A program made the position numbers and the translations under genes. A stretch of 64,000 nt of DNA from Asterias amurensis (lineage: Eukaryota > Echinodermata > Asteroidea > Forcipulatida > Asteriidae), in NCBI RefSeq assembly GCF_032118995.1, contig NC_092663.1, forward strand, positions 5,642,001-5,706,000, given 5' to 3'. Shown here one piece after another: positions 1 through 64,000 of this stretch; within the stretch, counting starts at the first letter, position 1; each line of letters starts with the position of its first letter. The notes under the pieces were generated by a model. The model was given only the letters and a program-made list of their open reading frames with translations. It was not told the origin of the DNA and did no database searches.

Positions 1-81
1 AGCAATAATATGATTGATGAACATTTAAGTGCACAAACATTATTGCTTAAGAGTCTGTGACTGTCTCTAAGATTGAGAGTT

Positions 82-217
82 AGGCCTTGTCCGAATTGGC
101 GACTTCGGCTACAGCTACAGCTAGCGTGCGTGCGTCTGCTACATGTATTCTTCAACACTGACAGATGCGCTGATCTAGCCGTAGCTGTAGCCAAAGTCGC
201 CAATTCGGACACGGCCT
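82..217. mobile_element. Short inverted-repeat element (MITE-like)
   Basis: Two arms of about 37 bp are inverted copies of each other: 82-118 begins AGGCCTTGTCCGAATTGGCG, and 181-217 is its complement with a few mismatches. Only about 60 bp separates them. No coding capacity is visible. It lies just upstream of the first SMARCAL1 exon in the window, so it is intronic. A looser relative with similar GGCTACGGCTA arms lies near 9899-10025. Confidence 0.6.
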
Positions 218-336
218 CAATTTAGTCAAATTTTTGTTTTCATCTTTTAAACTGTAGGCTTTCCAAACCTGGATTCCTTCATTAAGCCCTGATGATATCA
301 ATGTTGTAGTAAACAGTAAACATAATGCAACATCAG

Positions 337-3300
337 GCAAGGTGAATATTCTCAGCTATGATTTGATGCATCGTAAAGCACAAGAACTCAAACAATACAG
401 ATTCAAGGTTATCATTATGGTAAGTTATTTGGCTGATAATGTAGCTAGTCCTAAGACCTTTCTCAAACCTCGGCTTGGGCTACGGCTCAAGCTTAAAGAT
501 GCTATGTCAGATTTTTGGCCCCAAACATTAAACAATATATTTTTTTGAGTGAATGGTATTTCAAAGAGTATCACCCACTCTAACGGAAAAAAAAAATAAC
601 TTTTACTTTTAATGGTCAGGAACCATGACAAAAATTTAAAACGATTCTTATAAAACACATAATAATTGGTCATGTGATATATTGTCGGGATCCCGACAAA
701 AACTAAATTTGAGCACTTTATTTCACTGCTACTAATAATTGGCGGACTTTTTCGAGCAATGGCTTAAATGAAAGCTTGTAACTTTCTCGACCCCCATCAA
801 AATACCAATTGAATTTTAAATCAAAATTTTAGGTCAAATCGGCCAAAAATCTGACATAGCATCTTTAAGGCCCGGTCACACAGGCCCTGGTAACGAAACC
901 GAGAATGATCAAAATGCATGCCCTCCATTGGTTGAATGAGCATGGGCATATTCTGCGTGGAGCAATTCAACCAATAGAATGCGTTCTCTTTGCATCATGA
1001 TCGTTATCGTTATCGCTGCAGTATGACTTAGCCTTTAGGCTCCGCGCTGCACATAGTTTATACAATACTGAAATCTTTATTAGTCAAGTAATAATTATAC
1101 CGTCAATGCAACGTCAATGAAACTTAGATTAGCTAGATCAGATGTATTTCTTTTGTGACATGTTCATGGTAATCTTTGTTTCTTCTTGCGATTTACAATT
1201 CAGGATGAGAGCCATTTCCTGAAGAATATAAAAACAGCGAGAACGAAAGCAGCTATACCCCTGATGAAGGTAATTATCTTGCACGTTTCTATCCATTAAG
1301 GAAATTACTGATACAAAAAGAAATTAACTAGAGCGGGATTCAAACCAACAACTTTTTGTATACACACTAAAAACTTGCAAATATCGTGTCTTCCAAACAT
1401 TTCAGTGTAAGGGTAAAATGCAAATGTTATTCTTTATCCGTAAATTTAACTTCTATTTAATTATTATTCATAAATACCCCAGTAGTTTCTCTACTCCTAT
1501 TGGTGGAGAGCGCGTCACAAGGGTGTGCATAAATCTGTTGTTAATGCACACTGGAGCTCTGTTTATGCACACTGAGCTGGCTTCCGCGTGTCGTGCGCGC
1601 AAGATTATCACGCAGAACGCGCAAATCATAACTATCAGAGCATAATCTAAGCGCACGCACGTACACACAACCCACGCGCCTCGAACAGATTCTTCACAAA
1701 GTTTTGAAAAATATTTCAAACCTCGAATTTTCAATTGTTAAAGTGTCTAAAACTGTATTTGTTTACGTTTTTTAACAAAAGGGCATTTATGAATGAAAAT
1801 AAAAGAGTAGTGAATCGTTCTTCAACATGGGTTTAAAACCTTGCAGGGTCGTTGCCGTGCAATAAAGCCCCTAGCCTTTGGCTCGAGCCTTTATCACACG
1901 ACGGCCGACCCTGCTGCTTTTAACGTGCGTTGAAGAACTCATCGCTACCCTTTTATTCCCTTATTAATATTGTATGCGACATTGATATCTCCTGTACTAT
2001 AGACAGCACCCTGTGTCATCTTTGTCATCTTACTATCAGGTACACCTGCCTTTTTATCAAGGCCTTCAGAAGTCTACACTCAGATCCTAGGTGTAGCACC
2101 CAGACTCATATTATTATTGTATTTCACATTGATATCTCCTGTACTTTAGACAGCACCCCGTGTCATCTTACTATCAGGTACACCTGCTTTATCAAGGCCT
2201 TCAGAACTCTACACTCAGATCCTTGGTGTAACACCCAGACTCTTTCCATCATTTCATGAGTTTGGTCTGAGATACTGCAATGCAACTCGGGTAAGGGTAG
2301 AAACCATACAAGGCTGACATATAACCACACCCTTGTGGGACAACCTCATAGTCCTTAATTGACAATATCCTTTTTCGGAGTTAATCAAGTCCCCAAAATG
2401 CTTATTTGTGTCAAAAGAATTAAGTATTGAAATAGTAATGACTTCCCTGCTTGATAGTAATAATAATATCAATCGCTTTAAAGGAACACGTTGCCTTGGA
2501 TCGGTCGAGTTGGTCTTTGAAAAGCGTTTGTAACCGTTTTTTATAAAATGCATATGGGTAGAAAGATGTTGTAAAAGTAGAATACAATGATCCACACAAA
2601 CATGCCTCGAAATTGCGTGGTTTTCCTTTTACCTCGTCGACTAACACGTCGGCCATTTATGGGGGTCAAAATTTTGACTCCCATAAATGGCCGACCATGT
2701 TAGTTCGCACAGTAGAAGGAAAACCACGCAATTTCGAGGCAAACTTGTGTGGATCATTGTATTCTACTTTTAAAACATCTTTCCAACCATATGCATTTTA
2801 TAAAAAACGGTTACAAATGCTTTTGTTTTGACCAACTCGTCCGATCCAAGGCAACGTGTTCCTTTAATACAATGCTTCATGATCAAAGTGCTTTCTTACC
2901 CCTGGTCACAGGGCCATTCATCCATTCCTTAAGCCATCTCAGCTCCCTGTGGAGTATACAGCCTGTGCAACAAATATGCCCTACTAAAACTAAATCAATC
3001 ACAAGAACCATCTCTGCCCACACAGGTACCCATTTACCCCTGGGTGGAGAGAAGCAATTATAGTGAAGTGTCTTGCTCAGGGACACAAGTGTCACAACCG
3101 GGACTCGAACCCACACTGTGCTGAGCAGAATCACCAGAGCTCGAGTTCGGTGCTCTTATCCACTCAGCCGCAACACCCGACGATAATTTATCTATAAAAA
3201 TATTTGGTTTGTTTTGGCTGTTTAGAATCAATGGGGTTGGGATTACTCGGGCTCTTCCAATATGACTGAACTACAACTTCTTTTAGAAGAGTGCATCATG

Positions 3301-6300
3301 ATCCGAAGGTTGAAGCAGGATGTAATGACGGAGCTTCCATCCAAGACTAGACAAATGGTGAGACCACTAGGGACAATCCTTACGCTTACTGTTAGGTAAT
3401 TGTTGCTTACCGAAAGTACAAGCTTTGTATTAGGACATGTTCTTTTGATCATGATCAAACAATGTTGAGACTGTTGTCCATTGGACTCTTGTAAATTACT
3501 TTTCTGTTCCAGACGAACCAATCCAGTTCCAATTGCTTAAAAATTCTGTCTCCTCTTATCTCTTTTTGTGAAGTAATAAGGGAAACATAACAAATAAATA
3601 ACTACAAGGGAAACTGACTGGGTGGATTTTAAACAATGTGAGGGTAGAACAAAGAGAAATTGACTGGAGCAATATTTTAACCAAAAACCTCAGTCAAGCT
3701 TATAAGCACATTTCAGTTTTGCATAAAAACGTGACATAAGATAGAATCCTTTGATATTTGGCAGGTACTCATGGATCCCTCAGTGGTCAAGACTAACAGT
3801 AAAGCACTGAAGAATGCAGCCGATGAAATGGGCAAAAATAAATCGGTGAGTAAAATTGTTAATTTGGTTAACCAGTTAGTTTCGGAGGACGTTGGTTAAC
3901 AAAATAGTATTCTTAATCCCTGATGCAAATTTAACATATATGAAAGGTCTTATCGCATTTTGGTGGTTAAACTAATTTATTCTTTCTTGGGTTTAGAAAT
4001 CTGACGACAGAGGACTTCTTATGAAATATTTTGCCGAGACAGCACTTGTGAAGGTACCGGCCATAAGGTATGCACTCGTCATGTACATGTACATTGTGTC
4101 TCAAACAAATGATACTTCCATCAAACAACGTAACTACATGTTTGCTTTCATTTGTAAACCCAGGATGTCCAATTGAAAACTGACAATTCACATTAGAATA
4201 CAATTTTGTTATGATATTGGTGTGACATAATTCCACCATAATTAAAGGTGATGCACATGTACACCTTTGTTTTTTGGAACCATTGATGATTTAAATCACA
4301 TATAAATGTAGATGTATACAATAACTTTAACATGTACAAATTTAAATTAAAAAGGTAAGTAGGATTTGAAACTTTGCATGGTGGAGATAAGATATAGAAG
4401 AGTTTGCGGTAACACCATGTAATAATCTCTAAATGAGTTGGGATGGTTCTGAAAAGAAAGGTGGTGGCTTTTTAAGATATTGCCGAAAATCCAAAGCAGA
4501 AATGTCCAGGTGTGGAGAATAACTCATAATAGGAAAACATGACCACCTCAAATCATAAAAACTGATATCTTTTGCTGAGATGGCTTAAGGAATGAAAGAA
4601 ATGGCCCGGTGACCATGGGTAATAATTTCTGAGTGTCACTGAGTGACGGATTTGAAGCGCTATCTAAGAAGCCACTACATGTATTATTAATTTTATTATT
4701 AGTGTACAAGAAAGCAGTTTGAAAGTGAATATTTTCTTGCATTTTTTCTTCTCTTAAAGGGACTACGTTCTTGATCTTTTGGAGGGCGGTCACAAGTTTC
4801 TTGTCTTTGCACATCATCAGACTGTCTTGGATGCTCTGTCAACGGCTCTAACCAACAAGGTACGTCAGAAATCCTTGCAAATTATGTGATGTCTCAATGC
4901 AGTCTCCTGTGGTTTAATGAGAGAATATTGAGAATATATCATTAAGGCTGTGTTCATCCAGTGTAGGATGTAGCCCTCCTCATGTTACGCCATTCATTTG
5001 TATTTCTTGCAGTTCTGGTTCATGTTGTTCCTGCATACCCTGATGTCATCTCTCCATCTTCTTCTCTGTCTACCTCTTTTCCTTTTCCCTGTCCTTGGTT
5101 GCCATTCCATTCATCTCTATTCCTTGAGGTTCTTGTCCATACTGTTCCTTCATAAGATCTTATGTCATCTCTCCATCTTCTTCTCTGTCACCTCTTTTCT
5201 TTTTCCCTGTCCTTGGTTGCCATTCCTTTATTCTCGTTGCCATCTATTGTCATTTCTTCGGGCAGTGTGTCCAGCCCATAGAGCGATATATATTGACTAG
5301 AGGGCTAACTTGCTCCTCGTTTTGAAGCCACCCTGAGCGCAGACATGTTTGATGTGTTGCGTGCTACGGAACAATTTTAATTTTAAGAGAACACACATTG
5401 CCGCGATTTTTTTTTTAATTCGGCATGTGCGCTTTCGTACACGACTGCCCATTCGCGCACGTCCGCGCTACGAAAACCGTAAGGTCGACTTGATTGACGT
5501 ATTAAAAAAAGTATACACGCCTTTCAAACATGACGCACATGACGCTCGCAGTTTTGTCTCTCATCAGCAGATTGTGCGTTCACATTTGCTGCATTTTTTG
5601 GTTCGATGACACATAGAAAAGAACAAACGCACTATCATGCAAATAGCTGTAGAATTGCCGTACAAAATTTCAAGCTTTTGTGTTGGTTTGTACATTAACA
5701 TGGATGCACCCACATGGCTTCAAAACCTTAGTGCATGTATAATGGAGTGTTAGCACTCTAGTCAATATATATAGCTTAATGGTCCAGCCCGTCTCCATTT
5801 GGGTTGTTTTATTGTCCTTATGATGTCTCTTACTCTAGTTTTCTTTCAAATTTCTGCTCATTTAATCCTGTCTCTGATTGAGACATGTAGCATTGAAAAT
5901 ACAAATCCAAGTTCTTGTGTTTCACAGAAGTATGATTTCATCCGTATCGATGGTAGTACCTCAGCGTTACAGCGTAAGGCGAACTGCGACAAGTTCCAGC
6001 AAGAGGATTCTTGTCGAGCTGCCATCCTGTCTATCACAGCAGCCAATGCTGGTCTCACATTGACCTCAGCTAGCACAGTGGTGTTTGCTGAACTCTTCTG
6101 GAATCCCGGGGTAAGTTTGGTTCAATCAACAGCTACAATTATGAAGATCTGCAGGCATTATATTCTTCCTACTAAAGTCTGTTTCTGGTTTTTTTTTGGC
6201 CCTACAAGAAATCTGAAAAAATGTGATTAAAGGAACGTTACAGAATTGGTTTTGCTAACAAAACAGTTGCTGGCAGTAAAAGAACTTTATGTAATCCACC

Positions 6301-8791
6301 ATATACATAAGCTGACAAACCTGTAGAAGTTTGGGATCAATGGTCACGAGAAAAAAAAGTGAAAAATACAGTAGTATTGTTATCAGGTTTTGTGTAAAGA
6401 TGGATGTTAAAATATCTATCATGTTTTGAAACCCTACACTAGATACTTGTGCAGGCAGAGGACCGAGTACATCGTATTGGCCAGCAGGATTCTGTCAATA
6501 TTAAATACCTTATTGCAAAGGGAACCGCTGATGACTACATATGGTAAGGAGTTGGATTTCATTCCTTAAAAATCCACCAAGGATAATCCTTATGAATCGG
6601 GAAAGAAACTTATAAGTCTCTAACCTCACATTAACAGAGCAAAGGTTGTGGGTTCGAATCCCACCCAAGATTCTGCCCGTCTCTGCCTGTGGATTTGCTA
6701 TTATAACTCAGGAAAATGCTAAGTATGGTGCTTAATAGACATCAGTGTAAGGGTTAAAACAAAATGAATTCTTCCAGAGGCATAACTAACATCTATTAGT
6801 ATTATTTACTTCATGTTTTTGACAGGCCGCTTGTTCAAAAGAAGCTTTCAGTGTTGGGTCAAGCTGGACTGTCTAAGGATGACTTCTCAGAAGCTGATAC
6901 CACTGCATTTAAGGTTTGTAATGATGCAGTAACTGTGTCCGACTACCACTGTCAATCATAATAGTACTAAGGCCAAATCAAAATAAAAACATGGTTAGCA
7001 TTCCCGCCCCCTTCTTTTCTTTTCTTTCTTTTTTTTTTGCAAAGGAATGTATGGTGGCCCTGAAGGGACATCGCATATCGTATGCAATGTCGTGAACCAA
7101 TTCGCGAATATGTGCGCACACGTATGCAATGTCGTGAAACAATTTGCGAATATGTGCGCACACGTATGCAATGTCGTGAAACAATTCGCGAATATATGTG
7201 CGCACATTAATGCAATGTCGTGAAACAATTCGCGAATATGTGCGCAGACGTATGCGAATTTGTTTGCAATGTCGTTAATTTTATTGCATACCTTGTCGCA
7301 TACCTTTGGGATGATGTCATAGTTGCGGTCAATTTGTTAGTGATCTAGGGAGTACGCAAATTGGCACTGGTCCCATTTTGTATACCAAATATACTTCATC
7401 AAGGCAGGAGCTTGGGTACCATGCAGGTACATTTTAGTGTGGCCATCTCTACACCAAGCTGAAGCTAGCCGCGAATTCTCAGCCGCAAATTCCCAGCCGC
7501 AAATACCAGCCGCGAATTCTCAATTTACGGCCGAAAAGTCCAGCCGCTAATTGGAGCCGCCACTCCAGCCGCGAATTTCATTACCAAAGTAGTTTCACGA
7601 AGCGACAGGATTTCCTAACTAGCTGCTACAACTCCCCAGTTCATTAGGAATTTAATTGAAAGGTATGCGACAAGGTATGCAATATAATTCACGACATTGC
7701 AAATAATTTCGCATACGTATGCGCACATATTCGCGAATTGTTTCACGACATTGCATATGTGTGCGCACATATTCGCGAATTGTTTCAGGATATTGCATAC
7801 GTGTGCCCACATATTCGCGATTTGTTTCACAACATTGCATACGTCTGCGCACATATTCGTGAATTGTTTCACGACATTGCATACGTATGCGCACATATTC
7901 GCGAATTGTTTCACGATATTGCATACGTGTGCGCACATATTTGCGAATTGTTTCACGACATTGCATACGTGTGCGCACATATTCGCGAATTGTTTCACGA
8001 CATTGCATACGTGTGCGCACATATATGCGAATTGTTTCACGATATTGCATACGTGTGCGCACATATTCGCGAATTGTTTCACGACATTGCATACGTGTGC
8101 GCACATATTCGCGAATTGTTTCACGACATTGCATACGTGTGCGCACATATATGCGAATTGTTTCACGACATTGCATACGTGTGCGCACACGTTTGCGATA
8201 TGCGATGTCCCTTCAGGGCCACCATAGGAATGTTAAAAAAATTCAACAGCCTATCACATCCCTGCATTGTTGAGCAACACCTGTGTTCTTTCTCATCTCG
8301 ATACTTCTTGATTTATTCCAAACTTTCTTATTTAGGATCCGAGGCAGAAGACCCTCCTGTCCTTCTTCGAGACGTCCTTCCTGGAAGATAACGTGTCTGA
8401 ACAAGAAGACCTGGCTTGTCTCGTTGCCATGGAATCCCAAGAGTCTGAGAACAAGGTTTATTCTGCAACAATATCTGCAACCGAAGAGTTGACTGAAACC
8501 ATTGACTCCAGAGTCTCTGATCTTAAAGGTGGATCTGATAATCGAAACTCGGCAAACTCCACAAAGAAAAAGAATCAAGAGGAGATGAGTGCTACGGAGA
8601 AACTAACATCCAAGCAGGAAGTCAACATCAAAACATCTTCCATTCCATCTGTGGTACCTTTAATGAAGTCCAAGACCTTATTTAGCACCCCTTGGGCCTC
8701 CAAGAAACCCTTAACTGAACCTAACATTGATGAGGGAGCTGCAGAGAAGGGGCCCCCAGCCAAACGACAGAAGAATATTCACTCTCGATAG
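337..8791 (+). CDS. SMARCAL1: SMARCAL1-like SNF2 annealing helicase, 3' part of gene (11 exons)
   Basis: Exons: 337-419, 1204-1269, 2150-2290, 3226-3357, 3765-3845, 3997-4067, 4760-4859, 5928-6110, 6443-6543, 6826-6913, 8336-8791 (TAG). All join in frame with GT-AG introns and give 499 residues. The family is an ATP-driven annealing helicase that rewinds RPA-coated DNA and remodels stalled replication forks in the nucleus. Visible SNF2 motifs are the DESH Walker B box (start of exon 2), [11 protein letters not shown] (motif III, exon 3), RIDGST and [10 protein letters not shown] (exon 8), and [11 protein letters not shown] (motif VI, exon 9). The Walker A region and N-terminal HARP/RPA-binding parts lie upstream of the window. 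The protein ends in a low-complexity tail without the zinc finger or HNH nuclease of ZRANB3, so SMARCAL1 is the better call. QKTLLSFF at the start of the last exon resembles a PCNA-binding box. Confidence 0.93.
493..868. mobile_element. Terminal-inverted-repeat element, about 375 bp
   Basis: The 28-bp sequence at 493-520 (TTAAAGATGCTATGTCAGAT then TTTTTGGCC) recurs inverted at 841-868. The interior has no ORF of note. It sits in the intron between SMARCAL1 exons 337-419 and 1204-1269. The class is undetermined. Confidence 0.6.
1725..1965. repeat. Dispersed repeat, second copy at about 34085-34290
   Basis: The stretch runs from a CAAAGTGTCTAAAACTGTAT-like start through TTTTTTAACAAAAGGGCATT and AAACCTTGCAGGGTC to CGCTACCCTTTTATTCCC. 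It matches 34085-34290 in the same order with scattered differences. The centre here holds a short inverted repeat (CAGGGTCG...CGACCCTG). It abuts the partial exon duplication at 1968 and may mark the edge of that rearrangement. Confidence 0.5.
1968..2113 (+). pseudogene. Truncated upstream duplicate of a SMARCAL1 exon
   Basis: About 146 bp before the true motif III exon, the same intron end, acceptor (TGTACTATAG at 1993-2002) and exon start recur. Translated from 2003, the copy again reads through [20 protein letters not shown] and PRL. It carries two insertions whose lengths are multiples of three (around 2016-2024 and 2048-2053). It then runs into copied intron sequence and hits TAG at 2147-2149, so it has no equivalent of the exon end [16 protein letters not shown] and no donor. 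If spliced in, it would terminate translation inside the helicase core. Confidence 0.85.
2478..2877. mobile_element. TTAA-flanked palindromic MITE, family C
   Basis: The element is a nearly full-length hairpin. The arm beginning AGGAACACGTTGCCTTGGAT after TTAA (2478-2481) returns inverted and ends at TTAA (2874-2877). The centre is a TGACTCCCATAAATGG inverted pair near 2655-2695. A second complete copy is at 22955-23336 and a split copy at 43757-45167. The TTAA flanks are consistent with piggyBac-type mobilisation. No protein is encoded. Confidence 0.75.
3080..3180 (-). repeat. tRNA-like SINE fragment
   Basis: On the minus strand it contains a GGCTGAGTGGATAAGAGC A-box-like segment and a GGGTTCGAGTCCCGGTT B-box, separated by a long variable-arm-like stretch. 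It is followed by the tail GTGACACTTGTGTCCCTGAG. Related copies occur at 53590-53850, 61800-61905 (minus) and near 9727-9790 (plus). The cloverleaf is imperfect, so a SINE is more likely than a tRNA gene. Confidence 0.6.
5287..5772. mobile_element. TIR element, about 0.49 kb (second copy at 33423-33872)
   Basis: ATATATTGACTAGAGGGCTA at the left returns inverted at the right as TTAGCACTCTAGTCAATATA. The interior shares long blocks with 33423-33872, for example TTTTGAAGCCACCCTG and CTCATCAGCAGATTGTGCG. It lies in the SMARCAL1 intron between 4859 and 5928. No intact gene is present. Confidence 0.65.
6600..6680 (+). repeat. Degenerate tRNA-like B-box repeat
   Basis: The segment GTGGGTTCGAATCCCACCCA at 6649-6668 is a good Pol III B-box, but no convincing acceptor or D stem surrounds it. 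It is probably a SINE relic in a SMARCAL1 intron. Confidence 0.35.
7052..8223. mobile_element. TA-flanked inverted-repeat element with 42-bp internal arrays
   Basis: The termini are TGGTGGCCCTGAAGGGACAT (from 7052) and its complement ending at 8223, each flanked by TA (7050-7051 and 8224-8225), as in Tc1/mariner-type insertion. Inside the left terminus are about 4 tandem units of a 42-bp repeat (about 7080-7260). Inside the right terminus are about 11 inverted units (about 7700-8190). The centre (7466-7580) has at least six copies of a CAGCCGCGAATTCTC-like motif. No transposase is visible, so it is non-autonomous. Long open frames across the array are by-products of the 42-bp period. It sits in the last SMARCAL1 intron. 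Confidence 0.8.
7700..8190. repeat. 42-bp tandem array (about 11 units)
   Basis: The unit reads TTGCATACGTGTGCGCACAT, ATTCGCGAATTGTTTCACGA, CA, and contains the dyad motifs GTGCGCAC and ATTCGCGAAT. Units differ by point changes such as ATATGCGAATT for ATTCGCGAATT. An inverted array of about 4 units lies at 7080-7260 in the other arm of the host element. Confidence 0.9.
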
Positions 8792-9560
8792 AAACTTGTC
8801 TGCAAACAAAAGTTTAGCTTAAGAAAAGGAGTAAAATAAACATGCTGACAGAACTACCTGAAGGCATACAGGCTTAATAACAACTTGAGCACTGTCTTTA
8901 CATGCATTTCTATCAATCAGATTGTTTTATTGTACAACTTCATTGAGGTTTTACACAGATAACAGGACCATGCATAAAATCTACAATTGTTCATTTTGAT
9001 TTACTCTGACGGCGGTCAAGGGTTTATTTAGGACAATTTACTTGTGATGTTAACTAGTAAATCAAAACAAATGAAATGAAATGAAAAACAATATTTGAGA
9101 TGTAAAATGTTCCATCCTATGGTCATCATGTTTATGACGGATCACATACGCCATATTGTCTTTAAAATCCAGTATCGAACCTTGATGGTTTGAAGTTTTG
9201 CAAGATTTGTATCAATGGGAGACTTTAGAACTCTAGGTGGCAGAAGACTTTAAAAGTTTTTTCCCATTACTTAGGTAAGTCTGTACTAGCATTCTGTTAC
9301 TGCCAATTCAGATACTATTGATGTAGTATTATTGATTAACTTGCCTGATTTGATAGTCAGCAAAAAGATTCAAAATATTACTTACATTAATTTGTAATCA
9401 GTTGAAAGAACCGTTATTATATTATTTCATTAAACCAGAGCTGCAAAGCAGTCATGAAGTTTGGGTTTTTGTGTACTGTTTATTATTAAACCTGTTTTGT
9501 TCATGATTTTCTGTTATTTTTTCATGAGTTTCTGTTTAAAAATAAACTTTAAATCATTAC
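8792..9560 (+). other. SMARCAL1 3' untranslated region (putative)
   Basis: This AT-rich, gene-free stretch follows the SMARCAL1 stop. AATAAA hexamers near 8834 and 9541 are candidate polyadenylation signals. From 9560 to 10359 I see only SINE-like pieces: a B-box near 9727-9745, a tail ending GCGCTATATAAGAACTAG near 10120, and the inverted repeat near 9899-10025. Confidence 0.5.
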
Positions 9561-9898
9561 TGTCGTTAATATCAAAAGATATTTCTTGTTAACATTTGCT
9601 GAAGATGGCGAAAAGTTGGAACATATAGAGAATCAAACATTGTAACTTCATTGGCTCAAAAGAAATTGTTTTTAGAAAGTAATTGTGTAGAGCATACAAC
9701 TCAAGTTCTGTCTGGTTAATTCATTGGAGTGCGGGTTCAAATCCTGGTCATGACACTTATGTCCCTGAGCAAGATGCTTTATTATAATTTTACTAATTTC
9801 TTCTCCTCACCAAGGGGTATAAATGGCTATAGCGAGGGTAGAGGTTGATTTTGTGTATGAAAAAGCCTTCTGAGGCCCACTGCAGCTCTGGCTGTATT

Positions 9899-10025
9899 AG
9901 GCTGCTACGGCTACGGCTATGGCTGTATCGCCATATAGTCATGCATTGAAGTATAGGATGCCCTTAGCAACACCCCTGGCAACGGTCATAGCCGCAGCCG
10001 TAACCACCACACAAACACAGCCTTA
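9899..10025. mobile_element. Short inverted-repeat element
   Basis: AGGCTGCTACGGCTACGGCT at the left is roughly complementary to the right end, AGCCGCAGCCGTAACCACC...CAGCCTT. About 45 bp separate the arms. It may be related to the element at 82-217. Confidence 0.4.
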
Positions 10026-10359
10026 AACTCTCTCAGGGAGCTAAGAAAGATTAAAGGAATGTTATTGGCCCAATGGTCAGTGCACTAATGTCAAGTGCAT
10101 TGATGCAGTTATTGTAAAATGCGCTATATAAGAACTAGTTTAATTATTATTAAGTGTATTGGATTCATAAAGAAATATTTGTTATGAATATTTCATACTG
10201 TACAGAGTCCTGCAAAGGTGAAGCATTTGGATGATCATATCTTTCTAACAATGTTTTGCTTTTGTACATCAGGGGATTAAAGAACCATGTGTGTAAAATA
10301 TTATCAAATCAAATGGGAAAAAATAGAAGAGAGACATAAGAGAAAAGCGCACCATGTGT

Positions 10360-13300
10360 CTAGAAGATGACTTGGGGTCGAAGGTGAGGCTGGAACTTGT
10401 TGGCTTTGACAGCAAGATGAAGATCTTTTCTTGATCGGTATTTCTGGACAAAGCGCATATCTCGAATCCTTCTGCTTGCTGCCTCTCCTGTCAGGAAATA
10501 CAATCAAGGAGATTAACCAATGTCAGGAAAAAACAATAATTCATTTGTTTGTGCTTTGAACTGATAGTAATTCCATCAACCCCAAATGGTACTCTCGTGC
10601 AAGAACTAGTGTTCTGTTCAAGAGCTTACTTTAGATTGACACAAATACATTGACTAGAAGGAAGTCCAAATTGGCAGGAACATATAAAAATGTCACTGGT
10701 CATTCCAAATAGTTCATAGTTCATAGTTCAATGAACCAAAATAAAACAAAGCTTTCCAAAAAAACATGTATTTTTTACTATTGTAATATCCATCTTAACA
10801 TATTTTTTATGAACCTTGCGCATAATGAATAAATTTGTTGTGTAACGCATGTAAAAGAACTCGATGCAAAAAGAGAAGGGGTTCGCCCCGGTGTTCCCTG
10901 CTGTGGCTGCTACGTGTGCCATGGCACCTTTAGAACCCTTACAAGGTGCTACATAATTGGGTCTCAGATTTCATAACTTCAATAACCTATCTTTCTGTAT
11001 AAATGTATATGCTATTAAGCACCTTGAGTAAATTGTTGGCAGATACGTAGGCTATATAAGACTATGATATTATTTTTTGGTTTGTACTGCGCCTTGAATA
11101 TGTGCGCATTACTTTATTATTATTCAAGCCCCCCTGGATGTTCTTTAGGGTGAACCCACTATTTACCTTTATTTCCACTCCATCCCAGTGCTTTATACTG
11201 CGTCATTATTCTGCCAATCACTTCACTGTTTCTCTTGACTATCTGGCGAGTGGCTGGAATATTCTGTCTGAAGTAGCGCTGGAGTTCTCTGTGTCCAATA
11301 CGAGAACCTGGTGATCAAAAAATAAGTAGTAATTGTGTCAACTTATCATATCATTCAAACAAATTGGTCACCAATATCACAACAGGAACACCATTCAAAA
11401 GTGAACATGAAATCAGCAATGCAGATCTTCATACAATACAGTTGCATGGTAAATTCCCCAAACAGCATGGATTTCTGATTAAAAACGGAGCAAGCACATC
11501 CCTGACAACCTTGTGTTATATTGTGTTTTACAGCTAAGTTCTAAAGTACAGTATACTCTGTGTACCTGATGGTAGGACCAATTCAAATCCATCTTGTTGG
11601 AGTTGCAACGCACTTTAACTATAGTTTGATTTGTGTACCTGATGGTAGGACCAATTCAAATCCATCTTGTTGGAGTTGCAATGCACTTTAAATATAGTTT
11701 AGTTTGTGTACCTGATGGTAGGACCAATTCAAATCCATCTTGTTGGAGTTGCAATGCACTTTAAATATAGTTTAGTTTGTGTACCTGAAGGTAGAACCAA
11801 TTCAAATCCATCTCGTTTGAGTTGCAATGCACTTTAAAGTATAGTTTAGTTTGTGTACCTGAAAGTAGAACCAATTCAAATCCATCTTGTTGGAGTTGCA
11901 ATGCACTTTAAGTATAGTTTAGTTTGTGTACCTGAAGGTAGAACCAATTCAAATCCATCTTGTTTGAGTTGCAATGCACTTCAAGTATAGTTTAGTTTGT
12001 GTACCTGAAGGTAGAACCAATTCAAATCCATCTTGTTGGAGTTGCAATGCACTTTAAATATAGTTTAGATTGAGTACCTGAAGGTAGAACCAATTCAAAT
12101 CCATCTTGTTGGAGTTGCAACGCACTTTAAGTATAGTTTAGTTTGTGTACCTGATGGTAGGACCAATTCAAATCCATCTTGTTGGAGTTGCAACACACTT
12201 TAAGTATAGTTTAGTTTGTGTACCTGATGGTAGGACCAATTCAAATCCATCTTGTTGGAGTTGCAATGCACTTTAAATATAGTTTAGTTTGTGTACCTGA
12301 AGGTAGAACCAATTCAAATCCATCTTGTTGGAGTTGCAATGCACTTTAAATATAGTTTAGTTTGTTTACCTGATGGTAGGACCAATTCAAATCCATCTTG
12401 TTGGAGTTGCAATGCACTTTCATCTACTTCATCGTCACTATCAGCTTCTTCTGTATCACCTGATGTAACACGATCTGCACTGTCAGGGTAGCTCTTTCTG
12501 TCAACAATTTGGAAATTTGATGTGTAAAGCGGTGTTCCCATTGGACTTTTTCCACCACGTGGGAAGTAAATGACTGGCTTCGGTAAGTTGACAGGGATGT
12601 CAGTCTACCGTGCGTCCCCATTGGGTTTAATTTTTTTGTCATTCTACAGAAAAGTCGCGGTACTTTAACGCTAAGAGAAAGGGGTTCATCCTGTGATCCT
12701 GGCAGTGGCTGCTGATTGCACCCTAGCCTTTTTAAACCCCTATACGGTGCAACACAATTGGGTTTCAGTATTCATAACTTCAATAACCTATCTTTCTGAA
12801 AAAATGTTTACACTAAGCGCCTTGAGTACCTTGTTGGTAGATAGTGTGATATAAGATTTTCGATATAATAAACCAATGTTTACCTGAAGTCAAAGAACTC
12901 TGCGTATTCATAGATCATATCTCCCTCATACTGTAGCTTACAATGACCTTTATCTCTCATATGTCTCTGTACTGCATCCAGTGAGAAGAATGAGCGTCCC
13001 TTTTCATTACACCATAGACACATGAAACCACAGCCAACCTTCTCACCTGTAGCAAATCAAAATCAATCCAAACATTCATCAAACTGCTCTAACAATCTCA
13101 TCAGTTTATATGTGGTTACATTAGCATGGTGCTCTGATGAACCATCCTTTGTTGAAATGTGCCTCACCAGATAAAAAGTATGATTACGGTTGAAAATGGC
13201 TAATTATCGTTCTCAAGGCGTTTGGTGTATATGTGATATCTACTAAGATACTACAAATAACTTAACTCATTTTCTGGCCTGAAGTCTTTTTCAGATTCAA

Positions 13301-15468
13301 ATATTTCAGTGAGAAATTACCTATACATGTACATGTATATTTGGTGTGCGGTAACACCATGTGTGTGTGTGTGTGTTTACATGCCAGGTAGAGTTTGTTC
13401 TTTCGAGAATTGTCTTGCTGTGAAAATTACCTCTTTCTTAAATTACTTTACTCCAAAGGGAGCTGTTTCTCACAATGTTTTATACACCATCAACAGCTCT
13501 CCTTTGCTCGTTACAAAGCAAGTTTTTATGTTTTTGTGCGCATTACAAGTCTTATTATTATTATTATTATTATTATTAATAGCAATTATTTTGAGAAATT
13601 TACCAATTATGTCCAGTGCTTTTATATACAAAGACCTGTTGTTTCTACCATTGAAGACTTACCAAGATATGCAAGTAATCCTTCTAGGTCGACCAAAAAC
13701 TCTACATTGGGAAGGAAGAAACTGTGAGACTGTGTCATGTGTTTGCAGTTGTTCACAACAGACCTAGATGAGTGACTACAAAATAGACAATCTGTGACAG
13801 AGATTGGTTCTCCTTCAATCTCCTCCCATTCTCCATCTTCCTCATCGGCCATTTCTGAAGAAAGAAAATCATCAAGTTTAAAGGAACATACAGAACTGGT
13901 AAGAAACAAAATCAAGCAATCATTCCAGTCTTCTACTTGAGCAGCTCTACCTGTCTTTAAGTCAGCAGCAGGTTTAAACTACATTGCGCTGGATAGAAAA
14001 TGTCACAAAGTGGAGTGATAAAAGCATAGGAGAGCTAAAGAAGAGCAGCGTTGAGACCAGGTGATAGGGGCGACTCCAGGAGTGCACCCTGTTACAATTT
14101 GAGGACGAGGCGGCCACGGACTTAAGTCTTTGTCAAATGACTTTGCCATTGCAGAGTACCATGGAGTAATTGGGTAGTAGCTAAAATATTTAAACACTGT
14201 TTGTTTGATGCCTCGATGATTGGTACACCCTAAGGGCCAAAACATGGAATAAACAACAATAAAGACCTAAAAATTTGTATAATACTGAAAGTAAAGTTTT
14301 TTCCCCTATAAACTGTGAACTGTAAAGCGTAAGTACCTTTTAAGTATTAACCCTTTGGTGCACAGATTAATTTAATTTAAAAAAAAAAGACAAGAGCTCA
14401 ACACTCGCTCTAAACAATCAAACATGAGGGCGGTATATTTGACGTGTTTTTGATGGTCGCTAGCGACCGCCAATGTGCACCAAAGGGTTAACTAATTTTG
14501 AAATCTACTAGCACCAAAGTATTCCTGGATTAACTTGAGTGTTGCATATCGACCCCATCCATTCAAATGGTTACAGCACCAATCCTTACCCACGTCCTGA
14601 CTTGAGCTAGCACCCATTGGTTGACTCTGTATCTTTCCACCAATGGACTTTTCTTCCGTCTTCTTGCTCTTGTCAACAGAGGGCCCAACTACTTTATTAT
14701 CTCCAGCTGCAACTGTTTCTCCAGTTTTTGAGGTTAACTCATCTTCAAGTCCTTTCTCACGATTTTTCTCATTTCTCTTTTCAACCTACAACAAGGTAAA
14801 GAAACAAATGCACTATTGCTTGTAAGTGTTCTCCAAAACAATTTTCAGACAGTCTGAGATTGCAAATCAGCAAGTAAATAGTAGGCCTTTTATAATTCAG
14901 GCTTGGAAAGTTTTGGTTGTGTAGTACAACCGAAAGCACCACCGAGGCCTAGGCCTCCAGTGCCACTTAGTCTTGCTCTTGGCGCCCTTAAAAAACTCAT
15001 TGACTTTGTGTAAACACAATCATTTTGACAAATGAAACAATTAACAACTTTTCTTTATAAATTAGTAAGCTTTTCCAAATTAAAAAGCAATGTCAATTAT
15101 TTCAGAATACTTTATCACCAATACCAGAACAATAAGAACTGACAAACCTCCGCCTGAAGTTGCCTTGCAATACGAGCCTCAGTTTCCTTGTGTTTCTTGG
15201 ACTGCATGTGATTAGTAAACGCATTCCCTGTGTTGAAATGTTTACTGCAAACCTTGCAGATTGTGGAAGAGTCCTGAGGGGCGTCTGTCGTCTGTGCCTG
15301 TTTGTCCAAGACACGCTGTTTGAACTCCTCAGCTGTGACGGCAACCATCTCTGCCAGCTTGCGTTTCAAGTTGTATCGGTGCCAATCAGATTTGTAGTGC
15401 GCCCTTTGGAGGTCAGCATTAGCGAATGCCACGCGGCATGAAATACACGTGTACGATGGAGAAGACAT
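10360..15468 (-). CDS. ZNF622: ZNF622/Rei1-like 60S ribosomal maturation zinc-finger protein (7 exons)
   Basis: Exons in transcript order: 15468-15148 (ATG), 14785-14590, 13854-13663, 13046-12884, 12497-12370, 11307-11167, 10487-10360 (stop). All phases match, giving 422 residues against roughly 480 in human. The family is a cytoplasmic factor acting late in 60S subunit maturation; yeast Rei1 recycles the export factor Arx1. Four C2H2 fingers are readable: C8/C11/H24/H30, C71/C74/H87/H93, C195/C198/H211/H216, and C246/C249/H265/H271, the last with the family signature CLWCNEKG. An acidic segment (DEEDGEWEEIEGE) precedes finger 3. The C-terminal part holds GHRELQRYFRQ and the basic end LRPQVIF. 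The intron after exon 5 carries a tandem array of exon 5's own 3' end. The first exon faces RPL37A across about 5 kb of transposons. Confidence 0.95.
10870..11100 (+). repeat. Dispersed SINE-like repeat (also 12670-12860 and 60050-60230)
   Basis: Shared blocks are a CCCCGGTGTT or related start, GGCTGCT, a run ending CCCTTACAAGGTGC, TTCATAACTTCAATAACCTA and a tail with GCACCTTGAGTA and CTATATAAGA. The three copies keep the same order with 15-30% differences judged by eye. No transposase or reverse transcriptase is present. Confidence 0.55.
11560..12369 (-). repeat. 73-bp tandem array of a ZNF622 exon end plus splice donor
   Basis: Eleven intronic units, with a spacing of about 73 bp, are copies of the last roughly 56 bases of ZNF622 exon 5 (12370-12497) together with its GT donor and about 20 bp of intron. 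On the coding strand each reads GCATTGCAACTCCAACAAGA, then GGATTTGAATTGGT, then CTACCTTCAG or CTACCATCAG, then GTACAC. The authentic exon end is unit 12, with donor GTAAAC. Units vary at a few positions. Each unit therefore carries an apparently usable 5' splice site. Confidence 0.95.
12670..12860 (+). repeat. Dispersed SINE-like repeat, copy 2
   Basis: It matches 10870-11100 in order: GGCAGTGGCTGCTGATTGCA, CCCCTATACGGTGCAACACA, TTCATAACTTCAATAACCTA, GCGCCTTGAGTACCTTG. It lies in the ZNF622 intron between 12497 and 12884. Confidence 0.55.
14351..14487. mobile_element. piggyBac-type MITE, 137 bp
   Basis: The termini CCCTTTGGTGCACA and TGTGCACCAAAGGG are perfect inverted repeats, flanked by TTAA on both sides (14347-14350 and 14488-14491). 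TTAA target duplication with CCC-starting termini is the piggyBac hallmark. It lies in the ZNF622 intron between exons 2 and 3. Confidence 0.8.
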
Positions 15469-15573
15469 TGTTCAACCTTTCGACAACAAAACAAAATAAT
15501 TTTAAACTAAAGTAAAGGCACTGGAAACATTTGGTTGTTGTCCACCAAAGACCAGTATTCTCACTCACTAACC

Positions 15574-16225
15574 TAGCCCCATAAATCGGTCCAATCCACT
15601 CTGTATCCTTGGCCCCAGCACCACTGATATCAAAACCTTTGTCCCCCGACCGTGTGCAGATTTTTTTGCCAGGACAAACGTGTGGAATCGTCTGCACACG
15701 TTCGTCCTGGGAAGAAAAGATACCCAATCCGCGCTTCGTGTATATAAACATACGGACACGCGTCTGGGAACTATTCTTTGTAGTTCCCAGACGCGTGTCC
15801 GTATGTTTGTACACAAAGCACGGATTGGGGAACCATTCTTTGTAGTTCCCAGACGCGTGTCCATATGTTTGTACACGAAGCGCGGATTGAGTATCTTTTC
15901 TTCCCAGGACGAATGTGTGCAGATGATTCCACACGTTCGTCCTGGAAAAAAAACCTGCGCACGGTCGGGGGACAATCGGCATATCGGCATGAGCGGTAAA
16001 AGAGCGTTAGTTGAGAAAATTCACACGCAAAATTTACTTGATTTTTACTCAAAATCTGTGATACCTATGTGAACGATTCCAAGTATAGTGCTATCTGCAA
16101 CTTCTGAAGAATAAGATCGGTAAGTTTCATGATGCGGAGAGTTTCAGATGGTTTTCCGAAAGGTTTTGATATCAGTGGTGCTGGGGCCAAGGATACGGAG
16201 TGGATTGGACCGATTCATAGGGCTA
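15574..16225. mobile_element. Foldback element with perfect 9-bp TSD, 652 bp
   Basis: The inverted termini begin TAGCCCCATAAATCGGTCCA at the left and TAGCCCTATGAATCGGTCCA read from the right end. The flanking 9-mer TCACTAACC occurs at 15565-15573 and again at 16226-16234. Nested inverted segments inside (CAGACGCGTGTCC, CAGGACGAACGTGTG) let it fold extensively. A second, disrupted copy spans about 45298-47625. Nine-bp duplications suggest a Mutator-like mover. No transposase is present. Confidence 0.8.
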
Positions 16226-16257
16226 TCACTAACCATGCTAACTTGGTTTGGTGTATG

Positions 16258-16397
16258 GGATAACTTTCCGCATGGCGCCACCACTTTTTCACTCTTTTTT
16301 ACAAAAAGGGATATCTCATTGAGGTAAATTAGGTACTACTATATTATTTCATATCGAATGAAAAAGTGGTGGCGCCATACGGAAACTTTTCCTATCC
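16258..16397. mobile_element. Inverted-repeat element, 140 bp
   Basis: GCATGGCGCCACCACTTTTT (from 16270) is mirrored by AAAAAGTGGTGGCGCCATAC (to 16380). The arms extend outward as GGATAACTTTCCG and CGGAAACTTTTCCTATCC. The loop of about 60 bp is AT-rich. It lies in the divergent ZNF622-RPL37A intergenic region. Confidence 0.6.
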
Positions 16398-17420
16398 GAC
16401 TAGCTGGATCCAAACATAAAATAACAAACCTGTAAAAATTTGGCCTTGCTTGGGCGCAATTTGAATTGGTGAATAAAGTTTTGCAAGAGAAAAATGAGTA
16501 TTGAAAGAAGAAAAACCAATTTTTGCACAACTTTCTCTGCTTTTGCTCAGCCAAAAAAAAAAATTACAAAGTAAAGTCTCTGGAGTCTGAGTCATGTAAC
16601 ACTACCCACTACTAGTGAAAACAACACTGATGACTGAACATTTGCTGAACTGAGACCTGAGTGAAACAGATAATACATTACATACTCACTGGCATTAATA
16701 TTTTATTTAGTTTAGCATTGTTTAGGGTAGTAAAAACCCGAATAAATATAGGATTATATTCAGTATTACCTCGTTTCAAAAGATGTATCGAAGTAGGCAA
16801 TGCAATACACGGCTTTGGGGCTTCCTAAGAATGTCCTAAACTAGTCAAATTGCTGAACAAAATCTCACTTTCCGCTGTGCTGGGTGTCGATTCTCAGTCG
16901 TGATGCATGTCATGTGTGTTGTGCAATGTTATTTAGAATTGTCCCAACTGCCAACTTGAGCGTTACAGACGGCCCAACTATAGTTGGATCCAGAGATCTG
17001 TAACCAACATGAACCAAACTAGTCTTAGTGGAAGAGTTGTCACAATTTTACCGATCTCACAACACGACCGCTCAACCACTCTCGACTACTCCACGCCTTT
17101 CGCAGAGCGTTCGTGAGTGATAGCGCCCTCCACGTTGGGAAAATTTTGACAAATTAGCACGAGACAAGACTAGTTGGTTATTTTCGGTTATTTTAGACGT
17201 CCCAACTGTAACGCTCAAGTTGGGACTATGGCGTGTCAAACGTTGCATTATTCGATAATGTACAATATATGTGCGATGTTTCTCATATATATGCGATAAT
17301 TGTCACATATGTGCGATATTCATTTGATGTATGCAATAAATGTAATATATATGCAATAAATGTAATATATATGCAATAAATGTAATATATATGCAATAAA
17401 TGTAATATATATGCAATAAA

Positions 17421-17560
17421 TTGTAATATATGTGCGATAAATTGTAATATATGTGCGATAAATTGTAATATATGTGCGATAAATTGTAATATATGTGCGA
17501 TAAATTGTAATATATGTGCGATAAATTGTAATATATGTGCGATAAATTGTAATATATGTG
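17421..17560. repeat. 21-bp tandem array, left arm
   Basis: The unit TTGTAATATATGTGCGATAA plus A is repeated about 6 times. It is preceded by about 5 units of a 20-bp variant (TGTAATATATATGCAATAAA) at 17338-17420. The mirrored array at 19819-20035 has about 10 units. Confidence 0.9.
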
Positions 17561-18326
17561 CAATAATTTGCAATATATGTGCGATAATTTGCGAAATATA
17601 TGCGATAATTTTTAATATATGTTTGATAATTTTGTAGTATATTGTATGCGATCATTTGTATGCGATGTTTTGTGACGGTATACATATGCGATAATTTAAT
17701 ATACATGTGCGATGTTCGTTCTTATATATGTGCGAAAACGGAATTGTGGGATATAGTATGGCTTCCTGTCCACTTGGTCCCCGTATCCGTAATGTTTTAG
17801 ATCGGGCCAGACTATACTCTGGACGGTATAGTATGGTTCCTATGGTTCAATGAGATTGGCGTAGGGTTTATAGTGATGGTCAGGGTACGAGACTCGAGCA
17901 GCGTATTTCCGAAATAGCCAGCCAGCCGCGTATTCGGATAATAGAACACATACAGTACAGGGAGGTGACAAAATGTTGCATTTTGCTCAAATCTGAAGGT
18001 GAAGATCTGTTTTACTCGAACGAATTCTGCAATATTAGCATAATTTAGAATTTTTAATTGATAATATGTCAATTTCATAGCTTCACATGATTAAAAAATA
18101 ATTTATAAAAAGTGAAAAACATTAACAAAACGTCAAAAAATGACCCGCAAACAAAAAGGCAAAAATTTTTATTTTGTATTTTTTGCATTTTTTAATATGT
18201 CAAAAAAACATCACTGTGAAATACAAAACCATAACTTGAAAAGAATTTATACCCTTCGTTAAAACAAAACATTTAATTTGTAATCCAGAACTTTCAAGAC
18301 TAATATAGTGGGCGTATCAAATTTTG

Positions 18327-19041
18327 GAGCTGGGTAAATTTGGTTCACTATCTAGTGGTTAATTAACCACAGTTATTCTGACGCCATTGTCAATGTACAT
18401 TCCGCCCAATTACATAGACGGTGGACTTAAACACAATTTGAAAAGAATTTGAACCCTTCGTTAAGACAAAAAGTTGCTTTCTTGTTCCAGAATCTTGAAG
18501 GAAGATAGACTGGACGTATCAAATTTTGAGCTGGCTAAATTGGTCAACTATTATTGATTCTGCAATAAAAGAAAATGTTTAAAGAAAATGTTTAAAGAAA
18601 ATGTTTGTCTTATCGAAGGGTGTCACCACCTTTTGCTCGCGGCTGACATAACTATAAATGTGGTGACTAAGATTCAAAAAATTTGAAAAATGATTTTGCA
18701 AACAAGACACAGTTGAATTTTTATAGCACAAGAACTTTTAAATTTTATTGACAACAATTAAAAATAATCAATCATGAGTGTTTCAGATATAGCTCGGTAA
18801 TTTACTAACTTTAACTGTTCTACAATTTAAAGTCACCTGGAAATAGAAGTGTTTTTCTTTCAAACATAAGAGTATATGCTAACGAACAATAAAACAATTT
18901 ATTTAGTAATTGATAAGACAAACATTTTCTTTTTATTGCAGAATCAATAATAGTTGACCAATTTAGCCAGCTCAAAATTTGGTGACACCCTTCGATAAGA
19001 CAAACATTTTCTTTAAACATTTTCTTTAAACATTTTCTTTT
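18327..19041. repeat. Rearranged core of the palindrome
   Basis: Between the arms, 18547-18640 (TTCTGCAATAAAAGAAAATG, triple AAAGAAAATGTTT, GTCTTATCGAAGGGTGTCAC) is inverted at 18910-19035, but with its blocks in a different order and partly duplicated. The segment at 18421-18540 is a diverged direct repeat of the arm end at 18235-18330. The pattern implies earlier nested events. Confidence 0.65.
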
Positions 19042-20597
19042 CAAAATTTGATACGCCCACTATATTAGTCTTGAAAGTTCTGGATTACAAATTAAATGTT
19101 TTGTTTTAACGAAGGGTATAAATTCTTTTCAAGTTATGGTTTTGTATTTCACAGTGATGTTTTTTTGACATATTAAAAAATGCAAAAAATACAAAATAAA
19201 AATTTTTGCCTTTTTGTTTGCGGGTCATTTTTTGACGTTTTGTTAATGTTTTTCACTTTTTATAAATTATTTTTTAATCATGTGAAGCTATGAAATTGAC
19301 ATATTATCAATTAAAAATTCTAAATTATGCTAATATTGCAGAATTCGTTCGAGTAAAACAGATCTTCACCTTCAGATTTGAGCAAAATGCAACATTTTGT
19401 CACCTCCCTGTACTGTATGTGTTCTATTATCCGAATACGCGGCTGGCTGGCTATTTCGGAAATACGCTGCTCGAGTCTCGTACCCTGACCATCACTATAA
19501 ACCCTACGCCAATCTCATTGAACCATAGGAACCATACTATACCGTCCAGAGTATAGTCTGGCCCGATCTAAAACATTACGGATACGGGGACCAAGTGGAC
19601 AGGAAGCCATACTATATCCCACAATTCCGTTTTCGCACATATATAAGAACGAACATCGCACATGTATATTAAATTATCGCATATGTATACCGTCACAAAA
19701 CATCGCATACAAATGATCGCATACAATATACTACAAAATTATCAAACATATATTAAAAATTATCGCATATATATTGCAAATTATCGCACATATATTGCAA
19801 ATTATTGCACATATATTACAATTTATCGCACGTATATTACAATTTATCGCACGTATATTACAATTTATCGCACATATATTACAATTTATCGCACATATAT
19901 TACAATTTATCGCACATATATTACAATTTATCGCACATATATTACAATTTATCGCACATATATTACAATTTATCGCACATATATTACAATTTATCGCACA
20001 TATATTACAATTTATCGCACATATATTACAATTTATTGCATATATATTACATTTATTGCATATATATTACATTTATTGCATATATATTACATTTATTGCA
20101 TATATATTACATTTATTGCATACATCAAATGAATATCGCACATATGTGACAATTATCGCATATATATGAGAAACATCGCACATATATTGTACATTATCGA
20201 ATAATGCAACGTTTGACACGCCATATGGGACAGCCTAACTACAGTTGGGACATAACCGGATCCGCACAGTACACACACAGAGCAGACACATAGCTCTAGT
20301 CTTTGGGCCGGTGTACGATGTACCCACACACGCATCACGAAGAATCTCGTTTTAACACCCCTTCTTTAAATATATAGACCCATTTTATCATAAATTTAAA
20401 AGCCAAAATGAGTACGAATATAATCTTAGTTTGAAACATAATCTGTGGATATTGAATAATTCATAAAAAAATCTAGTATATTGATCCTTATATAGTTATA
20501 AAGTAGTAAATGATGTTTTTTTCAACAGCACAGAATACTCCATTTTTCTTATAGGGATCGTCGTTCCAACATTCGACCTATGACCTTATTACCCATC

Positions 20598-20627
20598 GTC
20601 CTTTTCGTTCTCTGCCATCTTGGTTCG
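20598..20627 (+). promoter_or_regulatory. RPL37A 5' leader: TOP-like start and YY1-like motif
   Basis: The pyrimidine tract GTCCTTTTCGTTCTCTGCC immediately before the start codon resembles the 5' terminal oligopyrimidine start of ribosomal protein mRNAs. The following GCCATCTTGG matches the YY1-type motif often found there. The exact transcription start cannot be seen. Confidence 0.55.
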
Positions 20628-20636
20628 TTATTAAAA

Positions 20637-24819
<4,183 letters not shown>

Positions 24820-27065
24820 ACTTTGTTATCAATATTATTGGACTTATAAACTGGATTATTCTCAACGAAGTCTTCATGTGGGATTCACAGCCGATGATCT
24901 ACCATCATGTTGTTCAACAACCTCTGCCTGGCCAACCATTTGTACGTGGTTCACAGCGCAACCCTTAGGGTCAACCAGACTCATTGTCAAGTTCAGCAAA
25001 AATCAGTTGGTTGTAAATTTGTAAGAAATAAATCAACAGTTTGATCTTGAGGGAAGCGAAACATAGGTGTCAATTGTTTCTTCTTGTGTTTGTCTGTGTT
25101 ACTCAAAGGTAGGGGCATAGAATGGCAACTACTCCAAAAAGAAGCTGCTTGACAGGCAGCGCTAATGTGGGGGAAAAGGAGGAGGACAATTTAGCACTTA
25201 AATTTGAATTCCTCAGACTATCGAGACAGTTGCTATGTCACCTGATCAGGGTCAAGGTTTTACGAGAGACATTTGAACACCCATACACAATTCTGAATGG
25301 ATGTGATTGGTACCAAGGTTAGCTCATCTGGAGGTTGCTGTGCAGAATGCTTGCCAGAACCATTTGACATGGCTGCCAATCTGTCTCTGAAAAATTCAAA
25401 AATTGGTCTCAGGAATTCAAATAATGTAAGCGGTACATTGTGACTAAGCAAGTCGTTGTACCAGACATTATTCAAACTTGAAAATGGCCTGATATAATCG
25501 TGATACTCAACCAGGACCAACTACATGTATTTGTAGACAACAAATTCACAGATGCACAAAATGTAACGCAACATAAATATTTCAACGCTTATATCAGCTT
25601 CTAATATCATATTTAGATAATAACCAACGTTTCAGGCGAGTCAATCTTCAAATTGCCTCAAAAGTAATAACTTGTTTCCAAATAAGGTTATCTTGGTTAG
25701 TAAAAAACAAAGTTAGTTAAACTAATCTTTAAACAACATGCATGTGCTTGCCTTCAGAAGTACAAAACTACATGACTTGTCTATAAGGGAAAGAGTCTCA
25801 TTGAATGTGAGATGGTTAGGAATGAGATTAAAGGTGTGTAACGCTTCATCTAAAACAGTAATATATCGGACAATAATTCTGGACGGTTACTCCGACATAA
25901 CTATATTCCAACGCCCCGTAGCATGTAAATCTTCAGGGTTTTTTTAAACATAGGGTTGGCGGAATATAGAGCAGCCAACTTTCTGGATTCTATAATTCTA
26001 AGATTTTATCTCTGATTTGGTTTCAATTGATTTTGAATTGGCAAAACTTATAACGACCCTTGCAATGACCCCAGAACTGGGGCTGATTTCATGACAAGCT
26101 TAGATCAGGTTTAAAAGGGTTGGGGTACTTTTTGTAACACAAAACACAATTTTCACATCAAAAACATACACGGTTTGAACATTATAATGATAGAAAGCTT
26201 CGCTTAAAATATTACTTGCTGAGGTGCTGTAGTTTTTGAGAAAGGAGTTAAACAAGTTTTAAATACCAAAACCGCTTAAAAATTTTTGTCACAAAAAATT
26301 TCCCTGAACCAGCGAACAACTTTTTTGGCAGCACTTTGGAGTGATTTCATTTGATACTTTTTAAAAACAGTTTCATAAATACATCAGTTAGTCCAAACAT
26401 TGAAGTATAATAATATAAAACATAGGATTTTTTCTTCTAATCATAAATAAAAATAATAAAACAATTTGTACAAAATAAAATATGTGTTAAACAAGCAACG
26501 CCATTCTTGTAAAATTACCTCTAATTCAAATTTACAGTAATATCAAGTTTGAAAATACCTCAACCTATAGTATTACAAGTTCATCAGATCAGATAATTAA
26601 TCTTTATAAAATGTACAATGAGAGTGTCAATACATGATTTGTTGGTTTGAAGCGCATAATGGCAACTTATGATATAATGATGAATAATTGGTCAATACTA
26701 GTTGTTCAACTCACTGGGATAACATATTACCTGTATGTACATTCCTGTCAATTGAGTTTGGGGTAGCAATTCCAAAGTATATTTGTTTTCGATGCTACTG
26801 ATGTACCATATTGTTTCATCTATACATGTATACTGTACATATAATTTTTTCTATTATAATTATTAGCATTTTGTTTTCATTTTTTTTGTGTGGGGGGGGG
26901 GTTGAGGGATTCTTTCTGCATGAAAGAGATTTCACAGGCGGATTCATTAACAATCTTAAAAACCAGTACAAGTGAAATCATTATTGCTCAAGTTATCTAA
27001 ATTATCAAAGCTGACTTCAAAATGCCAAGTGATATTCAGATAAATACAAAATAAAAACAGGATCT
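24820..27065. other. Convergent intergenic region between RPL37A and RETREG
   Basis: It holds the short RPL37A 3' UTR with AATAAA near 25026. I find no confident gene in the remainder. Two overlapping open frames (25122-25322 on + and 25260-25520 on -) lie in a weakly self-complementary stretch and show no recognisable domain. The region at 25930-27000 is AT-rich, with a G run at 26894-26903. Confidence 0.5.
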
Positions 27066-30000
27066 TTATTCCTTTTTACCACTGAGCCAAGATGTAAGAA
27101 AGCCAATACCATAACCACTTTTACTTCTAGTCTTTCCTTCATCTTTTTTCTCCTCCCCGGACACCTTCCCTTCTTCCAATTCTTCCCTGTCCAACATTTC
27201 AAACTCGGCACTATCAGAATCCATAGTGACAAGTTTTGGTCGTTTAGCTGACTCGGTACCTGAGGCGTAATGAGATGCTTGTCTTTGCTGCTGTTGTGAC
27301 TCTTGAGATGGTTCTGAAGCTGACGAGACTTCATCCTGAGACCCAAACTCTTGAAGCTTGGTCAGGGCGTCTGTCATTAGAGACTTGACTGTATGAGAAA
27401 GGAGCATGGCAGCTGCAGGTGGAAGAGACACAGGGGATGGCTTGTCTGCCTCTAGACTCTGTCCACTAGAGCTGCCTTCAACATCAGGGAACTCTAAATC
27501 ACCCACCAGGAGCTCCTCGTTATCATTTTCACTGGACTCTCGGAAATGCGTGGGATCAAACTTGATGGAGTCGGAGGACTCTGGTGTTATGTTCTCCTCT
27601 TCTACACTTGATTTTGAAGGAGCTGGTGGTTCATTATCATAAGGTAGATCTATTTCAAGTTCATCAGCACTCTGATCAAAGGCTGTGTTGTCAAAGGACG
27701 GCACTTGTGAAAGACCACCCATGTAGCTTGCAGGCTCAGTGTCCGTAAATTCTGTAAGTTTCAGAGTAAATTTTTCATGTTTAGTCAAAGTCAAACTGGA
27801 ATCCAATACATAGATTTCAGACAGTGTTAGAGCCTCTTACATTCCAGTATTTTGTTGTATCTAAAATATATAACAATATAAACCACAAGGGAAACTGACT
27901 GGGTAAATTTTGAAATGATTTTTGGGGTTGAACAAAGAATTGACTATTGATATCTGAAACAAAAAGTCGCATCCCCTTAAGGTGATCCCCTGGCTGCCGC
28001 TTCCCAGGTTGTATCAGATATTGGGTGTGATCCCTGGCTACACGGCAGTTAACGGTTGTATGGCTTCTGACTGGCACCCCCAAACAAAGATATTGACAAA
28101 ATAGGGACACCGCCAATATAGGGCTAGATAGCTCAGTTGGTAGCGCGCCGGCACGTTAATCCGGAGGTCGTTGGTTCGAATCCCACTCTAGTCAATTCTT
28201 TGTTCAACCCCAAAAATCATTTCAAAATTTACCCAGTCAGTTTCCCTTGTGGTTTATATTGATATCTGAAACAAAAAGTTGCATCCCCTTAAGGTGATCC
28301 CCTGGCTGCCGCTTCCCAGGTTGTATCGTAATTTGGGTGTGATCCCTGGCTACACGGCAGTTAACGGTTGTATGGCTTCTGACTGGCACCCCCGAACAAA
28401 GATATTGACAAAATAGGGACACCGCCAATATAGGGCTAGATAGCTCAGTTGGTAGAGCGCCGGCACCTTAACCCAGAGGTCGTTGGTTCGAATCCCACTC
28501 TAGTCAATTCTTTGTTCAACCCCTAAAATATATAACGGTAGACAATCTAAAAGTTCAAGCTCAGATTGGTACTTTAAAAATAAAGTCGCATCCCCTTAAT
28601 ACGATCCCCTGGCTGCTGCTTCCCAGGTTGTATCATAAATTTGGACATGCTCCCTGGCTACTTAACAGTAAGCTTGGGCGATATCTTGATATAATCGAAA
28701 ATCGTGATACCATTTCTTAAACGCTTACCATATCGTCTTGATTTTTTGTTAATCGAATTATCGGCATATCGTGGTTTTGATGAAGTATCACGATGTCTTC
28801 CCTAATTGAGACGTCTTGCAACCACAACGGGCTGTTTAAAAAAATATATAAAGTCCAAGAACCAACCCCAAGATTCCCCAATTGAAAAAAATAACATCAA
28901 ACACTTTAGGCCCAGGCGGTCTCCCACAGACACTTCAGAAGTAACACAATGTATCAATTACCACCCCTGTGTGGGAGCCTTGTGCGCCTTGCCGCCGAAC
29001 TGCAGACCACAATGGGATCATATTACACAAACCACAACCCATCCACAACCGTTTTATGAATGAGAGGTCACCCCATGCGCATCATGGATGCTTTTTGGTT
29101 AGCTAACCAACATAGGCCTGGATAGCTCAGTTGGTAGAGCGCTGGTACTTTAATCTGGAGGTTTGTTCAAGTCCTGATCCAGTCAAGTTTGCTTTGTTCA
29201 CCCCAAAACATTATTTATTTTAGCCTTAAAGCCTTACCATCATCCGTGTTTAAATCCAGTGACATGCCTTTCGACATGTTAGAGAGACCACTGAATATCC
29301 CAGATGATCTAGGTGTGTATCTGCCTGCAGTAGCAGCATGGGCTAATGCAGCATCTACTGATGGGCCTGGTGAGGGACAGAATTCATCCAAGTCACTATC
29401 ACTACTGCTATCGATGTTATCGCTGGAATTAGCCCTAGCTCTTGCTGATCTCTGTTGGGCTGGAAGGAACAAAACAATCAGGAAATTAATGTCAACCTAC
29501 CAATAAAGCCCCGTTCATGCGAATGCAATTTTACGTCACATAAATTATTTGCATCAAATAATTCACATCAGTTGACATGTGCTCAACTCTTTCAAAACAT
29601 TCACCGCTGACAAAATTAACTTGTATCATATGGACTAACTCTTAGGTTAAGTGAGCAGAGAAAGTGTGCAACACTCTGGAGAGAATGAATTCATGTACAT
29701 GTACTTGGAAAATGTGCTTACATCTGAGCTTTTTCTCCCTACGTGGGCTGTCAATGCTGTGATCCAACTGCTGTAGTATAGGTTCTATACGCTGGTAAAG
29801 ACGACCACTGATGTTGTGATATTCTAAAGCTGGCCACAGCAAAAGACCAGTAACTATAACAAACATAAAGGAAATGAAAAGTGGTTACAAAAACAATGTC
29901 AACAACTGTTAGGTTAATCAAGAATTGGATAATCACATCCTCAAAATAATGGTAGTTTTACATAATGAAATACCTCTAGCTGAGTTTTGATCTAATGGTG

Positions 30001-33000
30001 ATGAGGCACTGGGTGGATTTCACAAAGAGTTAAAACTAGTCTTATCTCGACTTAGGACGAGTTTGTCTTAACTTAGGACTAGCCTTACATTTCCTATGAT
30101 ATCTCCTAGGACTAGTCCTAAGGTAGGACTAGTCCAAACTCTTTGTGAAATCGACCCCAGAATTACACGTTTGGTAATTGTCAAAGACCAGTATTCTCAC
30201 TCGGTGTATCCCAACAAATGCATTAAATAACAAGCCTGTGAAAATTTGTACTCAAATTTATTTGAGATTCAAACTATCAGTTTTGTTTTGGGTTAAGTTC
30301 TATTTGGTTTTTCAGTCCACACTTTAAGTGTAAATGTGGAACCACTGTAGTAATGTACCAATAGAGCTACAACATCCTGTTTGTATTGGTGAGCTAGCTG
30401 TAAGGATAGAGACTTACCCATGATGAATGATATAAGAGTTCCTGAGATCTGATGGCCGATGGCTGCTAGTGTTAAACATAAACCACACACGTACAAGCAA
30501 AACTGTAGGGGAAAAATTTGGTTTACAAAAAGTAAAAGTAAATTCGCAAGACAAATACACATTTAAGTCCACAATTGGAAAACGTGTACAAAACCAATGG
30601 GAGCTCTGTTGCAAAAAAGTTAGTATTAACAAAAGAGGGACAATGGGAGGAGTTCCACTGTTGCAGGTGTATACAAACTTGTGTGTGAGTTGTAGTATTC
30701 AAAGATTAGTGGACTCTAGAAAGACATCATGACTGTATTATTTACATGACTCTATAATATAAATAACATCAAATTGATGAGTATCCTCTAGATGAACAAT
30801 TTCCATGCAAATTTCCCTAGGCCCCAATTGAAATTGGACCAATTTTCTCTTTCTTGATTTATCAACATTTATATGAACAAATTTAAACTAAAAAAAAAAA
30901 AAATTAAAAAAATTTGAAGAACAAACTTCCATCAAAATAATGTTTGCTGAACTTATTGAGGAGAGCATTTTCAGCATAATATTTTTCTTCAAATGATGTG
31001 TATTGAAATGATGACTTCAAACAAAATATAAATCAATTATACCCTGCAAGATATGTTAACAAAAATTTTACCACACAGGCGAAGTAGGATTCTACACTAC
31101 TCATTGACCTCTGTGCTTTCTGCTCTACTCCATATAGTACTGTACAAAACCAGTGATTGCTAAAACCAACGGAGGGCTAGGTAGGGCGCCCTCTGCCTTT
31201 TTAATCATGGATCATTATAATGTGTTTGCAGAATTGAATAGCATGATTTTTTATGACGAAAGTGTCAGAGAATGCTACTCCATGCTAAAGCATAGGGACA
31301 GAATCCTACACAATGTTAAAGCAATAGGACCAGAATCTACACAGTGCTAAAGCATAGGGGAAGAATCCTACACAATGCTGAAACATAGAGGAATAATCCT
31401 ACACAGTGCTGAAGCATAGGGACAGAATCCTACACAGTGCTAAAGCATAGGGCCAGAATCCTACTCAATGCTAAAGCATAGGGCCAGAATCCTACACAGT
31501 GCTAAAGCATAGGGCCAGAATCCTACTCAATGCTAAAGCATAGGGCCAGAATCCTACTCAATGCTAAAGCATAGGGCCAGAATCCTACTCAATGCTAAAG
31601 CATAGGGCCAGAATCCTACTCAATGCTAAAGCATAGGGCCAGAATCCTACTCAATGCTAAAGCATAGGGCCAGAATCCTACACAGTGCTAAAGCATAGGG
31701 CCAGAATCCTACTCAGTGCTAAAGCATAGGGCCAGAATCCTACTCTATAGCATAGGGCCAGAATCCTACTCAATGCTAAAGCATAGGGACAGAATCCTAC
31801 AGAGTGCTAAAGCATACGGCCAGAATCCTACTCAATGCTAAAGCATAGGGCCAGAATCCTACTCAATGCTAAAGCATAGGGCCAGAATCCTACTCAATGC
31901 TAAAGCATAGGGCCAGAATCCTACTCAATGCTAAAGCATAGGGCCAGAATCCTACTCAATGCTAAAGCATAGGGACAGAATCCTACAGAGTGCTAAAGCA
32001 TAGGGCCAGAATCCTACTCAATGCTAAAGCATAGGGCCAGAATCCTACTCAATGCTAAAGCATAGGGCCAGAATCCTACTCAATGCTAAAGCATAGGGCC
32101 AGAATCCTACTCAATGCTATAGCATAGGGCCAGAATCCTACTCAATGCTAAAGCATAGGGCCAGAATCCTACACAGTGCTAAAGCATAGGGCCAGAATCC
32201 TACTCAATGCTAAAGCATAGGGCCAGAATCCTACTCAATGCTAAAGCATAGGGCCAGAATCCTACTCAATGCTAAAGCATAGGGACAGAATCCTACAGAG
32301 TGCTAAAGCATACGGCCAGAATCCTACTCAATGCTAAAGCATAGGGCCAGAATCCTACTCAATGCTAAAGCATAGGGCCAGAATCCTACTCAATGCTAAA
32401 GCATAGGGCCAGAATCCTACTCAATGCTAAAGCATAGGGCCAGAATCCTACTCAATGCTAAAGCATAGGGACAGAATCCTACAGAGTGCTAAAGCATAGG
32501 GCCAGAATCCTACTCAATGCTAAAGCATAGGGCCAGAATCCTACTCAATGCTAAAGCATAGGGCCAGAATCCTACTCAATGCTAAAGCATAGGGCCAGAA
32601 TCCTACTCAATGCTATAGCATAGGGCCAGAATCCTACTCAATGCTAAAGCATAGGGCCAGAATCCTACTCAATGCTATAGCATAGGGCCAGAATCCTACT
32701 CAATGCTAAAGCATAGGGCCAGAATCCTACACAGTGCTAAAGCATAGGGCCAGAATCCTACTCAATGCTAAAGCATAGGGCCAGAATCCTACTCAATGCT
32801 AAAGCATAGGGCCAGAATCCTACACAGTGCTAAAGCATAGGGCCAGAATCCTACTCAGTGCTAAAGCATAGGGCCAGAATCCTACTCAATGCTATAGCAT
32901 AGGGCCAGAATCCTACTCAATGCTAAAGCATAGGGCCAGAATCCTACTCAATGCTAAAGCATAGGGCCAGAATCCTACTCAATGCTATAGCATAGGGCCA

Positions 33001-36000
33001 GAATCCTACTCAATGCTAAAGCATAGGGCCAGAATCCTACTCAATGCTAAAGCATAGGGACAGAATCCTACTCAATGCTAAAGCATAGGGCCAGAATCCT
33101 ACTCAATGATTAAGCATAGGGCCAGAATCCTACTCAATGCTAAAGCATAGGGACAGAATCCTACACAGTGCTAAAGCATAGGGCCAGAATAAAGCATTAA
33201 AGAGGAAGAACCTTAATCAATGCAATGCAAAATAAAGTTGACAAAATTAATTCAATTTAGTATAAAACAGGTTTATTAAAAAAATCCATCGCAATTACAC
33301 AACTGAGTTCCACATATTAATGTCAAATAATCACATAAAAAACAAATATAAAGGTCGCGTTTAACCATAGAGCTATACATACTGAATAATAATAATAATA
33401 ATAATAATCTACATTTACATGTATATAGCGCTAACTTGCTCTGTGTTTTGAAGCCACCCTGGGCACAGACATGTTTGATGTGTTGCATGACTATGACAAG
33501 ATTTTAATTCACATTGACTTTTTTTTTTTTAATTCGGCGTGTGCGCTTTCGTACGCAACTGCCCATTAGCGTCTGTCTGCGCTACAAAAACTTAAAATAG
33601 TAAACATGCCTTTTAAACATGACGCAAATGACGCTCGCAGTTTGGACGCTCATCAGCAGATTGTGCGTTTACATTTGCTGCACGTTTTGGTTCGATGACA
33701 CATAGAAAATAACAAATGCACTATCATGCAAATAGCCGTACAATTGCCGTACAAAATATCAAGCTTTTTTGTATTCGTTTGTACATGAACATTTGATGCG
33801 CCGACACGGCTTCAAAACTTTAATGCGTGTATAATGGGGTGTTAGCGCTCTGGTCACATCAATATATATAGCTACAGTATATTCATTTAACAGAAACCTG
33901 TCATAATAATAGAAAGTGCTTCCAACTTTAAAATTGTTTTGAACTTAAACCTTTTTCTTGTGAGAAAATTGTCTGACCAAGGTCCTATTATGGGTGAGCA
34001 TTCATTGCTCACTCAAAGTTATGTATCCCAAAAACCGTTTTTGTGTGAAAATGTATTGAACATTTTAAACAACAATATTTCAAAACTCAAATTTTAAACG
34101 GTCAAAGTGTCTGTAATTGTATTTTTGTAATGTTTTTTAACAAAAGGGCATTCATGATTCGGAATAAAAAAGTAGTGACTCATTCTTAAATGTCCGTTTA
34201 AACCTTGCAGGGTCATTGCCATGCGCTCAAGACCCTCGCCCAAGCCGATCACACGTAACAACCTGTCGCTACCCTTTTATTCCCATATTAAAGGCACTGA
34301 ACACTATTGGTAATTAACTTGGTAACAGGTTACGGTGAGCTGTTGATAGTATAAAACATTGTGAGAAATGGCTCCCTCTGAAATAACGTAGTTTGTGAGA
34401 AGGACAAAAATTTCTCACTCAAATATTTGATTGAATTCAAGCTCGAATTTTGCATCTGAAAGCACATAACTTGAGCAACAAGGGTGTTTTATCCTCCAAT
34501 ATACTCTCGCAACTTCAACGACCGAATGAATCAAATTTTCACAGGTTTGTTTTGTGTGCATTATGTTGACATACACCAAGTGAGAAGACTGGTTACCAAA
34601 GGTGTCCAGTGCCTTTAAAAGTTACATTGAATGTTTTTGCATGCTTTATTATTATTATTTTCAACCATGACATTTGGTCATTGATATCAACATCCAAATA
34701 ATATAAAAATGGTCTAGTAGTAGCTAGGAAACTGTTTCATGTAACATACATTATAGTATAATGGACTATCATTATTTAAAGGCAGTGGAGACTATTGGTA
34801 ATTGTCAAAGACTAGCCTTCACAGTTGGTGTATCTCAACATATGCATAAAATAACAAACCTTTTTTTCTCAAAAACTAAGGCACATCAGAGGAAGCCGTT
34901 TCTCACCTTGTTTTATACTATCAACCTCTCCCCATTACTCGCCACCAAGAAAGGTTTTATGCTAATCATTATTTTGAGTAATTATCCAATAGTGTGCACT
35001 GCCTTTAAATAATAATAATAATAGTAATAATAAGACTTAAAATGCGCACATATCCACCCTGCTGGGTGTTCAAGGCGCATAATATGATTGAGTTTTTTAA
35101 ACGCGTTTTACATAAGTACAAAATAAACATTTTTTAACATTAACTGCAACTTGAACATACTGTATTTTGTAGTATTCATGTCAAAAGTAACATTTTGACA
35201 TGGGTATGTGATTTTTGTATACTTTTGTTGTTTTCCCCAAATATGAAATGAGGTTTCTGTCCCACAATATTTAAAATCTGTAGAGACTATGCAGTGTGCA
35301 TGAGAACTTTTACTGACAACTGGTCTGATACTCTCGTGTACCACCAGGGGGACTGTAGCCTTCATTGCTTCATAGATCCGCATTCAAAATGACTGGAAGG
35401 TTTGACCAGCCTGCAAATATCCCCTTCCAGGCGCTTCGAATCACGGCTCTACCAAACTAGTGTCTAAGCCACGAAGGCCTTGACAAAAGGCTAGTGGGGC
35501 GGAGGAGTAGTTGCATTATTTCATGGTAGTCCAGTACTGCTTGAAGGTTGATTTCTACATTTATACCTGCAGTTGGATATAATAAAGGGAAAAAATGGGT
35601 GAATGAATGAATGAGTGGATAGATAGACGGATGAGTGCATGTAACTCAGAAATAAAATATCAAAATTTTTGTTATTTATTAATTTAAATATTTATTTGCT
35701 TATCTAATTTCTGATTTATTGATTATTTGTTTATTAATTGATCGGTTGTTTTGATTGCTTTATTCATATTTAATCATCCTTTTATTGATGTAAAGGTATG
35801 TATGTTGGAAAAGGAGTTAGTTTGATTAACTTTTCGTTGCTTGCGTTGTTATTTTATCAATTTGTCTGTTTATTTATTGACCTATTTTTTTGTTTATCCA
35901 TCCATATTTTGATTTATTTGTTGCTATATTTCTTGTTACATGTACCTTTCCAACTATTTATTCATTTACTTATTGTTACTTTTTGTTTACATTGTTTTGA

Positions 36001-39000
36001 TTAACAATTTGGTTATTTATTTATTTATTTATTTGCTTGTCTAATTTCTGGTGTTTGTTTTTGGTTTTGTTGTTTCAAGTTGTGCTTTGTGTATACAGAT
36101 TATTTATATTTACTTTTAATTGTTTTTATTTTTCCAAAGAGAGTATATAATATAGTGAGTTTGCCTCCCTATATGAGTGGATTAACAGGTGTTCGAGCTA
36201 CAGAGTGTTTAATTATACTTTTGTTGATCCTGCCCCTGATTTCACGAAGCGCTGCGACGCGTCGCAAGTGCAAGTTGCGACCGGTTACACGTCGTAAGTT
36301 GCGCTGCGTATGAAATCCATTTCATCAAAGTTATGGTGCATTGGATACATCGTAAGTTCCTTGACAACGGGGAAGAACACGTTGTAAGTTACGACTACCC
36401 ATAGGGTCGACGGTAGAATGCTATGTTTCATTTGTTTACGCACAAAATGCATGAAAGGACATAACAATTACCACATGTAACTTCCGTGAACCAATCGGGA
36501 AGACACAAGACAACAAATGGAAATTTACCTTCCCCCCCCCCAAAAAAAAAAGGACGGGTAAAAGAAAACAAACACAGGCATAACAAAGTACACACAAACT
36601 TAAACAACTCAACCAATTAATAAGTATAAACCAACCAAAACAACCCAAACCTAAACGCTGGTCCGAAATGGTTGACTGTCTGCCATCTTGAATTAGGCAG
36701 TTTCATCAAGTTGATTTCACGTGTACCAAAACACACACACACACAGCCCCGAAAAAAAAGAACGAAATGTATTAAATCATAACTCACATTTTGTACAACT
36801 CACAACTATGAGACTTGACAGCAGGCAGGAGCATTCTCTCCTCGTGCTTACATTTCAAAAAGTTTTGAAATCAGATAAATAGTTTTGGAGATATTGTAAA
36901 AAATAGAGAGCAACGACAGAAACCGGATTCTTGGCCTCGCGTGTAGCGCCCATTCGTTTGTGCATGACGTCACCTTTGAACCCCGTGGACAACGGATTTC
37001 GGAAATCTTCGGAAAGAGCCGAAGAAGCCCGAAGATGGTTTTTTACGATGAGGGAGCATATGTTTACACAAAATGAGATAACGATTACATCATCGTGTAG
37101 CCAATAAAACTCCGCACATGGTACATCTAGTCGCATAGCTTTTACCACGAAATCCTATTTTTGTCAGCGTTTTCCGTTTTTTTAATCAAGATTTCTTCCT
37201 GAGATAATTATCAAAATTGAATGCAACTTTGTCAGTGCTAATTCCCATACTTTTAAGATTAACTTGTGAAAATTTGGTGTCATTTGATTTGTTTTTGTTT
37301 AACCATTTCTTGCAAAGTTGTCCTAAATACGCACGTGTACATGTACATCGCACAGTCTGCAAACCTCCCCAGAGGGAGCTTGTCATATAGTGCGCCCTCT
37401 TTTGCCATAGGCTGTGCGTTAAACTTGGCTGTGGTCGATATGAAGAAAAACATAACAAATTGAACTTGAACACAGGTACATTTTTTGGACGATCCACGCT
37501 CATTAAAAACGTTATATCTCTTCAACCAAACAATAGATTTCAAAATATTAAATTGATTTTTACTCCATATAATACACCTTAACAGACCACATCTTGTCAG
37601 AGAAAAAAATCACCTGCATTTAATTTCACTGAAACTGCCTACTTGAATGAACTATAATACACGACTGTTTCATGACCAAGCTGTAAATAACATAAAACAG
37701 CCGCATAACTTTAGCAGTTCATCCTCGTCCAAAAGGTTGTTTTTATTAAGAATGGAAATAGTTTGTATTGCGACTCGTTGCGCTTACGACGTGTTTGGTG
37801 AAATGTATTGTGGAACTCGTCGCAGCCGCGACGTGTCTTAGGTCTGCGACGCATCGCAAACCCTGCGATGCGCCGCTACTTGCGATGAGTTTCGTGAAAT
37901 TGGGGGGCTGGCCATCACATTAGGGTTGTTTTGTAATTTCCTGTGCCGTACTTTTTGTCTTGCTTTGTATTTACTTTTGTTTTTATATTATTTATTTTAC
38001 ATACTGTCTGTTTGTATATTGTTATTGTTTAATGGCCAAATAAAGAATAAGAATAAAAATAAGGGATGACCTAGCCCAATAAATCGGTACAATCCACTGG
38101 GTTGGGCCATGTTTATGGCATGTATGACAGTATATTGATTGATATTTTATTATCATTATTATTATATGGGTCTTTTCGCACTTCCCACCTGTTCTTCTCA
38201 GAACATCTGGATCCTTTCCTTAATCCCTTTCCCCCTCTCTTTTTCTATAAATGGATATGTATTTGTTTGTACTTGTTTTATGCCTCTGAAGAAGGTCCGG
38301 ATTGGATCGAAAGCTAAGGCCAACTAGCCTATTCATTATTATATGGGGCTAGGATACTATTATTAGTAGGATGAACCATGGAGGTAGAATTATACCTCCA
38401 TGGATGAACATGATATAATTGGAACATGACATGTTATTTGATAATGGAAGTCTTAATTAATTAAGTATCTGATATAAAATAATTGACGTTGATCATTTAA
38501 CAATTTGAGAGTGACCAGTTAAGACCACCGTGCACAAAATCAACTTCTTACCGAGAAAAGATGTCCATCAATGTTTCGGATCGGCATCATAAATCACCAA
38601 ATCCGCGTCAAAACTAGCTGTGGACGACGCTTGCGACGACGGCGGACGAGAGGGACATGAGCATGCAGTGTACATGTAATGTACATTATGTATGTGTGTA
38701 TGTGTATGGTATGGTGTATGCTGGTACTCAGTTATTTTTGCATTGATTTAACACAGCGATGTGAAGAGTACCAGTTATATAGTGAGTAGAGTAGAGTAGA
38801 ATCCTACTCGTACATGTACCATAGGAAATCTGTTCACATATCTTGCACCAATTGAAATCAATGTTTCCTTTTAGAAAACCAATTCTGTACAAAATGACTC
38901 CATGTGTTTGAAAGTTGCAAAGGATTAAAACTAAATACCTTAGAGGGATAATCCTGGCGGAATCCCCATAGTTTGACATTCAGCCTGTCTAGGGTAACCC

Positions 39001-41932
39001 ACAGCTTGGCTATATGCTCACACAACTCTGGAAGACTTTGTAGATGGGGATGAACAGGTGTCCAACTGATGAGAGATAAAAAAACTGAGAGTCCATCGAA
39101 GGCACTGGACAAATTTGGTAACTGTCAAGGCTAGTATTCTCACTGGCGGCTATTGATGGCGCATGTGCACAAAGGCTACTTTTCGGGTATAAAGGGAAAC
39201 CTAAACTAGCTGTTGCACGTTTTAACATAAAAATTGTACCTTATTCAATCTCTATTTTCATTCGACAATCCAACTTTCCTTTTCCCTTTAAAGCCATTGT
39301 ACACTTTCGGTAAACAGTATTGTCCAAGTCCCACACTTCGTGTATCACAACTTATATATATAAAATAACAAACCCGTGAAAATTTAGGCCCAATCGGTCG
39401 TCGGAGTCGGGAGAAAATAATGGGAAAACCCACTCTTGTTTCCGCACGTTTCGCCGTGTCATGACATGTCTTTAAAAAAAATCTGTAATACTCGCTATCG
39501 AGAATTGACATTGTTTTAATCATTTCTCAAAAAGTAAAGCATTTCATGGAATAATATTTCAAGTCTTTCTTTCACCATTACCTTCTGTAAACCCTGTAAG
39601 TTATTTGTAAATCTGTGAATTTTTTGTCTTCTTTTCTATACTGAAAGTGTATATTGGCTTTAAAATTTATTGCGACTGAATCTTGAGATTGTTGGATGGA
39701 CAAAAAATTGCTTTATTACTGTTACAGACTTACCCCTCTTCGTCTTCGTCTGGCTTTTGGACTACAGGAAATAAATAATGAGAGAGTCAAACAGATTAAC
39801 TCATTGCATTTAAATGACATACATGAATAGCCTTGTCCACAAGGCTCTTTACGCAAGCATGGGCCCGCTCTGAATTCACCATGTAGCGTTGGACGACTAA
39901 CTGCATAGATACACAGTCTATGTACTGGCACGGTCCATAACAATCCTTGATACCGTGGGGTCGAAGCATGGTTTTCAAGGTTTTCAACCTCGGTATCAAG
40001 TACTGTATATCAAATACCTAGTACCGTGCCAGTACACGTATCTGTGTAGTTTGTCGTTCAACGGTACATGAATTCAGAGCGGGCAGCCAGTGCATGCATA
40101 AAGAATACATGAAGGCCAACCACCAACAATTTCAAAAAGTTAATCTTGACAATCTATTGTTCAATTTAAGTTTTGTCTGTTCTGACTTTAAAAGATTTTA
40201 CAATGATGAACAGGCCTGCAACACTGCTAACTAATGAGATGTATCAGCAAAAACTAGCAATACTCAAATAAGCTACACTTCCTAATTTACCTCTTATTTC
40301 TGGCCAAACTCGAGTACAAATGGTCTCCATGGAAACAAAGACGATACCTGAGACAGCTGCCACAAAGATTATCCTGTAATTCGTTGCAACAGCCATCCTA
40401 TTTATGATATAAGGAAAAAATAGCAAAATCCTTACACTGCATTGAGGTCAGGTTGGTACAGTTGTTTCCCAGTCTTTGACCTCTGTGGACCCCGGTTCGA
40501 ACCCCACCTCAGACTGCCGGAGCCTTGCATGTGAATTTGGTTTTGGGACCCAACCTGACTGCACTTGTTTAACCAGGTTTTTTTCTCCCCCGTCTAAAAC
40601 ATAACATTTCTTCTTGTTTCCTCTGCATTATGATATTAATCGCGCTAAATGTGCTATTGGATGTGTAAAAAGTAATCACAACATAAATAATAAAAAATGT
40701 TAGTGTGGCGCAATTTTGACACTATGTGTGAAACTTTTGTCACACTCTCTCTCCCATGTTAAAAATTCTATGCGGGGGAAAAGGGATGCATCATAGTTTT
40801 TACTTCTAAGCAACAATTAAAATAAACCAAAAGTATGCCTGGTGATTTTGAAGGATAGTTTAATTCATTCTTCTCAGCCTTCCTTTGGTGGAAATACAAG
40901 TGAATTTATGATTTTCAAAATATTCTGCTTTAGGATCTCCCCTTATACTAATGTAATAGTACGCCAAGGGTAACCATAGGCCTTGGGTACTCCTACTAGA
41001 ACTATCTTAGTTCTAGGAAGGAGTAGGCCTTGGGTCACAGTCTGTGTAAAGAGAAGATGACAAGGAAATGTCAGTTTAAAATAATGGGTTATATTACATT
41101 TACAATACATACATGTTGGAGCATGAAGCAATAGACCGATCCAGTAGTAGGCTCCGCCCACGAGGCACGTGTGAGCAAGAACACTTGGGGCTCTCCACTG
41201 CCTTTCTGCACAACTCTGCCGCGCAATATGCAATGGGGCGGAGCTTTAATGGATCGGTTTATTAAACTAGAGGAAAATCCCAAATGAGGAAATTCCACAC
41301 AACTTACTAAGACTAGTTTAGGAATAGAGTATTGAGTGGAAGTAAAGCAGTTGCACATGGCAATTGCAGGTCGAAATTTGCAATTTTAAACAAATCCCCC
41401 AGTTGTTACTTATGACAATGATGACTTTAATGTATAGCCTTAATCAACACCGATTTGCTCACTTGTTAATTGTTTGTTTTCTACCTCCATGATGGTTTGT
41501 TTGAACTGACATAATAACACTGACAGCACATTATTCATTAAAACAAAAATTGAGTGCCTACGATAGCGGAATGAACCTAGTGATAAAATACAGGATTAGG
41601 AGTGTACTGGGGTTATCCCTTTCTTCAACAAGCCTAGTGGGCTAGTGCAGTATATTTTCCACTAACAAAATAAACGTCCAACTACTAACTAAAAACTAAG
41701 CTCACCATAACAAACCATTGACACAGAGAACCATCACTGCGCTTCGGACGGGTTTCTCCCACACAAGAAGACTCTGCACTGACATAATAAAGCTCTCAAA
41801 GGGACTAAGAAACTCCCTCAACTTCTTCTCTCGTAATCTGACCTCCGTTTCTCGCTCAAATGCCTTCATTTCACTCTCCGAAATGTCTTTTTTGACGGTA
41901 GTTTTAGCTTTCTCCTCCAATTCTTCGTCCAT
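27066..41932 (-). CDS. RETREG/FAM134-family ER-phagy receptor (8 exons)
   Basis: Exons in transcript order: 41932-41706 (ATG), 40397-40291, 39761-39734 (28 nt), 39065-38939, 30502-30418, 29853-29722, 29459-29238, 27751-27066 (TAA). All phases match; 537 residues. The family curves ER membrane through a reticulon-homology domain and recruits LC3/GABARAP for selective autophagy of the ER. Here hydrophobic hairpin 1 covers about 62-100 (LLVWEKPVRSAVMVLC onward) and hairpin 2 about 164-203 (FCLYVCGLCLTLAAIG onward). Between them is the family linker PHLQSLPELCEHIAKLWV. A long acidic, disordered tail follows, with the LC3-interacting motif EFEML (F493 to L496) in AEFEMLDREEL near the C-terminus. 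It is the pro-orthologue type shared by human RETREG1-3; I cannot assign it to one. The 8.4-kb intron between 38939 and 30502 holds a large minisatellite. Confidence 0.93.
27880..28258 (+). repeat. tRNA-like SINE, unit 1, in an inverted-repeat frame
   Basis: A cloverleaf-like 72-mer at 28122-28193 has a 7-bp acceptor stem (GGCTAGA with TCTAGTC), a D arm (GCTCAGTTGGTAGCGC) and a B-box GGTTCGAATCC. The anticodon loop lacks the usual T33 and the T stem is mismatched. About 65 bp at 27885-27948 (CAAGGGAAACTGACTGGGTA onward) is repeated inverted at 28190-28255, bracketing the unit. The same tail also occurs at 3596-3668. Confidence 0.65.
28258..28520 (+). repeat. tRNA-like SINE, unit 2 (direct repeat of unit 1)
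   Basis: The 27946-28200 sequence recurs here 312 bp downstream with a few changes. The tRNA-like part is at 28434-28505, now with an intact GGTAGAGC D arm. A partial third unit (GCATCCCCTTAATACGATCC...CCCAGGTTGTATC) follows at 28585-28660. Confidence 0.65.
29110..29205 (+). repeat. tRNA-like SINE, single copy
   Basis: GGATAGCTCAGTTGGTAGAGC, CTTTAATCTGGAGG, TTGTTCAAGTCCTGATCCAG and the tail TTTGTTCACCCC follow the order of the 28122 family. It lies in a RETREG intron 33 bp from exon 7. Confidence 0.6.
30009..30162. mobile_element. Palindromic MITE (GATTTCACAAAGAGT type)
   Basis: Left GGATTTCACAAAGAGTTAAA...ACTTAGGACGAG is mirrored by CTAGGACTAGTCC...ACTCTTTGTGAAATCGACCC. Half of a related element sits at 49250-49380 (CCTAGCGTTTTGTGAAATCG). 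Confidence 0.65.
31262..33190 (+). repeat. 31-bp minisatellite with 496-bp higher-order period
   Basis: About 62 tandem copies of a 31-bp unit (GCTAAAGCATAGGGCCAGAA, TCCTACTCAAT) fill the RETREG intron between 38939 and 30502. Rare variants recur at a fixed distance: the CATACGG variant with AGAGTGC at 31801 and 32297, plain AGAGTGC at 31987 and 32483, and CTATAGC at 32117 and 32613. Each pair is 496 bp apart, exactly 16 units. There are no unique spacers. Confidence 0.93.
33423..33872. mobile_element. TIR element, second copy of the 5287-5772 type
   Basis: The termini ATATAGCGCTAACTTGCTC and GTTAGCGCTCTGGTC...AATATATA are diverged relative to the first copy, but the interiors align along their length. 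It follows a short ATA repeat. Confidence 0.65.
34288..34618. mobile_element. TTAA-flanked MITE, family A
   Basis: TTAA then AGGCACTGAACACTATTGGT at the left is mirrored by ACCAAAGGTGTCCAGTGCCT then TTAA at the right. Copies: 34776-35008, 52896-53279, 54150-54499, and decayed ones near 23884, 43208, 57327, 30165 and 39090. Non-autonomous. Confidence 0.75.
34776..35008. mobile_element. TTAA-flanked MITE, family A, internally deleted copy
   Basis: It has TTAA borders (34776-34779 and 35005-35008) with the family A terminus AGGCAGTGGAGACTATTGGT and its mirror ending GTGCACTGCCT. It is about 100 bp shorter than 34288-34618. Confidence 0.7.
36237..37903. mobile_element. Long-TIR element (TTTCACGAA ends), about 1.67 kb
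   Basis: Left CTGATTTCACGAAGCGCTGC, CACGTCGTAAGTTGCGCTGC and ATTAGGCAGTTTCA are matched in inverted order at the right by TGAAACTGCCTAC, TTGCGCTTACGACGTG and GATGAGTTTCGTGAAATTGG. The interior has no intact ORF of recognisable function. It lies in the large RETREG intron. Confidence 0.55.
39288..39663. mobile_element. TTAA-flanked palindromic MITE, family B, copy 2
   Basis: TTAA then AGCCATTGTACACTTTCGGT is mirrored by ACTGAAAGTGTATATTGGCT then TTAA. The interior is the reverse complement of 22438-22811 through ATTCTCGATAACGAG-type blocks. It lies in the RETREG intron between exons 3 and 4. Confidence 0.75.
39860..40086. mobile_element. Inverted-repeat element
   Basis: GCCCGCTCTGAATTCACCAT is mirrored by GTACATGAATTCAGAGCGGG. 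Inner segments (ACTGGCACGGT and ACCGTGCCAGT; TTGATACCG and CGGTATCAA) also pair, giving a long imperfect hairpin. It lies in RETREG intron 2. Confidence 0.6.
40988..41025. mobile_element. 38-bp palindromic micro-MITE with 9-bp TSD
   Basis: The sequence from TACTCCTACTAGAACTA to TAGTTCTAGGAAGGAGTA is an internally deleted relative of the 89-bp palindrome at 48183-48271. GGCCTTGGG occurs directly on both sides (40979-40987 and 41026-41034). It lies in RETREG intron 1. Confidence 0.8.
41131..41273. mobile_element. Inverted-repeat element, about 143 bp
   Basis: AATAGACCGATCCAGTAGTAGGCTCCGCCC is mirrored, with mismatches, by GGGGCGGAGCTTTAATGGATCGGTTTATT. It is GC-richer than its surroundings. 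It lies in RETREG intron 1. Confidence 0.6.
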
Positions 41933-42495
41933 TGTAAATACGTAATGTTATGATTTTGCGTCATGTATTATTTTGTTTAGGGAATTGTGGTTATACTATG
42001 AGAAAAACAGGTAAGTAGCCTAACTTTCACAATAGAACAGTATCGTTTCATTGGTCATGTTTTATTCGAAATTTAAATCTTAAATATAATTTTTTTTTCA
42101 CTCTTAAAAATAGGCTTTATACATGAATGATTTTTACTTATTGGATTTGTGCCATTATATGAAAAAAATACTAGCGTTAGATTCCCCCTAATATTAAAAT
42201 AGAACAGCCAACTTCTTTCAACGACGTCACGTTAAAATTATTCACTTTGTAATAACGCCCTCTGTCGCCCAACCGACGCAAGGTAGCTGCCGCCATTCGC
42301 TCGTCGTCCCCCCCCCCCCCCCCCCTGGTGAGATCGGAAGTGTAGGCTAGGTCACTATGGAATTATGCAAATGAGAATGTTTCATTCTTATGAACGTAGG
42401 GAATTACTTCGCAGTATAAAACTCAAAGTATTCACGAACAACACTTACAAATATTATGTTGAGTATGATCTATTAAATTACTAGGTATTAGCCTT

Positions 42496-43188
42496 GCTCA
42501 AGGCAGTCGCATTATTCGCTCCGAAAAGACGCAGCTGTAAACCCACCCGCCGTATACCCTGTGCATGGTGTGTGCGATCACACCGAATGACCATACACAC
42601 TGTCACATCGCACGCATACTGTTCACACAAGTCATCGCACTCGTACACCACTAACCGCATGCGGAGGCCGTCAGGCCGACAACAGCCTTGTCGGGTCTGT
42701 ATCTTCCCGTTTTAAAAATTTCAATAGTGGACGAAATTGGGGGGAGGGGGGGGGGGGCTCTAGGATATGCTAGTATGCAGCTCATGAATATGTATATCGT
42801 TCGTCAGACCTATCAGACAACACAGGATGTGAGGCAAATGAATTATTCATTTTGACGTCCAATCACACACGCCTATCATGCTCGCTGAGCGTCCGTGGTG
42901 GTGGTGTGTGTGATGGTGTAGACATGTCTCATCTTTCGCGGGCATTATGGTAACGAGCTGACCGTGGGAACTCTTCGCTTATTATAGTAATGAGGTCAGT
43001 GGCTTCAACACAGACCCTACAAGGCTGTCGGCCTGACGGCCTCCGCATGCGGATAGTGTACGGGGGCATCGTGTCGTGCGATGTTACGCACAGTGAATAC
43101 GGGTGGGTTTTACGCACAGTGAATACGGGTGGGTTTTTATACAGCGGCGGTCTTTTTTCGGAGTGAATAATTCGACTGCCTTGAGCGG
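42496..43188. mobile_element. TIR element, about 0.69 kb
   Basis: GCTCAAGGCAGTCGCATTAT and CTCCGAAAA at the left are mirrored at the right by TTTTTTCGGAGTG and AATTCGACTGCCTTGAGC. An inner pair (CATGCGGAGGCCGTCAGGCC at 42658 and GGCCTGACGGCCTCCGCATG at 43032) is identical and inverted. The interior carries a G run at 42740-42757. It lies upstream of the RETREG start. Confidence 0.7.
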
Positions 43189-43756
43189 CCTTTGCATGCG
43201 GGTAGTCAAAGGAAGGTACACGTTGGTAATTACTCAAAACAATATTAAGTTAAAATCTGACTTGGTAACGAGCATTGGAGAGCTGTTGATAGTTTAAACA
43301 TTGTGTGGAAAACGACTTCCTCTGTAGTAACATAGTTTTTGAGAGGTAATTTCTCACTAAAAATAGTAAAAGACTTCTAAAAGCACACAATTTCGTCCAA
43401 CAAGGGTGTTTTGTTTTTTTTGTTTTTTCTCACAACTTCGATGACCAATATTGAGCCAAAGTTTTCACAGGCTTGTTTGTTATTAAAATGATAGGATACA
43501 CCAAGTGAGAACACTGGTCTTTATGTCTGTGGTCGGGGACCATGGTCGGACGAGAGGACGGAGCCTGCACCGAATAAAAGCCGAAGCCGTGGTTTCGAAA
43601 AGGGCTTTTAAATAAGTCATAACTGTAGGGCGCCACCTTCCGGTGACATTCTTGTAAGTCGTCACTAACACCGACCGACCGACGACGACGATGTACACAA
43701 TCGATGAGTGCGGAGTGTTTGATAGTTTGTCGGCAAAAGGTAAGTATACTCCTTAA

Positions 43757-45167
43757 TTAAGGAACACGTTGCCTTGGATCGGACGAATTGGTCTATAAAA
43801 AGCGTTTTAACCCTTTTTTATAAAATGCATATGGTTGGAAAGATGTTTTAAAAGTAGAGTACAATGATCCACACAAATTTGCCTCGAAATTGCGTGGTTT
43901 TCCTTTTACTGTGCGAACTAACATGGTCGGCCATAAATTAATGGGAGTCAAAAATTTGACTCCCATATCCGCATTATTATTATATCCTCCCCTTACCAGT
44001 TTTCACGCTATTATGTCTTTTTCTTTGAATTGGGAAAATAATAATGATGCCCTATATCAACCGATGCCCTAATTATCTTCTTTTGTTAATATGAAGTATG
44101 AAAATATATATTAAAACTTGATGGACATTGAAATGTTCACACTATCTTCGCTGACTTCAACTGGCCCCATTTGTTTTTAGTTTTTCCTGTTTTCACGGCA
44201 AAAAAGAAAGCATGGTTTCCCGGTGAAGCCATACATGGAAGAAACATCTGCAGTGACTACAAGTGTTCTTTGAGACTCTGTGTATGACTCTATAGCCAGC
44301 AGTTGTCTTTGTTTTATTCAAAATATTTTTTTATGAAATTTTAAAATTACCATGGTAATTTGCACAAAAAAAAAATAATAATAATTTAATAAAAAGTGGC
44401 TTTCAAATCTGATTTTTATTTCTTTTTTCCCCTTTTTTTCTTAAAATTTATAATAAAGCGTATAAATAAACAGTGATAATTGAATCAACAAGCTGATGTT
44501 TAAATTTTAATATTAATAATAATATTGATATGAGGGTTAAAAAAAGAAAATCTCCAAAAATATTAGAAAATGATATAAGGCACATGGCTTCTTTAACACA
44601 TGTTTAAGCCTCTGTATTTTTTTTTCAGAATGCTCAGCAAAATAATCAGTCACATGATTTGATCATCATGAATTGTGAATTGAAATAGTGTTTGATGAAA
44701 CTTTTTCGGTGGGCAAATATTTTTATATGGCCTCAACATTATGACATATTTTTGTACCTTGTAGAAATGCCTAAAATACCAAACTTTTTGCATTTTACAA
44801 GTGCAAATAACCAGTGGAGCCTTACGTGTTTCTAAGTTTTGGTCAAGGGAGAGGAGACTCTTTGCTTGGCAAATAAAACCACACAATTTTTATCTAGGGA
44901 CTGTTTACATCGTGCACAGAGAGGTAAAAGATTTGCCACAATTTCAAGGACACCTCGAAAACAGGACCTCCTACGATAAATGGCCGACCGTGTTAGTCGA
45001 CGAGGTAAAAGGAAAACCGTGCAATTTCGAGGCATGTTTGTGTTGATTATTGTATTCTACTTTTGCAACGTCTTTCTACCCATATGCATTTTAATTTTTA
45101 TAAAAAACGGTTACAAATGCTTTTCAAAGACCAACTCGACCGATCCAAGGCAACGTCTTCCTTTAAA
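43757..45167. mobile_element. Family C MITE with a 1-kb segment in its loop
   Basis: The left half at 43757-43965 (TTAA, AGGAACACGTTGCCTTGGAT, to TGACTCCCAT) and the right half at about 44975-45167 (AAATGGCCGACCGTG to CTTCCTTTAA) are the two arms of a family C element, as at 2478-2877. In the complete copies the arms meet at the centre; here about 1,010 bp of AT-rich sequence with no recognisable gene separates them. Confidence 0.65.
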
Positions 45168-45561
45168 AGTGGTCATAATTAATAGTCTATTGATTTTGTT
45201 TTGTTATTCATTTGTTCGTTATTTCACACTACACTTACTTCATACTACACTTCGGTAGTATTTTACACACTTACACTTGGAGCTAGCTGGAGTCTAGCCC
45301 CATAAATCGGTCCAATAAATCGGTCCAATCAACTCCGTATCCTTGGCCCCAGCACCACTGATATCAGGGGCTGGTCATCTCGCCACCTAGCAAGCTCGCC
45401 ACCAACAAAGTCGCCCCCTGCAAAGTCGCCCCCTAACCGGCTCGCCCCGAGTTGTTACAAAGTCGCCCCCTGACAATGTCGCCCCCTAGCAAAGTCGCCC
45501 CCTGACAATGTCGCCCCCAGCCAATGTCGCCCCCTAGCAAAGTCGCCCCCAGAAAATAGTT

Positions 45562-45625
45562 AAGGGTTAGGTTTAGGGTTAGGGTTAGGGTTAGGGTTTA
45601 GGGTTTAGGGTTAGGGTTTGGGTTA
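45562..45625 (+). repeat. Interstitial telomere-like TTAGGG tract
   Basis: About ten units of TTAGGG, TTTAGGG and TTTGGG types lie in a row immediately inside the left arm of the 45367-47028 element. Unique and transposon sequence continues on both sides, so it is internal and not a chromosome end. Confidence 0.85.
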
Positions 45626-45681
45626 GACCTTCCACAAGCACATTACTTCATACGGATTTTTTTCTGAAAATGTTTTAACTA

Positions 45682-46774
45682 AACTGCTCACAAAAAGTAA
45701 GGAAACTTTTTTCAATCCGGTATATTTGTTATTATTTAATACTCTGTTTGTATATGGTATATATCAATGCAAAGCTGAACTGTTCCTCTTTAAAATGATA
45801 CCACATTTGCAATGATTACATGTTGCTGAACTTGGCTACACGAATAACAATGAAGCAAAGTCACAAATCAAATGTGCCAAAATTACCGTTGTCTGTGCTA
45901 AATGGTCAATAGGTAATGCTCAATAATCAAACCGATCAAGATTTTCAGAACCGTTAATGGTTTACACAAAGATTTGCACACGTGAGCTCATCCGACACAA
46001 TTAACCCTCATCTCTTGAAAAACACCTTGTTTGATGGGTATTTGCAAGACGATATTCTACAGCAATTTGCAGTCCCATACTTGCAGACTCTTGGACCAAA
46101 ATGCCATCTTTCAAGATGACAACGCTCGCCCCCATCGAGCCCGACTGGTGACTGACTAACTGAACAATGTTGGGGTGCACCGTGGATTGGCCAGCCAACA
46201 GTCCAGACCTGAATCCCATGGAACATCTGTGGGACCAGCTTGGCCTCGCTGTCCGCGCCAGAACCACCAACACATAACTGTGGCTGACCTAACCAGGTTC
46301 CTTAATGAAGAATGGAACGCCATCCCTCATCATCAGCGCATCACAAGACTTTTATGCAGCATGAGAAGAAGGTGCCAGGCTGTCATCAACGCCTTCGGAT
46401 CATCCACTCGTTACTAAACTTCTTGTATCAATAAAGTGTATTAAGATCAGTAAGTTGTCTTGCTCTATACCAAACTTCTTGTCTCAATAAAGTGGATTAA
46501 GATCAGTAAGTTGTCTTGCTTGTTTGAATTACAGTGTCAATTTGATTGTCCACACGGTAACACAAAATTGCTAATTTTGGCACATTTGATTTGTGACTTT
46601 GTCTCATTCTCATTAACGTGGTCAAGTCCAGCAACATGTAATCATTGCAATTGTGGTATCATTTTGAAGAGGAACAGTTCAGCTTTGCAATGATATACCC
46701 ATATACAAAGAGAGTATTAAATAATAACAAATATACTGGATTGAAAAAAGTTTCCTTATTTTTTGTGAGCAGTT
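45682..46774 (+). mobile_element. Degenerate Tc1-like transposon
   Basis: The inverted termini AACTGCTCACAAAAAGTAAG and the mirror ending at 46774 are flanked by TA (45680-45681 and 46775-46776). The arms extend about 120 bp (through GCAAAGCTGAACTGTTCCTC). It carries the remnant transposase at about 46030-46417 and lies inside the 45367-47028 element. A 50-bp direct repeat (AATAAAGTGTATTAAGATCA) lies at 46430-46515. Confidence 0.85.
46030..46417 (+). pseudogene. Tc1 transposase C-terminal remnant
   Basis: Only the last third of a Tc1-type DDE transposase is legible. HLQDDNARPHRA gives the second catalytic Asp region, and NSPDLNPMEHLWDQL holds the third acidic residue (E). A conserved-looking tail ends in SMRRRCQAVINA and a stop at 46415-46417. 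There is an in-frame stop shortly after the HRARLVTD stretch and a frameshift near 46255-46275. The N-terminal DNA-binding half is absent, so it cannot produce active enzyme. Confidence 0.85.
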
Positions 46775-47385
46775 TATATTTTTTTACCATAATTATTGTA
46801 GCCTTATTTATTTTCCGAACAACATCTGGGGGCGACTTTGCTAGGGGGCGACATTGGCTGGGGGCGACATTGTCAGGGGGCGACTTTGCTAGGGGGCGAC
46901 ATTGTTTGGGGGCGAGATTGCCAGGGGGCGACTTTGTTTCAACCCGGGGCGAGCCGGGTAGGGGGCGACTTTGCAGGGGGCGACTTTGTTAGTGGCGAGC
47001 TTGTCAGGTGGTGAGATGACCAGCATTCCTGATATCAAAACCTTTCGCTTCCTTGGAAAACCATCTGCAACGTTCTGCATCATGAAACTTACCCATCTAA
47101 TGCTTCAGAAGTTGCAGATAGCACTACACTTGGAATTGTTCAAATAGGTATCACAGATTTTGAGTAAAAATCAAGTGAATTTTCTCAACTAACGCTCTTT
47201 TACCGCTAATGCCGATATGCCGATTGTCCCCCGACCGTGCGCAGATTTTTTTCGCAGGACAAACTTGTAGAACCATCTGCACACGTTCGTCCTGGGAAGA
47301 AAAGATACCCAATCTGCACTTCATGTACAAACATATGCACACGTGTCTGGGAACTACAAACAATGGTTCCCCAATCCGTGCTATA

Positions 47386-47536
47386 AGGTTTATCGCGATT
47401 CAGAAACGCAATGCATTGTGGGAAGGAATATGGGGCAGTTTCTATGCAGTTTCTACGACTCTCGCATGCAACGCCTATACCTTTGTGTGGGTTCAACAGC
47501 GCCCTCTCTTGATATTTTGCTATTCGCGATAAACCT
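47386..47536. mobile_element. TA-flanked MITE, family D, copy 2
   Basis: AAGGTTTATCGCGATTCAGA and the mirror TATTCGCGATAAACCTT are flanked by TA. It matches 21474-21632 over most of its length. It is inserted in the older foldback element (host sequence CCGTGCTA...CGGACACGCG). Confidence 0.75.
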
Positions 47537-47855
47537 TACGGACACGCGTCTGGGAACTACGAAAAATAGTTCCCAGACGCGTGTCCATATATTTGTACAT
47601 GAAGCGCGGATTGGGTATCGCTATACTTTTTTCAAATCAGCGTTGATGGGTGAAAGTTTCACGACCGTTAGCCAGCCAGAACCGAAGTTTCATGTGTACT
47701 GTACACCTAAAGCTTTCCCCAACCTACTCAATATACATTCATAATGCTTGTATTTCCCTTTTGTTGATTTATGTTCAATAATTTCTTCAAGAAAGGCAAT
47801 TTTCTACTCGGTACTTTCTATTGCTGTCCGTTGCTTCGTTGTCGCGGCACACGTT

Positions 47856-48165
47856 CTGTATCAGTCGATGACCTCACGGCGCATGACCAACGATCGGTGC
47901 GCATGACAACTCGACGAGGTGGGACAAACCATTCTGTGCAAGGGGTGTTACAAGTAGGACTAGTTACAAGGCTACTACAACACAATGCATTGGACAGGTG
48001 TCAAAATATAATTCGTAGTTTCACCACACGTGGCTGTGCCGTTCGAGAAGAGCGCACACATTAGTACACACATAACAGTGCATTATATTTGACACTTGTC
48101 CCACGTCGTTGGGTTGTCATGCGCACCGATCGGTGGTCATGCCGTGAGGTCATCGACTGATACCA
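47856..48165. mobile_element. TIR element, 310 bp
   Basis: CTGTATCAGTCGATGACCTC, CGATCGGTGCGCATGACAAC and GGTGGGACAA at the left are all mirrored at the right (TTGTCCCACGTCG, GTTGTCATGCGCACCGATCG, GAGGTCATCGACTGATACCAG). The arms are about 70 bp. Confidence 0.75.
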
Positions 48166-48182
48166 GCGAGCACAGCGCTGGT

Positions 48183-48271
48183 TACTCCTAGAACTATTTC
48201 GGTTTCGTCCGGCTATCGTCTCCCGTAACGGGAGACGATAGCTGGACGAAACCGAAATAGTTCTAGGAGTA
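48183..48271. mobile_element. 89-bp near-perfect palindrome with 9-bp TSD
   Basis: The entire element is a hairpin. TACTCCTAGAACTATTTCGG onward pairs with its mirror ending CTAGGAGTA, with one mismatch (CCGG against CTGG) and almost no loop (TAA/CGG centre). The 9-mer AGCGCTGGT flanks it directly at 48174-48182 and 48272-48280. Confidence 0.88.
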
Positions 48272-48389
48272 AGCGCTGGTATGTGGTTGCAAATAAAAAT
48301 GAACCTTACCTTATGAGGAGAGGTAGACAGAATGGTTCAAGTATCAACTATTCACTCAGATCAGTTAACAATTCTAATTCTTGCACTTC

Positions 48390-49520
48390 TTTGCCCCCCC
48401 CCCCCCAATTTTAATCTTTTCCCCCACTTACCCCCCCCCCCAATGAAAATGTCTTACACCACTGCGAGACTGCATGGTTAGCAAAAATCCGCCTTGTTGT
48501 CTTTCAATGGACTTGGACGATTCCATTACACCGCAGGGGTGGTACATGCAAGATGATTATTACCATTTTATGTGCCTTTCATGGAGTTGAAAACAATATT
48601 ATACTTAAATCTCCCCTTGTGTATTAACTTCCATTTCCAGAGTGGCGACTTAGTTACTTACAGGAAAGAAAAAACAGCAGCTAAAACCAAAAATAAAAAA
48701 ATTCAACTGAGCCCTCAGAAATTACCCCAGTGGTGTAGTGGAATCGTTCAAGTACATCGAAAGACAACATGGCGCATATTTCCGTTTGTTACTAGACTCG
48801 GGGTAAAAAAACACTTTTTTACAATTAAAAATACAATATTTTTAGAAGTTTGAAAGTGATTTAGATGCATATGACTCTTGTGCATATATTTACGGTTGAC
48901 TTATGAAATGATCTGTTAAAGTGCATTTAAAAATTGTTGTCGTGAGTTGTCATGAGGGGTTGTGAGGGGTCGTGAGTTGTCAGTATTTAGTGTGACCGCA
49001 ATAAAGGATTTGTGCATTATTTTGCACATAGAGTCTGCAACTGCAGATTGCTCAAACCCGACTGCGTTCAACCTTCAACAGCATCCACGCAACCAAGAAT
49101 GCAAGATTAACCAAATGTGGTTGTGGTATTTGTCTCATTTCCAACTCCAAATACAATTTACTCACACAGTAACAGTACACCCTGACCTGACTAACAAAAA
49201 ATGGCATTGTCCTGCTGTCAACTTCTCCAAACTCTTCCTAACTTTTCTAATCCTAGGACTTAGAAGTTCAGTTCCGTAGGCCTATCCGAACATAAAGCAA
49301 TTTGAACCCACCCTAAGTTAGGATAGGTTACTCGTCCTAACTCAAGATAGGATTAATCCTAGCGTTTTGTGAAATCGGCTGCTGTCATATTATGACTTAG
49401 GCTTAACTATCACTATCACTATCAGTCTACTGCGAGTATCTTTAATTCCAACAAATGTTTTTTCTTTCCTTTTTTTCTTTTTTAAACTACAGTTTTGTGA
49501 TTGTAACCTGAAGCAGCAGA
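48390..49520. other. Gene-free stretch upstream of BBS5
   Basis: No exon is recognisable. It holds C runs at 48393-48405 and 48431-48440 and half of a GTGAAATCG-type palindromic MITE at 49250-49380. Any BBS5 promoter should be near its right end, but I cannot place a transcription start. Confidence 0.4.
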
Positions 49521-49521
49521 G

Positions 49522-49539
49522 TTTGATTGATTGATTGAT

Positions 49540-49599
<60 letters not shown>

Positions 49600-49600
49600 G
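49522..49600 (+). repeat. TTGA microsatellite running into the BBS5 start codon
   Basis: About 19 TTGA units with one GATC interruption (49538-49541) end in TTGATG. The ATG is the BBS5 initiator at 49598-49600. Confidence 0.9.
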
Positions 49601-51144
49601 GCTGTAACAAGTAAACCCCCCGTTGTGTATGATGCATTATGGGAAGACAGAGATGTACGCTTTGATATAAGTACAGCGTAAGTACATAAAAACGTCATTA
49701 CAAACTGTTATTGACAAATGTAACACTAATAGATTGGGATTGCTTACAAAGGCAGTTGTCTCGAATTGAGTCATAGTCTGCTTTGTTGTCACACATTACA
49801 CATATACAATGAAATTCATTTTGATTTGCGAGTCTAAAAACATTAAAATTCAAAAAATACAATTTAAACTAAAAACACATTAATTATAGCCAAGCTACAC
49901 AGTAACAAATAAACAGTTTGTGCACATAATGCAAAGAAAACAACAGTAACAAGTTGCAGACCACCAGCAAATATCTAGTCAAACCAGAACATTTTGGACC
50001 TCTAAGAAAATAATCTTTTGAAAGTAATCTTTGTCAACATTAAAACTTCAGAATGCAAACACCACATTTCTACAAATATCTTTTCAGAGCCAACACTCCC
50101 TCAAAAGAGATTTTACAAATGGTTGTACCCGCAAGTTAACTATTCATATTTATAGTTACTCTTATGTTCACCGCAGTTGACTACTGAATGTTTGTTTTCC
50201 TTCTACAGGCAGATGAATATGAGATCAGGAGAGAGGATAATTGATCTTCTTGATTCAGTGGAAGACACAAAGGGGAATAATGGAGACAAAGGTATACTTC
50301 TCAGATATTATCACACCCATTCAAAATTAAGTGTGTCTTCATGGTGGTCAGTGGGGGTAGTACAAAATGTAGCAACCCAGAATTTGTAGAAGCCATTTTT
50401 CCTCCATGGTAGCCCTGATGAGATTTTGAGTCACGGCACAAACTGGAAAAATGATTAGCGGGCTAGTGGCAATTTCGACCCCTGGCTACCAATACAGTCT
50501 AGAATAGATTTTAAACCTTTAGTTTTCATTTATCATTATCATTGAATGCCTTGACTTGGCTATCATCACATACTACCCTCCTGACTCCCCCAAAACTAAG
50601 TGGTATGGTTCCCGCTCTTTCCAACATGCAGCAATTCAGTTATGGAACAGTCTTCCAGAGGTTGTTAAACAGGTTGAAAAAATGTCTGTTTACTTTGTAC
50701 AACTGTTTATTTTCCCTTCATCAGCGCATAGGGTACATCCCAATGTCTCATAATTATGATTGATTATGATTGATTATGAATGTTTATGATTTATTATGAT
50801 TGATAATGATTTATATGATTGGTTATCATTGATAATGATTGATTATGATTGATAATGATTGATATGATTAATTATGATTGATTATGGTTGATTATGATTG
50901 ATAATGGTTGATTATGGTTGATTATGATTGATAATGATTGATATGATTAATTATGATTGATAATGATTGATATGATTGATTATGATTGATTATGATTGAT
51001 TATGATTGATAATGATTGATATGATTGATTATGATGCAAGGTCTCATGTAGTTTATGATTATGATTGGTTATGATTCCAAATGAAATGTTGGATTGGATT
51101 AATTAGCGCTTTGAGGCATTGCATAAGGCGCTTTAGAAATGTTC

Positions 51145-51226
<82 letters not shown>

Positions 51227-54200
51227 GTTATTGTTATTGTTATTGTTATTGTTATTGTTATTGTTATTGTTATTGTTATTGTTATTGTTATTGTTATTGT
51301 TATTGTTATTGTTATTGTTATTGTTATTGTTATTGTTATTGTTATTGTTATTGTTATTGTTATTGTTATTGTTATTGTTATTGTTATTGTTATTGTTATT
51401 GTTATTGTTATTGTTATTGTTATTGTTATTGTTATTGTTATTGTTATTGTTATTGTTATTGTTATTGTTATTGTTATTGTTATTGTTATTGTTATTGTTA
51501 TTGTTATTGTTATTGTTATTGTTATTGTTATTGTTATTGTTATTGTTATTGTTATTGTTATTGTTATTGTTATTGTTATTGTTATTGTTATTGTTATTGT
51601 TATTGTTATTGTTATTGTTATTGTTATTGTTATTGTTATTGTTATTGTTATTGTTATTGTTATTGTTATTGTTATTGTTATTGTTATTGTTATTGTTATT
51701 GTTATTGTTATTGTTATTGTTATTGTTATTGTTATTGTTATTGTTATTGTTATTGTTATTGTTATTGTTATTGTTATTGTTATTGTTATTGTTATTGTTA
51801 TTGTTATTGTTATTGTTATTGTTATTGTTATTGTTATTGTTATTGTTATTGTTATTGTTATTGTTATTGTTATTGTTATTGTTATTGTTATTGTTATTGT
51901 TATTGTTATTGTTATTGTTATTGTTATTGTTATTGTTATTGTTATTGTTATTGTTATTGTTATTGTTATTGTTATTGTTATTGTTATTGTTATTGTTATT
52001 GTTATTGTTATTGTTATTGTTATTGTTATTGTTATTGTTATTGTTATTGTTATTGTTATTGTTATTGTTATTGTTATTGTTATTGTTATTGTTATTGTTA
52101 TTGTTATTGTTATTGTTATTGTTATTGTTATTGTTATTGTTATTGTTATTGTTATTGTTATTGTTATTGTTATTGTTATTGTTATTGTTATTGTTATTGT
52201 TATTGTTATTGTTATTATTATTATTATTATTAATTACAGGTCGTCTGATTGTGACTAACCTGAGGCTCATATGGCATTCTCAATCCCTACCGAGAGTTAA
52301 CTTATGTAAGTATGTATATTTGGCTTGCGGTAACACCATGGGCATATTCAGACAGCGGACCAGTTTAACTTTTGAGGTAGTTGGTTCCCCTTGCTTTCAG
52401 ACAGCTTTGGTTTTAAGAGGTCAAAGCAAAAAGCGACCCCATAGCCCTGTTCATTGGTCACCGTGTGTTTACGTAATGATTACGGAGGTCAATGGGTCGT
52501 CTGTTTTGAGTAAAACCGGGTGTGTTTTTTTTTATTCTGTCCACACACAGTGTAAAAAAAAAACACCCCAAAGCGGTCTAAAGATAAACCCCTCGCTGGA
52601 CGGTCTATCTTTTGTGGGTTGACCTCGATTCGGTCTAACTTTAGTATCATTTAGACACACAGAGTTGAACTCGATCGGGTTGAACCATGAGTTAAACCGA
52701 CTTTAGTACTGCGTCTGAACAACCCCCATGTGTGTATTTACTTACCAGGTAGAGTTTGTTACATGTACATATCACTTTAGAGTAGTGGTTGTTCTGAGAA
52801 GAACTAGCGATTTTAGAATAACCACTACAGAAAAGAGATTTATGTACATGGTGTCACCTGATTGTACTCCAACCTTGCAAAGTTTTAAACCCTACTTAAA
52901 GGCATTTGACACATTCGGCAGTTACTCAAAATATAAATTAGCATAAAACTTACTTTGTAATGAGTAGTGAAGAGCTGTTGATGGTATAAACCATTGTGAG
53001 AAACGACGTCCTCTGAAGGTACATAGTTTTTGAGAATGAAGTAATTTCTCAATAAAATATTTGAATTGAATTCAAGACCTCAGCTTAGTTCTTGAATTCA
53101 AGGCATCTGAAAGCACACAACTTGTGCGTCAAGGGTGTTTTTCTTCCATTGTTCTCTCGCAACTTTAACGACCTATTGAGTCCAAACTTTTATAGGTATG
53201 TTATTTCATGTGTATGTTGAGATACACCAAGTGAGAATACTGGTCTTTGACAATTACCAATAGTGTCCAGTGCCTTTAAGAGTTCAGTATGTACCATAAT
53301 AATAGTTGGATTCATATGCTAAATCTCTTAATTGTGATTGTATTAATTGCAGCTGTTGGATATACATGCATCATCAACATCACAGTACGCAGTGCACATT
53401 CTGTAAGTCAAACATTTTGTCCAGGCTTTCTCACTAGGATTTTTCCCAAACTGGGATGCATTCCAGGCCTGACGCATTCTATACCCAATTTGGTCAAAGC
53501 ACCCCTGAAACAAAACAAGGAGTTTTTTGCAGTATTCGACAGATACAGATACATCCCATCTGAAGGACAAAGGGTCTTGCTTTAATGACACAAGTGTCAT
53601 GTGTCATGACTGGGACCTGAAACCACACTCTGCTGAACAGAAACACCAGAGCCCAATAACATAGAGCTGGTTATAAGCACAAAAAGTAGCTAAGCTTAAC
53701 AAAATTAGGCTTACCACAAAAGGGTTACCAGCCAAACTACCAAGTCACACGTATAATTTGTGACTGGTATCCTGCTCTTTTTTGCTTAGCAGAAAATTGG
53801 GCCCAGAGCTTGAGTCCGATACGCTTGACCACTAGGTCGTTGCTCTACCGTGCAATCTGGAACATTTTAAATCTAGAGCATTTTAAATTGTTTCCTTTTA
53901 TGCTTTAGTTGTATTTAATCTTAAATCTAAAAATCCAATCAAGTTTCTATTTGATGTTCGTACCTTTCTTAGAAACTGCGAGGGCAGGCTGAAGCATTGT
54001 ACATTCTAACCAGATGTAATAATACACGGTTTGAATTCATCTTTACTAGTGTTATACCTGGCTCACCTAGACTGTTCACTACTATCATGTCAGTACACAG
54101 GTAAGTCAAACAATAGGGCTGACTGTTTTTTTCTTATTTGATATATAACTTAAAGGCACTGGAAACTTTTGGTAATTACTCAAAATAATTGTTAGCATAA

Positions 54201-57200
54201 AAACTGACTTGGTAATGAGCAAGTGAGAGCTGTTGATAGTATAAGACATTGTGAGAAACGGCTCCCGCTGTCTTTGAGAAAGATGTAGTTTTTCACTCAA
54301 ATATCAAAAGACTTCAGGCCTGAAGCCTTTTTAAGCTTCTGAAAACAAACTAACCTGTGCAACAAGTGTTTCTTTCATAATTTTCTTGCAACTTTGATGA
54401 CCAATTACATTGCAAGTCAAACTTTTCACAGATTTTTTATTCTATGCATGTTGAGAATACTTGTCTTTGACAATTACCAAACGTGTCCAGTGCTTTTAAG
54501 TGCCATGGCACACGAGGCAATTTACAGGCAACAAAGTTCCAAACAATCTCCAAGAAGAGAAAAAAGGTCAATTGTTCACCTCACTTTTAGAGAATAAAAC
54601 TAAAATGTCTCCTGTGTTTATGAACCAGTCTTTTTGCGTGTAATGAAGATGGCTGACTCTAACCAAGCTGCCAGTAAAAAATTCTGTTTATATACCTCAC
54701 ACAGATTCTCGTCTGTCATTTCATTGGTGGATTAGGCATCATGTGTCATCCTTTATTTTGCCATACTGCCACAATGTTCCAAACAAATTATATAGGAGTC
54801 CTGTATGGATAACTGTAGGATGCCTTGGATGCACCGCCGGTTTGTCCAAACGAGTCCAGGTCATGTCACAACGGACTAAGAGAAGCCTATCGCCCTGGTG
54901 TTCCTGGTTTGATTAGTTGCATATCACACCACAGCACCTTGTAAACCATGGTCCAATGAAGAAAGAGAAGCCTATCGCCCTGGTGTTCCTGGTTTGATTG
55001 GTTGCATATCACACCACAGCACCTTGTAAACCATGGTCCAATGAACAAAGAGAAGCCTATCGCCCTGGCGTTCCTGGTTTGATTGGTTGCATATCACACC
55101 ACAGCACCTTGTAAACCATGGTCCAATGAACAAAGAGAAGCCTATCTGCGTGGTAATGACTGGGTTGGTGGCTGGCGCTGTTAACGGACCATTTGAGCTT
55201 TTGATGGTTCCCATCTCTTTCGTGCGTTAATCACATTACTGATCTTTGAGACCAGTGACTCTTTTAAATAATGATCTGTTCAGCGCCTTCACTGGGTTCA
55301 AAGGAGGCAAATGATTGGACGATAGCTGTTCTTTGTGCATTAAAACGCGCGCATGAGCTCAGCGTCAGTTTATACGTGCGCACTTGTTACACGCGCGCAC
55401 TCAAAATTTATACATTTTCAGCACACGTGCGCGAAGTTGCAATGAAACTAACACGGATATAAATAAGCATGCGATACAGTGCAACACGCAAGGTTTACAC
55501 AATGTATGCTGATTTAGTGGCCACTTATTTGCTATTTTCCAAAGCCGGTCTTTATACCACCGTTAACACTCCCACACGTGACCGGGTTTTTACCAATCAG
55601 AGACTTGAAACTAATTTGTTACTAATATTTCACGCTGCTATTCACCATTTAGATATCAAAAACAAATTTGTTGAGGGAATGATATGTACAAATGTATGTT
55701 TACAATATTTCTTTTCTTTTCATCCCATCTTTGTAGGGCATATGAGACATCTAAGTTATATCGTGATCTCAAACTCAGAGGAGCTATTATTCACAATAAG
55801 AATTTGCGCTTATTACCTCTAGAACAGGTTTATAATAAAGTCAATGGTGTGTGGAATCTCTCTATTGATCAGGTAAGTTATTTGGTTTTGTGAAATAACT
55901 TCTATTCAACATTTTGCGTTACAAGCCTGACAGTCATGTGTATTTTCTTCCCAAATACAAGCCCGGCCTTTCCACAGACCAAATTAGTCTTGATACCTGA
56001 CTATTACATGATATGAAAATTGACTTATTTGTTTGATTTGATTACAGGGGAATCTGGGTACATTTTTCATCACTAATGTCCGGCTAGTGTGGCATGCGAA
56101 CATGAATGAAGCCTTCAATGTCAGTGTTCCTTATCTTCAAATGGTAAGATCTAATCAATTACTCACTCTATTTACAATCTCTACAAAGATAAAGAGAAAT
56201 TGTATAATGTAGATATTGGTTTGCAGTAACACTTTGGGTGTATCTACTTGCTGGGTATGTTCTTGATTTCCTACATGTGTACCTTCCGCCCAGGTAATCG
56301 TTAAAAAGCAGGACAATCTTTTTCGAGAAGTCTCCCGATTCTGAATATATACTCTGCGGTAGTAGAATATAAAGCAACACAAGTTCTCTAATGAACATAA
56401 TCTACCTGGCAAGTAGATACACACATGGTGTTACTGCTAACCAAATATATCTCGATACCAAGTTTGTTTTGTTTTAAAATGGGTTTGAAGACAGAAATAT
56501 TTCAAGGGATGTTTTCAAATTTTCCAATTGTGACGCTGGAAAATTCGCTTCACTTTCGCAAATTGCTTTAAACATGTACCTGGCCTAATGAAGTTGAGTT
56601 GGAGAAAGAAAATGATTTATTTGTTATCTGACATTGATGTTGTGTTATTTGGCGAGGAACATACATGTAAACCAATTTTGTGAAAGAGACGTAATGTCAG
56701 GAAAATGTTAAATGAATTAAAACATTCTGTTCATGTTTGGTTTACAGCGGAGCGTCAAGATCAAAGACTCTAAGTTTGGTGTGGCATTGGTACTTGAATC
56801 CTCAGTTCAGGTAGGTAAATACATACACCCAGATTTTACAAAGATGTTGGTTGCGCGATTGACCGATTGTTGCACGAACAATAGATCTTTCAAGATCGGT
56901 CAGTGAGATTGACTGATCGCACCCAATTCTAACATTGTATTCAATGGTATCACTAGTTTTGTAAGACCGATAGCTGTTCTTATCCTTGCAGACACCAGCC
57001 TAGCTTGTTAATGATATGTTTGTTATTTTACAGAGTGGGAGCTATGTTCTTGGTTTTCGCATTGACCCTGCGGACAAGCTTCAAGATGTAGTGAAAGAGA
57101 TTCAGTCCCTTCACCGTGTGTATAGTTCTAGTCCTATATTTGGTGTGGAGTATGAGTCGGAAGATCGGCCTCAGACAGTTGAAGAGTTAATCATAGAGAA

Positions 57201-57936
57201 CCCTCAAGACGGTGTGGACATAGTCAACGACGATGAACAATCAGATGCATTTGCGGTCAGTAATTTATGTCGTGTTTTGTTACATTCTCGTGTTTTGTTT
57301 AAAGCATGAAGCTAGCTCAATGTTTAAAGGCACTGGACACGAGTGGTTTTAACTCAAAATGATTTAAGCATAAAAACTTACTCGGTAATGAGCAATGGAG
57401 AGCTGTTGATAGTATTAAACATTGTGCGAATTAGCTCCCTCTGAAGTAACATAAATTTTGGTAATTTCTCACTCAAATATTGAAAAACTTTTCAGGCAAC
57501 CAGTTCCAGGCAATCTCCAAAAAGAAAACGTATTCACAGTTTAAGGTGTTCACATGGCATTGTTACCACTGGTTGTGAAAGTTGTCGTCAAAAACTTTAG
57601 ATCCCTTAGATTTGAAAAAACAAATCGTGCTTGTTGATCTACTTAGTGCTGAGGAGACTGCTCTCAAAAGTTCATTGGAATCTAGAACTTGTGGGGTTAC
57701 CAAAAGTCGCAGTACTCTACCAAAACAAGTTCAATGGGAATACTACGGTTTTACACAGTGTATTGGCGCTACCTTTATCTGTGTTGTACTGTTTTTGTTA
57801 ACAGGCCTATTTCGCTGACGGTGACAAACAAAAAGACAGACCTCCAGTGTATTCTGAAGAGCTTGGTCTTGCCATTGAGAAGCTCAAGAATGGATTCACC
57901 TTGTCTAATCTATGGGAAGTAGTGGAGCAGAAATGA
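49598..57936 (+). CDS. BBS5: BBS5, BBSome subunit (10 exons)
   Basis: Exons: 49598-49677, 50209-50291, 52240-52305, 53353-53402, 53973-54100, 55737-55872, 56048-56143, 56748-56810, 57034-57255, 57805-57936 (TGA). All junctions keep frame; 351 residues against 341 in human. BBS5 belongs to the BBSome, which moves membrane proteins in cilia, and has two tandem PH-like (DM16) modules reported to bind phosphoinositides. Module 1 spans about residues 28-130 ([46 protein letters not shown]). Module 2 spans about 150-285 ([49 protein letters not shown]). The conserved C-terminus is AYFADGDKQ then [14 protein letters not shown]. The start is fixed by family alignment and by an in-frame TGA a few bases upstream. 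Intron 2 holds a giant microsatellite. Confidence 0.96.
50756..51060 (+). repeat. Degenerate GATTATGATT repeat
   Basis: Units of GATTATGATT, GATAATGATT and GATATGATT alternate with lengths of 9-10 bp over about 300 bp. It lies in BBS5 intron 2, upstream of the TTATTG array. Confidence 0.85.
51147..52230 (+). repeat. Giant TTA / TTATTG microsatellite
   Basis: A TTA tract (about 51147-51224) passes into a TTATTG hexamer array that continues to about 52214, roughly 165 units. It then reverts to TTA until the AATTACAG acceptor of BBS5 exon 3. I see no interruption in the 960 bases from 51241 to 52200. Long poly-Leu, poly-Asn and Tyr-Cys frames here are artefacts. Confidence 0.97.
52341..52728. 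mobile_element. TIR element, about 0.39 kb
   Basis: The left end CATATTCAGACAGCGGACCAGTTTAAC is weakly mirrored by GTTAAACCGACTTTAGTACTGCGTCTGAACA. The region lies between CACCATGGG and CCCCATGTG. It lies in BBS5 intron 3. Confidence 0.45.
52896..53279. mobile_element. TTAA-flanked MITE, family A, copy
   Basis: TTAA (52896-52899) then AGGCATTTGACACATTCGGC is mirrored by ACCAATAGTGTCCAGTGCCT then TTAA (53276-53279). It lies in BBS5 intron 3, 73 bp from exon 4. Confidence 0.75.
53585..53850 (-). repeat. SINE fragment interrupted by a small element
   Basis: The minus-strand SINE related to 3080-3180 (GACACAAGTGTCATG...CACTCTGCTGAACAGAAACA) is split at CAGAGCCC. It resumes at 53793 (AGAGCTTGAGTCCGATACGC). 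The inserted segment at 53655-53790 resembles 59885-60020 (AAGCACAAAAAG, GGTTACCAGCCAAA, AATTTGTGACTGGT, GCTTAGCAG). Confidence 0.55.
54150..54499. mobile_element. TTAA-flanked MITE, family A, copy
   Basis: TTAA then AGGCACTGGAAACTTTTGGT is mirrored by ACCAAACGTGTCCAGTGCTT then TTAA. It lies in BBS5 intron 5. Confidence 0.75.
54881..55145 (+). repeat. 85-bp tandem repeat, 3.1 units
   Basis: AGAAGCCTATCGCCCTGGTG starts units at 54881, 54966, 55051 and (truncated) 55136, with exact 85-bp spacing. Each holds GCATATCACACCACAGCACC and TTGTAAACCATGGTCCAATG. Units differ at only a few positions. It lies in BBS5 intron 5. Confidence 0.92.
57327..57530. mobile_element. Family A MITE, one-sided fragment
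   Basis: TTTAAAGGCACTGGACACGA and internal blocks (GAGCTGTTGATAGTATTAAA, CATTGTGCGAATTAGCTCCC) match family A. The right terminus is absent. It lies in the last BBS5 intron. Confidence 0.55.
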
Positions 57937-57964
57937 GCAAGATGGCGGGATGATATCATCAGCA

Positions 57965-58257
57965 CATAGAGTTATACATAAGAACTAGAGGGCGCACTGT
58001 TGATGCTGCTTGCACAAACGCGACGTGACCGCAAGATGACAAGCGCGCCGTTCTGTACGCCCGTTGAGTATGTCATACACGTTTGAGTTGTTTTTATTGA
58101 ACACTCACGCGATGCTGTTTGTTCAACTTACAAAATGACCGCAAGAACACACGCTGTGAGATGGCTGTTTTGTCAACTTAGAAAATGGCCACCTGCGCGC
58201 ATGCCGGGGCGCGTATATAGGCCAGTGCGCCCTCTAGTTCTTATAAATAACTCTATG
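57965..58257. mobile_element. MITE in the BBS5 3' UTR
   Basis: CATAGAGTTATACATAAGAA and CTAGAGGGCGCACTG at the left are mirrored by CAGTGCGCCCTCTAG and TTCTTATAAATAACTCTATG at the right. It begins 28 bp after the BBS5 stop. The first AATAAA (about 58381) lies beyond it, so the transcript probably contains the whole hairpin. Confidence 0.75.
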
Positions 58258-58377
58258 CATCAGCATCACATCACTCAGAACGAACAACCCTCTAAATGCT
58301 GGCATGGTATTCTTCCTACTTAACACTTTAGAGACCGTTCACTTCTGTATAACACGCCCAGACAAAATTTTGTCAGT

Positions 58378-60602
58378 GAAAATAAAGTCAATCCAAAATA
58401 CATGTACTGCGATGATACAACCATTCAATCTGAAGTGTTGTAGAAATATTACTTCTATTATTTGTAAAATTAGTTTGATGTGTTCATTTGTACAAAGTTT
58501 GAAATTCTATTTATATTGTTCTTTAATGTTTTACCTCTCATACAATCATTATCATCATCCTTCGTCCTTGGACGGATGAGTAGAAGCATTTTTGATGAAA
58601 TGGTGCCGGGTTGCTTTATCCCTCATAAGTTGTTGAGTCTCGTTTTGATTGAGATTTGCTCATACAAACAACTTGAACAATTACATTTATAAGGAACTAT
58701 AAAACAAGTATTTGTGATTGAAACAAATTTTCTTAAAGACCACAACAATCGCATGAACCTAAAAAATTATCACGGTTCTTATTTTTTCTCTTTGCAAAAG
58801 GAAACCAAATGGCAGAAAATTTAATTTCAAAGGGTGGTAGAGGTTTTGAGATATCGTCAAAAATCAGTTGTGGTTAATGTCCAAGCTGGAAGAATGATAC
58901 ATAACTGATACACACAATCTCAGATTAAATTAAGGTGGATAAAATCTGATCATAATTTTTTCCATAAACACATTACTTCAATCCTTAAAGTGAAATGACT
59001 CTCTAAATACATTTTATTATCAAAAGCTGCTGTGTTTTGATGCAGTTGATTTTGTTTAGGAGTGATTGTCAAACAGATATCTTCCCCATAATGTACAATA
59101 CAAGGAATACAAAAATCAAAAACTCACGGATGTGGACATCATCTTTATGTTTGTTGAAAAATACTTGTTTTATTCATCAATATACAAAATAGAGTATTTC
59201 ATAGCAAATGTGCATCATTATAATTTGTGGCATACAATCCGTTTTTAAGACTTTTGTTGTACAAATCATTGCAATCAAAAACGGATTCTTTTCCCCACAT
59301 TGATCACTTAATGTGGAATACTTATAATTCCCCAATTTTGACCTCACAGAAATTAATTGAAACGATAAATTATATCTCTAAAGTTATCGTGAAATATTTC
59401 ATTGATATGTTTTTAGTATAAAATATAAAAATCAGAACTTTGGATTTGTGGTTTGAACATCTTGCAAAGCTTCCAGTGTTATTTCATCTCTAAATCTTTG
59501 ATGACGAACGAGCGCTGACACTCGCCTATCCCGTCAGCCATTTTGGGAGGCATAATGTTTGCAAAGGAAACCAAAATGGCAGACAAGATAGACATGCATT
59601 ATGCAGAGGTGTGTTCCATATCATGCAAGAGGATAAATATACATTTTAGATAAAACTCTTACAAGAATGGCATCTAAGCTGTCATCTTATTTGTGTTCAT
59701 GGACTTCAGCACTGTTTTGTAAATCATCTTGAAAGTGTTTTGTATATTTTTGTCAAGAAGCTTCATAAATATAAAATAGATGCACCATAATGAAATGCTT
59801 TACTTTGGTCAATTTATTTATTTGTGCAGGTGTGTGTCAATCTGTTGAAGTTGAGGAATTTTAATAAAAAGGACTGCCCAGGCCCAATTTCATAGAGATG
59901 CTTAAGCACAAAAAGCAGCTTATCACAACAAAATGCTTACCAGAATAAGGTTACCAGCCAAAACAACATTGTCACATGTACAATTTGTGACTGGTCCTGC
60001 TCATTATTGCTAAGCAGGAATTTTTAAGCAGTTGTACTCATTACTAAGAGGAGTTGCCCCGGTGTTGCTGGCAGTGGCTACTGAGAGAGCTGCAGCACTT
60101 TGTAAACTCTTGTAAGATGATACTTATATGGGTCTCATAATGCAAGAACATCAGAATTAGGTATGTCAACAATAATTGATGAAAGTGCTTTGCGACTCTC
60201 ATAGATAAAGCAATATACAATAAAAATACAAAAATTATAGTGATTTACACATATCAGTTCATGGGTAAAACAGTAATATTATTTATTCGCAGTGCAAATT
60301 AAATGTCAAAATCTCATTATAATTCATGAACACAATACAAACGAGATCGGGAATATTTACAGCAAACATTTTTTGGAAATTTAGATTCATGGTTTTTTTT
60401 TGCTAGCCTACTTCTGGTACATTTCAATTTACAAAAGTATGTGTTTCTATCCAACAACTCAAATTCGAATGAAAAGTACAACACTCTAGTCTTTGAATGA
60501 GGCTTGGACATGTTCTGTTGGAGAAGATAGAATGATTTGTCAAGGGTCACAACACTTTGTGGGTGTGTACAAACCGTCCCTGTATTCAAAAGCATTACTA
60601 GT
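58378..60602. other. Convergent intergenic region, no gene seen
   Basis: It contains the putative BBS5 AATAAA at about 58381, AT-rich unique sequence, a small repeat at 59885-60020 (relative of 53655-53790) and the SINE-like repeat at 60050-60230. TTTATT near 60283 is a possible polyadenylation signal for the minus-strand gene that ends at 60603. Confidence 0.45.
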
Positions 60603-63600
60603 TCATGAATTGTCAACTGTAGTTAATGATAACATGCTTTCTGTTCTAACATACTCTTCTGTTTTAAGTTCATCCTTATCGTCAGGAATGTCTTGATGTC
60701 TATCCTCATGTTCTTTGATATCACTTTCTTGAGCTTGTTCGTCTCCTTTTTCCACATTCTCTCTCTCAACATCTTGTTTATCATCTTTTAGATTATCATT
60801 AAATGCATCATCCCTTTCTCCTGATTCAATGACTTCATTACCTTTGTCATGAAGACTGGTAGTATCTTGTTTGTTATGTTCGTTGGTAGTATCTTGTTTG
60901 GTAGTATCTAGTTTGAGATGAGCACTGGTAGTACCTTGTTTGTTATGTTCATCGGTAGTATCTTGTGTGGTAGTATCTTGTTTGTTATGTTCATCGGTAG
61001 CATCTTGTGTGGTAGTATCTTGTTTGTTATGTTCATCGGTAGTATCTTGTGTGGTAGTATCTTGTTTGTTATGTTCATCGGTAGTATCTTGTGTGGTAGT
61101 ATCTTGTTTGTTATGTTCATCGGTAGTATCTTGTGTGGTAGTATCTTGTTTGTTATGTTCATCGGTAGTATCTTGTGTGGTAGTATCTTGTTTATGTTCA
61201 TCGGTAGTATCTAGTGTGGTAGTATCTTGTTTGTTATGTTCATCGGCAGTATCTTGTTTGTTATGTTCATCAGTAGTATCTTGTTTGGTAGTATCTAGTT
61301 TGAGATGACCACTGGTAGTATCTTGTCTATCGTCTACTGATGTGAGATTATCTTGATCCTCTTTTAATGATTCATCATCTAGCCCACTATCATCATGTCG
61401 CCTTGTCTTATCATTCTTAGACGCATCGTCTGAATCCTCCTTGACTCCATCTCTTTCTTGATCAGGTTCTCTTGCAATGTTCTCTTCATTTGATGGGGAT
61501 TCCTTCTGTACCCTGCACATGTAAAACAATAATAAAACAAATAATAATAAGTTCTTTAAGATGTTAAATTTCCATCAGGGATAAAAACAAAACCACATCA
61601 ATGTGCTTTACATTAGTGCCCTGGTCATTGGGCCAATAACATTCCTTTAATCTTTCTCAGCCTTCTTTGGAGTATACATCCCCAAGCAACCGTAGCGCTC
61701 CAGTGGTATTCAAACATAGGATCAACCTCTACCTTTGCAGGTACCCATTTATGCCCCTCGGTGAAGAGAGGCAATTATAGCAAAGCAAAGCATCTTGCTC
61801 AAGGACAGAGGTGTCACGACTGGGATTCGAACCCACACTGATGACTTAACCACTAGAACTTGAGCTTCATGCTCTAAACCACTCAGCCATGACAGCCAAG
61901 CAGAGCCACATTGTGTAACCTGCCCCAACGCTGCTACATTAAGGTACATATGGAACACATCAAAGTCTCGGCACTCATGGGGTGACAGGTCTATTTCTTC
62001 AGCTGCGCCACGCATCTGGAACTCTCCACCACTTAATCTTAGATCTTGTCTCTGTACCACAAAATTCAAATCTCTTCTCAAATGTCATCTTAAGTCACAA
62101 GGTTTTCACAGAGTAATTTTGTTTTGTCTGTTTTCTTTTACTGCGCCTTGAACACCCACCAGGGTGGATGAGTGCGCATTACAAGTCTTTATTGTTATTA
62201 TTATTATTAATATTATTACTACTAAGACAGGATGGATTACCTGAGCCATTCAGGAGTTCTCTCTCTACAATCAGTACATGTTGGATGCTCTTTTTTCTCA
62301 TCTTCTTTCTCTTTTGCCTGTGACCGTTGTGCATGAATATGAATATGAACATGAGTGCAAAGGAACTACTTATGTTTCACTGATGTGCAAACTGTATAGA
62401 CTATGGGTTAATAATAATAAAGTGCAACCTAGGTTTGAAGCCCGGTTCAGACAGGCAACTCCAGTTGATACTCCTGCAACGGGAATGTGGTACAAATTTT
62501 ACTTCCTGCGGGCCGGAAGGCGATACAAATTTTGATGTCGCAAATTTTCCAGAAAAAAACTTACATCAGTTGCCCCGTGCTGAACTCCTGCGAAACATTC
62601 ACTGCAAAAACAGCTCTGTGAGGTAAACATTTGTATCACATTCCCATTTGAAAAAAAGTATAAACCCGGCTTAAAGTACATGAAAAGTTTGACAACAATA
62701 ACAAATTATTTGGTTCGGCGTGACTCTGGATCGCCTGTCTGAACTGGGTTTATTTATTAATGTGTGGTTTACCTTATCTTAATGGTCTACATGTATATCA
62801 AATACATCAACTATTCTACAAATTTTGCTTTTGTATTTACTTCACATCTCTATTAACTTTTACTTCTCTTTTGTTTTTATCTCAAAGCGCATAGGGACTT
62901 CTCTGTGATTGTGATATGCGCTCTACAAAAATGGTTCATTATTATTATTATTACCATCAGTCATGGCACTGACTTATAACACCATAAAGGAACATTCTCA
63001 TATAAATGCATGTGAGTTGAAAATGGAATGACAAGCAGATTTCATCTTCAATGAATCTTTTACTTCTCTTGATCGGGAAGATGAATAATACTACTCTGAT
63101 CTCAAAGTGATTTTTCTCTGTATTTACCTCCATCTTTTCTTGAACATACTTTCTCGCTGCTTCACGATCATCTGTAATAAATAAACAAGAAATTCAGGTA
63201 GTCAAACACATGAGCAGAAACAAACACACACTTATTCCTCTACACATATAGACCAGTCCAACAAAATTAGTAGCGCCATCCATTGATAAAATTTAACAAC
63301 TGCAGTGTCTTTGTGCATAATCTAGGCACGGGAAGACACAGCAGCAATGGCGGGCGCCGTGCTCAACACTTGCATGCCCCTATTGGTGTATTTGATAATG
63401 AAACAAACGGTTATGTAAACAACAGATATGAAGGTATGATAATACAAAATGTAGGGCCTAATTCATGCAATAATGTCACATTGGGGAAAGGATAAAGTAA
63501 GATTCTCTGTGACATCTCGACTGTAAATTTGCTATTATGAAATTGTTTGTTTTACTTAGCCATGAAACATTTAACAATTTGATCATACAGGTTTTCGTGT

Positions 63601-64000
63601 CATTGATACCAAAATGTGATTTCAGTATTTTCAAATGTTTTTAATACATTGATCACTTGATTATTTTGACATACATCATCACAGAATAAGATATTCCAAA
63701 GATTATTTTCAGTCAGTCAGTCAATCAGTTGAGCAAGAGGTTGTCTTCAGCCAACGCCTTCTTGGGAAACTCTGCTGGTCGTCTTCCACGCATCCCGGCC
63801 TAGCATCAGCGTCCTAAGCTCAGTTGTTTCTTGTTTTGTTGCGTCCTTCAGCTGATCTAGGAATATTAGTCTCATCCTTTACTTGCCCCCGTTTCCATCA
63901 ATAGTTTCCCAAACATTACAGAAAGTTGCATCAGTGTGGGAATAATAGTAAGAAAAGCATAGCCTCTAGAGTATGAACCAAGAATCAAATCTTACCATTG
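60603..64000 (-). CDS. Unrecognised gene with 14-residue acidic Thr/Gln/Asp repeat, 3' part
   Basis: Exons in transcript order: 64000-63996 (edge, donor GTAAGA), 63171-63128, 62317-62241, 61512-60603 (TGA). Phases agree across all joins, giving at least 345 residues. The N-terminal part seen here is charged and probably helical (DREAARKYVQEKME, AKEKEDEKKEHP), followed by a CTDC pair in PTCTDCRERTPEWLR. The last exon begins VQKESPSNEENIA. It is highly acidic and holds about six tandem copies of a 42-bp, 14-codon unit (DEHNKQDTTTQDTT) plus variants between about 60905 and 61310. It ends ESMLSLTTVDNS. No family comes to mind; the low-complexity tail would be disordered. The 5' end is outside the window. 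Confidence 0.75.
60905..61310 (-). repeat. 42-bp coding minisatellite
   Basis: The unit encodes DEHNKQDTTTQDTT. Copies are highly uniform in the middle and degenerate at both ends (AHLKLDTTKQDTT at one side, GHLKLDTTKQDTT at the other). All length changes keep frame; one unit lacks a single codon (DEHKQD). Confidence 0.9.
61800..61905 (-). repeat. tRNA-like SINE fragment
   Basis: The minus strand reads GGCTGTCATGGCTGAGTGGT, then GAGCATGAAGCTCAAG, then GTGTGGGTTCGAATCCCAGT and CGTGACACCTCTGTCCTTGA, as in the copy at 3080-3180. It lies in the intron of the minus-strand gene. Confidence 0.6.
62440..62752. mobile_element. TIR element (AGCCCGGTTCAGACAGG type)
   Basis: AGCCCGGTTCAGACAGGCAACTC is mirrored by GATCGCCTGTCTGAACTGGGTT. 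An inner pair (GTACAAATTTTACTTCC...) is only partial. It lies in the intron of the minus-strand gene between 62317 and 63128. Confidence 0.55.

Follow-up and report, generated by a model that had tools for sequence, protein, structure and literature searches.

The window analysed here, 64,000 nucleotides of the Asterias amurensis genome, contains an intact ZNF622 gene on its minus strand (10360..15468). The spliced model has seven exons (15468-15148, 14785-14590, 13854-13663, 13046-12884, 12497-12370, 11307-11167 and 10487-10360), is open throughout, encodes 422 amino acids and has one terminal stop. The model matches human ZNF622 (6lqm, E 3.3e-113), REI1/REH1 chains match it at E 1.9e-50 to 1.5e-46, and a Pfam search places three zinc-finger domains in the protein. 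Exon 5 (12370..12497, minus strand) is 128 nt long and is followed by the donor CAG/GTAAAC (12364..12369, minus strand; a slash marks the splice border). Intron 5 (11308..12369, minus strand) is 1062 nt long, of which 826 nt are a tandem array and 236 nt are not. It ends at the acceptor CACCAG/GT of exon 6 (11167..11307, minus strand). Introns 6 and 4 of the gene hold a pair of 86-bp segments (10929-11014 and 12730-12815) that are 83% identical and are perhaps a dispersed element.

The array consists of eleven head-to-tail copies that open intron 5, with the real exon end as unit 1. Each unit joins the last 51 nt of exon 5 to the first 22 nt of the intron, including the GT donor. The whole minisatellite of twelve units occupies 11544..12420 on the minus strand, and neighbouring units are 73 nt apart in ten cases and 74 nt in one. 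Tandem Repeats Finder, run on the window, reports 11559-12420, with a period of 73, 11.8 copies, 95% matches and a score of 1498. An earlier note on this DNA, made from the letters alone, had recognized ZNF622, its exon 5, the donor, an origin at the exon-intron boundary and eleven extra copies of 73 bp in the intron. The gene model and the alignment of units bear all of this out, except that copy 7 is 74 bp long. The copied part of the exon, put by that note at about 56 bases, measures 51 nt, and the array, though real, has its units running from 12420 to 11544 and not over the span first given.

On the minus strand, and counting away from the exon, the copies lie at 12275..12347 (copy 1), 12202..12274 (copy 2), 12129..12201 (copy 3), 12056..12128 (copy 4), 11983..12055 (copy 5), 11910..11982 (copy 6), 11836..11909 (copy 7), 11763..11835 (copy 8), 11690..11762 (copy 9), 11617..11689 (copy 10) and 11544..11616 (copy 11, the outer edge unit). 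CAG/GTAC is retained in all eleven, as GTACTC in copy 4 and as GTACAC in the other ten. The earlier note had allowed each copy either GTAC or GTAA, but GTAA occurs only at the real exon. It had also taken the peptide to be kept in every unit. The peptide SALQLQQDGFELVLPS is exact in seven of the eleven copies and altered in four: A to V in copy 3, Q to K in copy 6, P to L in copy 7 and QQ to KR in copy 8. Likewise, the AAAG that was said to precede each copied segment is present in ten copies and reads GAAG in copy 6. A 47-nt segment does stand before the donor in every copy and would shift the frame, as had been proposed.

No two of the twelve units are identical in sequence. Pairwise identity among them averages 93.7%, with a minimum of 86.3%. 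Diversity is lower in the exon part (0.048) than in the intron part (0.096), and the two values are 0.048 and 0.070 when the outermost unit is excluded; the intron part of that unit is the most divergent, with 5 of its 22 positions off the consensus. A 33-base probe for the copy-to-copy junction, allowed up to 3 mismatches, finds 9 matches in the window and none in 100 shuffles. The array stretch as a whole matches one place in the 491.5-Mb genome in a DNA search that scores the best candidates only, and an Rfam search of the window gave no match at the array and three tRNA matches elsewhere. We considered and rejected a dispersed repeat, given the single matching place in the genome, in a search that skips very common words and scores the best candidates.

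The window holds other repeats. At 17264-20188 there is a long palindrome-like structure in which 21-bp arrays and identical open frames are mirrored on the two strands. Tandem Repeats Finder reports a 31-bp unit repeated about 62 times at 31269-33190 (93% matches), and a TTATTG hexanucleotide array of about 180 copies (99%) occupies 51150-52232. A set of 42-bp repeats (60857-61326) lies in a long open frame on the minus strand (60603-61574) and encodes a 14-residue repeat around QDTTTQDTTDEHNK; the frame has no Pfam match at E 0.01. Two Rfam tRNA matches, at 28122-28194 and 28434-28506, sit on a 312-bp tandem duplication. The wider genome has 23 contigs, the last of them a 16,427-bp mitochondrion. 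At sites such as STNHKDIG in COX1, where Asn is conserved, the echinoderm code yields Asn and the invertebrate code Lys; lancelets use a different code, and an amphioxus source was rejected on the mitochondrial code. Two COX1 copies on contig C5 (658874-660214 and 675294-676634) are 16,420 bp apart. This spacing is about one mitochondrial genome length, and the pair is either a tandem mitochondrial DNA insert or a misassembly.

Judged by its sequence, the ZNF622 array is a mirage, that is, a minisatellite that spans the boundary of exon 5 and intron 5 and was made by tandem duplication. The repeat junction couples intronic ...TTTA to exonic AAGTGC, and the outermost unit continues into unduplicated intron (TTTAGAAC). 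Both features fit an array that started with a single tandem duplication of a segment straddling the boundary and then expanded. The later growth probably came by unequal exchange, slippage or gene conversion. We infer these modes of growth from the interspersion of linked variants along the array and from the outermost unit, which diverges most. One linked variant, GTC/CCA, is found in the real exon and in copies 2, 3, 9, 10 and 11, and the other, GTT/CCT, in copies 1, 4, 5, 6 and 8, as well as in copy 7 with one more change. The mean distance of the outer edge unit is 7.4 differences, compared with 4.0 among the other eleven units. Homogenization between nearest neighbours among the twelve units was not significant (permutation p 0.21).

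Within the 48-nt coding part of the copies, synonymous change is not in excess (three of seven variable sites, compared with 23% expected; p 0.20). We see, therefore, no sign of selection on the coding content of the copies, and a selected coding repeat was rejected on this ground. Donor position +4 is A in the real exon and C in every copy. If the outer unit retains the ancestral donor, then the real exon would have gained its +4 A by one substitution. As read from its sequence, the array is in all likelihood a neutral passenger, and its length may vary.

Repeats of this kind are known from amphioxus, and the original amphioxus Adh paper is reportedly that of Canestro in 2002. Amphioxus mirages are described in Adh3 and in the globins BflGb6 and BflGb9 (PMC3087553), and further cases in the lancelet genes PGBD5 and TnC (PMC3902484). 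As in these genes, the tandem duplication in ZNF622 spans an exon-intron boundary and has produced many units with splice signals; unlike them, it lies in an echinoderm and not a cephalochordate, and in another gene. The Adh3 mirage has units of 10-72 bp and the ZNF622 unit is 73 bp. In BflGb9 it is the 3' boundary of exon 2 that is duplicated (PMC3087553, PMC3902484). Amphioxus mirages vary in length between haplotypes, and their edge units escape homogenization (PMC3087553). The divergent outer unit of ZNF622 is in keeping with such an exclusion, but homogenization between neighbouring units there was not significant. BflGb6 has 6 and 3 repeat units in two haplotypes, whereas the 11 extra copies in ZNF622 come from one haploid assembly. 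The amphioxus mirages are reported not to disturb splicing (PMC3087553, PMC3902484), though mirage repeats, it is also noted, could act as cryptic sites and give rise to alternative transcripts (PMC3087553).

There is also a human parallel. The 31-bp VNTR of CBS, c.1444_1467+7(16_21), has single-base variants among its units (PMC2630376), and we take it to span a donor because its name gives 24 coding and 7 intron bases per unit. The CBS repeat resembles the ZNF622 array in spanning a donor, in its high copy number and in its unit variants, and differs from it in being vertebrate, in its shorter unit and in a copy number shown to vary among people. Tandem repeats at exon-intron boundaries have been described in recent human paralogs as well (PMC2812944). 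The Rogers model of intron gain by tandem duplication of an AG/GT segment (cited in PMC3087553 and PMC2812944) likewise involves a duplication that carries splice signals; in contrast to that model, the ZNF622 duplication sits in an existing intron, and a new intron or exon is not evident. Our search of open-licence literature found no earlier report of boundary arrays in echinoderms. Within that literature, what is new is the presence of the mirage phenomenon in an echinoderm, the kind being already known from lancelets.

How the array behaves in splicing can be predicted in part from its splice signals. Donors were scored with human donor frequencies, a matrix not built for starfish. On this matrix the real donor reaches 7.55, whereas the copies stand 3.35-3.61 bits lower, at 4.20 (ten of them) and 3.94 (one). 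Elsewhere in exon 5 and the array, four GT sites also beat the copy donors: a GT at 12459 within exon 5 (6.82) and three AAAGTG sites (6.02, 5.66 and 5.66). The spliceosome probably picks the exon-proximal donor, which outscores the other eleven, and splices from it to the exon 6 acceptor at 11308; the whole array would thereby leave with the intron. Our preferred reading, to which we give a probability of roughly 0.8, is that the mirage formed by duplication of the boundary, is removed in one piece through use of the first donor, and is neutral.

Use of a copy donor would have clear consequences. Exon 5 would grow by 73-804 nt, and for all eleven copy donors the computed frame runs into a stop at codon 352, which precedes the last exon junction by 158-889 nt. 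A stop well upstream of the last exon junction is the standard signal for decay, and such transcripts are thus expected to be targets of nonsense-mediated decay. The AAAG sites, proposed in the earlier note as possible acceptors, are indeed there in ten copies but appear weak. By a crude pyrimidine count, the putative sites in the copies are preceded by 44-56% pyrimidines, compared with 56-81% at the six real acceptors of the gene. The best copies, at 56%, equal the weakest real acceptor of ZNF622, that of exon 5 itself.

We looked for boundary arrays in other genes of the same genome, using Pfam kinase and ABC domains to locate exons. The survey covered 68 loci (L005-L072) with 70 exon matches, of which 67 are distinct, three pairs (L026/L035, L031/L036 and L033/L037) being the same places taken twice. 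The kinase rows are part of 136 reported kinase matches, and some long single-exon kinase frames and some ABC rows with stops were kept in. By a scripted rule, one of the 67 matches has clear copies of the exon with its donor in the neighbouring intron. This is L044 (C18:4339268-4344501, minus strand), whose two-exon peptide has CDK11B as its best solved-structure match (E 1.3e-63). This CDK11-like locus has two boundary arrays, at 2001-2586 and 2944-3301 of the locus. An exon ending ...RAPELLLGIK/GTACGA is followed by four copies at a spacing of 118-120 nt; the first retains a strong donor, AAG/GTAAGA, whereas in the other three, which can be aligned over just 79 nt, the donor is gone. Behind the donor of the preceding exon, TCG/GTAAGC, come five TTG/GTAAGC donors; 49 nt separate the first from it, and the others follow at intervals of 63-64 nt. 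This second, 64-bp array contains only a few copied exon bases. Copied and real donors score 7.73 and 7.52 in one case, and 10.85 and 7.51 in the other, on the human matrix. L044 contradicts a rule that copied donors must be weak, and donor strength alone thus does not explain why copies would be ignored.

The rule also flagged L051, where a lone 33-bp exon copy does not include the boundary; at 2415-2447 of that locus, a stretch 88% identical to part of the kinase exon sits in the intron before that exon, at a distance of 124 nt upstream. At 3735-4390 of L050, an array of 7.7 copies of 85 bp begins just inside the intron that follows a kinase exon ending EYAEG, and its copied donors are not intact. 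The second array of L044 and the array of L050 were found by reading, outside the scripted rule. Near-boundary matches at L031/L036 were interpreted as a dispersed repeat and left out of the count. The survey is small and covers two families, and thus no rate is to be drawn from it.

Could the array instead interfere with splicing, as the earlier note suggested? On the sequence features, a role in alternative splicing or as a decoy for U1 is possible. In its strongest form, the eleven copy donors would compete for U1 and produce stop-containing transcripts, and array length would tune the level of ZNF622. All eleven copies do keep CAG/GTA, which fits the U1 consensus at six positions in a row, and the use of any one of them would reach the stop at codon 352. 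Lievers in 2001 reportedly associated the human CBS repeat with reduced CBS activity, and that 31-bp repeat, with 16-21 copies, also spans a donor (PMC2630376). However, the copies lie downstream of a donor that is stronger by 3.35-3.61 bits on the human matrix, they also score below the four further GT sites named above, and the amphioxus arrays are reported without disturbance of splicing (PMC3087553, PMC3902484). Twelve GT donors exist, as the earlier note had said, but the competition that it envisaged among them agrees poorly with the lead of the real donor, and we consider this explanation unlikely. A broader version seems to us quite unlikely: boundary minisatellites would be recurrent in starfish (ZNF622 and the two CDK11-like donor arrays) and shared with amphioxus, and would serve as decoy donors of variable length, with slipped transcripts gaining a stop and decaying, array length setting gene dose, and the +4 A of the real ZNF622 donor being a compensating substitution by which the first donor stays ahead of its copies. 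The touching ranges of real and putative acceptors, together with the other unused GT sites that outscore the copies, slightly lower our confidence in the neutral reading.

Recruitment of the copies as exons appears less probable still. Copied units might be recruited later, as modelled for the amphioxus globins (PMC3087553), and each holds a nearly intact coding piece and a donor; but their acceptors look weak and a 47-nt unit is out of frame. We find in the sequence no sign that duplicated splice signals flank a new intron or exon, and consider it very unlikely that the array marks the beginning of intron gain or exon creation. That 47-nt exons, running from AAAG to a copied donor, are already included in some transcripts is extremely unlikely in our judgement. 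The segment is present in all eleven copies, the distance to the real donor is 99 nt or more for copies 2 to 11, and the best copies equal the weakest real acceptor at 56% pyrimidines. Against this, the crude count gives 44-56% before the putative sites and 56-81% before real ones, copy 1 would require an intron of 26 nt, and inclusion would lead to a stop after residue 371. An equally faint prospect is that the array is an artefact of assembly, a false expansion of one exon end. Tandem arrays can be misassembled, and this has been reported of an amphioxus mirage in a draft genome (PMC3087553). The A. amurensis assembly was built from PacBio HiFi and Hi-C data into 22 chromosomes, with fragments of about 15 kb that far exceed the 0.88-kb array (PMC10625585), and all twelve units are distinct; these two facts make an artefact unlikely.

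We conclude that the ZNF622 array is probably harmless to its gene. It nevertheless offers a natural test of how the spliceosome chooses among twelve near-identical donors. It also extends to an echinoderm a type of repeat that has been described in lancelets and that has a human parallel in CBS. More generally, boundary arrays are candidates for the raw material from which new introns and exons arise, and they are a possible source of length polymorphism at the splice sites of starfish genes.
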